A stretch of 44,999 bases of DNA from positions 1 to 44,999 of the forward strand of contig JAJRUI010000112.1 of assembly GCA_024277875.1 (NCBI GenBank), in the 5' to 3' direction. The notes beneath the pieces are model-generated. The model saw nothing but the letters and a program-made list of their open reading frames with translations. It made no database searches and had not been told where the DNA came from. Numbering within the stretch: the first letter of the stretch is position 1; each line of letters begins with the position of its first letter. Of the stretch, positions 1 to 44,999 are shown in pieces. The translations under genes and the position numbers were made by a program. This DNA is from Deferrisomatales bacterium. GTDB lineage: Bacteria; Desulfobacterota; Deferrisomatia; Deferrisomatales; Deferrisomataceae.

Positions 1-10
1 GCCCCGCCGC

Positions 11-289
11 ATGGCCGACGTGTGGACCGACCCGGACTACGCGTGGACCCGGGGGCCGGCCGAACGGCTCCTGGCCGCGGGTGTCGAGTACTCCCGGGAG
101 CGCCACGTGGTGTACTGCGCCAGGCGCCCGCCCAGGGGGTTCCTGAAGCAGTACGCCGGCTGGCTCGACCGCCGGATCGTGTACGTGCCCCTGGGCAGCC
201 TGAGTCTCCAGCGGCTCAAGAAGCTCCGGATCCTCCACCTGCTGTGGGGCCGGGACAAACGCGACATCGCCGACGAGTACATCTGGTAA
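11..289 (+). CDS. Small hypothetical protein, possibly cut at its 5' end
   Basis: I do not recognise this 92-residue protein. It is rich in Arg, Trp and Tyr, has no signal peptide or membrane segment, and ends in a charged stretch (WGRDKRDIADEYIW). The reading frame stays open to the left edge of the window and the ten visible bases before the ATG contain no ribosome binding site, so the true start may lie outside. Regular codon use with G or C in third positions supports real coding. It is followed by a 235-base gap with a hairpin element and then an HDOD gene on the same strand. No function is assigned. Confidence 0.55.
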   Translation: MADVWTDPDYAWTRGPAERLLAAGVEYSRERHVVYCARRPPRGFLKQYAGWLDRRIVYVPLGSLSLQRLKKLRILHLLWGRDKRDIADEYIW

Positions 290-353
290 CCGGCCGGCCG
301 CGCGGCCGGGACCGGCATATATCGAGACCTTCAAGCGTATGGCCGAACGACCC

Positions 354-473
354 CGGGGTGGCGCCCGGTTCCGGGCCGGGTGCGGGTTCAGCACCCGATC
401 GCCGCGCACCGGACACTCTTGGTGCGCGGCGAGCCGAGGGGCCGCACCCGGCGCTCCACCAGGCCCCACCCCG
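354..473 (+). repeat. Long hairpin element, copy A, upstream of an HDOD gene
   Basis: An imperfect inverted repeat of 120 bases. The inner stem is a perfect 12 bp (399-410 with 421-432) around a 10-base loop. A middle stem pairs 375-385 with 442-452 (11 bp), and an outer stem pairs 354-361 with 466-473. It is closely related to the element at 27,805-27,996: unpaired as well as paired stretches are shared (GGTTCCGG, CCGATCGCCGCGC, CCCGGCGCTCC), and stem bases change in pairs between copies. It ends 52 bases before the ATG of the HDOD gene. It could be a structured RNA leader or a palindromic repeat element; I do not recognise a known riboswitch. Confidence 0.7.
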
Positions 474-524
474 ATATCCCCAAGAGAGAAAAGGCAAACT
501 GGCAAAACATAGGAGGAGAAAACC

Positions 525-1358
525 ATGGGCCCTGCCGACGTGCTCCGGACGGTCTACGCCCGGGTCCAGACGCTGCCCCCGTTGCCCGCGGCCGTCCCCA
601 GGATCCTGGCCCTCGCGGCCGACCCGGAGGTCGGCACCCGGGAGATCACCGGTGTGCTTTCCCGGGATCCGGCCCTGGCCGCCGACGTGCTCAAGGTGGC
701 CAACTCGGCCTACTACGGGTTCCGCCGGGAGATCGACAGCCTGGACCGGGCCGTGGCCCTGCTGGGCGTCAACATGGTCCGGTCCCTGGCGGTGTCGGTG
801 GGCGTGGCCCGGGTGCTCCCGCCCGCCCGCACAAAGGGGTTCCGGCAGGAGGGCCTCTGGGTCCACAGCGCGGCCGTGGCCACGGCCGCGAGGGGGCTGT
901 GCCGCCGCACCGGCCGGGCCGACGGGGAGCAGTTGTTCCTGGCAGGCCTGCTCCACGACGTGGGCAAGATGGTGTTGGCCCACCACTTTCCCGGGCCGTT
1001 CGGCCGCGCCCTGGCCGCGGCCCGGGCCGACGGGACCCCGTTGCCCGACGCCGAACGCGCCGAGGTCGGGTTGGACCACGCCGCAGTGGGCGGGATGCTC
1101 CTGGACCGGTGGAACTTTCCGGAAGTGCTCCGGGCCCCGGTGACCGGCCACCACGCAGACCGCCCTGCCGACGGCGGGGCGGCCCTGGTGGCCGCGGCCG
1201 ACGCCCTGGCCCGCCAGGCGGGCATCGGGGACGGCGGCAACCCGGCCCCGCCGGAGGACGTTGCCGGCGATCTGCCGGCCGACGTCTTCGAGGCCGAGCG
1301 GGCGGCCCTCGAGGCCGCCCGGGACGAGATCGAGGCGTTCGCCGGGGCTATGGGGTGA
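525..1358 (+). CDS. HDOD domain protein
   Basis: A 277-residue cytoplasmic protein made almost entirely of an HDOD domain (about residues 15-215), the HD-related domain of bacterial signalling proteins. It keeps the HD pair (H144, D145 in LLHDVGK) and a GHH motif (residues 208-210), so a metal site may survive, although most HDOD domains have no shown enzymatic activity. It carries no extra receiver or output domain. The start is set by AGGAGG about 8 bases upstream. The hairpin element at 354-473 lies in the leader. Its stop overlaps the end of the convergent GH13 gene by 11 bases. HDOD proteins often act in c-di-GMP, motility or stress signalling; which one applies here cannot be told. Confidence 0.88.
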   Translation: MGPADVLRTVYARVQTLPPLPAAVPRILALAADPEVGTREITGVLSRDPALAADVLKVANSAYYGFRREIDSLDRAVALLGVNMVRSLAVSVGVARVLPPARTKGFRQEGLWVHSAAVATAARGLCRRTGRADGEQLFLAGLLHDVGKMVLAHHFPGPFGRALAAARADGTPLPDAERAEVGLDHAAVGGMLLDRWNFPEVLRAPVTGHHADRPADGGAALVAAADALARQAGIGDGGNPAPPEDVAGDLPADVFEAERAALEAARDEIEAFAGAMG

Positions 1359-3246
1359 GGTCGGGCCGGGGTTCGAGCCACGCCGGGTCGTACGGGGCCA
1401 GGGACACGGCCAGGACGCCTTCGTCGGTCATCCAGGTCATGTCGCTCACCAGGTCGTGCCACATCGACACCCCCGGCGCCAACTCGTCCACGCGGATATC
1501 CAGCTCACACGGCCTGGCCGAGACGTTCACCAGGGTGAGCAGGAGCTGGCCGCCGCCGGGTGCGGCCCGCCACACCGCGAACACCTGGGGGGACAGCTCC
1601 AGGACCTGCTGGGTTCCGGTCGGGTGGAACGCGGGCTGGCGGGCGCGCAACGCGATCAGGCGGCCGAGTTCCCGGCTGATCCTGGATACCTTGGACAGGG
1701 GGTCGGCCAGGGCGTCGAGGATCTTGGCCTCATCGATCTCGGCCCGGTTGATCGCCCGGTTCGAGTGGGCGGCCAGCACCGCTTCGAGGTCGTTGCGGGT
1801 GCCGACCAGGCTGTGCAGGTAGATCCCGGGCACCCCGCGGAGCACCAGGGCGACCACCCGGGTGGCCACGAACCGCCGCACCTGGAACGCGACGTCCTCG
1901 TCCCCGTCCTCCCCGTTCAGGGCGCTGAACCAGGTCACGTTGAGTTCGTAGGGCTCGTCCCGGCCGTCCGAACCGGTCTTGTACGAGACCAGGGCGCCGT
2001 GGTCCCGGGCCCGCTCGACCACGTAGGCCAGTTCGTTTTCGGGCAGGATGCCCCGGGCGCCCAGCAGGCCGATGCCGTCGTGGGAGTCCAGGAAGTTGAA
2101 GAAGGTGGCGGTGTCTGACACGGCCTCCAGGCTGGCCGCCCAGCGGGTCAGAAGGGTCGCGTCCTCCCGGTAGAACGCGTGCAGTACCAGGGGGGGCAGG
2201 GCGAAGTTGTACACCATCTGGGCCTCGTCCCGGCCGTCACCGAAGTACGACACGTTCTCCGCGTGGGGGACGTTGGTCTCGGTGATCAACGCCACGCCGG
2301 GCGCGGCCACGTCCAGGACGTCCCGGAGGAGCTTGACGATCTCGTGGGTCTGGGGCAGGTGGATGCACCGGGTGCCCGGCTCGCACCACAGGTAGGTGAC
2401 CGCGTCCAGGCGCAGGATCTCGGCGCCGTGACGCACGTACAGCAGCAACACATCCACCACCCGCAGCAGCACCCCGGGGTTCTTGTAGTTCAGGTCCACC
2501 TGGTCCGGCGAAAAGGTGGTCCACACCCACCGGGGGCCGTCCACCGTGTCGGTCCGGGTCAGCACGTCCGAGGTGCGTGGCCGGAAGATCAGGGCCCGGT
2601 CCTCCGGGGTGAGCGCGTCCGGGGAGTCGAACGCCGTGAAGAACTCCCGGTACCCGGGGTGGCCGTTGCGGAACTCCCGGAACCAGCGGCTCCGGGCCGA
2701 TACGTGGTTGACCACCGCGTCGAACATCAGCCGGTACCGCTCGCCCAGACGCTCCACGTCGTCCCAGGTGCCGATCCGGGGGTCCACGCTCTCGTAGTCG
2801 ATCACCGAGAACCCCCGGTCCGAGGAGTACGGGAAGAACGGCAGGATGTGGATGGTGTTGATCGTGCCGTGGAGGTAGTTGTCGCAGAACCGGCCCAGGG
2901 CGGCCAGGGGCGACGGGTCGTCGCTGCGCAGCAGGTCCCCGTAGGTGATCAGGATCACGTCGTGTTCGGTGAACCGCCGGGACGGATCTGCCGCGGCGTC
3001 GGTTCGGCGCAGGGCGTCCCCCTTGTGCGCGTGGTGCACCCGGAGGAGGCGCACCAGCTCGTCCAGGGCACGCCGGCCGGCTTCGTCCCCGTACAGGAAC
3101 CGGAGGCGCCCGAGGAGGCGGTCTCGAACCTCTGGAGACAGTTCCAGGGGGGGGCGGGTGAAGTCGGGCTCCCGGTCGTACCGGGGAGGGCTCGGCCGGT
3201 CGCCGGGCGCGGTCTGCCGGGGAGACGGGCGGTCCGGGTCGGTCAT
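1348..3246 (-). CDS. GH13 sugar phosphorylase (sucrose/glucosylglycerate phosphorylase-like)
   Basis: A 632-residue member of glycoside hydrolase family 13, resembling subfamily 18 (sucrose, sucrose-6-phosphate, glucosylglycerate and glucosylglycerol phosphorylases). The subfamily signature HILPFFPYSSDRGFSVIDY is at about 133-151. Catalytic residues are visible: nucleophile D281 in RLDAV, acid/base E323 in ITETN, and transition-state stabiliser D390 in LDSHD. Such enzymes cleave an alpha-glucoside with phosphate, releasing alpha-glucose-1-phosphate. There is no signal peptide, so it acts in the cytoplasm; the first 30 residues are a polar Pro/Arg-rich extension. The exact substrate cannot be read from sequence. 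It lies 72 bases downstream of the small unknown gene on the same strand and may be the last gene of the cytochrome operon. Confidence 0.88.
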   Translation of the reverse strand: MTDPDRPSPRQTAPGDRPSPPRYDREPDFTRPPLELSPEVRDRLLGRLRFLYGDEAGRRALDELVRLLRVHHAHKGDALRRTDAAADPSRRFTEHDVILITYGDLLRSDDPSPLAALGRFCDNYLHGTINTIHILPFFPYSSDRGFSVIDYESVDPRIGTWDDVERLGERYRLMFDAVVNHVSARSRWFREFRNGHPGYREFFTAFDSPDALTPEDRALIFRPRTSDVLTRTDTVDGPRWVWTTFSPDQVDLNYKNPGVLLRVVDVLLLYVRHGAEILRLDAVTYLWCEPGTRCIHLPQTHEIVKLLRDVLDVAAPGVALITETNVPHAENVSYFGDGRDEAQMVYNFALPPLVLHAFYREDATLLTRWAASLEAVSDTATFFNFLDSHDGIGLLGARGILPENELAYVVERARDHGALVSYKTGSDGRDEPYELNVTWFSALNGEDGDEDVAFQVRRFVATRVVALVLRGVPGIYLHSLVGTRNDLEAVLAAHSNRAINRAEIDEAKILDALADPLSKVSRISRELGRLIALRARQPAFHPTGTQQVLELSPQVFAVWRAAPGGGQLLLTLVNVSARPCELDIRVDELAPGVSMWHDLVSDMTWMTDEGVLAVSLAPYDPAWLEPRPDLTP

Positions 3247-3318
3247 GGGGGTCCTGGAAAGCGGGTTGGGGTGCCGCTTCCAGGATCGGCCGGGAGGCGC
3301 GTCGGGTTGAGCCGGGGG

Positions 3319-3810
3319 CTACCCGCCGCGCTGCCGGTAGTCGTCCGCGGCCAGCCAGTCCGGGATCTCGTCCGGGGTCAGGTTCCAGAACCGCTCCAGC
3401 CGGTCGTGGAAGTACGCCGTGTCGGCCAGCAGTTCGGCCACGGCCCGGGCGGTCCCGCCGTCCACCACCTCCTGGCCGGCCAGGAACCGGTACAGGTGGG
3501 TCAGGGCCTCGGCGGCCCGGTCGATCTCGTCGTGGGACGGCTCCAGGGTGTGCACGATGTACCAGTGGCCCAGGTACTGCCGCACCAGGGCGGGGTCGGG
3601 GTGGTCGGGGCCCAGTTCCTTGCAGTCCACCACGAACTCCCTCAGGTACCGGTCGGCCGCGTGGGCCAGGGCACCGGCGTGGTCGGGTTCTTTTTTCCCG
3701 CCGTGGGGCTGCTGGAGCCACCGGCAGAACGCTTGCAACAGCTCGGCGCACGCCCGGTCCTTGCGGGCGAACGCCTCCAGGTCGTCGAGGGTGTACCGGC
3801 TGCCAAGCAT
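3319..3810 (-). CDS. Hypothetical protein, mostly alpha-helical
   Basis: A 163-residue soluble protein of unknown function, predicted from its composition to be mostly helical. It has several acidic and aromatic residues (DIPDWLAADDYRQRGG at the end) and no signal peptide or membrane segment. I chose the ATG at 3808-3810, five bases after the stop of the membrane protein gene; the open frame extends further upstream but only through that gene in another frame. The spacing implies co-translation with the membrane protein and membership of the cytochrome/two-component operon. I do not recognise the family. Confidence 0.7.
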   Translation of the reverse strand: MLGSRYTLDDLEAFARKDRACAELLQAFCRWLQQPHGGKKEPDHAGALAHAADRYLREFVVDCKELGPDHPDPALVRQYLGHWYIVHTLEPSHDEIDRAAEALTHLYRFLAGQEVVDGGTARAVAELLADTAYFHDRLERFWNLTPDEIPDWLAADDYRQRGG

Positions 3811-3815
3811 CGGGG

Positions 3816-4175
3816 TCACCCGGCCAGCAGGTACAGCACGGTCACGAACACGCTGAACACGGTCAGGATCCCCAGGAGGCTCGGCATCAGGGGGAACCGG
3901 TGCCGCCCGAGGGCCGCGCTGACCGTGGCCAGGTACTCGGTGCGCCGGGGGCCCGACACCATCTTCCGGTGGAACAGGTGCAGGCCCACGCCCATGGCCA
4001 GGCTGGCCACCCCGAACACGACCGCGACCCACGGGAAGAAGTCGTCCCGGGACACGCCGATGATCCCCAGGACCAGCAGGGTCGCCCCGCCCACGTAGAA
4101 GTGGTACGTGATCAGCCGGCCGTCCAACAGGGCCCGCTCCTTGTGGCTGAGTTGCCGGTACCGTTCGAACCACAT
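3816..4175 (-). CDS. Small membrane protein with three predicted TM helices
   Basis: A 119-residue protein with hydrophobic stretches at about 27-41, 47-66 and 98-118, joined by short basic loops (HRKMVSGPRRTEYL). The N-terminal 25 residues are polar and basic, so they probably face the cytoplasm. GGAGGAG lies 8 bases upstream of the ATG. It sits 33 bases downstream of the sigma-54 response regulator and 5 bases upstream of the next unknown, in one operon. I do not recognise a named family; a small accessory membrane protein is all that can be said. Confidence 0.72.
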   Translation of the reverse strand: MWFERYRQLSHKERALLDGRLITYHFYVGGATLLVLGIIGVSRDDFFPWVAVVFGVASLAMGVGLHLFHRKMVSGPRRTEYLATVSAALGRHRFPLMPSLLGILTVFSVFVTVLYLLAG

Positions 4176-4208
4176 GGGGGTCTCCTCCTCCCGTCCGGCC
4201 GCTGCCGG

Positions 4209-5624
4209 TCACTCCCCCTGGGGCCGGTTCTTGGTCCAGGTGGGGTGGGTGATGCCGTGCTGTTCGATCTTGTAGTGGATCGCCCGCTTGGTGATCCCCA
4301 GGAGCTGGGCCGCGTCCTTCTGGATCCAGTGGGTCCGTTGCAGCGCGGCCAGGATCAGCTCGCGCTCCGCGGTTTTCAGGGACACCCCGCCGGGCGGAAA
4401 CCGGAACTGGAACGCGTCCCCCTCCCACTGCCCCTCGTCGGCCTGGCCCGCCGGCCGGACGCCCGGGCCGAGCCCCAGGTCCTCCGGGGCGATCGCCGGC
4501 CCCTCGGCCAGCAGCACGGCCCGCTCCACCGCGTTGCGCAACTCGCGGATGTTGCCGGGCCAGGTGTGGCCGCGCAAGGCCCCCAGTGCCTCCTGGGAGA
4601 ACGACAGGATCGGCCGCTTGAGTTCGGCCGACAGCTGGGTCGCGAAGTGCCGCGCCAGCAGGACAGGGTCGTCGCCCCGCTCCCGAAGGGGTGGCAGGTG
4701 GATGTTGACCACGTTGAGACGGTAGTACAGGTCCTCCCGGAAGCTCCCCTCCCGGATCCGCTCCAGCAGGTCCCGGTGGGTGGCTGCCACCACGCGCACG
4801 TCCACCGAGATCGGTTCGTCCCCGCCCAACCGTTCGATCCGTCCGTCCTGGAGCACCCGCAGGATCTTGGCCTGGGTCGCGAGGCTCATGTCCCCGATCT
4901 CGTCCAGGAACAACGTGCCGCCGTCGGCCCGCTCGAACCGGCCCAGCCGGCGCCGGGCCGCGCCGGTGAACGCGCCGCGTTCGTGGCCGAACAGCTCGCT
5001 CTCGAGCAGGGTGTCCGGGATCGCCGCGCAGTTGACCGGGATGAACTCGTTCGCGCTGCGGGGGCTCAGGGCGTGGATCGCGCCCGCGATCAACTCCTTG
5101 CCCGTGCCGGTCTCGCCGGTGATCAGCACGCTGGTGCGCGCCCCGGCCACCTTCCGGGCCATGTCCAGGGCGGCCAGGAGGCCCGGGCTGGCGCCCACGA
5201 TGTTCTCGGGCCGGTACGGCTCGAGCAGGCTCTGGCGCAGGTCCCGCACCGTCTCGGCCAGGTGGCCCTGCTCCAGGGCCTTCTCGATCCGGGCCTCCAT
5301 CTCGTCGATGTCGAAGGGTTTTTCGATGAAGTCCAGGGCGCCCAGGCGCAGGGCCCGGACCGCGGTCTCCATGGTGCCGTGGGCCGTCATCACCAGCACG
5401 GGCACGGCGGGCTGGTGGCTCCGCACCGCCTCGAGCACCTGGAGTCCGTCCGCGCCGGGCAGCTTCAGGTCGGTGACCACCAGGTCGAACGCCTGGGTCT
5501 CGACCACGGCGATCGCCTTGTCCCCGCGGTCCGCGGTGACCACCTTGTGGCCCCGGGCGCCCAGCGAGATGGCCAGGGCGTCGCGCAGGGCCCCGTGGTC
5601 CTCCACCACCAGCAGGCTAGCCAT
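4209..5624 (-). CDS. Sigma-54-dependent response regulator, NtrC family
   Basis: A 471-residue transcription activator with three parts. The receiver (about 1-118) has phospho-acceptor D52 and acidic pocket E8-D9. The AAA+ sigma-54 interaction domain (about 142-365) has Walker A GETGTGKE (170-177), the sigma-54 contact loop GAFTGA (217-222) and Walker B around DEIG (240-244). The C-terminal part is a Fis-type helix-turn-helix (KDAAQLLGITKRAIHYKIEQ). Its start overlaps the 3' end of the histidine kinase gene by 8 bases, so the two form one signalling pair. A degenerate -24/-12 site at 9,501-9,516, before the divergent PEGA/ABC operon, is a possible target; that link is inference. Confidence 0.95.
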   Translation of the reverse strand: MASLLVVEDHGALRDALAISLGARGHKVVTADRGDKAIAVVETQAFDLVVTDLKLPGADGLQVLEAVRSHQPAVPVLVMTAHGTMETAVRALRLGALDFIEKPFDIDEMEARIEKALEQGHLAETVRDLRQSLLEPYRPENIVGASPGLLAALDMARKVAGARTSVLITGETGTGKELIAGAIHALSPRSANEFIPVNCAAIPDTLLESELFGHERGAFTGAARRRLGRFERADGGTLFLDEIGDMSLATQAKILRVLQDGRIERLGGDEPISVDVRVVAATHRDLLERIREGSFREDLYYRLNVVNIHLPPLRERGDDPVLLARHFATQLSAELKRPILSFSQEALGALRGHTWPGNIRELRNAVERAVLLAEGPAIAPEDLGLGPGVRPAGQADEGQWEGDAFQFRFPPGGVSLKTAERELILAALQRTHWIQKDAAQLLGITKRAIHYKIEQHGITHPTWTKNRPQGE

Positions 5625-6750
5625 GATCGCTCTCCTCGGGCTGCGCGGCCGGCAGCCGCACCACGAACGTGGCGCCCTGGCCGGGCCGGGAGATCACGTC
5701 CAGCGCCCCGCCGTGGGCGTCCAGGATCTTCTGGGCCGTGGGCACCCCCAGGCCCGACCCCATCTCCTTGGTGGTGAAGAACGGCAGGAAGATCCGCCGC
5801 AGCACCTCGGGGGGGACCCCGGGGCCGTCGTCGGCGATCTCGATGCGAATCCGCGATCCCCTCCCCTCGCCGTAGCCTTTCAGCCCGGGCACCGTGTTGC
5901 CCAGCACCGAGGCCACCAGCACGGGCGAGTCCTCGGCCGACACCGATACCTGCAGGGAACAGTCCGGGCCGGCCGCTTCCAGGGCGTTGGCGAACAGGTT
6001 GGCCAGGGCGTCCCGGACCTGGCCGGCGTCCGCCAGCGCCGGGGGCAGGCCGGGCTGCACCTGCCACGCCACGCGCGGCGCGGCCCCCGGGAACCGCGCC
6101 AGGGTCGCGTCGAGCGCCTCCCGGCACAGGCCGGCCGCGTCGGCGGGTCTGGGATCGGGGCGCACCGGCCGTACGAAGTTCAGGATCTCGCCCATCTTGG
6201 CGTTCGCCTCCAGCAGTTCGGCGTCGGCTCGTTCCAGGTACGCCTCGCCCTCGGCGTCCCCGTCGAGCCGGCGGCGGGCCAGCCCCAGGAACAGCCGGAT
6301 GCCCCCCAGGCGGTTGCGCACCTCGTGGGCCAGTTGGGCCGCCACCTCTCCCAGGTTGGCCAGCCGGTTGCGCAGGGTCTCCCGCTCCCGCTCCTCCTCC
6401 ACCAGGGTAAGGTCCTTGAAGAAGATCGCGCTGCCCCTCAGGGTACCCCGGTCGTCCTCGATCCGGGACAGGCTGAACCCGATCAGGCACCGGCGTTCGC
6501 CGCCGATCTCCAGCTCCAGTTCCGCCCGGTCGGGCAGGGTGGTCCGCTCCAGGGCGCCGAGCAGCAGGTGGGCCAGGGCCGGGCAGTTCGCGAGGACCTC
6601 CCGGCAGTCCCTCCCCACCGGGTCCTCCGGGCCGGCGCCCAGGATCTCTGCCGCGGGCCGGTTGAAGGTGATCAGCCGGCCGTCCGGGTCCACGGCCACC
6701 ACCCCGCACCGCATCGACGCCAGGACGTGCCGGGCCAGCGCGTCTTTCAT
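5617..6750 (-). CDS. PAS-domain sensor histidine kinase (NtrB-like)
   Basis: A 377-residue cytoplasmic sensor kinase without membrane helices. An N-terminal PAS domain (about 8-115; GVVAVDPDGRLITFNRPAAE) is followed by a HisKA domain with H142 in AHEVRNRLGG and a HATPase domain with N box (NLFANALEA), G1 (DDGPGVP), F box (FLPFFTTKEM) and G2 (GSGLGV). The H box has Arg where NtrB-type kinases usually have Pro (HExRNP). I start at the ATG 6748-6750, which overlaps the NUDIX stop as ATGA; an upstream ATG in the same frame lies inside the NUDIX gene. It should phosphorylate the adjacent sigma-54 regulator. The signal is unknown; a PAS domain could sense redox state or a small ligand. Confidence 0.93.
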   Translation of the reverse strand: MKDALARHVLASMRCGVVAVDPDGRLITFNRPAAEILGAGPEDPVGRDCREVLANCPALAHLLLGALERTTLPDRAELELEIGGERRCLIGFSLSRIEDDRGTLRGSAIFFKDLTLVEEERERETLRNRLANLGEVAAQLAHEVRNRLGGIRLFLGLARRRLDGDAEGEAYLERADAELLEANAKMGEILNFVRPVRPDPRPADAAGLCREALDATLARFPGAAPRVAWQVQPGLPPALADAGQVRDALANLFANALEAAGPDCSLQVSVSAEDSPVLVASVLGNTVPGLKGYGEGRGSRIRIEIADDGPGVPPEVLRRIFLPFFTTKEMGSGLGVPTAQKILDAHGGALDVISRPGQGATFVVRLPAAQPEESDHG

Positions 6751-7340
6751 CTCGTCCCCCCGTCGTCGAGCAAGGAGAGAAACCGGTGGAGGATCGCCGC
6801 GGTCAGTCCCCACACCCGGTGGCGGCCCCACCGGTACTCGTGTACCCGGTGCCCCGCCTCCGGCGCAAGGACTTGCCGGTGGTTGTCGCGGTTTTTCAGG
6901 TGCCCCAGGGGCACCCGGAGCACATCGGCGACCTCCCGCGGTTCAGGCCTCAACGGGTACTCCGGCAGGGGCAGCCACACCACGTGGGGGGTCACCCGGT
7001 ACCCGGTGATCGACGCGAAATCGTCCAGGGTGCCCAGCACCTCCAGGTCGGCCGGGGCGATCCCCACCTCTTCCCAGGTCTCCCGCAGGGCCGTGGCACG
7101 GGTGTCGGGGTCGTCCGGGTCGGCCCGCCCCCCGGGGAACGAGATCTCCCCCTTGTGGTGTTCCACGTGGTGGGTCCTCACGGTGAGGAGCACCGCCAGG
7201 TCGTTGCCGGCGGGGACCAGGGGCACGGCGACCGCCGCCGGGACCAGGCCGGCAGCGTCCAGGGCGCGCCGCCGGGTCCGGCCGAGGGCGGTCCGGATCC
7301 GGTCGATCTCCGGGCAGTGTACGGGTGCGATCTCGATCAT
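6747..7340 (-). CDS. NUDIX hydrolase, CoA pyrophosphatase-like
   Basis: A 197-residue NUDIX enzyme. The Nudix box lies in GRADPDDPDTRATALRETWE and continues EVGI; it is preceded by HHKGEISFPGG. The combination of an upstream HxGEISFPGG and TALRE is typical of the CoA-diphosphatase (YeaB/NudL-type) subfamily, which splits CoA into 3',5'-ADP and 4'-phosphopantetheine. The catalytic REXXEE residues are present (RETWEE). It is coupled at both ends: its ATG overlaps the cytochrome stop (ATGA) and its own TGA overlaps the kinase ATG (ATGA). Why such an enzyme sits between a cytochrome and a sensor kinase is not obvious. Substrate is inferred from family. Confidence 0.88.
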   Translation of the reverse strand: MIEIAPVHCPEIDRIRTALGRTRRRALDAAGLVPAAVAVPLVPAGNDLAVLLTVRTHHVEHHKGEISFPGGRADPDDPDTRATALRETWEEVGIAPADLEVLGTLDDFASITGYRVTPHVVWLPLPEYPLRPEPREVADVLRVPLGHLKNRDNHRQVLAPEAGHRVHEYRWGRHRVWGLTAAILHRFLSLLDDGGTR

Positions 7341-9310
7341 CGGGTCTCGTGACACTCCTGGCACAGGACCTCCCGGGGCCGGACCAGCAGGCCCGGCCGG
7401 TCCGACGCGTGGGGCTCGTGGCACCCGGCGCACGCGTAAGTCGTCCCCTCGACCGGGAATCCGGCCGAGCCGGGCAGCCGTGCCCCGGAGGCCGCGTCCA
7501 GGGGGTGGGGGTGGCCGTCCCGGTCGTGGCACCCGAGGCACACCGCGTCGCCCCTGGCCCGGAGGAGGGCAGGGCCGTACCCCGCGTGGGGATCGTGACA
7601 CGGGACGCAGCCGTCGTCCAGGGCCGGGTGCGGTTCTCTGCGCCCGTCCCGGGGATCGTCGTGACACCCGAGGCACAGCCCGGGGGTGGGGGTCGACAGA
7701 AACGCGGGCCCGCCCCCGCCGTGGGGGTCGTGGCACGCGGTGCACACCGCAGCCGGGGGGTGGCGCTCCCGCCCGGCTCCCGGGAGCACCCCGTCGTGAC
7801 ACCGGCCGCACATCCAGGGTTGATCTCCCCGGAGGAGTGCGGGCAGGACCGCCAGGTGCGGGTCGTGGCACCCGGTACAGTCGCCGTCCGCCACCGGAGG
7901 ATGGGGCCGGGCTCGTCCGGCCCGCGCAGCGGGCCTCAGGCTGTGGCACATGCGGCACCGGGTGGCCGGGTCCTCCACCAGGATGCTCCGGTCGTCGCCG
8001 CCGCCGTGACACACGGTGCACCGGCCCTGGCGGAGGGGGGCGTGGAGCCGCCCCCGCACCAACTGGTCCTGCTGCGACGCGTGGGGAGGGTGGCACAGGG
8101 TGCACGCGTCCGGCGGTACCGACAGGTTCCCGTGCAGGCTCCGGAGTTCCGGGTCGCCGGCCGGGTCGTGGCAGCGCCCGCACGACCTCCGGGCCGCGGC
8201 CGGGTCCCGGTCCCGGTGCGGGTCGTGGCACGACGGACATCCCGTTGCCAGGGCCCCGTGGATCGTCCGTCCCTGTCCCACTCCTTCGTGGCATCCCAGG
8301 CACGCCGTGGCTGTCCGCTTCCGGGACGGCTCCCCCCCCGGGTCGTGGGGCTCGTGGCAGGTCTCGCACCCGGAAACCGCGTCGTGGTGCCCCCCGGGGT
8401 CCACCCGGGTGTGGCACGGGGTGCACACGGCCGCGCCGCCGGGCGCGAGCAGTCCGTCCCCGTCCCCGTGGGGGTCGTGGCACCGGGTGCACGCCCGCGC
8501 CTCTGCGGCCGGGGGATGGGGTGTCCTGGCCGCTGTGCCGGTGTCATGGCACCGCCGGCACAGTTCGGTTTCGGGCCCGTACAGTTCGGCTGGGTACCCG
8601 GAGAAGTGGGGGTCGTGACACGCGGCGCACCCCCCTTTCCGGTACGCGGGGTGCACGTCGGGCCCGGGGCGGTACGGCGCGTGGCACCGGGAGCACAACG
8701 CTGAGACGGGTTCGCGCAGCAGCTTGGGATCGGTGCCCACGTGGGCCGTGTGACACCGGCCGCACTGCGCCACGGCTGTGCGGAAGTGGGGGGCTTCCTC
8801 GGCTGCTCCGCGGTAGCCCGGGTTGCTGGCCACGACCACGTGGCAGCCGAGGCAGACCCAGGGATACCCGCCGTCGAGCAAATCCCTGGACACGGGGTCG
8901 TGGCAGTCCTCGCACCGGGAGATGTCGCCCGCGTGCACCCGCTGGGGTGCATACCCCGGCGGGGCCTGCTCCTGTCCCTGCGCGTAGAACACCCGCACCC
9001 GCCGGTCGCCGACCCGGATGTCGTTCAAGCCCGGGTCCAGCAGCACGAAGATCTCGAACAGATCGCCCCAGTCGGCCCGGACCTCGTCCTCCAGCAGGCC
9101 GGCAGCCGACCGGACGCCCCACGGCACCCGCTGCCCGCGGGTCGCGGTGCCCAGGATGAGCAACGTGTCTTCCCGGACCACGGTCCGGTCCAGGGGCGCC
9201 AGGATCTCGATCCCCTGTGCGGGGCGCGCCGCGGCCAGCAACAACAGCAGCCCCAGCAGGCACAAGGGCGTCGGGTGCAGGCGGTGGCGGATCCGGTGTG
9301 CGATCGGCAC
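7337..9310 (-). CDS. 23-heme periplasmic c-type cytochrome with N-terminal beta domain
   Basis: An exported protein of about 657 residues with 23 CXXCH heme-binding motifs, by direct count. After a hydrophobic signal sequence (LCLLGLLLLLAAARPAQG) comes a beta-rich domain of about 110 residues without heme motifs, then the heme region of about 530 residues in doubled-CXXCH style, many reading CHDPH. Heme spacing is about one per 23 residues, suggesting a wire-like electron carrier in the periplasm or at the outer surface. I chose the GTG at 9308-9310 with AGGA 5 bases upstream, since it gives a normal signal peptide; the frame extends to 9484. It heads the NUDIX/kinase/regulator operon and is divergent from the PEGA/ABC operon. 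Extracellular electron transfer is plausible but unproven. Confidence 0.93.
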   Translation of the reverse strand: MPIAHRIRHRLHPTPLCLLGLLLLLAAARPAQGIEILAPLDRTVVREDTLLILGTATRGQRVPWGVRSAAGLLEDEVRADWGDLFEIFVLLDPGLNDIRVGDRRVRVFYAQGQEQAPPGYAPQRVHAGDISRCEDCHDPVSRDLLDGGYPWVCLGCHVVVASNPGYRGAAEEAPHFRTAVAQCGRCHTAHVGTDPKLLREPVSALCSRCHAPYRPGPDVHPAYRKGGCAACHDPHFSGYPAELYGPETELCRRCHDTGTAARTPHPPAAEARACTRCHDPHGDGDGLLAPGGAAVCTPCHTRVDPGGHHDAVSGCETCHEPHDPGGEPSRKRTATACLGCHEGVGQGRTIHGALATGCPSCHDPHRDRDPAAARRSCGRCHDPAGDPELRSLHGNLSVPPDACTLCHPPHASQQDQLVRGRLHAPLRQGRCTVCHGGGDDRSILVEDPATRCRMCHSLRPAARAGRARPHPPVADGDCTGCHDPHLAVLPALLRGDQPWMCGRCHDGVLPGAGRERHPPAAVCTACHDPHGGGGPAFLSTPTPGLCLGCHDDPRDGRREPHPALDDGCVPCHDPHAGYGPALLRARGDAVCLGCHDRDGHPHPLDAASGARLPGSAGFPVEGTTYACAGCHEPHASDRPGLLVRPREVLCQECHETR

Positions 9311-9579
9311 GTCGTTCCTGTGGTGGCCCGGTCGGCCCGGCTGGGCTCCCGGCGGAAGAGAGGCCCACAACCTATCACCCCCTGTCCGGCCGGGGCAATA
9401 CGGGTCCGGCTCTGCGTGATATGAGCCCGGCCCGGTGGGTGTAATGACCCAACCGGCGACACGGGAACGGGGAGGGCGCGCCAAAGGGCCGTTCGGAAAC
9501 AGGCATAAAATGTGCTATGAAACCGGGGGCCCGAACCCGACCCCCACCGGACCGCTCGGCGGTCGGAGGACTCGTCGTC
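9311..9579. promoter_or_regulatory. Divergent intergenic promoter region
   Basis: This 269-base gap separates the start of the 23-heme cytochrome (minus) from the start of the envelope/ABC operon (plus). It must hold both promoters. On the plus strand an AT-rich island (AGGCATAAAATGTGCT, 9501-9516) has the GG-N10-GC spacing of a sigma-54 site but matches the consensus poorly upstream. TAAAAT inside it could also be a sigma-70 -10 box without a clear -35. I see no convincing promoter on the minus strand and no hairpin element. No gene is visible. Confidence 0.45.
9501..9516 (+). promoter_or_regulatory. Possible sigma-54 promoter, weak match
   Basis: AGGCATAAAATGTGCT keeps the invariant GG and GC dinucleotides with 10 bases between them, and the -12 half (TGCT) is good, but the -24 half (AGGCAT) departs from TGGCAC. 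It lies 64 bases before the ATG at 9580. A sigma-54 regulator is encoded in the divergent operon, which makes the match more interesting but does not prove it. Confidence 0.35.
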
Positions 9580-10791
9580 ATGGCAGACCGGTTCCGCTGT
9601 TCCTGGTGCGCCGCCCTGGCCGTGGTCGTCCTGTTGGCCGCGGCAGCACCGGCCCCCGCAGCCATCAAGATCCGCAAGCCCGTGCCGGACCGGTTGCCCG
9701 GCCAGGGGCACCAGCCCCGTGCCTCCAGGCCCGACCGTGGGGAGGGCCGGTTCGTGGGGTCGGTCGTGTTCGCCCGGGGGGACCAGGTGGTGGCCGAGAT
9801 CGGCGGACAGACACGGGACCGGGAGCGGCTGATCGTGTTCGGTGCGGGGATGCGGCGCCGGGGCGCGGTGGTGGTGGTCAAGGCCCTGGGAGACGGTGTG
9901 TTCCTGCTCCGGCCCGTGGAAGGGGCCTTGCCCCGGCCCGGCGACCGGTTGGGGCGGGAGTCGGAAAGGGAGGCCGCCGCCCGGGTGCTCCGCGCGAACC
10001 GGGAGGAAGACTACCGGGAGTTTCTCGACCGGTTTCCGAAGAGCGCGTACCGGCCCCGGATCGGCCGGGAGCTGTTCCGCCTCCGGTTGCGGCAGCGGTA
10101 TCCGACCTTCCCGGGGACCACGATCGAGGGCCGGCTGGTCCTCGTGGAAGCGGTGGACCGGGAGGTGCCTCTCGACCAGGTGCTGCTCAAGCTCGACCGG
10201 TTCGTGATCGCCCGCACCGGCGGCGGGGGACGGTTCCGGATCGACGGGATCCCGAAACTCGACGAGCCCGTGAAGGTCACGTTGTCCGTGCGGGACCCCC
10301 GGTTCCGGGTTGCCGAGGAGGTGCGGGTGTCCCTCCCCGCGGACCGGGACACGGAGGTGTCCGTGGACCTCCCGGTCCGGATCACCCCGACCGTGCTCGC
10401 GGGCCGGGTGGTGGACGCGCGCGGGGGCGCGGTCGCCGGCGCCGAGGTCTGGACCCACCCGTACACGATGGAGGTGTTGTCGGGCGAGGACGGCTCGTTT
10501 CGGATCTCCCGCCGCAAGCGGCTCGCCGGGGCCGAGGACGGCGGGGCCGTGGACGAACCCCTGTTCGGCGGAACGTACGAGGTGTACGCGTACCGGCAGG
10601 GGTACGGGGTGAACCGCGTCACGGTGGACGCCGACAGCTTCGAGGAGAACCCCGTGGAACCCGTGCGTCTCGAACGGTACGATCCGGCTGCTGAGCCCGT
10701 GCCGGAACTGGGGGTGGACCTGGGGCGCCACCTTCAGCTCTCCCCGACCGGCGTGGGCCCCCAGGGGGGCGGCCCCCGCCTGAACCGATGA
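9580..10791 (+). CDS. Exported protein with carboxypeptidase-regulatory-like domain
   Basis: A 403-residue protein with a signal peptide (AALAVVVLLAAAAPAPA, cleavage near AIKIRK). The middle and C-terminal parts contain beta-sandwich repeats of the carboxypeptidase-regulatory/CNA-B type: PGTTIEGRLVLVEAVDREVP, then VLAGRVVDARGGAVAGAEV with GEDGSFRI. Such domains bind carbohydrate or protein or act as stalks in the envelope. I start at ATG 9580, which has GGAGGA 9 bases upstream and gives a clean signal peptide; an upstream ATG at 9517 lacks both. It is the first gene of the long plus-strand operon. Exact role unknown. Confidence 0.8.
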   Translation: MADRFRCSWCAALAVVVLLAAAAPAPAAIKIRKPVPDRLPGQGHQPRASRPDRGEGRFVGSVVFARGDQVVAEIGGQTRDRERLIVFGAGMRRRGAVVVVKALGDGVFLLRPVEGALPRPGDRLGRESEREAAARVLRANREEDYREFLDRFPKSAYRPRIGRELFRLRLRQRYPTFPGTTIEGRLVLVEAVDREVPLDQVLLKLDRFVIARTGGGGRFRIDGIPKLDEPVKVTLSVRDPRFRVAEEVRVSLPADRDTEVSVDLPVRITPTVLAGRVVDARGGAVAGAEVWTHPYTMEVLSGEDGSFRISRRKRLAGAEDGGAVDEPLFGGTYEVYAYRQGYGVNRVTVDADSFEENPVEPVRLERYDPAAEPVPELGVDLGRHLQLSPTGVGPQGGGPRLNR

Positions 10792-10825
10792 CCGCCGGCC
10801 CGGTGCTGGTTTTCGAGGTGTGTCG

Positions 10826-12448
10826 ATGAGAAACGAGTTCTTCCGCCGCAGCGGGTTCCTGGGGGCCGCGACAGCGGCCGTGTGGCTCGCGGTGGCCGGG
10901 GTCGCTGGCGCCCAGCAGGCGGCGCCCGTGCCTGCCGAGGCCGCTCGGGAAGAGGTGCTGGCCACGCCGACCCGGTACGAGGCCGGGGACCTGTCGGTGT
11001 TGTCGGTCCAGTCCCGGCCCGAAGGCGCCCGGGTGTTCGTGGACGGCGAAGAACGGGGAACGACCCCGGTGTACGTCCGGGACCTGGACGACGGTCCACA
11101 CGAAGTGATCCTGTACCTGGACGGGTTCGGAGCGTACCGGCAGCGCGTGGACGGCCCCGGCGGCCGGATCTTCTTGGACCTCGGGGCCGAACACGGAGTG
11201 GGCCTGGGGCTGGTGACCGTGTCGAGCACCCCGCCCGACGCCCGGGTCGAGGTGGACGGCCGGCGGGCCGGGCTGACGCCGTTCGAGATCCCCCTGGAGG
11301 CGGGCGACCACACCCTGAGATTCGTCCGGGAGGGGTACAAGGACGCAGAGCGGCCCGTGGCGGTGGCGCCCGGGGGGCGCCGTGAGGTGTCGGTCGTCCT
11401 GGAACCCCGTGAGGGAGCGCTCCTGGTGATCGCCAGCCCGGCCGGAGGGCGGGTGCTGGTGGACGGCCGGGACGTGGGCTCGGCCGACGAACCGGTGCGC
11501 GTGGACGGCGTGCCGCCGGGCCTGCACGCGGTGGAGGTCCGCCGGGACGGGTACCGGCCGTGGCGCAAACAGGACGTGGCGGTTCCCAGCGGCCGCACGG
11601 TCACGGTGCTGGCTGCCCTGCTGCCCGAACGCGACTACAGCTGGGTGCGGTTGTTCACCGATCCCCAGGGCGCCCGGGTGTTCCTGGACGGCGACGACCT
11701 GGGGGTGGCCGGCCCGGACGGGCTGGGTTTCAAGGCACCCAAAGGTGCCCACTCGTTGCGCCTGGTCCTGGATCCGGCGGAGAAACCGGGCTACCTCGTC
11801 CTGGAGAGCACGGTGCGGTTCGAACGGGACGAGGAGGACTTCCGGGACCGGCCGTTTCGGCTCCCGCCGGTGGACGAGAATTTCGTCACCGGCCGCACGC
11901 TGCTCGGCCGGGGGCAACTGGAGCAGGCCCTGGCGTTCCTGGGGCGGGTGCCCCCGGACCACCCGAGCTACGGGGAGGCCCGGCTCCTGGTGCTGGACGT
12001 GCTGGTCCGGCTGGGCCGGGCCGCAGAGATCCCCGGGGAGCTTGGCCGGTTGCTGGAGCGGCCGGACCAGGCCAACAACCCGGTGCTCAACACGGCCATG
12101 GGGTACTGGTGCCTGGTTGCGGCGCGAAGCGGCGCGCCCGGGGAAGCCGCGGCGCTCCTGGTGCGGGGGCTCGACGCCCTGGACCGAGCGGTCCGCACGC
12201 CCGAGCTGTTCCCGCCGGACGTCCGGGACGCCCTGCACCTGAAGGCGTTGTACTATGCGGGGCTTACCTGTGAACTGCTCTACCGCGCCGCGGGAGAGGC
12301 CCGGTACCTCAAGAAGGGGGTGCAGACGTGGGACATCTTCTTTGCCCGTCTGGAGTCGTCTCCTGACGCGTTGGAGCCCGAGTGGATTGAAAGAGCCGAA
12401 CGCCACCGCAGGAACCTGGGGTTCCTGGCGAAGAAACTGGCTGGTTAG
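10826..12448 (+). CDS. PEGA-repeat protein with helical repeat tail
   Basis: A 540-residue exported protein. A signal peptide (about 1-30, ending VAGAQQ) is followed by four PEGA-type repeats at about 55-107, 130-182, 195-250 and 270-328, each with a form of RPEGARVFVDG and HxxxxxxxGY. The C-terminal 200 residues (FVTGRTLLGRGQLEQALAFLG onward) look like TPR-type helices. PEGA domains occur in surface and envelope proteins of bacteria and archaea and are thought to bind other envelope components. The ATG at 10826 has GAGGTG 5 bases upstream; a GTG at 10820 is less likely. It lies 34 bases after the preceding gene and its 3' end overlaps the lipoprotein gene. Confidence 0.85.
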   Translation: MRNEFFRRSGFLGAATAAVWLAVAGVAGAQQAAPVPAEAAREEVLATPTRYEAGDLSVLSVQSRPEGARVFVDGEERGTTPVYVRDLDDGPHEVILYLDGFGAYRQRVDGPGGRIFLDLGAEHGVGLGLVTVSSTPPDARVEVDGRRAGLTPFEIPLEAGDHTLRFVREGYKDAERPVAVAPGGRREVSVVLEPREGALLVIASPAGGRVLVDGRDVGSADEPVRVDGVPPGLHAVEVRRDGYRPWRKQDVAVPSGRTVTVLAALLPERDYSWVRLFTDPQGARVFLDGDDLGVAGPDGLGFKAPKGAHSLRLVLDPAEKPGYLVLESTVRFERDEEDFRDRPFRLPPVDENFVTGRTLLGRGQLEQALAFLGRVPPDHPSYGEARLLVLDVLVRLGRAAEIPGELGRLLERPDQANNPVLNTAMGYWCLVAARSGAPGEAAALLVRGLDALDRAVRTPELFPPDVRDALHLKALYYAGLTCELLYRAAGEARYLKKGVQTWDIFFARLESSPDALEPEWIERAERHRRNLGFLAKKLAG

Positions 12449-13931
12449 CCTGGTCCTCCTTGCCGCGGCAGCCGGATGTACGGCGGACCCGGACCCCGGT
12501 CCCGGTCCGCCGGCGCCGGACCCGGAGGCCGCGGCCGTGCGTGCCGGGTGGATGGGGCGGTACGCGGCCCGGGACCCCCGGGTTGCAGCCGTGCTCGCCG
12601 GACAGCCGGGCTGGACGCGGCTTCGGGACATGGACCTGTTCGGCGCGGTGCAGGCGTTCTCGGCGGGCAGGGACGAGGAAGACCGGGTGGGGCTCGGCCG
12701 TGCGTACCTCGCGTTGGCCGACCTGTTCGAAGGGCTGGATCGGGCGTTTCTCGGCGCCGAGAAGCGGTACCTGTCCGGGCAGCCGTCGGATGCCGCCAGG
12801 ATCCGTCTCGGGTTCGTCGCGCTCAGGCAAGGGAACCTGGGCCGGGCCGCCCGGGCGTTAGGCCCGGAGCCGCCGGCCGGGCTGGGCTACCCGTGGGCCC
12901 TCGGCCGGGCCGGGCTCGCAGCGGCCCGGGGCGACGCCGCAGCTGCCCGCCGGCAGCTGGCAGGGGCCCCGGCGCCGGAAACGCAGGCCCACCGGGTGCT
13001 GGGGGAGGCCGCGGCTCACCTATGGGGGCTGCCCGGCCCGGGGCAAGGGCCCGGACCGTTCGGCCAGGCGCTGAGGGGGTTCCGGCAGGGGGACCTGGTC
13101 GGCGGTGTGCTGGCGCTCCAGATGGTGTCGTTCCAGGTGGAGACCGGCCCCGGCCCGGACCTGTTCCTGTACCCCCTGCTCCGGCAGGGGTTCGCGGCCC
13201 TGGCAGCGGCCGCGTTTCCGGAACGGGCGGCGCCGTACTGGGCGGGACGGGCGTCGGCGCTGGCCGGGGACGTGGACGCCGCCCTGGAGCGGTACCGGGC
13301 GGCTGCGGCCGGGAAGGCGGCCGGCCCGGTCGTGTGGCTGTTCTCCCCGGTGGTCTCGGCGGTCGAGGCCGGCCGGCTGGCCCGGGTGATGGCCGGGGCC
13401 GAGGAGGTGCGCCGGGGCCGGGTGGCGGCCGGGTTGGGGTCGTGGCGGGCCGTCGCGACCGGGCCGTCCCCCGGCCCCCTGGTCCTGGCCGCCCTGGCGG
13501 CGGTCCAGACCGAGGCCGGGTTGTCAGAACCCCTCGGGGACCCCCGGGCCGCGGCACGCGCTGCCGTGGCAGCGGTCCGCCGCGGCCGGGACGCGGTGTC
13601 GGCCGGCGGGGACGAACTCCTTCCCGACCTGTACGCCGCTCGCACCGCTGCAGTCGCGGTCTGGGCTGCCAGGGCCCTGGCGCGGTCCGGGGGGGACCTG
13701 GAGGTGCTCGAGGCGGGGCACCGCAAGGCCCTGGGCAGCCGGCCCGATTTCGTCAACCCCCCCCGGTTCCTGGCCGCCCTGGCCGGCGCGTACGCCCGGA
13801 ACGGCCGGTACGAGTCGGCCGTGGCCGTGCTGTTTCGCCTGGCCGAAGACTACCCGTCGGCACGCCTCGTCTACGAGAGCGTGAAACGGCTGTACGCGTC
13901 GCGGAGCGGGGGAGGGGCTCCGCCCCGATGA
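12387..13931 (+). CDS. Large lipoprotein with TPR-like helical repeats
   Basis: A lipoprotein of about 514 residues. The signal sequence WLVSLVLLAAAAGC carries a lipobox, so Cys is the likely lipidation site and the protein should be membrane anchored. The rest is Ala/Arg/Gly-rich and appears helical, with TPR-like stretches such as RVGLGRAYLALADLFEGLDR and a C-terminal GAYARNGRYESAVAVLFRLA. The start is uncertain: there is no ATG near the signal sequence. I chose TTG at 12387, giving a 20-residue basic n-region and a 62-base overlap with the PEGA gene. It ends in an ATGA overlap with the substrate-binding protein gene. I do not recognise a named family. Confidence 0.75.
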   Translation: MKEPNATAGTWGSWRRNWLVSLVLLAAAAGCTADPDPGPGPPAPDPEAAAVRAGWMGRYAARDPRVAAVLAGQPGWTRLRDMDLFGAVQAFSAGRDEEDRVGLGRAYLALADLFEGLDRAFLGAEKRYLSGQPSDAARIRLGFVALRQGNLGRAARALGPEPPAGLGYPWALGRAGLAAARGDAAAARRQLAGAPAPETQAHRVLGEAAAHLWGLPGPGQGPGPFGQALRGFRQGDLVGGVLALQMVSFQVETGPGPDLFLYPLLRQGFAALAAAAFPERAAPYWAGRASALAGDVDAALERYRAAAAGKAAGPVVWLFSPVVSAVEAGRLARVMAGAEEVRRGRVAAGLGSWRAVATGPSPGPLVLAALAAVQTEAGLSEPLGDPRAAARAAVAAVRRGRDAVSAGGDELLPDLYAARTAAVAVWAARALARSGGDLEVLEAGHRKALGSRPDFVNPPRFLAALAGAYARNGRYESAVAVLFRLAEDYPSARLVYESVKRLYASRSGGGAPPR

Positions 13932-15490
13932 CCCCCCGGAGGCGCTTTCCGATGCCCTTGCGCTGCGTTTTGCTCATCTTTCTGCTGGCCGTTGCCGCGC
14001 CCGCCCCGGCTGCGCTCCGGTACGCCGAGTCCTCGGCCCCCTCGAGCCTCAACCCGTTCCTGGTGCGGGACATGCCGAGCCTCCGGGCCGTGGAACTCGT
14101 GTACGAAGGGCTGGTCACGCCCCCGGACGCCGGCAGGGTGCGGCCGTTGCTGGCCGAGTCGTGGCAGGTGTCGGACGACGGCAGGCAGGTCACGTTCCGC
14201 CTCCGCCGAGACGTGCTGTGGCACGACGGCGAGCCGTTCACCGCCCGGGACGTGGCGTTCACGGTGGCCGCCGGACGGGATCCCCGCAGCGCGACGCCCC
14301 TGCGGGCCCAGTTCGCGGCGTTCGCAGCGGTGGACGTGCTCGGCGAGCACGCGGTGCGGTTCCGGTTCGCCCGTAAACCGGTGAACCCGCTCCTGCAGTT
14401 CGACTTCAAGATCCTGCCCGCCCACCTGTTCCCAGAGGGGTACGTCCCGGCCGACGCGGGGAGCCGCCGGGTGGTGGGCACCGGTCCGTTCGCGTTCGAG
14501 GCGTGGTCGGCCGGCGGTGAGCTGCGGCTCGTCCGCAACCCCCGGTACCACCGGCCTGGGCAGCCGGGCATCGGCGCCGTCGAGGTCAGCCCGGTGCCCG
14601 ACCCCAACATCCGCAACGAGCTGCTCCGGTACGGCGCCCTCGACCTGCTGCCCCAGGTGCGGCCCAGGGACATCCCGGCCCTGGAAGAGCTGAGCGGGGT
14701 GCGGCTGTACCCGTACAGCACGTTGTCCTACAGCTTTCTCGGGTTCAACTTCAGGAACCCCGCCCTCCGGGACCGCCGGGTGCGCCGGGCCCTGGTCCAC
14801 GGCATCGACCGGACGGCCATGCTGCGGGCGCACTACGGGGGGCGGGGAACCGTGATCTCGGGTCCGTTCCCGTCCGCGTCCTGGGCGTACAACTTCGACG
14901 TGAAGCCGTGGGAGCACGACCCGGCCCGCGCCGCCGCCCTGCTGGACGACGCCGGGTGGCGCGACCGGGACGGGGACGGCTGGCGGGAATCGGAGACGGG
15001 CGCGCCCCTGAGGCTCCGCCTCGTGTCCACGGCGACGGACGAGGCCCAGAAGGCGGTGGTGCTCGACGCGGAGCAACAGCTGCGCAACCTGGGCGTTGCC
15101 GTGGAGGTGCGGTTCCTCGAGCCCCTCGCGTGGCGGGAGGCCGTGTTCGACGAACACGCGTTCGACCTGGTGCTGGCCGAGTGGACGTTCGACCACAACG
15201 TGGACGTGTACACCCTGTTCCACTCTTCCCAGACCGGACCGGGCCAGAACAACCTCGGGGGGTACGCCGATCCCGAGACGGACCGGCTGTTGGACGAGAG
15301 CCGGGCGGTTCCGGACTCGGAAGCGCTCCGGGCGGTGTACGGGGAGCTGCACCGGTTGCTCCACGACGAACTGCCGTACGCGTTCCTGTGGAGCCTGGAC
15401 CGGTACGCGGCCGTGTCCACCCGGATCGAAGGGGTTCGGCTTCACCCGTTCTACTTCTTCTCCTACACGGGCGCCTGGAAGGAGCGGTGA
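13928..15490 (+). CDS. ABC transporter periplasmic substrate-binding protein, Dpp/Opp type
   Basis: A 520-residue solute-binding protein of the SBP_bac_5 family (peptide, nickel and related importers). The signal peptide (LRCVLLIFLLAVAAPAPA) has no lipobox, so it is free in the periplasm. Family landmarks are SLNPFLVRD near the N-terminus, LLAESWQVSDDGRQVTFRLR, FTARDVAFTV, GTGPFAFEAW and DRRVRRALVHGIDR. The ligand cannot be read from sequence. I start at ATG 13928 (ATGA with the lipoprotein stop); ATG 13952 with GGAGG 9 bases upstream is an alternative. It is followed by two permeases and two ATPases, together a full importer. Confidence 0.92.
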   Translation: MTPRRRFPMPLRCVLLIFLLAVAAPAPAALRYAESSAPSSLNPFLVRDMPSLRAVELVYEGLVTPPDAGRVRPLLAESWQVSDDGRQVTFRLRRDVLWHDGEPFTARDVAFTVAAGRDPRSATPLRAQFAAFAAVDVLGEHAVRFRFARKPVNPLLQFDFKILPAHLFPEGYVPADAGSRRVVGTGPFAFEAWSAGGELRLVRNPRYHRPGQPGIGAVEVSPVPDPNIRNELLRYGALDLLPQVRPRDIPALEELSGVRLYPYSTLSYSFLGFNFRNPALRDRRVRRALVHGIDRTAMLRAHYGGRGTVISGPFPSASWAYNFDVKPWEHDPARAAALLDDAGWRDRDGDGWRESETGAPLRLRLVSTATDEAQKAVVLDAEQQLRNLGVAVEVRFLEPLAWREAVFDEHAFDLVLAEWTFDHNVDVYTLFHSSQTGPGQNNLGGYADPETDRLLDESRAVPDSEALRAVYGELHRLLHDELPYAFLWSLDRYAAVSTRIEGVRLHPFYFFSYTGAWKER

Positions 15491-16452
15491 GCCGGGGCGT
15501 GCGGTGGCAGTGGCTCGGGTGGGCGGTCGGCCAGGCAGGGGCGGCTGCCGTCGTGCTCCTGGGCACCAGCCTGGTGCTGTTCCTGGTGGTGGAGGCCGCG
15601 CCCGGCCGCGGGCCGGACCGGCTCGGCACGGTGACGGCGGCTGCGGGCGGGCCGGTGGCGCCGAGAGACCGGGCCGGCTGGGCGGTGCGGTACGGGCGGT
15701 GGGTGGCCGGGGCGGTTCGGGGCGAGTTCGGCTCGAGCACGGCGGTCCAGCGGGGGCGGCCCGTGGCCGAACTACTGGGGTCGGCTGCCCGGCGGTCCCT
15801 GTCCCTGTCCGCGGCCGCGTTCGGCCTGGCCGTGTTCGCAGCCGCGGTCGTCGCAGCCGGCCGGCGGGTGTTGCCGGGGGCGGCCGGCGTCGCGGCCTGG
15901 GGGGTTCATCTGGCGTCGGCGCTCCCCGTGTTCCTGCTGGTGTACGGCGCCGTGGTGTGGCTGAACCCGGCGGTGGCCCGGGGCGCCGCGAGCGGCTGGT
16001 GGGACGCGCCGGGCTGGTTCCCGTTCCCGTCCCGCCCCGAGGGGGCCGCCTGGTGGCTCGGGGCCGGGCTGCTCGCTGTGGGAGACGGCTTCCTCGCGGA
16101 CCTGTGCGACCGGTTTTCCGCCCAGACGGACGCGGTCGGCGCAGCCGGGTACCGGGTGGGCGCGCGCCTCCTGCGCCTTCCCCGGCTGGCCGTGGCCGTG
16201 CGAGCCACGGTTCCCGGGGTGGCGGACCACCTGGCCGGCCGGGTCACGTTCCTCCTGGGCTCCCTGGTGGTCCTGGAGTCGGCCCTCGGCTGGCCGGGGC
16301 TGGGCTACCTGGCGTGGCGGGCGGCGGCCGAGCGGGACCTGCCCGTGCTCCTGGCCGTGGCCGTGCTCCTGGCCGTCGTCGTGCGAACCGCGGCCGTGGC
16401 AGCCGGCCTGGTGCGGGCTGCCCTCGACCCCCGGTACCGGGGGTCGGGATGA
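15487..16452 (+). CDS. ABC transporter permease, DppB-like
   Basis: A 321-residue integral membrane protein, the first permease of the importer. It begins with a TM helix (AAAVVLLGTSLVLFLVVEAAP) and a long external loop, as in DppB/OppB, and then has about five more helices. The end of the family signature is clear (SLVVLESALGWPGLGYL, then ERDLPVLLAVAVLLAVVV and ALDPRYRGSG). The EAA loop facing the ATPase (YRVGARLLRLPRLAVAVRAT) is degenerate compared with permease 2. GTG start overlaps the upstream stop as GTGA, so translation is coupled. It should pair with the DppC-like protein to form the channel. Confidence 0.9.
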   Translation: MSRGVRWQWLGWAVGQAGAAAVVLLGTSLVLFLVVEAAPGRGPDRLGTVTAAAGGPVAPRDRAGWAVRYGRWVAGAVRGEFGSSTAVQRGRPVAELLGSAARRSLSLSAAAFGLAVFAAAVVAAGRRVLPGAAGVAAWGVHLASALPVFLLVYGAVVWLNPAVARGAASGWWDAPGWFPFPSRPEGAAWWLGAGLLAVGDGFLADLCDRFSAQTDAVGAAGYRVGARLLRLPRLAVAVRATVPGVADHLAGRVTFLLGSLVVLESALGWPGLGYLAWRAAAERDLPVLLAVAVLLAVVVRTAAVAAGLVRAALDPRYRGSG

Positions 16453-17300
16453 AGCTCACGGCGTACCGTCATCCCCGGCCCGGATGGACCCGCCCCCGGG
16501 CCGCCGTGGCCGTCGGCCTCGCGTGCCTGGCGCCCGCGGCTGCCGGTGCGGTGTTGGCCGTTGCGGGCTGGCTGCCCGACCCGGCCGCGTTCGCCGGGCC
16601 GGGCAACGCCCCGCCGTCGCCGGCCCACTGGTTGGGCACCGACGTCCTGGGGCGCGACGTGGCGTCCCGGCTCGGGTGGGCTGCCGCCCGGTTCGCCGGA
16701 CCGGCGTCCTTGGCCGTGGTCGTGGCCCTTGCCGTGGGCGGCGTCCTGGGGGTGGCCGAAGGCCTGGCCGGGCCGGTGGGCCGGCGGGCGGGACGGTGGA
16801 CGGCCCAGGCCCTGGACGGGGTGCCCAAGCTGGTGCTGGTGCTGCTGGCGGCGTCGATCACCCGGAGCGACCTGGGGTGGACCATGGCCGTGGTCGGCCT
16901 GACGTTCGCGCCCCAGGTCGCGGGTGCGGTCCGGGCGAGCATCGAGCGGTTGCGCGCCCGGGCGTTCATCGAGGCTGAACGGTGCCTCGGGGTCGGTGCC
17001 ACGCGGATCGTGCTCCTCCACATCCTGTGGGGGCACAGCCGGCGCGCGCTGGTGTCCCAGGTGACCGGGGTGCTCGCGTACGCCGTGCTGGTGGAGTCCA
17101 GCCTGTCGTACCTGGGGGGTGCCCTGGGCGTGCAGGAACCGTCGGCCAGCTGGGGCAACATGCTCGCCCTGGCCCGGGACGGCCTGTTCCACGGGGCGTG
17201 GCTTCCCGCGGCAGCCCCGGCCGCCGCGATCTGCGTGACCTTGCTGGGGTTTCGCCTGGTGGGCGCCGGCCTCCTGGGTGCCCTGGAGGACCGGCCGTGA
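16449..17300 (+). CDS. ABC transporter permease, DppC-like
   Basis: A 283-residue second permease. The N-terminal TM helix is followed by HWLGTDVLGRDVASRLGWAA, a hallmark of DppC/OppC proteins. The EAA motif is well kept (FIEAERCLGVGATRIVLLHI), and the C-terminal part has ESSLSYLGGALGVQEPSASWGNML as in the family. It starts at an ATGA overlap and ends at a GTGA overlap with the first ATPase. Together with the DppB-like subunit it forms the inner membrane channel; the substrate is unknown. Confidence 0.93.
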   Translation: MKLTAYRHPRPGWTRPRAAVAVGLACLAPAAAGAVLAVAGWLPDPAAFAGPGNAPPSPAHWLGTDVLGRDVASRLGWAAARFAGPASLAVVVALAVGGVLGVAEGLAGPVGRRAGRWTAQALDGVPKLVLVLLAASITRSDLGWTMAVVGLTFAPQVAGAVRASIERLRARAFIEAERCLGVGATRIVLLHILWGHSRRALVSQVTGVLAYAVLVESSLSYLGGALGVQEPSASWGNMLALARDGLFHGAWLPAAAPAAAICVTLLGFRLVGAGLLGALEDRP

Positions 17301-18334
17301 CCCCGCTTCTCGAGGTCCGGGACCTGGTGGGTTGCCTCGAGGGGGCCGGCGGGCTCACCCGGGTGCTCGACCGGGCCGCCCTCTCGGTCCGGGCCGGCCG
17401 GTCGTTCGCCCTGCTGGGCGAGTCGGGCTCGGGCAAGACGTTTCTCGCCCAGGCGTGCCTCGGGCTCCACCCGGGCCGGCCCGGGCTCGTGGCCGGGTCG
17501 GTGTGTGTGCTGGGGACCGACGTGCTGGCCGGCCTGGAAACCCTCGTGCGCTACGAGCCCGGGCCCAGCCCCCGGGTTTCCAAGGACGTGGGCCGGTGGG
17601 ACCGGGCCGTGGCCCGGCGCCTGGCCCCGGTGCTGGGAACCGAGGTGACCGTCGCGCCCCAGGACCCGGCCACCGCGTTGCCGCCGTTCTACCCGGTGGC
17701 CAGGCTCCTCGGGGCCGCGCTCAAGGCCCGGGACCCGGACCTGTCCGGGGCCGCGTTGCACGGCCGGGTCCGGGCGTGGCTCGAACGGGTCCACATGTAC
17801 GACGTGGATGCGGTGCTCCGCCTGTACCCCCACGAACTGTCCGGCGGCATGGCCCAGCGGGTGGCCCTCGCCCTCGCCCTGGCTCCCGGCCCGCGGCTGC
17901 TGGTGGCGGACGAGCCCACCACCGGCCTGGACGCGACCTTGCGGGTCCAGATCCTCGCGACGCTGCGCGGCGCCGTGCGAGACCAGGGGCTGACCCTGCT
18001 GCTGATCACCCACGACGTGGAGGCGGCCCGGCTGCTGGCTCAAGACGTGGCCGTGCTGTGCGCGGGCCGCGTGGTGGAGGAGGGGCCGGCCGCGCGGGTG
18101 CTGGACCCGGCCGTGGCACCCAAACACCCGTATACCGCGATGTTGTTGGCTGCGGAGCAATGGTTCCGGGCCGGGGGGCCGGTGCCGGCCTTGCCCTCGG
18201 CCGGCCCGTTCGGAGCGGGGTGCGGTTTTTCGGCCCGCTGCCCCGAGGCCACGGCCGCGTGCATCGGGGCCGCGCCAGGCCTGGCGCAGGCAGCACCCGG
18301 CCACCGGGTGGCGTGCCCGGGGCGCGTGCGGTGA
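17297..18334 (+). CDS. ABC transporter ATPase, DppD-like
   Basis: A 345-residue nucleotide-binding subunit. Walker A is GESGSGKT, the Q loop lies in VAPQDPATALPP, the signature is LSGGMAQRV, Walker B is LLVADEP, and the switch His is in ITHD. The C-terminal Cys-rich segment (CGFSARCPEATAAC and HRVACPG) is the oligopeptide-transporter extension. Compared with the usual DppD there appear to be about 20 extra residues between Walker A and the Q loop (around RYEPGPSPRVSKDVGRWDRA). It starts at a GTGA overlap with the permease. It pairs with the next gene to power import. Confidence 0.93.
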   Translation: MTPLLEVRDLVGCLEGAGGLTRVLDRAALSVRAGRSFALLGESGSGKTFLAQACLGLHPGRPGLVAGSVCVLGTDVLAGLETLVRYEPGPSPRVSKDVGRWDRAVARRLAPVLGTEVTVAPQDPATALPPFYPVARLLGAALKARDPDLSGAALHGRVRAWLERVHMYDVDAVLRLYPHELSGGMAQRVALALALAPGPRLLVADEPTTGLDATLRVQILATLRGAVRDQGLTLLLITHDVEAARLLAQDVAVLCAGRVVEEGPAARVLDPAVAPKHPYTAMLLAAEQWFRAGGPVPALPSAGPFGAGCGFSARCPEATAACIGAAPGLAQAAPGHRVACPGRVR

Positions 18335-19305
18335 GCGGGCCCCTTGTCCAGGTGGACGGGCTGTGCAAGTCGTTCAGGCCCCCCGGTTTCCTGGCGGGGG
18401 GGAGCCGGACCCCGGCCCTGCGCGGCGTGGGGTTCACCCTGGGCGGACGGGAGCTGGTGGGGCTGGTGGGGGAGTCGGGTTCGGGCAAGACGACCCTGGG
18501 CCGGTGCCTGCTGGGGCTCACCGCGTTCGACCGGGGTACGGTGCGGGTGGCCGGCTTCCGCGTGGACCGCCTGGGGCGGGCCCGCCGCGCCTTTGCCCGG
18601 GAGGCCCAGATGGTGTTCCAGAACCCGTACGCGGCCCTGGACCCCGCGTTCCGGGTGCGGACGATCCTGGGGGAGGCCGTGCGGGTCCACGGCGACCGGG
18701 ACGAACCCACCGCCCGGCAGGTGGAGCGGCTCGCCGACCTGGTCCAGCTGCCACGGGGGCGCCTGGACGAGTTCCCCGGCCGGTTGTCCGGCGGGGAGCG
18801 GCGCCGGGTCGCGTTCGCCCGGGCCCTGGCCACCCGGCCGCGGTTCGTCGTGGCTGACGAGCCAGTGGCAGGGATCGACCCGCCGGTCCAGGTCCAGCTC
18901 CTCGAACTCGTCCGCCGGATCCACGCCGCGCGGCCGCTGTGCCTCGTGCTGATCTCCCACGACCTGGGCGCGGTCCGGGCCCTGGCCGAACGGGTGCTGG
19001 TGCTGTACCGGGGCCGGCTGGTGGAGGACGCGCCCGCAACCGCGTTCTTCGGAGGACGGGCACTGCACCCGTACTCCCGGGAGTTGCTGCGCAGCGCGTA
19101 CGACGCCCCGGAAATCCTGGCCGGCCCGGTGGGCGGGGTGCGCCGGCCGGCCGGCCGGGATCAGGGGTGCCCCTACCGGCACCGGTGCGGACGCGCGACC
19201 GGCTCGGGCGGCGCGCCGTGTGCTACAATCCGGCCCGCTCTGGACCCGTGCGGCCCGGGTCACCGGGTCGCCTGCCACCGGTGGGAGGAGGGGGAGCAGC
19301 CGTGA
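18331..19305 (+). CDS. ABC transporter ATPase, DppF-like
   Basis: A 324-residue second ATPase. Walker A is GESGSGKTT, Q loop VFQNPYAALDP, signature LSGGERRRV, Walker B FVVADEP and switch His in ISHD. After Walker B it reads VAGIDPPVQVQ where the family often has VSALDVSIQ. The C-terminal Cys motif (GCPYRHRC, then CATI, C and C) is the oligo_HPY extension, which may hold an iron-sulfur cluster in some members. GTG start and GTGA overlaps at both ends show coupling to the DppD-like and Fn3-like genes. The importer is complete: one binding protein, two permeases, two ATPases. Confidence 0.93.
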   Translation: MSGPLVQVDGLCKSFRPPGFLAGGSRTPALRGVGFTLGGRELVGLVGESGSGKTTLGRCLLGLTAFDRGTVRVAGFRVDRLGRARRAFAREAQMVFQNPYAALDPAFRVRTILGEAVRVHGDRDEPTARQVERLADLVQLPRGRLDEFPGRLSGGERRRVAFARALATRPRFVVADEPVAGIDPPVQVQLLELVRRIHAARPLCLVLISHDLGAVRALAERVLVLYRGRLVEDAPATAFFGGRALHPYSRELLRSAYDAPEILAGPVGGVRRPAGRDQGCPYRHRCGRATGSGGAPCATIRPALDPCGPGHRVACHRWEEGEQP

Positions 19306-21095
19306 CGGCTGTGGGGCGTTTTCGGCGGTGGGCCGCGGCCCGGCCCGGGTGGGCCGTGGTCGTGCTGGCCTTCCTGATCGTGGCCGGCCCTGCCCGGGCC
19401 GGGTACGAGGCCGCACTGGAACGGGGCGCGTTTTTCCTGGAGCGGGGGGCGACCTACGGACCGGACGCGGTGAGGAGCCTGGAGGCGGCCCGGGACGCGG
19501 ACCCTGACCGGGCCGGCGCCGACCCCCGGTGGCTCCGGGCCGCGGCCCGTGCCTACGCGCTCACGTTCCGGTTCACCGAGGCGTACGGACTGCTCGAGCG
19601 CCTGCTGCAACAGGACCCCCGCGACGGTGCGGCCCGGGACCTGCGCGCCTGGCTCCTGGAGGACGCCGGGCTCGGTCGCGTGTGGGTGGTGAGCGCGGTG
19701 CCCGTGGGCCGGGTGGCCGCCCGGCTGGAGCCCCTGTCCGGCGCCCGTCTCGGCGCGGGGGCGCGAAGAGCGCTCGCGCGGCTCAACGAGCGGCTGGCCC
19801 GGGGGATCGCGGCGACGCCGGCGGGCCAGGCCCTCTTGGTGCCAGAGGGGCGGTACCGGTTCGTCCTGGAGCCGACCCCGGCGGTGTTCGCGCCAACGGA
19901 CCCGGTGACGCTGCACGTGTGGGCCGGGGACGAGGAGCGCGTCCGGGTGGTGCCCCGGTACCCCGCGCCCGCCGGGTGGGAGGTGCGCCGTGCCGCCCGC
20001 TCGATCTCCCTGGGGTGGCCGCCCCTTGCCGGCGCGACCTACCGCCTGGTCCGGGAGACCCCCCGCGGAGACGACCCGGTGTGCGCGGGGCCGGACACCC
20101 GATGCGCCGACTCCGGGCTGGCCGTTGGCCAGACCGTGATCTACCGGCTGGAGGCGCTGAACCCGGGCGGCGAGGTGGTCGCCGCGTCCCGGGTGTCGGC
20201 GCGCACCGAACCCCCGGTGGAACGGATCGCGGCCGCGGGCGAGATCGGCCCTGACCTCCGGGTAGAGGTGGGGTGGGCCCTGGGGGACGGCGCAGCCGAC
20301 GCGGTCCGGATCGTGCGCGAGGGCCCGGACGGTGACCGGCCGGTGGCCCGGCTGGAGCCGCCCGAGCCCCTGGCCGAGGGGTCGGTGTTCGACGGGCCGG
20401 TGGTGCCCGGCCCGTCGGCTCGGGTGCTCGCGTACCGGGTCGAGGCGTGGGTGGCGGGCGCCGAACGGCCGTCGGCCGCGGCCCGGGTCGAGGTGCCCCT
20501 GCCGGCCCGGGTGGAGCGGGTGTCCACCGTGGTCGAGAGCGTGGAGGGCTCCGGCGTGGTGGTCGCGTGGGAGACCGTGCCCCGGGACGGGCTGGCCAGC
20601 GGTTACCGGATCTACCGGATTCGCGGGGACGGGACCGCGGCCGAACGGGTGGGCGAACTGCTGGATCCGTTTGCCCGGGAGTACGACTACGAGGTGGCCG
20701 ACCCCCTGGAAGCCGGCGGGTGGCGCCACTTCGTGGTGCCCCTGCTGAACGGCCGGGTCGTCCTCGACCCCGAGGCGTTCCGGGTGAGGGAGCCCGAGAC
20801 GCCCCGTTCGTTCCGGGCCCGGGCGCGCCAGAACGAGGAACTGCCGGACCTGGGGTTGTCCTGGGAGCCGGTGCCGGGTGCCGTGGGGTACACCGTGGCG
20901 CTGCTGGCTGGCGGCCGGGTGGTGGCCGAGCGGCTGGTCCGGAACGCGTTCGCCGACCTGTCCGGGCTCCGGAGCCCGTTGATGACCGTCCGCCGCCGGG
21001 TCCGGGTCCGGGCGATCACCGCTGCGGGGCAGGAGGTTCCCGTGTTGACCGTGGACGTGGAGTACGCGTCCCCTGCCCGGGGAGCCGTGCCGTGA
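19302..21095 (+). CDS. Exported Fn3-like repeat protein
   Basis: A 597-residue protein with a signal peptide (WAVVVLAFLIVAGPARAG). The first 100 mature residues look like TPR-type helices (GYEAALERGAFFLERGATYG, YALTFRFTEAYGLLERLLQQ). The rest is beta-rich with several fibronectin III-like modules, seen as recurring SxxWxPxxGAxxYRLxR patterns (LGWPPLAGATYRLVRE, VAWETVPRDGLASGYRIYRI, LSWEPVPGAVGYTVALLA). Such modules usually mediate binding in the periplasm or at the surface. It starts and ends in GTGA overlaps. The family is not one I recognise by name; function is unknown, but linkage to the importer and the TolB-like protein is tight. Confidence 0.8.
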   Translation: MTAVGRFRRWAAARPGWAVVVLAFLIVAGPARAGYEAALERGAFFLERGATYGPDAVRSLEAARDADPDRAGADPRWLRAAARAYALTFRFTEAYGLLERLLQQDPRDGAARDLRAWLLEDAGLGRVWVVSAVPVGRVAARLEPLSGARLGAGARRALARLNERLARGIAATPAGQALLVPEGRYRFVLEPTPAVFAPTDPVTLHVWAGDEERVRVVPRYPAPAGWEVRRAARSISLGWPPLAGATYRLVRETPRGDDPVCAGPDTRCADSGLAVGQTVIYRLEALNPGGEVVAASRVSARTEPPVERIAAAGEIGPDLRVEVGWALGDGAADAVRIVREGPDGDRPVARLEPPEPLAEGSVFDGPVVPGPSARVLAYRVEAWVAGAERPSAAARVEVPLPARVERVSTVVESVEGSGVVVAWETVPRDGLASGYRIYRIRGDGTAAERVGELLDPFAREYDYEVADPLEAGGWRHFVVPLLNGRVVLDPEAFRVREPETPRSFRARARQNEELPDLGLSWEPVPGAVGYTVALLAGGRVVAERLVRNAFADLSGLRSPLMTVRRRVRVRAITAAGQEVPVLTVDVEYASPARGAVP

Positions 21096-22246
21096 GGTGG
21101 CTGGTCGCGGCCCTCTTGTTGTGGGCGGTCCGGCCGGCGGCCGCCGCGCCCGTGGAGGGGGTGCGTCCGGTGCCCCTCGGCACCCTGGACGGCCGGGGTC
21201 AGCCCGCCGACCCCCGGGTGTCCCCGGACGCAACCGCCGTCGGGTTCGAGTTCCTGGGCGCGGGCGGGGAAACGCTGGAGGTGTACTGGCTGCCCTTCGA
21301 CCGCGAGGGGGCCGAGCCCCGGCCGGTGGTGCCGATCCGGTCCGCCGACCCGTTCAGCCTGCGCCCCGACGCGGCCCGCCCGGTGAGCGAGGGGCTGAGC
21401 TGGGGTCCGCCCAAGCGGGGCCGGGCCCGTGCCGTGGTGGCCGCGACCCGCCGGGCCGCGACCCGGGGGCCGGGCCAGAACAATTTCGACCTGTTCCTGG
21501 CCGAACCCGGCCGGCGCGGTTTCCTCACCGAGCACCCGGCAAACGACGCACAGCCCGCCGTGAGCCCGGACGGGTCGCTGGTGGCGTTCGTGTCGGGCCG
21601 CACCGGCCAGGGAGACCTGTACCTGTACCGGTTCTTCGCGCAGGGCCCCACGGTGGTACGCCTGACCCGGGAGCCGGCCGGCTCCGAACTGTACCCGGCG
21701 TGGAGCCCGGACGGCCGCCGGCTCGCCTACGTCGCGCATCTGGGTGGTCAGGACCACGTGGTTGTGGTAGACGGGGTAGCCGGGGACGCCCCCGCGTTCC
21801 GGGACGTGACCCCGGAGCGCCGCGGCTCGTGCCTGGCGCCGTCCTTTTCCCCCGACGGAAGGTGGATCGCGTTCTACGCCCGCGAACCGGCCAGCCGCCG
21901 GGCAGACCTGTTCGCGGTGCCGGTCGCGGGCGGGACGGCGCGGTTGTTGCTGGAGGGCGGGCTCCCCGAGACCCGGGGCGGCCCCCGGTGGCTGCCCGAC
22001 GCAGCCGGGCTCGTGGTGGTTCGCGACGATGCGGCCCGGCGCAACCCCCTTGTCCGGGTCGCGGTGGACGGGGGGGCGGTGGAGGTGCTGGAGACCGGCA
22101 CCGAGTTGAACGCGGACCCGTGGGTGGCGGACCTGCCCGCGGGGTGGACGGTGTTCTGGACCGCCCAGGGCGCGTCCGGGGACGTCCAGAAACGGTGGCG
22201 GCGGATCTATCGGGGCCGGCTGCCCCGGTGGGAACGGGCGCGCTGA
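21092..22246 (+). CDS. TolB-like beta-propeller protein, exported
   Basis: A 384-residue protein with a short signal peptide (WLVAALLLWAVRPAAAA) and about five PD40/TolB-type blades, each with a SPDG-like core: PRVSPDATAVGFEF, PAVSPDGSLVAFVS, PAWSPDGRRLAYVA, PSFSPDGRWIAFYA, PRWLPDAAGLVVVR. TolB-like propellers work in the periplasm, often as binding platforms. This is not a canonical TolB: the N-terminal TolB domain is absent and no tol/pal genes are near. The GTG start overlaps the Fn3 stop as GTGA. It is the last gene of the strictly overlapping run; the next gene follows within 60 bases. Confidence 0.83.
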   Translation: MRWLVAALLLWAVRPAAAAPVEGVRPVPLGTLDGRGQPADPRVSPDATAVGFEFLGAGGETLEVYWLPFDREGAEPRPVVPIRSADPFSLRPDAARPVSEGLSWGPPKRGRARAVVAATRRAATRGPGQNNFDLFLAEPGRRGFLTEHPANDAQPAVSPDGSLVAFVSGRTGQGDLYLYRFFAQGPTVVRLTREPAGSELYPAWSPDGRRLAYVAHLGGQDHVVVVDGVAGDAPAFRDVTPERRGSCLAPSFSPDGRWIAFYAREPASRRADLFAVPVAGGTARLLLEGGLPETRGGPRWLPDAAGLVVVRDDAARRNPLVRVAVDGGAVEVLETGTELNADPWVADLPAGWTVFWTAQGASGDVQKRWRRIYRGRLPRWERAR

Positions 22247-22302
22247 TGAGCGTGCCGAGATCGCGGCCGGCCCCCCCGGGCGGGCCCAGAGGAGCACGAC
22301 GG

Positions 22303-22698
22303 GTGAACCGAACCGACGACACGGTCGCGCGCTACGACCTCCTGGAAGCCCTCGAGGAGATCGCGGCCACCACCGGCATCGACCTGGACCTGGTGGCCCG
22401 GGTCCTGGAAGGCGAGATCGACTACCTGGGATGCCTCGGCGTGCTGGACGACCAGGGGTTGGACGATGCGAGCCGGCGGGAACTGGATGCGCTGAGGGAA
22501 GAGAACGCGGACCTGTTCGCCCTGAGCGACGGGGAGTACGACCCGGACGTGGCCGTGGCGTTCATCCAGCGCAACCGGGGTGTGGACAAGGACACGATCA
22601 CCGGCGTGCTGGAGGCCAACTACCGGTTCATGGACCGCCGGGGCCTGCTGGACGAGGGGTGGGATCCGGAGTGGTCCCCGCCCCGGTCGCGGTCGTGA
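22303..22698 (+). CDS. Small acidic hypothetical protein
   Basis: A 131-residue acidic, helical protein without signal peptide (VARYDLLEALEEIAATTGID, then LDALREENADLFALSDGEYD, and VAFIQRNRGVDKDTITGVLE). I do not recognise it. I chose the GTG at 22303, which has GGAG 8 bases upstream. An ATG at 22246, one base into the TolB stop (TGATG), is the alternative and would add 19 Pro/Arg/Gly-rich residues. It lies 38 bases before the decarboxylase gene and is probably co-transcribed with it. Confidence 0.65.
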   Translation: MNRTDDTVARYDLLEALEEIAATTGIDLDLVARVLEGEIDYLGCLGVLDDQGLDDASRRELDALREENADLFALSDGEYDPDVAVAFIQRNRGVDKDTITGVLEANYRFMDRRGLLDEGWDPEWSPPRSRS

Positions 22699-22736
22699 GG
22701 CCGGGCCGGGCGGGCCGCGGGGAAGGAGCGGACGAG

Positions 22737-24161
22737 ATGGGCGACGACGGGCGCCACATGACCCCGGACGAGTTCCGGGCCCACGGCCGGGCCGTGGTGG
22801 ACTGGATCGCGGACTACTACGAGCGGGTCGGGTCCCTGCCGGTCCTGTCCCGGGCCGAGCCGGGAGACCTGCGGGCCCGCCTGCCCGATCACCCGCCGTC
22901 CCGGGGAGAGCCGTTCGACGCGGTGCTGGCCGACGTGGACCGGTTGATCCTGCCCGGCATCACCCACTGGCAGTCTCCCAACTTCTTCGCGTTCTTCCCG
23001 GCCAACACCTCGTTCCCGTCGATCCTGGGGGAGCTGTTGTCCGCAGGCCTGGGGGTCCAGGGCATGCTGTGGGCCACGAGTCCGGCGTGTACCGAACTGG
23101 AGGCCCACGTCCTGGACTGGGTGGCCGAGATGCTCGACCTTCCGGCCGCGTTCCGGTCGGACGGGCCCGGCGGCGGGGTGATCCAGGACTCGGCGTCCGG
23201 CGCCGTGCTGTGCGCCCTGATCGCAGCCCGGGAACGGGCCACCGCCGGCGGGTCCAACGAGCGCGGGTGCGACGGCCGGCTGGTGGCGTACGCATCGTCC
23301 CACACCCACTCGTCGGTGGAGAAGGCGGTCAAGATCGCGGGTCTGGGCCGGGAGAACCTGCGGCTCGTGGCCGTGGACGGCCGGTACGCCATGCGGCCCG
23401 ACGCGCTGGACGAAGCCATCCGGGCGTACCGGGCCGCCGGCCGGATCCCGGCGTTCGTCACCGCCACGGTGGGCACCACCTCGTCCAACGCCCTGGACCC
23501 GGTGGCCGCGATCGGCCGAGTGTGCCGGGAGCACGGCGTGTGGCTGCACGTGGACGCGGCCATGTGCGGCACGGCCGCCGTGTGCCCCGAGTTCCGGTAC
23601 ATCCACGACGGGCTCGAGCTGGCGGACAGCTACTGCTTCAACCCCCACAAGTGGATGTTCACCAACTTCGACTGCGACTGCTTCTACGTGGCCGACCGGG
23701 GCGCCCTGATCCGCTCCCTGAGCGTGCTGCCCGAGTACCTGAAGAACCGGGCCACCGAGTCGGGGGCGGTCACCGACTACCGGGACTGGCAGGTCCCCCT
23801 GGGCCGGCGGTTCCGGGCCCTGAAGCTGTGGTTCGTGATCCGCCACTACGGGGTCGAGGGGCTCCGCCGCCACGTGCGCCGCCACGTGGAACTGGCCCAG
23901 CGGTTCGCAGGCTGGGTCGGCGAGGACGACCGGTTCGAACTGGCCGCCCCGGCGCCCCTGAACCTGGTGTGTTTCCGCCACAGGGGGGGGGACGGCGTGA
24001 ACCAGCAGATCCTGGACCGGGTCAACGCGAGCGGCGCCCTGTACCTGACCCACACCCGCCTGGACGACCGGCTCACCCTGCGGCTGTGCGTGGGCCAGAC
24101 CCACACCGAGTTGTCCCACGTGGCGGCCGCGTGGGACCGGATCCGGGAGGCCGCCGGGTAG
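22737..24161 (+). CDS. PLP-dependent aromatic-L-amino-acid decarboxylase family protein
   Basis: A 474-residue group II amino acid decarboxylase. The PLP lysine is K305 in FNPHKWMFTNFD, the ring-stacking His is H191 (THSSVEKA), and the PLP-nitrogen Asp is D273 in HVDAA. The order of motifs (HWQSPNFFAFFPANTSFPSI, SPACTELE, ATVGTTSSNALDP) matches aromatic L-amino-acid decarboxylases, which turn Tyr, Trp or DOPA into amines. Substrate choice cannot be read reliably, and some family members are aldehyde synthases. The ATG at 22737 has GGAAGGAG about 8 bases upstream. It ends before a bidirectional hairpin terminator. Its place behind the importer operon suggests an amine product or an imported amino acid, but this is speculative. 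Confidence 0.92.
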   Translation: MGDDGRHMTPDEFRAHGRAVVDWIADYYERVGSLPVLSRAEPGDLRARLPDHPPSRGEPFDAVLADVDRLILPGITHWQSPNFFAFFPANTSFPSILGELLSAGLGVQGMLWATSPACTELEAHVLDWVAEMLDLPAAFRSDGPGGGVIQDSASGAVLCALIAARERATAGGSNERGCDGRLVAYASSHTHSSVEKAVKIAGLGRENLRLVAVDGRYAMRPDALDEAIRAYRAAGRIPAFVTATVGTTSSNALDPVAAIGRVCREHGVWLHVDAAMCGTAAVCPEFRYIHDGLELADSYCFNPHKWMFTNFDCDCFYVADRGALIRSLSVLPEYLKNRATESGAVTDYRDWQVPLGRRFRALKLWFVIRHYGVEGLRRHVRRHVELAQRFAGWVGEDDRFELAAPAPLNLVCFRHRGGDGVNQQILDRVNASGALYLTHTRLDDRLTLRLCVGQTHTELSHVAAAWDRIREAAG

Positions 24162-24180
24162 CCGCCCCCGAGAGGTCGTC

Positions 24181-24220
24181 GCGGAAAAACCCACGGAGCG
24201 GGGTTTTTCCGCATCCTGCT
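24181..24220. terminator. Bidirectional hairpin terminator within a REP-like element
   Basis: A perfect 12-bp inverted repeat (24181-24192 with 24201-24212; GCGGAAAAACCC) around an 8-base loop. The A and T runs lie inside the stem arms, so it can work as a terminator in both directions. It sits between the convergent decarboxylase and 7-heme cytochrome genes. The flank CATCCTGCT together with GGAAAAACCC marks it as a copy of the REP-like family found elsewhere in the window. Confidence 0.8.
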
Positions 24221-25331
24221 AGTGGTCCACCATTGCCGGCTTGCGCCACTGCTCCACGTACCTGCGGGCCCACTCGATGCCCCGGTCGCCGTGGCAGTTC
24301 AGGCACGCCTTTTCGATCTCGGGGTCGTAGCACTGTTCCACGTGGACCAGGTAGTACCCGTAGGTGTGCACGTCTCCCTGGTCCCCTTCGGCCACGTTCA
24401 TCACGTTGGTCGTCTTCTGGACGTGGCAGTCAAGGCAGCCCACCGGCACCTGGGCATCGTGGCGGGTGTGCTCGGCGTACCGGTCCTGGAATTCGTGGCA
24501 GCCGAAACAGAACGCCTGGATTCCGGTGTCTTTTTCCTTCTTGGTGTCGGGCGCGCCCGGGATCCCGCACACGTCGCACTTGCTCTTGCCGGCCTTGCGC
24601 TTTTCCTGCCACTCGGCGTACTTGCGGAGAATCGCCTCTGAGTTGCCCTCGTCGGGCTGCTTGCCGTTGGGCACGAGGTGGTGGCCCAGGTCCTCCCCCG
24701 GTGTGAACCCCACGGGAAAACGGTACGTGCCGGTGGGGTCTGTGCCCCGCACGTGGCACGCGGCGCAGATCATCTTGCGCCGGTCGTCCGGGAGCTTGCC
24801 GGGGTGGACGATCGGGCCGTCTCCCGCCGCTTCGACGTGGGCCCGGCCGGGCCCGTGGCACGACTCGCACCCGATCCGGTGCTCGGCCACGGTTCCAGCC
24901 ACGGGGTCGTAGGCCGTGACGTGGCACCCCTGGCAGTACCGGCTGTACGGCATCTTGCGCCAGCCCCACACGTTGTAGGGCTGCCAGGTGCGGGACGGCA
25001 CGCTCCACAGCTTTGGCAGCACGTAGTAGTCGTCCCCGATCTTCTTCATGTACCGCTGGTCCCAGTGGCCGCCGATGGTGTACTCCACGTCCTCCAGGGT
25101 GAATGGCAGGCCCGGCGCCGAGAAGTCGCCCAGCACGGCGTCCGGATTTTTTTTGGCGTCCTGGACCACCGTCGCGTGAAAGGTCTCCTCCCAGCCCGCG
25201 TACTTGTCGGCGTGGCACGCGGCGCACCGGTCGCTGCCCACGTAGTTCCCGGGCTCGAGCGTGGCGGCGCCCGCTCCGGCCGCTGCCCACGCGCAGCCGA
25301 GCAGCGTTGCTGCAAGAATCGTTCGGCGCAT
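24219..25331 (-). CDS. Heptaheme periplasmic cytochrome c, c554-like
   Basis: A 370-residue exported cytochrome with a signal peptide (ILAATLLGCAWAAAGAGA). It has seven CXXCH motifs: CAACH, CQGCH, CESCH, CAACH, CFGCH, CLDCH and CLNCH. An extra CDVCG near residue 252 resembles a heme site that lost its His. The N-terminal pattern YVGSDRCAACHADKYAGWEE with HA, and the spaced CQGCH...CESCHGPG, are typical of cytochrome c554-like multiheme proteins. It probably carries electrons in the periplasm; a catalytic role is possible since relatives include reductases. GGAGGAG lies about 6 bases upstream of the ATG. It is transcribed alone; the stop overlaps the end of the terminator element. Confidence 0.92.
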   Translation of the reverse strand: MRRTILAATLLGCAWAAAGAGAATLEPGNYVGSDRCAACHADKYAGWEETFHATVVQDAKKNPDAVLGDFSAPGLPFTLEDVEYTIGGHWDQRYMKKIGDDYYVLPKLWSVPSRTWQPYNVWGWRKMPYSRYCQGCHVTAYDPVAGTVAEHRIGCESCHGPGRAHVEAAGDGPIVHPGKLPDDRRKMICAACHVRGTDPTGTYRFPVGFTPGEDLGHHLVPNGKQPDEGNSEAILRKYAEWQEKRKAGKSKCDVCGIPGAPDTKKEKDTGIQAFCFGCHEFQDRYAEHTRHDAQVPVGCLDCHVQKTTNVMNVAEGDQGDVHTYGYYLVHVEQCYDPEIEKACLNCHGDRGIEWARRYVEQWRKPAMVDH

Positions 25332-25473
25332 CCGGCTTCTCCTCCCGTCCGGGCGGTTCCGGTTCCTGAAACGTTTTCGTCGGGGTCATTATCGGCCGGC
25401 CGGGGCTCGTACCCAAGGGTTGCCGGGCGATCTTTTCGGCGTGGTTCCGCCCCCGTGGCGGCGCGTTTCCCGT

Positions 25474-25527
25474 CTGCCAGAGTGCTGAAAAACCCGTCCG
25501 TGGGGCGCACCGCAGGCGGCTTGGCAG
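25474..25527. repeat. REP-like element copy
   Basis: Contains the family core GTGCTGAAAAACCCGTCCG with short outer inverted repeats CTGCCA (25474-25479) and TGGCAG (25522-25527). The core matches the reverse strand of the copy at 30,685-30,751. It sits just downstream of the DUF1614-like gene stop (minus strand) and may serve as its terminator. Nothing else is visible in 25,332-25,532 apart from the cytochrome ribosome binding site. Confidence 0.6.
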
Positions 25528-25532
25528 CCCGT

Positions 25533-26198
25533 CTACGCCAGGAACACGGCCAGGATGCCGGTGAGGAACACGCCGTCAAAGGTCCCGGCTCCGCCGATCG
25601 ACGCCACCGGCGCCCCCAGCCGGGCGATCGCCCGCAGGTTCAGGAGGTCCGCGCCCACCAGGCACCCCAGGGTGCCGGCCACGTACGCGGCCGGGGCCGA
25701 TTCTCCCGGCGCGAACACCAGGGCGGCCAGCGCCGCGGCCACCGGGGGGATCAGCAGGGGTACCGCGATCCCGAACCCGGGCACGGGCAGGGCCAGGCGG
25801 TGTACGACCACCGTCACCGCGGTCGCGGCCAGCAGGTACCCGAACGGGGAGGCGGCCTTTCCAAGCAGGTACAGGGACAGGAGGGTGGGGATCACGGCTC
25901 CACCCAGGTTTACGGCCAGCAGGGTCTCCCCGTGCCCGGTGGGCTGGAGCCTGAACCGGAACGCAAAGCCCAGCAGGTCCAGGTCGGGGGGCCGGATCGG
26001 GGTCCGGAGCCGCCGCACCGGCAGGTTGATGCCGCTGCCCACGAGGCTGGCCAGCAGCACCAGGGGAACGGTGCCCGGGGCCAGCCCCACCTTCTGGAAC
26101 GCGGCGCCCAGCAGCCCCACCTGCACGAGGACAAACGCGAACACCAGCAGGGCCAGCAGCCCCGCCAGGAACACGAGCGCGAACGGCAGGTAGATCAC
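25533..26198 (-). CDS. DUF1614-like integral membrane protein
   Basis: A 221-residue protein with about six hydrophobic segments. The C-terminal signature LVGADLLNLRAIARLGAPVA followed by SIGGAGTFDGVFLTGILAVF is characteristic of the DUF1614 family, whose function is unknown. I chose the GTG at 26196-26198, which overlaps the hydrolase stop as GTGA, rather than an upstream in-frame ATG at 26225 inside the hydrolase gene. The coupling implies co-expression with the hydrolase. Members are found mainly in archaea and anaerobic bacteria. Confidence 0.85.
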   Translation of the reverse strand: MIYLPFALVFLAGLLALLVFAFVLVQVGLLGAAFQKVGLAPGTVPLVLLASLVGSGINLPVRRLRTPIRPPDLDLLGFAFRFRLQPTGHGETLLAVNLGGAVIPTLLSLYLLGKAASPFGYLLAATAVTVVVHRLALPVPGFGIAVPLLIPPVAAALAALVFAPGESAPAAYVAGTLGCLVGADLLNLRAIARLGAPVASIGGAGTFDGVFLTGILAVFLA

Positions 26199-26992
26199 GG
26201 CGCCGCCCCCAGTGCCCGTTCCCACAGCCGCTCCAGGGCCGCGGCCAGGGATCCCGGCGCCTCCACCAGGGGCATGTGTCCGCTGGCCGGGATCCGGGTC
26301 AGCCGGGCGCCCGGGATTTTACGGGCGAGTTCTTCGGACAGGGCCGGTGGGGTGAGCACGTCGGCCTCCCCGCACACCACCTCCACGGGCAGGCCGATCC
26401 GGGCCAGGTCGGCGTCGCCCAGGCCGTACCGGTCGCACGCGGCGAAGTCGCCGTGGAGCACGTCCGGGCCCACCGTGGCCAGGGTGTCGGCCGCGGGCCG
26501 CCACACGTCCTCGGGGGTGCCCCGGGCGAAACAGAACCGGGCCAGGTTCTCCACGGTGCACGCGAACGCTTCCCGGGCGCCCCGGAGGATCATCGGGTCC
26601 ACGGGCAGGCGGGCCCCGGTGCACACGGCGCCCACGCCCACGAGACCCGGGGGCGGGCGGGCCCCAAGGGTCAGGGCGACCGCGCCGCCCAGGGAGTGGC
26701 CGGCCACGGCCCACGTGGTGATCCCGCGCTCGGCTGCGGCGGCCGCCACGAACGCCGCGTACGCGCCGACCCGGTCGCGTCCCGGCCCGGGGGTGCGGCC
26801 GTGGCCGGGCAGGTCCACGGCCACCGCGGGCACCTGCCGGCGCAGCAGTTCGGCCCGCACCGGCCCCCACAGGGCGTGGTTGCCCCCTGCGCCGTGCACG
26901 AGCACCAGGGCGCGTCCGTGGGGGTCGGGTCTGCCGAGGAAGAACGGGTGGGCCACCGGCCGCGACTCCGTGCGAGGGGAGGGGAGGAGCAC
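26195..26992 (-). CDS. Alpha/beta hydrolase
   Basis: A 265-residue alpha/beta hydrolase fold enzyme. The oxyanion region is HGAGGNHALW, the nucleophile is Ser in GHSLGG, the acid is Asp in CGEADVLTPP, and the base is His in ASGHMPLVEAP. It looks cytoplasmic. Esterase, thioesterase or C-C hydrolase activity is possible; substrate unknown. The start is uncertain: GTG at 26992 gives a 12-residue polar extension, while GTG at 26956 begins just before the conserved HPFFLGRPDP and has GGAG 9 bases upstream. It is translationally coupled to the DUF1614-like gene. Confidence 0.85.
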   Translation of the reverse strand: MLLPSPRTESRPVAHPFFLGRPDPHGRALVLVHGAGGNHALWGPVRAELLRRQVPAVAVDLPGHGRTPGPGRDRVGAYAAFVAAAAAERGITTWAVAGHSLGGAVALTLGARPPPGLVGVGAVCTGARLPVDPMILRGAREAFACTVENLARFCFARGTPEDVWRPAADTLATVGPDVLHGDFAACDRYGLGDADLARIGLPVEVVCGEADVLTPPALSEELARKIPGARLTRIPASGHMPLVEAPGSLAAALERLWERALGAAP

Positions 26993-27033
26993 TATACCAC
27001 CGGTGCCCGGGGGAGGGGCCAGCCCTGGACCGC

Positions 27034-27060
27034 GGGGGCGGGGGAAGGTCCCCCGCCCCC
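27034..27060 (-). terminator. Strong GC hairpin, possible terminator of the superoxide reductase gene
   Basis: A perfect 12-bp stem (27034-27045 with 27049-27060) around a 3-base loop, made only of G and C apart from one A-T pair. It lies 26 bases after the superoxide reductase stop and before the hydrolase start. No T run follows on either strand, so it may stabilise the 3' end rather than terminate alone. Confidence 0.5.
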
Positions 27061-27085
27061 GGCCGGGCCGGCATGGTGCAGAAGG

Positions 27086-27481
27086 TCAGGCCACCTGGAT
27101 CTCGGCGCTGCTCTCCCACAGCCCGTGGATGTTGCAGTAGCTGGTGGCGATCAGGGTCCCCGACTGCTGGAGTTTCAGGTGCGCGCTGCCCGCGTGGTGG
27201 GTGTACACCGGCCCCTGGTTGGGGCCGGCGCCCGACTCGCCGTGGGCGTTGAACGCCAGGTCCGCCACGTCGAAGGCCGGCCCCCCGCCTGCGGGCACGA
27301 AGGTGAGCCGGATCCACCGGATGTGGTGCTCGGTGGTGTTGGGGTGAGCGATCTCCTTGCCCACGGCCACCTTGACCTCGAACGCCTCGCCAGCGGCCAC
27401 CGAGGCCGGGCAGTCGATCACGGGCACGTGCTTCTCCGCCTTCCAGTCCGCCTGCTTGAACAGATCGCCGATCTTCGCCAT
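27086..27481 (-). CDS. Superoxide reductase, neelaredoxin type
   Basis: A 131-residue one-iron superoxide reductase, which reduces superoxide to hydrogen peroxide without making oxygen, typical of anaerobes. Ligands of the Fe(His)4Cys centre are visible: H18 in EKHVP, H46 and H52 (AHPNTTEHHIRW), C116 and H119 in CNIHGLW. E16-K17 match the Glu-Lys pair that assists catalysis. There is no N-terminal desulforedoxin domain, so it is the neelaredoxin class. The ATG at 27479-27481 has AAGGAGG 9 bases upstream; an ATG nine bases earlier abuts the Shine-Dalgarno and is unlikely. It appears to be transcribed singly, from an AT-rich region upstream. Confidence 0.94.
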   Translation of the reverse strand: MAKIGDLFKQADWKAEKHVPVIDCPASVAAGEAFEVKVAVGKEIAHPNTTEHHIRWIRLTFVPAGGGPAFDVADLAFNAHGESGAGPNQGPVYTHHAGSAHLKLQQSGTLIATSYCNIHGLWESSAEIQVA

Positions 27482-27669
27482 GGTCTGCATCCTCCTTCGA
27501 GGGGTTGTGGAATCGGGTCTCCCGGCCGGGAGGACCCCGGACCGTACGCGTACCATAGCAAAGCGCGCCAGGAAGTCCAGAAAAAAGACGGATCAGGTCA
27601 TGTATTATTTTAGCCCGTCCTGGCCCCCCATCAGCGGTTTCTGCTAGCCTTACGGCGCCCCGCAGCACC

Positions 27670-27694
27670 GCAGGCTGCTGAAAAAGCAGCTTGC
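27670..27694. repeat. REP-like hairpin copy
   Basis: GCAGGCTGC and GCAGCTTGC form a stem with one G-T mismatch around TGAAAAA. The copy at 38,066-38,089 has the same design with TTGC/GCAA in place of CTGC/GCAG, so the stem is kept while its bases change. Downstream GTGGAGGGGGTGCCAAATC also resembles the sequence following the 38,066 copy. Confidence 0.65.
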
Positions 27695-27804
27695 GGGCGC
27701 GCCCGTGGAGGGGGTGCCAAATCTCGAGGCTTGAAAAGCGGAAAAGCCCTTGGGCGGGGTTTTTTGTTAACCCGGTGACAAAACGGGCGCACTTTAGCGG
27801 CGGT

Positions 27805-27996
27805 GAGGGGCAAGGGGCTTGGTTCCGGCCGGGCGCGAGTGCGGCGTCCGATCGCCGCGCCTCGTGATGCCGCTGTTTGCCGGTCGGTCCGGGCCTCGAC
27901 AGCTGAACCCTTGGCGCCTGGAGATACTCCGGACGTTCGAACGACGCGGCGAGTCAAGGAGCCGCGCCCGGCGCTCCGCCAAGCCCCTTGCCCCTC
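27805..27996 (+). repeat. Long hairpin element, copy B, upstream of the phosphatidyltransferase gene
   Basis: An inverted repeat of 192 bases. The outer stem is a perfect 18 bp (27805-27822 with 27979-27996; GAGGGGCAAGGGGCTTGG). Inner stems use GGGCGCG with CGCGCCC, and TCGCCGCG with CGCGGCGA. The apical loop is about 80 bases longer than in copy A (354-473). Shared blocks include GGTTCCGG, CCGATCGCCGCGC, GCGGCGAG and GCCGCRCCCGGCGCTCC. It ends 57 bases before the downstream ATG, nearly the same distance as in copy A. Confidence 0.72.
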
Positions 27997-28052
27997 CGGT
28001 CAGGGGTCGATAGCGTCAATTGATCCGCCGGTGGTCGGCGGCAGGAGTCCCC

Positions 28053-29381
28053 ATGCCGGTCTACGTGGAGATCTTTTTCGAGATCGTGCTGCCCACCGTG
28101 CTGCTGGTGGGGGCGGAGCGGTTCGCGGTGTACCGGTACCTGCGCACCCCCCGGCAGGTGGCGTGGGTGCGCAACTGCCCGCTCCTCCACCCCAACGCGA
28201 TCAGCCGGGCCCGGTATCCCATGGGGTTCGTGGCCGTGGCCCTGCTGCACTACGGGTGGCCCCGGACGGCGTTCCTGTTCTTCGTGTTCTGGATGATCAC
28301 CGACCTGACCGACGGCGACATCGCCCGCCGGTGCGGGCTGTCCACCGAGGAGGGGGCCACCATCGACCCCCTGTCGGACAAGCTCCTGTATACCCCCGTG
28401 ATGGTGTACTTCGCGTTCCAGGGGCTGTACAACCCGTGGGTGGTGGGGCTGTTCCTGCTGTTCGACTTCCTGGGGCAGTTCTCCCGCCGGTTCATCCGCC
28501 AGAAGGCGGCCAACCTGTTCGGCAAGGCCAAGACGTTCCTGGTGGTCGTGCTCCTGGCGGTGACCGCGGTGGAGTGGATCTACGGGCCGCTGCCGATCGG
28601 CCGGGTGATCCCCCCCCTGCTGGGGTTCTGCACCGCCCTGGCCCTGTGCTCGGCCGCGTTCAAGGTGATCCCCAACTACTGGTACGCCAACATCTTGAGC
28701 CTGATGAACCTGGTGTGCGGCCTGGCCGGGATCTGGGTGATCCTGACCGGCCGGCCGCCGGTGTACGCGTTTGCCCTGGTGTTCCTGGGGCAGTTTCTCG
28801 ACCTGTTCGACGGCCGGGCGGCGGAGCGGTGGGGGTCGACGCCCCGGGGCGAGATCTTCGACGACGTGGCCGACGGCACCAGCTTCGGTGTGACGGTGGG
28901 GTTGATCGTCACCACCTCGTTCGACAACCGGTGGTGGGGCGTGGCCCTGGGTGGGGTGTACGTGGCGGCCACGATTTACCGGCTGGTCCGGTTCGTGGTG
29001 GAGAAACGCCGGGGAGGGGTGCAAGGGGGGGTGAGCACGTTCGCGGGCATGCCGTCCCCCGGCGGCGCCCTGGTCGCCGGCACCGCGTGCCTGCTGCTCC
29101 AGGGGGACCTGTGGAAGGGGGCGCTCGTGCTGGCCAGTGCGGTGCTCATGGTGTCCCGGGTGCCCTACGCCCACTTCGGCCGGGCCGTGTTGCCCAAGAT
29201 CCCCCGGATCGTCCGGGTCCTGTCGCTGGCCCTCTTTCTCGTCCTCCTGGCCCACGGGGTGCGCCGCCGGGACTTCCTGGCGCCCCTGGAGATCGTGTAC
29301 GTGGCGTCCCTGGCGTACCTGCTGTCCCCCCTTCTCGACTGGCTGCGCGGCAGGAAAGCCGGTCCCCCCGCCCGGGGGTGA
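28053..29381 (+). CDS. Double-domain CDP-alcohol phosphatidyltransferase
   Basis: A 442-residue membrane protein with two CDP-alcohol phosphatidyltransferase domains in one chain. The first motif is complete, D84-x2-D87-G-x2-A-R-x8-G101-x3-D105-x3-D109. The second is D250-x2-D253-G-x2-A, then G266-x3-D270-x3-D274, with spacing one residue short and Glu in place of the usual Arg. Each is surrounded by several TM helices. Such domains move a phosphatidyl group from CDP-diacylglycerol to an alcohol (glycerol phosphate, serine, inositol). Single-domain enzymes usually have 180-260 residues and dimerise, so this may be an intramolecular dimer. Substrates cannot be assigned. The ATG at 28053 has AGGAG 5 bases upstream; a hairpin element occupies the leader. 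Confidence 0.9.
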   Translation: MPVYVEIFFEIVLPTVLLVGAERFAVYRYLRTPRQVAWVRNCPLLHPNAISRARYPMGFVAVALLHYGWPRTAFLFFVFWMITDLTDGDIARRCGLSTEEGATIDPLSDKLLYTPVMVYFAFQGLYNPWVVGLFLLFDFLGQFSRRFIRQKAANLFGKAKTFLVVVLLAVTAVEWIYGPLPIGRVIPPLLGFCTALALCSAAFKVIPNYWYANILSLMNLVCGLAGIWVILTGRPPVYAFALVFLGQFLDLFDGRAAERWGSTPRGEIFDDVADGTSFGVTVGLIVTTSFDNRWWGVALGGVYVAATIYRLVRFVVEKRRGGVQGGVSTFAGMPSPGGALVAGTACLLLQGDLWKGALVLASAVLMVSRVPYAHFGRAVLPKIPRIVRVLSLALFLVLLAHGVRRRDFLAPLEIVYVASLAYLLSPLLDWLRGRKAGPPARG

Positions 29382-29414
29382 GCCCGCGCCCCGCGCCTGG
29401 CCGGGGCGGCCGGC

Positions 29415-30641
29415 TCACAGGTCGGTGAACTCGCTGGCCTGGGACGGGTCGTCCACGATGTGGCTGGCCGACGACTCCCGGGGCGACCCGGGCAGGATCA
29501 GGTTCAGCAAGACGCCCACCACGCCGCTCAGGCCGATCCCGCCGAGCTTGAAGCTCCCGGCCTCCAGGGTGGCGCCGCCGATCCCCACGATCAGGACCAC
29601 GGCGATGATCGCCAGGTTCCGGGTGGCCGTCAGATCGGGCCTGGCCGTGACCAGGGTGCGCACGCCCACCGCCGCGATCATCCCGAACAGCAGGATCAGG
29701 ATGCCGCCCATCACCGGTGCCGGCACGGTCTTGAGCACCGCTCCCAGCTTGGCCACGAACGCGAGCCCGATCGCGGCGACGGCCGCGATCGCCATCAGGC
29801 GGGGCCGGAACACCTTGATCAGGGCCAGCGCGCCGGTCACCTCGGAGTAGGTGGTGTTGGGCGGGCCGCCGAACGCAGCGGCCACCGTGGTGGCCAGCCC
29901 GTCCGAGAACATCGTCCGGTGGATGCCCGGGTCCCTGGCGTAGTCCTTGCCCGCCACCGAGCCGATCGCGTAGATGTCCCCCACGTGCTCGATCATCGGC
30001 GCGATCGCCACCGGCAGCATGAACAGCATGGCCTCGAGCCGGAACTCGGGCAGCGTGAAGTTCGGGATCGCAAGCCACGCCGCCTCCCTCACCGGCGCGA
30101 AGTCCACGAGCCCCAGGACCAGGGCGGCCGCGTAGCCGATCAGGGCGGCGCCCAGGATCGGGATCAACTGGAGCAGGCCCCGGCCGAACACCGACAGGGC
30201 GATGGCAGAAAACAGGCTGATCAGGGCCACGGTCCAGTGCTGCTTGGACATGTCGATGGCCACCGGCGCCAGGGCCAGCCCGATGTTCATGATCACCGGG
30301 CCGACCACCACGGACGGCAGGATCCGGTCGATGAACCCGACGCCCCGCCACCGGATGAGGGCTGCCATGCCCATGTGGACGAACCCCGCGGCGAACAGGC
30401 CGCCCAGGGCCACCGGGATGCCCCACTGGTCCCGGGCCGCCACGATCGGCGCGATGAACGCGAACGAACTGGCCAGGAACACCGGCACCTTGCGGCCCGT
30501 GATGAAGTAGAAGATCAGGGTGCCCACCCCGGCGGTGAACAGGGCCACCGACGGGTCGAGGCCGGTGAGCAGGGGCACGAGGGTCAGGGCGCCGAACGCC
30601 ACGAACAGCATCTGTACGCCGAGGATCAGGTCGCGAAGCAT
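29415..30641 (-). CDS. uraA: Uracil permease, NCS2 (UraA) family
   Basis: A 408-residue membrane transporter of the nucleobase-cation symporter-2 family, with about 12-14 hydrophobic segments. Family landmarks include SSFAFIAPI in the third helix region, IEHVGDIYAIG with the essential Glu, and GGPPNTTYSEVTGALALIKV, which match UraA-type uracil importers rather than xanthine permeases. It is on the same strand as and downstream of upp, so imported uracil would be trapped as UMP. A REP-like element and further inverted repeats lie in the 270 bases between the two genes. Confidence 0.94.
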   Translation of the reverse strand: MLRDLILGVQMLFVAFGALTLVPLLTGLDPSVALFTAGVGTLIFYFITGRKVPVFLASSFAFIAPIVAARDQWGIPVALGGLFAAGFVHMGMAALIRWRGVGFIDRILPSVVVGPVIMNIGLALAPVAIDMSKQHWTVALISLFSAIALSVFGRGLLQLIPILGAALIGYAAALVLGLVDFAPVREAAWLAIPNFTLPEFRLEAMLFMLPVAIAPMIEHVGDIYAIGSVAGKDYARDPGIHRTMFSDGLATTVAAAFGGPPNTTYSEVTGALALIKVFRPRLMAIAAVAAIGLAFVAKLGAVLKTVPAPVMGGILILLFGMIAAVGVRTLVTARPDLTATRNLAIIAVVLIVGIGGATLEAGSFKLGGIGLSGVVGVLLNLILPGSPRESSASHIVDDPSQASEFTDL

Positions 30642-30684
30642 GGCGGGAATCCTGTCGTCTTGAAAGGGGAGAAGGGGCCGGTCT

Positions 30685-30751
30685 CAACAGGTTGTCGAAT
30701 AAGCAACGCGCCGGGGACAATCCATGGACGGGGGTTTTCAGCATCCTGTTG
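30685..30751. repeat. REP-like element, full-length copy
   Basis: This copy shows both ends of the element: CAACAGGTTGTCGAATA on the left and TTTTCAGCATCCTGTTG on the right are inverted repeats, with the Cs and Gs of GACGGGGG and CCGGGGAC between. The right end read on the minus strand (CAGGATGCTGAAAACCCCCG) is the family core. It lies between uraA and upp. Confidence 0.68.
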
Positions 30752-30852
30752 GCTCGCCGCGCGGTGCTGCCGGCTCGGTGCCCCGGATCCCCGCGGGCGA
30801 CCGGTGCCGGCAATCCGATTGGCAACTCGGCACCGAACCCGCGCGGCGGGTC
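30751..30852. repeat. Nested imperfect inverted repeat
   Basis: Outer arms GGCTCGCCGCGCGG (30751-30764) and CCGCGCGGCGGGTC (30839-30852), with inner arms GGCTCGGTGCC (30772-30782) and GGCACCGAACC (30829-30839). It follows the REP copy directly, as element B follows the REP copy at 27,670. It lies in the uraA-upp gap and would fold in a transcript of either strand. Confidence 0.5.
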
Positions 30853-30911
30853 TCATGCCCGGCATCGCACGCGGCCGGAGGCAGACCCCATGCCCCGCCA
30901 CCTCCCCTGGA

Positions 30912-31538
30912 TCATTTCGTTCCGAACAGGCGGTCGCCGGCGTCGCCGAGGCCGGGCAGGATGTACCCCTGGTCGTTCAGTCGCTCGTCCAGGCTCGCGG
31001 CGAAGATCTCGACGCCGGGATGGGCCCGGGCCACCTTTTCCACCCCTTCGGGCGCGGCCACCATGCAGATCACCCGGATGTCGGTGCAGCCCGCGTCCTC
31101 GAGCAGCCCGATCGTGGCCAGCAGGGAATTGCCCGTGGCCAGCATCGGGTCGATGATCACGGCCAGCCGCTGGGCGATGTCGGCCGACAGCTTCCGGTAG
31201 TAGTGGACGGGCTCCAGGGTCTCCTCGTTCCGGTACAGCCCCACCACGTTCACCCGGGCGGCCGGGATGAGGTCGAGCACCCCCTGGAGCATGCCGATGC
31301 CCGCGCGCAGGATCGGCACCACGGCCACCTTTTTGCCCGAGAGCTTTTCCACCTCCACGGGGCCGGCCCAGCCCTCCACCGTCACCCGCTCCATCTCCAG
31401 GCTGCGGAACGCCTCGTAGGTGAGCAGGCTCGTGATCTCCCGGGTCAGGTCCCGGAACTTGGTGGTGCTGGTGTCGGCCCGGCGCAGCAGCCCCAGCTTG
31501 TGGCGGACTAGCGGGTGGGAAACCACGTGTAGTGCCAT
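30912..31538 (-). CDS. upp: Uracil phosphoribosyltransferase
   Basis: A 208-residue enzyme that makes UMP from uracil and PRPP, the pyrimidine salvage step. The PRPP-binding loop is [12 protein letters not shown] (about 127-138), the substrate motifs [10 protein letters not shown] and the C-terminal [20 protein letters not shown] are standard for Upp. Length matches the family. It is followed by uraA on the same strand, though a 270-base repeat-rich gap separates them. The ATG at 31538 lies opposite the HDOD gene at 31,736; the shared 197-base gap should hold both promoters, but I see no strong consensus boxes. Confidence 0.96.
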
Positions 31539-31735
31539 GCCCGGCTCCCGGGATCGGGTGGGAGAAAAACGAACCGCCGGGAAGCTACCACAGGGCCCGG
31601 GCCGAGGAAAAGCTCAACGTTTGCCGGGCAGCCGCCGAAAAGGGTCGAAGACCCCGGCCGGCGTCTGGGGCCCGGTGCGAACGCCCGGCAGTACCACCAT
31701 CAAGCCGCTCCCGGTTTTCCGGGATGGGGGATGCC

Positions 31736-32725
31736 ATGTTCGGTTGGCTCCGGAAGTTGCTGGGGGGGGGGACCCCTCCTGAACCCGCAAGGCCCGAACC
31801 GCGGGCTCCCGAGCGCCCGGCCGCCTCCGGCCGGGAAGCCGGACCGGCCCGGCCGGAGCCGGGCGCCCCGGCCGGTACCAACCCCGGCAGCCACTCGTTC
31901 CTGCTGGCCCTGATCCACGACGGGGGGGAGCCCAAGGACCTGCAGGAGTTGTCCCCGGACGACCGGGTGTACCTGTCCGGCGTGCTTCGCATGATCCGGG
32001 AGAACGCGATCGAGATCCCGGTGCTGCCCCAGGCCGCGCTGGAGATCTCGCGGCTCCTGGGCAACCCCGACGTGGCGGTGGACGCGTACGTCAAGGTGCT
32101 CGGCCAGGACCCGGCGTTGAGCATCGAGGTCCTGCGCACGGCCAACTCGGCCTACTACGGGTTCGGCCGGCAGACCCACAGCGTCAAGGAGGCCGTGGTC
32201 CGGATCGGCCTGAGCCAGGTGCGGGGCCTCCTTGTGGTGGCCCACCTGAAGGGCCGGGTGCTCCAGGGGGGCGCGTTCCAGCGCGAGGCGGGGTGGCTGT
32301 CGGACTTCTCCCTGGCGTTCGCCCACCTGTGCCGGCTCCAGGCCCGGGATCTCGGGCTCGAGCCGGATGCCGCGTTCACCCGGGGGCTGCTGTACCACGT
32401 GGAGCACTTCATCGTGCTCGGCGCCCTCGGGAAGATCTCGGCCGGGCACAAGAAACAGGTGCGGCCGTCCCCGGAGGGGCTCATGGAGGCGTTCCGGCGG
32501 TGCGGGGGGAGGGTGCGGGAACTGTCCGCCCAGGCGTGGGACCTGGGCGACCTGCTGGAGGGGTTCGACCCGGAGGCCGAGGCGCGCATCGGCCGGCTGC
32601 GCCACTGCCTGGTGCTCCACTGGGTGGGCGCTCCGGTGGAGGAGGACGACGCCCCCGGCATGGATCGGGCAAGGCTGGTGGCGGACCTGGACAGGGTCAC
32701 CGGCCCGGCCGGCTCGGCTGCCTGA
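31736..32725 (+). CDS. HDOD domain protein lacking the HD pair
   Basis: A 329-residue cytoplasmic protein. The first 60 residues are a Pro/Ala/Gly-rich linker; the HDOD domain spans about 85-290 (IPVLPQAALEISRLLGNPDV, LRTANSAYYGFGRQTHSVKE). Where the other HDOD protein of this window has HD (LLHDVGK), this one has Y220-H221 (LLYHVEH), and no GHH motif follows, so it cannot bind metal in the normal way and is probably a protein-interaction module. GGGGGA precedes the ATG at 31736 by 5 bases; ATG 31724 is an alternative. It stands alone between upp and the convergent spe operon. Confidence 0.85.
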   Translation: MFGWLRKLLGGGTPPEPARPEPRAPERPAASGREAGPARPEPGAPAGTNPGSHSFLLALIHDGGEPKDLQELSPDDRVYLSGVLRMIRENAIEIPVLPQAALEISRLLGNPDVAVDAYVKVLGQDPALSIEVLRTANSAYYGFGRQTHSVKEAVVRIGLSQVRGLLVVAHLKGRVLQGGAFQREAGWLSDFSLAFAHLCRLQARDLGLEPDAAFTRGLLYHVEHFIVLGALGKISAGHKKQVRPSPEGLMEAFRRCGGRVRELSAQAWDLGDLLEGFDPEAEARIGRLRHCLVLHWVGAPVEEDDAPGMDRARLVADLDRVTGPAGSAA

Positions 32726-32938
32726 CCCGTTGCCGGGGCGGGCACGGGCGACGGGTCAGGCGAAAGGCCCGTGGGGCGGAGCGGGCTCCCCCGCACCGGC
32801 TGGCGCTCCCAGACGATGAAGGCCCTGCCGCGTCCCGACCTGTGCGGCACGGCCGAATGATCGTGCCCATCTCCGAGCCCGGTGGTTTGGGGTCGCGCGG
32901 GCTTCGCCTGCTCGGGTGAGCCCGCCCCGCCCCCGCCG

Positions 32939-33799
32939 TCAGGCGCCGGCCAGCCCCTGCAGCCCCACCAGGATCTCCCGGACCACCTTGGCGGCCAGCA
33001 CGGCGCTGGCACCCGAAGGGTCCCACGGGGGAGACAGTTCCACCACGTCGGCGCCCATCACGGGCCTGCCGCTGCCCAGCACCGCCCCCAGGCAGGCCGA
33101 GAACCCGCGCCAGTCCAGCCCCCCCGGTTCCGGGGTGCCCGTGCCCGGCAGGAATCCCGGATCGAACACGTCCACGTCCACGGTCAGGTAGAGCGGCCCC
33201 GTGCCCCCGGCCAGTGCTTCCCGCACGCCCTCGGCCGTGGCCGGCCCCAGGGAGCCGCGGTCGCGCATCCACGCGAACTCCTCCCGGGTGCCCGATCGGA
33301 CCCCGAACTGGCGGATGCGTCCCGGGCCGAGGATTTCCGCGCAGCGCCGGATCACGGTCGCGTGGGACAGGGGCTCCCCCAGGTACGCGTCCCGGAGGTC
33401 GGCGTGGGCGTCGAACGCGACGAGCGTCAGGTCCGGGTGCTGCTCGGCCGCGACCCGAACCAGGGGCAGGGTGACCAGGTGTTCCCCTCCGAGCGCCACC
33501 AGGCGCTGGCCCCGGCCGGCAACCTCCCGCGCCGCGTCCGCCACCGCCGCCAGCACCCGCTCGGTGCTGCCGGGGGGCAACTCCAGATCACCCAGGTCCG
33601 CGACGGCCGGACCGTCCAGGTCCGCGCCGAGGTCCGGGGAGTAAGTCTCCAGGCTCCAGGACGCGTCCCGCACGGCAGCGGGCCCGAACCGGGCGCCGGG
33701 CCGGTACGAGCACGTGCCATCGAACGGCACGCCCAGCAGGGCCAGCGGCGCACCCGGCCCGCCCGTGCATTCCAGGAACCCTCGGGGCGCGATGTTCAT
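32939..33799 (-). CDS. speB: Agmatinase (ureohydrolase family)
   Basis: A 286-residue manganese ureohydrolase. Metal ligands are in GGEH (104-107), DAHADLRD (130-137) and DVDVFDP (207-213), followed by PGTGTPEPGG, typical of agmatinases. It should split agmatine into putrescine and urea. It is the last gene of the spe operon, 16 bases after speE; with the arginine decarboxylase upstream it completes the route from arginine to putrescine. Arginase or another ureohydrolase activity is possible from the fold alone, but the operon favours agmatinase. Confidence 0.92.
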   Translation of the reverse strand: MNIAPRGFLECTGGPGAPLALLGVPFDGTCSYRPGARFGPAAVRDASWSLETYSPDLGADLDGPAVADLGDLELPPGSTERVLAAVADAAREVAGRGQRLVALGGEHLVTLPLVRVAAEQHPDLTLVAFDAHADLRDAYLGEPLSHATVIRRCAEILGPGRIRQFGVRSGTREEFAWMRDRGSLGPATAEGVREALAGGTGPLYLTVDVDVFDPGFLPGTGTPEPGGLDWRGFSACLGAVLGSGRPVMGADVVELSPPWDPSGASAVLAAKVVREILVGLQGLAGA

Positions 33800-33815
33800 C
33801 GGGGATCGACCCGGC

Positions 33816-34667
33816 TCACGCCGCGCCCAGCAGGTCCAGGAAGTAGTTGGGCAGCACGAACGCGGCGGCGTGGATCTCGGGGTTGTAGTACTTGAGCCCG
33901 CCGCCCAGCCGGGCGTAGCGCTCGCGAACCTGCTCGGGGGCCGGGTCCGGCCCCTTGGACGCCCACGCGAAACACCAGTAGCCGCCGGGATAGGTGGGGA
34001 CCGACGCGGTGTACGGCCGGGCGGCCGGGAACGCCTGGCGCAGGTTGGCGTAGATCGACGCGACCTCTTCGCGGTCGAAGAACGGGGACTCGGTCTGGGC
34101 CGACAGGACCCCCCCGTCCCGGAGGGCCCGGTGGCAGTCGGCGTAGAACTCGGCCGCGAACAACCCCACGGCAGGCCCCACCGGGTCGGTGGAGTCCACC
34201 AGAATCGCGTCGTAGGCCCCGGCCCGGTCGCGCACCCAGCGGATGCCGTCTTCGTAGTGGATCGAGACCCTCGGGTCGTCCAGGCCGCACGCGATGGTGG
34301 GCAGGAACTCGCGGCTCTTGTCCACGACCAGCCGGTCGATCTCCACCAGGTCCACCCGTTCGACCGTGGGGTGGCGGAGTACCTCGCGCACGGTGCCGCC
34401 GTCCCCGCCCCCGATCACCAGCACCCGCCGGGGCTCTGGGTGGGACGACAGGGGCACGTGGGCGATCATCTCGTGGTAGATGAACTCGTCGCGTTCGGTG
34501 GTCATGAACAGGCCGTCCAGCAGCAGCACCCGGCCGAACATCTCCGTGTCGATCACGTCCAGGGTCTGGAACGCGCTCTTGCCTCGCCACAGCACGTCCT
34601 TGACCCGCACGCCAAGCGCGATGTCGTCCTTGTGGATCTCCCGGAACCACAGGTCCAGCCCGCCCAT
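33816..34667 (-). CDS. speE: Spermidine synthase
   Basis: A 283-residue aminopropyltransferase. It has VLVIGGGDGGTVREVLRH (nucleotide binding), VEID, the DSTDPVG motif with catalytic Asp, and YNPEIHAAAFVLPNY near the end, all as in spermidine synthases. It transfers aminopropyl from decarboxylated SAM to putrescine. The ATG lies one base past the stop of the arginine decarboxylase gene, and speB follows 16 bases later. The product could differ (for example with another amine acceptor), but putrescine is made by the neighbouring genes. Confidence 0.95.
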   Translation of the reverse strand: MGGLDLWFREIHKDDIALGVRVKDVLWRGKSAFQTLDVIDTEMFGRVLLLDGLFMTTERDEFIYHEMIAHVPLSSHPEPRRVLVIGGGDGGTVREVLRHPTVERVDLVEIDRLVVDKSREFLPTIACGLDDPRVSIHYEDGIRWVRDRAGAYDAILVDSTDPVGPAVGLFAAEFYADCHRALRDGGVLSAQTESPFFDREEVASIYANLRQAFPAARPYTASVPTYPGGYWCFAWASKGPDPAPEQVRERYARLGGGLKYYNPEIHAAAFVLPNYFLDLLGAA

Positions 34668-34668
34668 C

Positions 34669-35139
34669 TCACGCCTCCCACAGCACGACGCCCGCGAACG
34701 CGGCGCCCTTGTTCTCGATCCGGTGTTCCACCACGGCCCGCTGGACCTCCTTGACGGCGTTCCCGCGGGCCTTCATGCCCTCCTCGGCCATGCGCACCAC
34801 GATCTGCTCCACGATGTCCGACCGGCCGAACGCCGAGTACTCCATGATCAGGCCCGGCAGTGACGGGTCCTCCGGCACGGCCAGGGCGATCCCGGCCGAG
34901 ACGATCTCCCCGGGCACCGAACTGGTGATCGCTGCGTAGGCGACCGGGACCAGCGATCCGGGCGGGATCGCCACGGGGTCGATCCGCTGGCATCCCGGGG
35001 GCAGGATGCTCGACATCTTCACCAGGTTGGTGTTGCCGATCCCGGCGTCGAGCAGGGCGCCGTCGAACGCGTTGAGTTCCATGTAGCCCTCGGCCCGGCC
35101 TGACACGAGGAAGTAATGGGTGGGGGTGCGGATCAGCAT
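34669..35139 (-). CDS. Pyruvoyl-dependent arginine decarboxylase
   Basis: A 156-residue proenzyme of the PvlArgDC family, which cleaves itself to form a pyruvoyl group and turns arginine into agmatine. The cleavage site is the Ser43-Ser44 pair in KMSSILPPG; Ser44 would become pyruvoyl. The length and the motifs GNTNLVK and [13 protein letters not shown] fit the family, known mainly from archaea and Chlamydia but present in several anaerobic bacteria. It follows speD by 9 bases and precedes speE by 1 base. The use of this small enzyme instead of the large PLP-type SpeA is noteworthy. Confidence 0.94.
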
Positions 35140-35148
35140 CGGGCGTCC

Positions 35149-35544
35149 TCAGGCGGTGGCCGGCATGGGCTTGTGGGGCAGCGGGTGGCTGGACTCGAGC
35201 CGTCCCCGGAGGATCTCCCGGGTCTCGGTTCGCTGTGCGCCCAGCCGCCCGGCCAGGAAGTCGTGGGCCTTCCACGGGTCGACCGTGTCACCGCAGGTGA
35301 ACAGGTCCACCGCGGCGTACCCGTACTCGGGCCAGGTGTGGATCGCCAGGTGGCTCTCCGAGATCACCACCACCCCGCTCACGCCGTACGGGCTGAACCG
35401 GTGGAACACGCTCTGGACGATGGTGGCCCCGCTGAACACGGCGGCCTCCCGCATGTACCGTTCGACCCGCTCGGTGTCGTCCAGGATCGACCGGTCGCAG
35501 TCGTAGTACTCGCCGAGGATGTGTCGGCCAAGGTTCTGGATCAA
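35149..35544 (-). CDS. speD: S-adenosylmethionine decarboxylase proenzyme
   Basis: A 131-residue class 1B-like SAM decarboxylase that self-cleaves to a pyruvoyl enzyme. The cleavage site is E63-S64 in [12 protein letters not shown]; catalytic C84 is in DLFTCGDT. It supplies the aminopropyl donor for spermidine. I chose TTG at 35544, which lies 8 bases after AGGAGG and gives the usual short N-terminus ([16 protein letters not shown]). A GTG at 35553 is in frame but abuts the Shine-Dalgarno. It is the first gene of the spe operon, 162 bases after the XRE-cupin regulator on the same strand. Confidence 0.93.
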
Positions 35545-35706
35545 CCCACCCACCTCCTGTGCTGATCGGGGCCCCCGGGGTTCCCCGTCGTGGAGAAGCC
35601 GGCTGCGTCTTCCTCAAACGGCTTCGGTCGAGCGAAAAACAGGGTCTGGAAACCGGAGCGGGTCCGCCGGGCCCTCCGGGGTGCCGTTGCCGGGCAACCA
35701 CGTCCG

Positions 35707-36249
35707 TCAAAAGCTGGGCGGGCTCGCCACCCACAGCACCGACGCGCGCCGCTTCCACCGGTTGTGGAGCCGGTGCGCCCGGTTGGCGGGATAGTAGAAA
35801 CACTCCCCCTTGTGCACCGCGTACCGGTCCTCCCCCAGGTGCAACTCCACCCGGCCTTCGAGCACGAACCCGAATTCCTCCCCCTCGTGGCCCGAGATCG
35901 CCTCGGTGGACGCGCCGGGCTCCAGGGTCACGAGCACCGGCTCCATCTCGTGGCCGTGGGCCCGCGGGATCAGGAAGGTGAGGGCGAACCCGGCCTCGGA
36001 CTCCCCAGACAGGACCCGGTCCTGGACCCGGAACACCACCTTCTCCTCCTCGTCCCTGGCCTGGAAGAACTCGCCCAGGGATACGCCGAACGCGTCCAGG
36101 ATGTCCTGGAGGGTCGCGATCGACGGGGACGTGGCGTCGTTTTCTAGCTGGGAGATGAAGCCCTTGGTCAGGTCTGCCCGGTTGGCCACCTCTTCCTGGG
36201 TCAGCCCGGCCTGCAGCCGAAGGCGGCGGAGTTTCTGGCCGATCTCCAC
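35707..36249 (-). CDS. XRE-family regulator with C-terminal cupin domain
   Basis: A 180-residue transcription factor. The N-terminal helix-turn-helix (about 4-60; GQKLRRLRLQAGLTQEEVAN, KGFISQLENDATSPSIATLQ) is joined to a cupin_2 sensor domain (about 105-178; GHEGEEFGFVLEGRVELHLG). PuuR-like members of this family control polyamine or amino acid genes. I chose the GTG at 36247-36249 with GGAGGA 8 bases upstream; the ATG at 36285 lies inside the operator. The palindrome at 36,267-36,283 just upstream suggests autoregulation. The spe operon lies directly downstream on the same strand, so control of spermidine synthesis is a fair inference. Confidence 0.92.
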   Translation of the reverse strand: MEIGQKLRRLRLQAGLTQEEVANRADLTKGFISQLENDATSPSIATLQDILDAFGVSLGEFFQARDEEEKVVFRVQDRVLSGESEAGFALTFLIPRAHGHEMEPVLVTLEPGASTEAISGHEGEEFGFVLEGRVELHLGEDRYAVHKGECFYYPANRAHRLHNRWKRRASVLWVASPPSF

Positions 36250-36266
36250 GGCGCGCGTCCTCCAGA

Positions 36267-36283
36267 GTTTACGATGCGTAAAC
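36267..36283. promoter_or_regulatory. Palindromic operator GTTTACG-N3-CGTAAAC
   Basis: A perfect 7-bp inverted repeat with a 3-base spacer, 18 bases upstream of the regulator GTG and about 15-20 bases downstream of the expected transcription start. It stands out from the GC-rich surroundings. The TTTAC/GTAAA style is usual for XRE-cupin regulators. Position suggests autorepression by blocking transcription. Confidence 0.75.
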
Positions 36284-36306
36284 ATTCCGTTTATCGAGGG
36301 CGGCAC

Positions 36307-36336
36307 TTCATACCCCAGGCCCGCCGCCGGTGTCAA
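36307..36336 (-). promoter_or_regulatory. Sigma-70 type promoter for the XRE-cupin regulator
   Basis: On the minus strand TTGACA (36331-36336) and TATGAA (36307-36312) are separated by 18 bases. The -35 is perfect and the -10 matches 4 of 6. It is placed to transcribe the regulator and possibly the spe operon. Confidence 0.7.
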
Positions 36337-36358
36337 GGGCTTTCGGCGCGGCCAGTTG

Positions 36359-36387
36359 TTGACAACCCCCCGGGAATGGCTCAGAAT
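36359..36387 (+). promoter_or_regulatory. Sigma-70 type promoter for the glucosaminidase gene
   Basis: TTGACA (36359-36364) and CAGAAT (36382-36387) are 17 bases apart on the plus strand, 31 bases before the ATG at 36418. Together with the minus-strand site it forms a divergent promoter pair. Confidence 0.6.
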
Positions 36388-36417
36388 TAACAGCTTGTAT
36401 CAGGAGAGGAACCGTTG

Positions 36418-37464
36418 ATGGAACAACTGGAAAGCCAGCCACCGAGTCGCGGGGCCGCGACGCGGTGGGCGGTCCGGGCGCTCGCCCTGGCCGCCGTCGC
36501 GTTGTCGGCCGTATCCGTCCTGCCCCCGGACCATCCGTCCGCCCCACCCGCCCCCCCGCCGGCACAACGGCCCGCGGGAGAACTCCACGTCTTTCGTCCC
36601 GTGGACGCCCGTGCGCTCGTGCGCGTTCTCGACGCGGCGTGGGCAGAGGTGGGCCGGCCCGGGGCCGTGCCCAACGTGGCGCCGGCCTCGCTGCCGGCGG
36701 ACATGGCGTCCCTGCCCGTGGCCGAACGCAAGCGGGCGTTCGTGCGGTCCGTGCTGCCGTGGGTCCTGGAGGCCAACCGGGCGATCGCTGTCGAGCGCCG
36801 CGCCCTGGAGGCGGTGGCCCGCGGCCTGGACCGGGGCCGGCGCCTGGCCGTGCTCGACCGGTTGTGGCTGGGGGACATGGTGCGGGAGTACCGCCTTTCG
36901 GACGACGAACGCTGGTCCCTGACCGAGCGCCCGGCCCTGGTGGTGGCCGAGTTGCTCCGGCGGGTGGACCGCATCCCGCCGAGCCTGGCCGTGGCCCAGG
37001 CCGCGATCGAGACGGGGTGGGGGTGCTCCCGGTTCGTCCGGGAGGGGAACGCCCTATTCGGCCAGTGGGTGTTCTCGGCCGCAGGGGGGATCGTGCCGCG
37101 GGGACGGCCCGAAGGCGCCCGGTACTCGGTGGCCCGGTTCGACCACCTGGGGGCGTCGGCCGTATCCTACTTCCGCAACCTGAACACCTCCTGGGCGTAC
37201 GAGGGGCTTCGGGCCGCCCGGGCCCGCCTGCGTGCGTCCGGCGCCCGCCTGGGCGGCGACCTGCTGGCCCCGGGCCTGGTGCTGTACTCCCAGCGGCGGG
37301 AGGCGTACGTCGACGAGGTGTCCCGGATCATCCGGCGCAACCGCCTCGACCGGTACGACGACATCGAACTGGTGGCCCTGCCAGCGGACCGGCGCGCAGC
37401 GGTCCTCGGCGAGGCCGGGCAGGTCCTAACCGATCTGGAGCGCCGGCGGCTTCCGGACGCCTGA
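36418..37464 (+). CDS. Bax-like glucosaminidase domain protein
   Basis: A 348-residue protein with an N-terminal signal anchor (about 17-36; [20 protein letters not shown]) and a Pro-rich linker. The C-terminal half (about 180-320) is a mannosyl-glycoprotein endo-beta-N-acetylglucosaminidase-like domain of the Bax type; the key line is [20 protein letters not shown], then [10 protein letters not shown], with E198 the likely catalytic acid. It should cut or bind peptidoglycan in the periplasm. GAGGAA lies 6 bases upstream of the TTG-ATG; I start at ATG 36418. The cyclophilin gene follows 25 bases later and may be co-transcribed. Confidence 0.88.
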
Positions 37465-37489
37465 GCGGGGTTCTGCTGAGGAGGACGAC

Positions 37490-38065
37490 ATGAAGAAGAT
37501 GCTCGGTTGGTTTGCGGCCGGCCTGTTGCTCGCGGCGGCTGGGGTCGCCGCTGCCGGGGCTTTGCCCCGGGTGGCCGTGGAGACCTCGAAGGGCACGTTC
37601 GTGCTCGAGTTGTACCCGGACAAGGCGCCCGAGACCGTGCGGAACTTCCTCCAGTACGTGGAGGACGGGTTCTACGACGGCACCGTGTTCCACCGGGTGG
37701 TGCCGGGGTTCGTGATCCAGGGGGGCGGGTTCACCGCGGAGTTCAAGCGCAAACCCACGCGGCCGGCCATCAAGAACGAGGCGTCCAACGGCCTGGGCAA
37801 CGGCCGGGGCACGGTGGCCATGGCCCGGACCGCGGTGGTGGACAGCGCCACGTCGCAGTTTTTCGTCAACCTGAAGGACAACGGGTTCTTGGACCACCGG
37901 GACAACACCCCCCGGGGGTTCGGGTACGCGGTGTTCGGCCGGGTGGTGGACGGCATGGACGTGGTGGACGCGATCGCCGGGGTGAAGACCGGCACCGTGC
38001 GGGGGTTCCAGAACGTGCCCCTGGAGCCGGTGGTGATCGTCAAGGTCCGGCCCGTCGGGCCGTAG
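37490..38065 (+). CDS. Periplasmic peptidyl-prolyl isomerase, cyclophilin type
   Basis: A 191-residue cyclophilin with a signal peptide (about 1-24, [20 protein letters not shown]), so it works in the periplasm (PpiA-like). Conserved parts are [14 protein letters not shown] with the catalytic Arg, [20 protein letters not shown] and [16 protein letters not shown]. It speeds cis-trans turning of Xaa-Pro bonds in exported proteins. GAGGA lies 5 bases before the ATG. Its TAG stop runs into a REP-like hairpin (38,066-38,089) with an A run, a plausible terminator. Confidence 0.95.
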
Positions 38066-38181
38066 CAGGTTGCGGAAAAAAGCAACCTGATACGCGCCCC
38101 ACGGAAGGGGCGCCAAATCACTCGATTTGAAAAACCGAGTGATTTGAAAGGCCTCGACGATTCCGCAGGAAAGCGGAATCG
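38066..38181. repeat. REP-like element followed by three more hairpins
   Basis: Four perfect hairpins in a row: CAGGTTGC/GCAACCTG (38066-38089, loop GGAAAAAA), GCGCCCC/GGGGCGC (38094-38113), AAATCACTCG/CGAGTGATTT (38115-38145) and CGATTCCGC/GCGGAATCG (38158-38181). The first belongs to the REP-like family. Together they should form a strong 3' structure behind the cyclophilin gene. Confidence 0.72.
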
Positions 38182-38478
38182 GACGTTTCGTAGAAGCGCC
38201 CAACGGGCGAGCCCCATGGGAGGGGCGAGTCACGGGGCCGTCCCCGAGAGGCCGCCGCCGAAAACCCACGGAGATCTTCGGGGGATGCCGCCCTAAAACC
38301 GCCCGGGCCCGGGACGCCCCCAGTGGGAGGGGTGCTTCCCCTGTGGAAAACAATTACCCACCCCTGTCCGCCCTCCTTCCCTTTCCCCGGGTCGCGCCGT
38401 TCCCCGGGGTCCTGACCCCGCTTCCCGGAAAACCAGCCCCACCGCGCCCCCCCGGCTTTTCTCCGGCCGCTCTTTCGG
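38182..38478. other. Intergenic region without recognised gene
   Basis: Between the hairpin array and the sigma-54 promoter. It is rich in C and in short inverted repeats (for example GGGGTGCTTCCCC near 38,335). The frame of the downstream regulator stays open to 38,343, but the translated part is Pro-rich and lacks features of a protein. I see no further gene or promoter. Confidence 0.5.
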
Positions 38479-38495
38479 CTGGCACGCCCCTTGCT
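38479..38495 (+). promoter_or_regulatory. Sigma-54 promoter, near-perfect consensus
   Basis: CTGGCACGCCCCTTGCT matches the -24/-12 consensus (YTGGCACGNNNNTTGCW) at every conserved base. It lies 43 bases before the ATG of the sigma-54 response regulator, allowing a transcription start near 38,507. The regulator downstream may activate its own gene. Confidence 0.88.
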
Positions 38496-38537
38496 GTAGT
38501 CCCCCCCCAGCGTCTCACCCCCTTCGGAGAGGAGCCG

Positions 38538-39926
38538 ATGGGTAGCAACGTTCTCGTGGTCGAGCCGGACGGATACACGGCCGACCACCTCTGCCAGCTG
38601 TTCCAGAAGGACGGGTACCGGATCCACCGGGCCACGGCCGGCGCGGACGGACTGGCCCAGCTCCGCCGGATCGAACCGGACATCGCGTTCGTGGACCTCT
38701 ACCTGCCGGACATGGACGGCAGGAGGTTCCTGGAGGAGGTGACCACCAGCGGCCTGGAGACCAGCGTGCTCATGGTCTCGGCCCGCAAGAACATCGGTGC
38801 CGTGGTCGAGTGCATGAAACTCGGCGCCGTGGACTTCCTGGAGAAGCCGTTCCACCCGGACGACTTCGCCCTGGCCATGCGCAAGGTGGAGGACCGCCTG
38901 GCCCTGGAGCGGGAGGTCCGGGCCCTCCGGAGCCGGGTGGAACGGGGAGCGCCGTACCACCTGCTGTTCGGGCGAAGCCGGCGCATGCGGGACGTGCAGG
39001 CGATCGTCGACCAGATCGCCGACACCGACATCACCGTGCTCCTGCGGGGGGAGAGCGGCACCGGCAAGGACCTGGTCGCCCGCACGATCTGCGAGTGCTC
39101 GTCCCGCCGGGACCGGCCGTTCGTCAAGGTCAACTGCGCGGCCCTGCCGCGGTACCTGCTGGAGAGCGAGCTGTTCGGGTACGAGCAGGGCGCGTTCACC
39201 GGCGCCCACCAGACGAAACAGGGGAAGTTCGAGTTCGCGAGCGGGGGCACGATCTTCCTGGACGAGATCACCGAGATGCACGTGGACCTGCAGGCCAAGC
39301 TGCTCCACGTGCTCCAGGACGGCGAGGCCTGTCGTTTGGGGGGCAAGGAGCCGATAAAGACGGATGTGCGGGTGATCGCCGCGACCAACCGGGACATCGA
39401 GGAGGAGGTCCGGCAAAAGCGGTTCCGGGCCGACCTGTTCTACCGGCTGAACGTGGTGAACATCATGATCCCGCCCCTGCGGGAGCGCCGGGAGGAAATC
39501 GGGCACCTGGTGCAGCACTTCCTCGAAAAGTACCGGACCCAGTACAACCGCCCGGACGCCGAGATTCCCGAAGACGTCCTGGAGGAGATGGTCCGGTACG
39601 ACTGGCCCGGCAACGTGCGCGAACTCGAGAACTACATGAAGCGCCTCGTGGTGGTGGGGGACGTGGAGAGCGTCCGCCGGGAACTCCGCCACGGCAAGGC
39701 CCGAAGCCAGGCGGCCGCGGGACAGCCCGCGCGGGCGGACCCGGCCGAGTTCGAGGGCAAGACCCTGAAGGAGATCGCCAAGGCCGCGTCCCGGGAGGCG
39801 GAACGCCGGGTGCTCCAGCAGGTGCTCGAAAAGACCCGCTGGAACCGGAAGAAGGCCGCGTCCATGCTGGACATCAGCTACAAGGCGCTGCTCTACAAGA
39901 TCCGGGAGACCGGGTTGGATCGGTGA
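38538..39926 (+). CDS. Sigma-54-dependent response regulator of the exopolysaccharide locus
   Basis: A 462-residue NtrC-type activator. The receiver (about 1-120) has D53 as phospho-acceptor; the usual second acidic residue after E9 is replaced by P10 with D11 next. The AAA+ domain (about 143-375) has Walker A GESGTGKD (171-178) and GAFTGA (218-223). A Fis-type helix-turn-helix closes the protein (NRKKAASMLDISYKALLYKI). I start at ATG 38538, which has GGAGAGGAG upstream and gives a normal receiver N-terminus. It has its own sigma-54 promoter and lies directly before the polysaccharide genes, so it probably controls them. No partner kinase is nearby. Confidence 0.94.
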   Translation: MGSNVLVVEPDGYTADHLCQLFQKDGYRIHRATAGADGLAQLRRIEPDIAFVDLYLPDMDGRRFLEEVTTSGLETSVLMVSARKNIGAVVECMKLGAVDFLEKPFHPDDFALAMRKVEDRLALEREVRALRSRVERGAPYHLLFGRSRRMRDVQAIVDQIADTDITVLLRGESGTGKDLVARTICECSSRRDRPFVKVNCAALPRYLLESELFGYEQGAFTGAHQTKQGKFEFASGGTIFLDEITEMHVDLQAKLLHVLQDGEACRLGGKEPIKTDVRVIAATNRDIEEEVRQKRFRADLFYRLNVVNIMIPPLRERREEIGHLVQHFLEKYRTQYNRPDAEIPEDVLEEMVRYDWPGNVRELENYMKRLVVVGDVESVRRELRHGKARSQAAAGQPARADPAEFEGKTLKEIAKAASREAERRVLQQVLEKTRWNRKKAASMLDISYKALLYKIRETGLDR

Positions 39927-39931
39927 GTTGG

Positions 39932-39949
39932 AGCTGACAGCTGTCAGCT
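39932..39949. repeat. Perfect 18-bp palindrome AGCTGACAG/CTGTCAGCT
   Basis: A perfect palindrome without spacer, six bases after the regulator stop and just before the heptamer repeats. It may be a regulator binding site, or part of a dispersed repeat unit together with the heptamers. Confidence 0.6.
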
Positions 39950-39952
39950 ACT

Positions 39953-39980
39953 TCGAACCTCGAACGTCGAACGTCGAACC
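39953..39980. repeat. Heptamer tandem repeat TCGAACN, four copies
   Basis: TCGAACC, TCGAACG, TCGAACG, TCGAACC in direct succession. The same heptamer recurs three times at 40,615-40,635 inside the 5' end of the beta-barrel gene. It lies in the leader of the export protein gene. Confidence 0.75.
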
Positions 39981-40004
39981 TCCAACTTTGACCATGAGGT
40001 CCCC

Positions 40005-40565
40005 ATGACGCTGACGCGAAACCTGCTCGTCGCTGTTGTCGTTGCCGCGCTCTGGGCCCCCCTTGCCGCCGCCGAGGGGAACACCCCGGTCTACCGGGTG
40101 GGCGTGGAAGACGTCCTCGAGATCCAGGTGTGGCGCAACGAGGACGTGTCCCGGCAGGTGTGGGTGCGTCCTGACGGCCGGATCACCCTGCCCCTGGTGG
40201 GCGAGGTGTACGTGGAGGGGCTGACGCCCCAGGAGATCACCGACCTGCTCACCGGGAAGTTCCAGGAGTACCTGAACGACCCGGTGGTCACGGTGAGCCT
40301 CGTCGAGATCAACAGCTACACGGTGTATCTGCTTGGGCGGGTCAACACGCCGGGCGCCGTCCGGCTGCGGAGCCCCCGGACGTTTCTCCAGGTCCTGGCC
40401 ATGGCCGGCGGGTTCCAGGAGTTCGCGGACACCGACAACATCGTGCTGGTGCGCTGGTCGGGGGGCAAGGAGGAGCGGCTTTCCATCGACGCCGACAAGA
40501 TCATCCGCAAGGGAAGCGAGCACGACTTCGTGCTCCAGCCCGGCGACGTGGTGATCGTCCCATGA
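40005..40565 (+). CDS. Polysaccharide export protein (Wza/SLBB family)
   Basis: A 186-residue exported protein. After a signal peptide (LLVAVVVAALWAPLAAAEG) comes a Poly_export domain (YRVGVEDVLEIQVWRNEDVS, VRPDGRITLPLVGEVYVEGL) and one SLBB domain (VYLLGRVNTPGAVRLRSPRT). There is no lipobox Cys. Short proteins of this kind take part in moving exopolysaccharide through the outer membrane, commonly in exosortase-linked gene sets. ATG 40005 has GAGG 6 bases upstream. It overlaps the beta-barrel gene as ATGA. Confidence 0.92.
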   Translation: MTLTRNLLVAVVVAALWAPLAAAEGNTPVYRVGVEDVLEIQVWRNEDVSRQVWVRPDGRITLPLVGEVYVEGLTPQEITDLLTGKFQEYLNDPVVTVSLVEINSYTVYLLGRVNTPGAVRLRSPRTFLQVLAMAGGFQEFADTDNIVLVRWSGGKEERLSIDADKIIRKGSEHDFVLQPGDVVIVP

Positions 40566-42142
40566 CCGGAAACCGTCAGCCGCCGATTCGCGGTCGCCGG
40601 CCGAGGTCGCGCCACCGAACGTCGAACGTCGAACATGCCTTTCCCGTGGCCGTTGTGCTGCTCGTCTTGCTGGCAGCCGGTTCCGCCGCCGTCGCCCAGG
40701 AGGCGCCGGCGCCCGAGTCCACGCCGCTCGAGCAGAGCGCCGGGCAGCAGCGGTCCCGGTTCGACTACGGGGGGTTCGCCGCGCCTGAAGGACGGATCCT
40801 CCCGACGGGAGCCGGTTCCCAGTGGACGCTGTCGGCCGGGGTCGGGATCGAGTACTCGGACAACCCGCACCAGGACGAGACGCGGGATGACGGATACCGG
40901 ATCGACGGCACGCTGGGGGTGGGGTGGACCAGGCGGTCACCCCGGCTCGTGGCGATTGCGGACTACCGGCTGGCCGGTGACGTTTACCGGTACGGGGGGT
41001 ACGAAGACCAATCGCGCACGACCCAGGCGCTTGCGGCCACGGCCGAGTGGCAGGCTACCCAGCACCTGCGGGTCGACGCCTCCGGGTTCGTGACCCAGCA
41101 GCTCCCGGAACCGTTCGAGGGGGCCGCACCCGGCGTGCGTACCGGTTACGGCAACCGCACCGACAGCTACGGCGCCGACCTGTCCTCCGCCTGGCGGTTC
41201 GGGCAACGATCCACCAACGACAACTACTATCGGTTCCGGTACACCGACTACCTCGAGGACGAAACGGAAGGGCGGGACAGCGTGTCCCACTTCGCGGGCA
41301 CCGCGTTCGCGTTCGGCGCGGGGCGGCGGGGCCGGCTGCTTGCCTCCTACGACTACCGGTTCGAGGAGGAGATCTCCGCCGACATCCGCCGGCAGAACCA
41401 CATCGGCGAGGTCGGCTGGGAGCATACTTTGGCCGGATTCACCGCGCGGGACACGGCCACGGCCGGGATCTCGTACCAGATGGATCGGGGGCTGTACCGG
41501 GAGGGGGAGAACTACTGGAGCCAGAACGTGCGTGCGACGTACGCCGTGAGCACTTCCCCCCGAACCGATTGGACCGCGTTTGCCGGCTACCAGTGGATGG
41601 ATTCCGACGGCGGCGATCGGCACGAGGACTGGATCGGTGGCGTTGAACTCGCCCACCGGTTCTCGCCGCGGACCACGGGCACCCTGGCCGCGTCCAAGAC
41701 GTTCGCGTACCTGGCCGCCACCGACCGGACCTCGTTCACCCAGTTGGCAAAGGCAAGGCAGGCGTCGGCGTCTTTGCGTTCCCAGTGGACCCGGACCGTG
41801 GTCTTCGCGGTGACGGCGGGCTACCTGGACGCGGAGACCGATGCGGTGCTCGGGCCGGGGGACGAGAAGTACTGGCAAGCCAGCGGCAGCGCCGACCTGA
41901 CGGGCGGAACGGGGGAGATCGCGTTCTGGGTGCTGGGCTACGGCGAGTACCGCCGGCAGAACGAAGCCACCGACGACGACTACCACAACTTCGAAGGGCG
42001 GGCGTACCTGCGCAGGGCGCTGCTCGACTGGCTCGACGCCCGTCTCACGTACCGGCACACCCGCCGGTACTACGACCGGGGGGCCACGGGGGAGGGCTAC
42101 TTCGAGAACCTCGTGCGACTCGTGTTGGAGGGGCGGTGGTGA
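40562..42142 (+). CDS. Outer membrane beta-barrel protein of the exopolysaccharide locus
   Basis: A 526-residue protein. Residues about 28-50 form a signal sequence (VAVVLLVLLAAGSAAVAQ). The rest has alternating aromatic and polar residues typical of barrel strands (GIEYSDNPHQDETRDDGYRI, FRYTDYLEDETEGRDS) and ends in aromatic W (NLVRLVLEGRW), the usual barrel-assembly signal. Similar barrels accompany Wzz-like and export proteins in exosortase-type loci and may form the outer membrane pore. The ATG overlaps the upstream stop (ATGA), but residues 1-27 are encoded partly by the heptamer repeat and look like an added extension. In-frame GTG near 40,646 is an alternative start without a ribosome binding site. 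Confidence 0.85.
   Translation: MTGNRQPPIRGRRPRSRHRTSNVEHAFPVAVVLLVLLAAGSAAVAQEAPAPESTPLEQSAGQQRSRFDYGGFAAPEGRILPTGAGSQWTLSAGVGIEYSDNPHQDETRDDGYRIDGTLGVGWTRRSPRLVAIADYRLAGDVYRYGGYEDQSRTTQALAATAEWQATQHLRVDASGFVTQQLPEPFEGAAPGVRTGYGNRTDSYGADLSSAWRFGQRSTNDNYYRFRYTDYLEDETEGRDSVSHFAGTAFAFGAGRRGRLLASYDYRFEEEISADIRRQNHIGEVGWEHTLAGFTARDTATAGISYQMDRGLYREGENYWSQNVRATYAVSTSPRTDWTAFAGYQWMDSDGGDRHEDWIGGVELAHRFSPRTTGTLAASKTFAYLAATDRTSFTQLAKARQASASLRSQWTRTVVFAVTAGYLDAETDAVLGPGDEKYWQASGSADLTGGTGEIAFWVLGYGEYRRQNEATDDDYHNFEGRAYLRRALLDWLDARLTYRHTRRYYDRGATGEGYFENLVRLVLEGRW
40615..40635. repeat. Heptamer tandem repeat within a coding 5' end
   Basis: CCGAACG, TCGAACG, TCGAACA: three copies of the heptamer seen at 39,953-39,980. 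It encodes part of the N-terminal extension of the beta-barrel protein (RTSNVEH). Confidence 0.7.
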
Positions 42143-42199
42143 GCAGTCGACCCCGATCGTTTCCTGAGAACAGCCAGACAAGGATCTAAAAAGGGCCCC

Positions 42200-44251
42200 A
42201 TGAAACAGCCTCCTGCCTTGCAGCAGTTCGATTACATGCGGTATGCGCGCCTCTTGTGGCGCCACAAGTGGATCGTCTTCGTTCCGCCGGTTTTGTTTGC
42301 CTTGTTCGCGGCGTTGTGGTCGATGCAGTTGCCCGATCGGTTCCGCTCCACCACGCTCATCCTGGTCCAACCCCAGAAGGTCCCGGACCGATTTATTCCG
42401 AGTACGGTGACGGCCAGCATTGAAGACCGATTGCAGACGATCAGTCAGCAGATTTTCAGCCGGACCCGCCTTGAGAAGGTGATCAAGGAGTTCAATCTGT
42501 TTGAAAAAGAGAGGCAAAAACTGACGCCGGAAGAAGTTGTCAATATAATGCGACGCCGGATCGATCTCCAGGTCCACCGACAGGATTCATTTCGGCTCTC
42601 TTATGAAGACTCGGACCCACGGCTGGCCATGCTTGTCACCAACAAATTGGCTAGCTTGTTCATTGAAGAAAACCTCAAGGTCCGTGAGCAACAGGCGATG
42701 GGAACGAGTCAGTTCTTGGCTGGTGAGATTGAACGATATCGAGAACAGGTCCGCGGGTTGGAGGAGAAGATAACAGAGTTCAAGCGAAAACATATATATG
42801 AGTTGCCAGAGCAAGTGGCTAGTAACAGGGCCAGGCTGTCCCAGCTCCAAAACAGGCTCCAGATCAACGCGGACAACTTGAACGGGGCGGAGAACCGCAG
42901 GATACAAGTGCAGGATCAGATTGCAGAGATCGAGCGTAGTGTTAGAGAAAAACGAGTTCCACAACGCCGCCTTGCCCCGGCGGAAAGCATCTCGGCCCAA
43001 CTCGAACGGTTGTTTCAGCAACAGGCTGGGACTTCGGTTGGGGCGACGGTAGATATGTCTCGAGTGCGGGCCGCCGAAGCCAAAGTCCGAGAGGTGCAAA
43101 GCGAGATCGATGCCTTACTGCTCCAGTTTACCCCAAAGCATCCAGAGGTCGTCGCGGCTCGGAACCGTTTGAAACGCTTGCAGCGGGAGGTCGAGGCCGA
43201 GCGACAGGCTGTGGAACGGCAACAGGCGCAGCTGGAGAAACAGAAGGCAGCGGTTCAGCAGAAACAGCCCGCTACGCCAGTTGCCGAGCCGCCGATCAAG
43301 GCCGAAAAACCCACCGAGCCAGTGTATCCGCCCGTGTACCAGCGCCTGAAAGCAGACCTTCGGCAGTTGGAGAGTGAGATCCAGAGGATCCGCGAACAGA
43401 ACCAAGAGATCGAGCAACAGATCGAGATGTACCAGGCCCGAATCGCCGCTGCTCCCCGACGCCAAATGGAACTGGAGCAGCTTTCCGAGGATTACGACAA
43501 CTTGAAAGGCATTCTGGAAGATCTGGTAGACAAGAAACTTCAGGCAGATCTCTCTGGAAGCCTTGAGAAAAAACAGAAAGGCGAGCAATTTAAGGTGTTA
43601 GACCCGGCGAATCTGCCGGCGAGACCGGTGTCCCCCAACCGGATGCTTCTGGTTTTGACGGCTGGTTTTTTCGGCTTTGCGCTCGGCGGCGGGGCCGTCT
43701 TGCTGGTGGATTTTCTTTGCCCTGGTCCAAAGACTCGCGATGAACTCAAAAGCATGCTCAGTGTGCCGGTCCTAGCTTCGGTGTCGGAGATCGTGACACC
43801 CGAGGGAGTTCGCCGGCAGAGAAGGACCCGGTTGGCTGCAGCGGCTGTTGTGGTCTTGGTCGTGGCCGTCGGCGCCATCGTCGTGCACGTGGCGGTCAAA
43901 CCCCTTCCGGTCGCTTTCGGCGAACTGTACGCCAAAGCGAAAACCACGCACTGGACCACAATGAAACCGGGGCAAAGGTGGAGGAAGACACCCGGCTGTT
44001 TGCCTCTCCCGGTTGCACGGCTAGGCATCGGCGCAGGAAGCGCAGGAAGAGACGGCTATGAGCAAGATTTTGAAAGCGTTGGAAAAGGCGCAAAAGGAGG
44101 GGGTGTCTCACGTCTCTCGTGCTGGAGAGGGAAGAGAGGAGTCCGCCTCCGTGGCCTCGGCAGCGGTGGACGTGATTGCGGGCCCAGTGGGCGAACCCTT
44201 TGGACGAGATCCTGTGCCTTCCATGGAAACCAGTGGGATAGAACCTTCTAG
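42200..44251 (+). CDS. Wzz-like polysaccharide chain-length determinant, 3' end possibly frameshifted
   Basis: A 683-residue inner membrane protein of the Wzz/GNVR type. It has a TM helix at about 25-43, a long periplasmic coiled coil (about 165-440) with LLLQFTPKHPEVVAARNRLK, a second TM at about 475-500 (after LPARPVSPNR) and a third at about 548-570. This three-TM layout resembles the exosortase (XrtA)-linked family. Past about residue 580 the frame becomes Trp/Arg/Gly-rich and overlaps the kinase gene by 194 bases. The -1 frame instead ends at 44059-44061, giving an ATGA overlap with the kinase ATG; an AAAA run near 43,939 could be the shift site. Base composition is clearly less GC-rich than upstream. 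Confidence 0.88.
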   Translation: MKQPPALQQFDYMRYARLLWRHKWIVFVPPVLFALFAALWSMQLPDRFRSTTLILVQPQKVPDRFIPSTVTASIEDRLQTISQQIFSRTRLEKVIKEFNLFEKERQKLTPEEVVNIMRRRIDLQVHRQDSFRLSYEDSDPRLAMLVTNKLASLFIEENLKVREQQAMGTSQFLAGEIERYREQVRGLEEKITEFKRKHIYELPEQVASNRARLSQLQNRLQINADNLNGAENRRIQVQDQIAEIERSVREKRVPQRRLAPAESISAQLERLFQQQAGTSVGATVDMSRVRAAEAKVREVQSEIDALLLQFTPKHPEVVAARNRLKRLQREVEAERQAVERQQAQLEKQKAAVQQKQPATPVAEPPIKAEKPTEPVYPPVYQRLKADLRQLESEIQRIREQNQEIEQQIEMYQARIAAAPRRQMELEQLSEDYDNLKGILEDLVDKKLQADLSGSLEKKQKGEQFKVLDPANLPARPVSPNRMLLVLTAGFFGFALGGGAVLLVDFLCPGPKTRDELKSMLSVPVLASVSEIVTPEGVRRQRRTRLAAAAVVVLVVAVGAIVVHVAVKPLPVAFGELYAKAKTTHWTTMKPGQRWRKTPGCLPLPVARLGIGAGSAGRDGYEQDFESVGKGAKGGGVSRLSCWRGKRGVRLRGLGSGGRDCGPSGRTLWTRSCAFHGNQWDRTF

Positions 44252-44999
44252 CGGTCCTGTTGGCGAGGTTGTTGCCCACGAACCTGAGTCCTCCCTGCGT
44301 GTGACGGTCGGGACGTTGGAGACGGTGGACCCCTACATCGAGGTCCTCCACCGGCCCCTGTCGGTGGTTTCTGAGCAGTACCGCAATCTACGCAACCGGC
44401 TGGAACGGACCGCCAGCAAGGGAGGGCAGCGGGTCGTCGCGTTCACCAGCGCGGTCAAGGGGGAGGGCAAAAGCGTTACCGTGGTGAACCTCGCCTTGGC
44501 ATTTGCCCAGGACGTCAAGAAACGGGTTTTGCTCGTGGATGCAGACCTCCGAAGGCCCCGTGTTCACACGATGCTGGCTTTGCCGCAAGGTCCAGGCCTT
44601 GCAGATCTGCTTCAGGGGCGAGCTGGTACAGGGCAGGTGGTCCGGTCCTTCTTTCAGGAGGGCTTCGACGTTGTCACTGTTGGGGAGGTTAGCAGCCATC
44701 CGGGAGAACTGCTGGCCAGTGACGGCTTAGCTCAGGCGTTGATCCTGTGGAAACGTCAGTACGACTTTGTGTTCCTGGACACCCCCCCGGTTTCCCCGAT
44801 TGCGGACGTGGCGTTTCTGGCCGATGTGGTGGACGGCTATGTGGTTGTGGTGAGGGCTCGGAAAACGAGCAAGGAGCAGCTGGAGGAGTTGTCGGAGCAC
44901 CTCCCCCGCGAGAAAATCCTCGGCGCGGTCCTCAACAGGGCCGACGCGACCGCCGGCCGCTACCGCTACAAGAAAGACGGGTACGGATATGGGTACTAC
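44058..44999 (+). CDS. BY-kinase (CpsD/CapB-like tyrosine autokinase), 3' end outside window
   Basis: At least 314 residues, open to the window edge. It begins MSKILKALEKAQKEG, the usual start of exosortase-linked tyrosine kinases, followed by a poorly conserved linker of about 70 residues. The kinase part has Walker A SAVKGEGKSVTVVN, Walker A' VLLVDADLRRPR and Walker B FVFLDTPPV. The visible end is Tyr-rich (GRYRYKKDGYGYGYY), the likely autophosphorylation cluster, so the gene is nearly complete. BY-kinases pair with Wzz-like proteins to control polymer length and export. No TM segments, as expected when the Wzz part is separate. The ATG matches the -1 frame stop of the preceding gene (ATGA). 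Confidence 0.92.
   Translation, partial: MSKILKALEKAQKEGVSHVSRAGEGREESASVASAAVDVIAGPVGEPFGRDPVPSMETSGIEPSSGPVGEVVAHEPESSLRVTVGTLETVDPYIEVLHRPLSVVSEQYRNLRNRLERTASKGGQRVVAFTSAVKGEGKSVTVVNLALAFAQDVKKRVLLVDADLRRPRVHTMLALPQGPGLADLLQGRAGTGQVVRSFFQEGFDVVTVGEVSSHPGELLASDGLAQALILWKRQYDFVFLDTPPVSPIADVAFLADVVDGYVVVVRARKTSKEQLEELSEHLPREKILGAVLNRADATAGRYRYKKDGYGYGYY

Follow-up and report, generated by a model that had tools for sequence, protein, structure and literature searches.

A probable IS630-type MITE family with a covarying palindromic core in the Deferrisomataceae

The stretch of DNA analyzed here (the window, 44,999 nucleotides from a Deferrisomatales bacterium) carries two long hairpins with covarying stems, each lying shortly upstream of a start codon. 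Such a hairpin is very probably the core of a non-autonomous element of the IS630/Tc1-mariner type (a MITE), whose stems are maintained as proposed below. The elements share their ends with an element that encodes a DDE transposase, they are accompanied by a TA duplication, and they are short, present in many copies, and polymorphic between close relatives. A preliminary description of the window had considered either a structured, perhaps regulatory RNA or a mobile palindromic element. The second of these readings was borne out by the large number of copies, the terminal inverted repeats like those of IS630-family transposons, the TA duplication, and the empty orthologous sites.

Both hairpins were located where they had originally been placed, at 354 to 473 and 27,805 to 27,996, and the unpaired blocks reported to be common to them were recovered. 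Dinucleotide shuffles served as controls for their folding. Region 340 to 490 (copy 1) had a folding energy of -88.7 kcal/mol where the shuffles averaged -70.9 (z -4.4), and region 27800 to 28000 (copy 2) one of -122.7 kcal/mol where they averaged -99.9 (z -5.1); 0 of 200 shuffles folded as well as either copy. The original limits covered the core, but the whole elements are longer, at about 320 to 510 and about 27765 to 28035.

Copy 1, like all features described here on the plus strand, starts with a diverged left terminal inverted repeat of end type 1 (TATCGAGACCTTCAAGCGTATGGCCGA) at 320 to 346, as aligned to the family consensus TATAGAGACCTTCAAAAGTATTGCCGC. The palindromic core, which is the reported hairpin, spans 353 to 474 (R1 covariance model, 110.4 bits, E = 7e-17) and is a short variant in which about 60 to 65 nt of apical sequence is missing. 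The tail and the inner right terminal repeat (..CTGGCAAAAC) follow at 475 to 510, as judged by alignment to CCGGCAAAACTTTCGTTGGTCTCTATA of other copies; the outer ~17 bp of this repeat is no longer recognizable. At 511 to 520 lies AGGAGGAGAA, from its sequence the presumed ribosome-binding site of the HDOD-domain gene at 525 to 1358 (PF08668, E = 3.5e-58). This site (window 511 to 525) occupies the expected place of the outer right repeat of copy 1, which presumably was truncated or drifted into a functional site.

Copy 2 has a left terminal inverted repeat of end type 2 (TGTTAACCCGGTGACAAAACGGGCGC, 5 mismatches to TATTAACCCGGCGACAAATTAGGCGC) at 27765 to 27790 and a full-length core at 27807 to 27994 (R1 covariance model, 177.7 bits, E = 1.3e-28). 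Its right end, at 27995 to 28035 with an approximate outer limit, is a degenerate type-2 end (CAGGGGTCGATAGCG...ATCCGCCGG), the best match being the type-2 right end. The gene downstream, at 28053 to 29381, encodes a CDP-alcohol phosphatidyltransferase (PF01066, E = 6.3e-35). Both gene identities and the position of the hairpins ahead of an ATG were as first described, with 51 bases separating 473 from the ATG at 525 and 56 bases separating 27996 from the ATG at 28053. Any effects of the elements on these two genes would be incidental. Another dispersed repeat (CAGGATGCTGAAAAACCCC..GGGTTTTTCAGC and GGTTGCGGAAAAAGCAACCTGC motifs) adjoins many elements; it occurs in the window at 27600 to 27760 and in the flanks of L005, L007, L010, L017, L021, and L022, and the insertion site of at least one element, L010, is a TA of this repeat (CTGC|TA).

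When copy 1 was used as a blastn query, 90 pieces were found in its own genome, often as a left and a right arm around a variable middle. Alignment of flanked copies showed that the likeness extends far past the hairpin, up to terminal inverted repeats adjoining TA. The elements are ~240 to 270 bp long, with the window hairpins as their cores; short reading frames in single copies aside, this length leaves no room for a transposase. As the preliminary description had suggested, the genome and its relatives were scanned with a covariance model, which was built from 26 copies. In the own genome it detected at least 71 copies, and in the complete genome of a relative (G001) at least 146; both are minimum counts, since no more than 150 candidates were scored in each genome. 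Among 297 genomes of the phylum, the model matched 4, which are all four genomes of the family, and gave no match in the 293 others; the copies are numerous and dispersed, and within this set of genomes they are restricted to the family. Counts of short patterns were dropped as too noisy at this G+C content.

Most copies carry inverted repeats of ~27 bp at their ends. End type 1 is TACTAAGACC..TATTGCCAG, with variants. An intact IS630-family element in G001, encoding a 343-amino-acid transposase (DDE_3, E = 1.4e-41), is bounded by TACTAATACCTACAAAAGTATTGCC and TACTAAGACCTTCAAAAGTATTGCC, which are type-1 ends. In the own genome, the sole DDE_3 match is a C-terminal transposase fragment that runs directly into a type-1 repeat. 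End type 2 (TATTAACCCGGCGACAAATTAGGCGC) matches the ends of a second IS630-family element in G001. End type 3 (TACCAAGTTGCGTTCAAA) had 95 matches in G001, whereas its reversed control had 0, and no widely spaced pair of such ends enclosing a transposase was recognized there. Some type-3 pairs in G001 are only ~60 to 115 bp apart, too close to hold a core, and such coreless mini-elements lie at 2494203 to 2494279, 2871150 to 2871225, and 3026690 to 3026764, among others. In a fourth type of flank, no inverted repeat is clearly seen.

Of 134 copies whose ends were classified, 83 had both ends of one type in the normal order, 3 had flipped ends, and 5 had mixed ends; the others had two like ends, a single recognizable end, or none. 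In the window, the ends are of type 1 in copy 1, where the right end is eroded, and of type 2 in copy 2. Copies with mixed or like ends, for example, L063 (1440 to 1618), L040 (2896 to 3100), L175 (2936 to 3123), and L197 (3082 to 3285), point to recombination between elements.

Orthologous sites were compared between G001 and G003, two close species. The TA target duplication was exact at L188/L245 and L168/L237, where the element lies between two TA and the relative has one TA, and at L074/L169 an insertion in G003 is absent from G001. For an unbiased estimate, 22 sites were picked without regard to G003. The core was absent at 10 of these, kept at 7, and partial or divergent at 5, two of which were inverted cores. 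Divergence at the unbiased shared sites was 4.9% in the core, 3.5% in the noncoding flank, 4.7% in the element ends, and 4.3% in coding sequence, so that no constraint on the core was detected there and it was no better conserved than its flanks. An apparent constraint on the core (1.5% versus 5.3%), obtained at sites picked by core score or exact core match, was rejected as an ascertainment bias and was gone in the unbiased set. After insertion, in a set that includes five ascertained sites, 12 stem pairs were broken, 3 were restored, and 0 showed double changes.

In two cases the core was inverted in place, with matching flanks and ends: at L194/L241 the inverted comparison scored 396 of 408 versus 94 in the same orientation, and at L180/L251 it scored 360 of 380 versus 63. 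These are 2 of 14 shared cores, the other 12 (7 unbiased, 5 ascertained) having the same orientation. At L163/L238 and L213/L247, the core was deleted and the ends were kept. In-place inversion, together with deletion of the core between conserved ends, points to strand switching from arm to arm.

The stems keep their pairing through paired changes, as had been proposed from the two window copies, and covariation beyond these two was real and strong. Across 122 distinct copies, 26 of 40 pairs showed double changes. Standard pairs filled 94.0% of pair cells versus 84.2% in shuffles, a control that loses the relatedness of the copies, and the covariation score was 0.283 versus at most 0.054 with the partner slid, a control that keeps it; the alignment was fitted to the structure under test and leans toward that structure. 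For single stem changes, subfamilies were defined by average linkage, which replaced a single-linkage clustering that was too coarse. A·C outnumbered G·U by 31 to 17, 41 to 27, or 39 to 32, depending on the clustering threshold, and no preference for G·U was found among these changes. Selection for RNA helices should favor G·U, so A·C that is at least as common argues against selection on a sense RNA at each site. The mostly decaying stems after insertion argue against such selection at each site, and the lack of core constraint in unbiased orthologues argues against site-specific selection on a sense RNA.

Placement was assessed against genes predicted by a codon-usage gene caller. None of the 108 mapped copies was inside a gene; 56 were in tandem sense, 21 in tandem antisense, 16 convergent, and 14 divergent, with 1 at an edge. 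The tandem sense excess was significant (56 versus 21, P = 8e-5). Sense copies lay a median of 92 nt from the preceding stop versus a median of 160 nt from the next start, and in both orientations the cores were nearer the preceding stop. In G001, GC skew indicated that 60 of 89 elements ran along the leading strand (P = 0.001). This trend seemed strongest near the presumed terminus at ~1.04 Mb and was mixed near the presumed origin at ~3.05 Mb. Replication direction alone did not suffice to produce the excess of sense copies: gene direction given replication had a likelihood ratio of 7.2, and replication given gene direction had one of 3.7. The bias is genuine and is explained only in part by replication; the elements may also avoid promoters, or one orientation may be more harmful than the other.

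For the MITE, the following mechanism is proposed. A transposase of the IS630 family, produced elsewhere in the cell, would recognize the ~27-bp terminal inverted repeats and move the element, in trans, into a TA, which would thereby be duplicated; the ends, the TA duplication, and the empty sites are observed. The core is a long quasi-palindrome of nested stems that is not selected at its site once inserted and that decays, disappears, or undergoes inversion or deletion between its own arms, as seen at orthologous sites. Complementarity between subfamilies would persist in the lineages that are still multiplying. Most likely, one arm is rewritten as a copy of the other by strand switching between them, a process that can also invert the segment in between; in addition or instead, intact palindromes may move better, so that the stems are kept. 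As reported previously, template switching between inverted-repeat arms homogenizes the arms and inverts spacers (PMC8604942) and yields multi-base compensatory changes (PMC8794818). The paired changes, the lack of a wobble bias, and the flips are all consistent with it. Strand switching is the most likely cause of the covariation on the basis of the two inversions and this literature.

Another explanation of why the stems are kept, quite possible though less favored, is that the element forms an RNA or DNA structure that aids its own spread, either by protecting a transcript or as a single-stranded DNA hairpin exposed to the transposase or the replication machinery, and that selection on the stems acts only in copies that multiply. 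Such a role bears on the keeping of the stems alone and does not conflict with the MITE reading. It is favored by stems that are kept between subfamilies and decay at fixed sites, by the persistence of the core with several unrelated end types, and by the leading-strand orientation in G001. However, the coreless type-3 elements suggest that the core is dispensable for movement by type-3 ends. A bolder version, which we regard as rather unlikely, is that the core is itself a selfish module, exchanging one set of transposon ends for another (three or more inverted-repeat types and the fourth flank type) and flipping in place, its conserved RNA or DNA structure serving its own spread or persistence and not the adjacent genes.

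It is very improbable that the core is a structured cis-regulatory RNA, a riboswitch or leader of the downstream gene, whether dispersed by a mobile element or recruited from one. The strong covariation, the internal loops conserved across subfamilies, the sense bias in tandem contexts, and the placement of both window copies just upstream of start codons would all agree with such an RNA. However, 21 copies are antisense, another 16 are flanked by converging genes and so have no gene start downstream of them, and the sense copies are closer to the preceding stop than to the next start. A G·U preference is lacking, and the unbiased orthologues are unconstrained, with the core absent from 10 of 22. 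No Rfam family reached its gathering score in the window, and relaxed thresholds gave nothing credible in the window and relatives, in agreement with the earlier failure to match a riboswitch consensus. The preliminary description had named repeated placement before start codons as support for an RNA, and numerous copies in either orientation, also at 3' ends, as evidence against it. The antisense, convergent, and divergent copies do not follow the former pattern, and the latter was observed, although the covariation is real. A site-specific regulatory RNA is not supported. REP/BIME-like elements moved by a REP-associated tyrosine transposase, suggested by the abundant intergenic palindromes, are contradicted by the long inverted-repeat ends with TA duplication, as in IS630-family elements, and by a size and structure unlike those of REPs, and this origin can practically be discounted.

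Some observations weigh against the MITE reading itself. The sense excess is only partly explained by replication, a passive filler would not have to be as well conserved as the core is across several end types, and the type-3 ends have no recognized autonomous partner in G001; transposition is inferred, not observed.

The family is an IS630-type MITE of the RUP/ERIC/Correia kind, with an unusual core common to several end types. No earlier description of it was found in the literature searched. RUP, the repeat unit of pneumococcus, is a MITE attributed to IS630-Spn1 (PMC2229807). Like the family described here, it is intergenic, numbers about a hundred copies, and has a TA target, IS630-like ends, and transcripts that would form a stem-loop (PMC2229807). 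However, RUP is 107 bp long with 9-bp ends, compared with ~240 to 270 bp and ~27 bp here, and the present family has a long palindromic core found with at least three different end types. ERIC/IRU and Correia/NEMIS are likewise short and TA flanked, with a strong long stem-loop, and for NEMIS, effects on neighboring mRNAs have been proposed (PMC2229807); they occur in other hosts, and no sequence relation to the present family was found. Chimeric elements or a shared core are not mentioned in that review (PMC2229807). Template switching at quasi-palindromes (PMC8604942, PMC8794818) likewise involves in-place inversion between arms with arm complementarity kept, but here the process is inferred for a dispersed repeat in bacteria, by comparison of orthologous copies. 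Riboswitches and leader RNAs in Rfam share covarying stems and conserved loops ahead of a gene, whereas this core matches no family and failed the tests of placement, orientation, and neutrality.

These results call for caution: the element passed the covariation tests strongly and failed the tests of site-specific RNA function, and covariation alone would have classed it as a new regulatory RNA. With one core on several types of transposon ends, cores flipped or deleted at orthologous sites, and a complete genome, the family provides material with which to measure arm-to-arm strand switching in bacteria.

Follow-up and report, generated by a model that had tools for sequence, protein, structure and literature searches.

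A conserved gene block combining a Dpp/Opp-type importer variant with exported envelope proteins in the Deferrisomatales

Family-5 ABC importers are usually regarded as five-part systems. In a 44,999-nucleotide stretch of the genome of a Deferrisomatales bacterium (GCA_024277875.1, contig JAJRUI010000112.1, positions 1 to 44,999; hereafter the window), the five genes of such an importer lie between genes for exported proteins, and the stop/start letters ATGA or GTGA are read at 13928, 15487, 16449, 17297, 18331, 19302 and 21092. The initial annotation took these seven joints to bind a lipoprotein, the importer and two further envelope proteins into one translational unit, and proposed that they form one complex or pathway. 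The question raised by the locus is whether the exported proteins belong with the importer and, if so, on which evidence. The features discussed below are listed in Table 1. Genomes are given as G numbers, G000 being the window's own, and the families of the order as f1 to f4.

Table 1. Features of the importer block and of the divergent genes beside it, with positions in the window
Feature	Position	Strand	Remarks
sigma54-like -24/-12 site (GG-N10-GC), proposed operon promoter	9501..9516	+	conserved place, 7 genomes
Gene A, exported, carboxypeptidase-regulatory-like domain	9580..10791	+	
Gene B, exported PEGA-repeat protein	10826..12448	+	stop TAG
Gene C, TPR-like lipoprotein	12387..13931	+	start uncertain; lipobox, weak TPR
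Gene D, family-5 solute-binding protein (SBP)	13952..15490	+	SBP_bac_5
Gene E, permease B	15487..16452	+	BPD_transp_1; GTGA joint
Gene F, permease C	16449..17300	+	BPD_transp_1; ATGA joint
Gene G, ATPase D	17297..18334	+	ABC_tran; GTGA joint; clade-specific insertion Walker A/Q-loop
Gene H, ATPase F	18331..19305	+	ABC_tran; GTGA joint
Gene I, exported TPR and Fn3-like protein	19302..21095	+	GTGA joint
Gene J, exported PD40 propeller, TolB-like, not TolB	21092..22246	+	GTGA joint
Gene K, small protein, no family match	22246..22698	+	TGATG joint; f1 to f3 only among order genomes
Multihaem cytochrome c, divergent conserved neighbour	7337..9310	-	23 CXXCH
NUDIX protein	6747..7340	-	neighbour in 7/9 relatives
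PAS histidine kinase	5617..6750	-	
sigma54-type response regulator	4209..5624	-	
163-aa protein, no family match	3319..3810	-	neighbour in 8/9 relatives

Identity of the importer and of its exported neighbours

Gene D was identified with Pfam as a family-5 SBP (263.3 bits, cut-off 32.4) and genes E and F as permeases (33.8 and 34.6 bits, cut-off 26.4). Genes G and H both matched ABC_tran, and the oligo_HPY domain was found at 33.6 and 27.0 bits, the second just short of the cut-off of 27.1. By eye, both ATPases appear to have intact Walker, signature and switch motifs. The importer scores as Dpp/Opp-type, below the cut-off of every NCBIfam model shown. It shares with E. coli DppABCDF and OppABCDF the SBP_bac_5 protein, two BPD_transp_1 permeases, two ABC ATPases with oligo_HPY tails and their gene order, but differs in an extra segment after Walker A of ATPase D (gene G), in a divergent permease B and in the exported partner genes of the operon. 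The segment of gene G was present between Walker A and the Q-loop in 8/8 clade sequences and in 0/7 controls, in an alignment of seven of the 12 order genomes and G073, a genome of another class, with five E. coli and two own-genome importer ATPases as controls. Permease B (gene E) has an extra loop in members of the order, and its EAA region contains a gap. The SBP appeared unusually conserved relative to the ATPases, and this was rejected as a peculiarity of the block because another importer of this genome, used as a control, behaved alike (SBP 87%, ATPases 79–80%), in a comparison that rests on G003, the G001 ATPases lying outside the stretch.

The ligand was considered from the SBP motif W419-x-x-D422, whose Asp422 is found in 11/11 aligned clade SBPs. 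Asp also occupies this column in DppA, OppA, MppA, SapA and DdpA and is missing in NikA and GsiB; in DppA and OppA it holds the amino group of the peptide. Judged from this motif, a peptide is the likely ligand of gene D. The closest solved SBP chain, AppA (1xoc, E=2.9e-52), carries Ser at the position, and the Asp therefore leaves the ligand unsettled. One of the other ligands carried by this transporter family, such as a nickel chelate, haem or a glutathione-like compound, is unlikely: proteins of the NikA, HbpA and GsiB types reach scores like those of the peptide binders, but the conserved Asp is one that peptide binders share and that NikA and GsiB do not have (AppA being without it too), and no Rfam family, riboswitches included, reached the gathering score in a scan of the window. 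E. coli NikABCDE has the architecture and the overlapping joints in common with the importer, but NikA is without the Asp of gene D and all scores with the nickel models stay below their cut-offs, the NikA equivalog TIGR02294 scoring 152.9 bits on gene D (cut-off 393). A C-terminal fragment of the SBP gave no match against the PDB.

Signal-like peptides were recognised by eye at the starts of A, B, C, D, I and J. For gene A, 9580 was preferred to 9517 as the start: it is there that the signal peptide begins, whereas 9517 directly adjoins the promoter-like site. Gene C has the lipobox AAAGC with its Cys codon at 12477, and the Cys is invariant in the alignment of relatives. The nearest in-frame start ahead of its signal peptide is TTG 12387, inside gene B; the start at 12537 chosen by the gene caller would remove the lipobox. 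The frame of gene C is open across the stop of gene B, which is TAG in 12/12 order genomes. A frameshift fusion of B and C was considered and rejected, as C is equipped with a lipobox and TTG starts of its own and no convincing slippery site was seen. A fusion of D and E by frameshift in f4 was likewise rejected, since E can start at a TTG 23 nt upstream or at a CTG/TTG 10 nt downstream.

Weak TPR matches (Pfam) were found in the genes that flank the importer on both sides, C and I; in gene I, TPR_19 scored 21.6 bits, under the cut-off of 25. The Fn3 likeness of gene I comes from a weak profile match to 3mpc (E=0.004), and a single-sequence structure prediction of this protein, with a mean pLDDT of 43.6, was not relied on. 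Gene J has the PD40 beta-propeller part in common with TolB of the Tol-Pal system, but scored 105.3 or 68.7 bits with TIGR02800 (the latter over model positions 274–396) against a cut-off of 343, and Pfam found no TolB N-terminal family in it.

Near full-length TolB was found elsewhere in 9/11 relatives searched (above cut-off in five), with a partial match in G011, and where both TolB and Pal were sought in order relatives, they adjoin each other in 6/6. In G073 the sole TolB-like match is the gene within the cluster. Gene J was considered as the missing TolB of G000, and this was rejected because most relatives carry TolB elsewhere. The window's contig gave no match to Pal; G000 is 92% complete and has no Pal above cut-off, and an assembly gap is the likely cause of its missing TolB.

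Stop/start joints and conserved gene order

To obtain a chance level for the joints, the window and 20 further stretches of its own genome (372,186 bases) were searched with a simple home-made gene caller whose starts are approximate. In this sample, 59 of 284 same-strand neighbour pairs outside the unit (21%) overlap by 4 bp, and the longest run of consecutive 4-bp overlaps outside the unit is three. Individual 4-bp joints are therefore ordinary for this genome, and it is the run of them that is unusual. Joints of -1 and -4 also occur in the nik, dpp and opp operons of E. coli, and some of -4 in the three other SBP5 importers of the window's genome. These observations would be expected under ordinary operon compaction in a GC-rich genome, in which the envelope genes stand beside the importer by chance and the joints are functionally silent; the length of the run speaks against this explanation, as does the gene order given below.

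The joints were compared in ten order relatives, with the genomes in which a joint is readable as denominators (G002 is cut earlier and G011 was read partly). Between C and D, the 4-bp overlap at 13928 was found in 0/10 relatives. In all ten, alignment places the SBP start at an ATG 31–143 nt past the upstream stop; it follows an in-frame TAA in G006, and in G007 an in-frame TGATG at -1 is present besides the aligned start at +71. In the window the gene caller picked ATG 13952 (gap +20), the start at which the signal peptides of the relatives align. The overlap of lipoprotein and SBP proposed at 13928 is therefore doubtful: the letters are present at all seven positions, and six of the joints hold up. 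An eighth coupling, TGATG at 22246, lies beyond the seven.

Between D and E, GTGA was found in 5/5 relatives of f1 to f3 and 0/5 of f4. The starts at E/F overlap in 9/9 relatives, a 4-bp version being possible in six; at F/G a 4-bp joint is possible in 8/9 and a 1-bp joint in the remaining one; and at G/H the 4-bp overlap was found in 9/9. A 4-bp start of gene I is present in 8/10 relatives (TTG in one), with a 1-bp joint in G009 and neither in G007. The joint of the TPR-Fn3 and TolB-like genes, I/J, shows the 4-bp overlap in 4/10, with a 1-bp version possible in G011; it is conserved in two of the four families and loose in f3 and f4. As read from these sequences, coupling appears firm among the importer genes and from H to I; upstream of the importer it is absent, and from I to J it varies. 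In this comparison with related genomes, which the initial annotation had called for, C/D and, in most relatives, I/J stand against its strict coupling on both sides of the importer.

Translational coupling is the subject of PMC6728339 and PMC10666635. In PMC10666635, short overlaps are enriched for subunits of the same complex, which make up 30.4% of E. coli gene pairs spaced by -8 to +10 nt compared with 6.8% of E. coli pairs, so that overlaps would raise, without proving, the chance of contact between two products. A putative physical complex of the importer with the envelope proteins is possible but doubtful.

The gene order A-B-C-D-E-F-G-H-I-J recurs in each of the 12 genomes found for this order, as far as their contigs extend. 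It is unbroken in seven (G000, G001, G003, G006, G007, G008 and G009) and divided over contigs in G004, G005, G010 and G011, gene A not being seen in G011; the contig of G002 ends within gene C. Among the 11 same-order relatives, matches were obtained to gene C in 11 and to the SBP in 10; gene I was well matched in 10, the hit in G002 being weak. Three stretches of f4 were read by tblastn instead of gene calling. The four families share this gene order at a protein identity of about 32–73%, and the genes beyond the block mostly differ among genomes with callable genes, the exceptions being the close pair G001/G003 and the four upstream genes common to G006 and G007. The order is small (12 genomes), and shared descent contributes to the kept arrangement.

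Synteny is stronger evidence for the unit than the joints are. The block is a genuine functional unit that has been conserved, a Dpp/Opp importer variant that has partners in the envelope, and its gene set is probably one envelope uptake system. That the importer and the envelope genes belong together in one pathway, as initially proposed, is well supported and in our view very likely, the support coming mainly from conserved gene order and not from the joints. A literature search at the level of titles and abstract openings met no description of this gene set.

The block was also sought beyond the order. Among 395 genomes of the phylum searched, the SBP clade comprises 11 same-order genomes, the window's counted, and G073. 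With a profile of eleven SBPs, 12/395 genomes scored 789–990 bits, ahead of 379 for the genome ranked after them; 11 of those 12, G073 among them, had gone into the profile, and their scores are raised by this. Compared with the window sequence alone, the SBP of G073 scored 394.6 bits at 42% identity. Gene C was found in the 12 SBP-clade genomes and in G002, among 297 searched, and lies directly upstream of the SBP in 12/12 genomes having the SBP. A scan of genome contigs with ATPase H gave a best match of 38% identity, and no match was recognised as belonging to the order.

In G073 the genes run PEGA, TolB-like, TPR, SBP, two permeases, two ATPases, T2SS-G-like pseudopilin and HD-GYP-like protein, the last assigned by reading. 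This genome is without gene I, and its TolB-like gene lies upstream of the importer. In the search for a relative with an intact importer and envelope genes absent or elsewhere, as the initial annotation had envisaged, gene C was beside the SBP throughout, and G073, by its Fn3 and TolB-like genes, speaks against a strict reading of the unit. As the module occurs in 1/26 genomes of the class of G073, its acquisition by transfer is likely. A mis-binned contig was considered and rejected, as the tetranucleotide correlation is 0.88–0.94 with ten G073 contigs and 0.43–0.75 with ten stretches of the window's order. G073 joins the same gene types, minus gene I, in another order, and four diverged families keep theirs while most flanks differ, both of which argue against compaction and leave it a quite improbable account of the block.

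Control region and proposed working of the system

A 16-mer, [AC]GGCA[CT]N4TGTGCT, lies ahead of gene A in G000, G001, G003, G004 and G007, where the flanks have diverged; we take it to resemble the sigma54 -24/-12 consensus. Two genomes that were not used in defining the site carry it at the matching place, G005 (AGGCACGGATTGTGCT; shuffles 5%) and G002 (one match in 6002 bases, 0/200 shuffles). The pattern has a single match in the window, at 9502. Shuffled sequences reach the promoter score in 4–9.5% of trials per genome, and the case for a promoter therefore rests on the conserved place. As the site precedes ATG 9580, the operon would begin at gene A, and the unit initially described would be its later part.

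The seven site-bearing genomes belong to f1 to f3. The adjacent PAS kinase and sigma54 regulator were found in 6/7 of them, the place being off the contig in G002, and all six genomes showing the pair (G000, G001, G003, G004, G005 and G007) carry the site. Neither the site nor an adjacent pair was seen in the four f4 genomes examined. From these sequence features, we lean towards a regulated ten-gene operon (A to J, joined by K in three families) that would encode a peptide uptake system with dedicated exported scaffolds.

A homologue of the multihaem cytochrome is the divergent neighbour in 11/11 order genomes with the place visible, the window's counted, and eight relatives counted have 25–35 CXXCH motifs. 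This constancy would suit a different arrangement, in which the envelope genes and the cytochrome are the real system, for extracellular electron transfer or a surface structure, while the importer merely travels along under shared regulation and feeds peptides as electron donors. Such an arrangement seems unlikely to us, since the importer occupies the middle of the operon and in G073 stays with the PEGA, TPR and TolB-like genes, on a contig that starts inside the PEGA gene and makes the cytochrome unjudgeable there. The explanations weighed here against the uptake operon are not mutually exclusive.

Under the favoured reading of a peptide uptake operon, a signal sensed by the PAS kinase would activate the sigma54 regulator, and the sigma54 promoter would open. 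The exported scaffolds B (PEGA), C (TPR lipoprotein), I (TPR-Fn3) and J (propeller) may collect or present a peptide-like ligand, gene D may hold it by its free N-terminus and E to H would import it. Overlapping joints within D to H and into I may help to fix the ratio of the proteins; the starts of D, and of J in f3 and f4, are separated from the stop before them, which makes independent translation of these genes likely. A trans-envelope machine, in which C, I and J would dock to the importer via the segment of ATPase G and the loops of permease E and, with the cytochrome, couple peptide capture at the cell surface to respiration, is very improbable.

The clade has kept exported scaffolds beside the importer while four families diverged, with the sigma54-like site in three of the four. 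This suggests that some importers of two-membrane bacteria work with dedicated envelope partners, and it provides a delimited set of genes, an ATPase insertion of diagnostic value and a candidate promoter.

Three further observations were made around the block. In G006 a weaker kinase/regulator pair lies beyond gene J. The other two count against the promoter reading: in G004 a minus-strand match to the promoter pattern scores 24.5, above the 24.0 of the site itself, and in G009 a strong minus-strand match (26.0; shuffles 0.5%) faces the cytochrome.

Overlapping and variable gene junctions

The start of gene C, which encodes a TPR-like lipoprotein, lies inside gene B, which encodes a PEGA-repeat protein, in the +1 frame, and constraint acts on both frames over about 60 bases of this overlap. 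The stop codon of gene B is TAG in all 12 genomes of the order, followed by C in 11 of them. Among the seven that were read, no ATG or GTG start for gene C was common to all, TTG being the commonest start. At its other end, gene C terminates in ESVKRLYASRSGGGAPPR in the window, the consensus from alignment across the order being ESLKRLYASRTGGEAPPR; this tail is near-identical throughout the order, versus 34–52% identity for the whole protein.

In family f4, permease E has no start at the stop of the solute-binding protein gene D (stretches L106, L107, L108, L109 and L121). Candidate starts for the permease there are a TTG 23 nt upstream or, at a single common position 10 nt downstream, a CTG/TTG.

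Neighbouring genes

Coordinates of the features in the window are listed in the table.

Features within and beside the operon
Feature	Position	Strand	Remark
Exported multihaem cytochrome	7337-9310	-	23 CXXCH motifs; divergent to operon
Start of gene C inside gene B	12387-12480	+	
Gene C C-terminus	13875-13931	+	
Pyridoxal-dependent decarboxylase	22671-24161		adjoins gene K
Second exported multihaem cytochrome	24219-25331	-	7 CXXCH motifs

In eight relatives the divergent cytochrome carries 25–35 CXXCH motifs, and weaker paralogues occur elsewhere in G000 (the genome of the window), G001, G006 and G008. In G009, a member of f4, a near-consensus sigma54-like match on the minus strand (merged position ~17723 of L147/L107) is oriented toward the cytochrome gene. 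No relative of the decarboxylase was found in the stretches fetched around the operon in other genomes. In the rearranged copy of G073, from another class, the genes after the importer encode a T2SS-G-like pseudopilin and then, by reading, an apparent HD-GYP protein (L151, 10657-13359).
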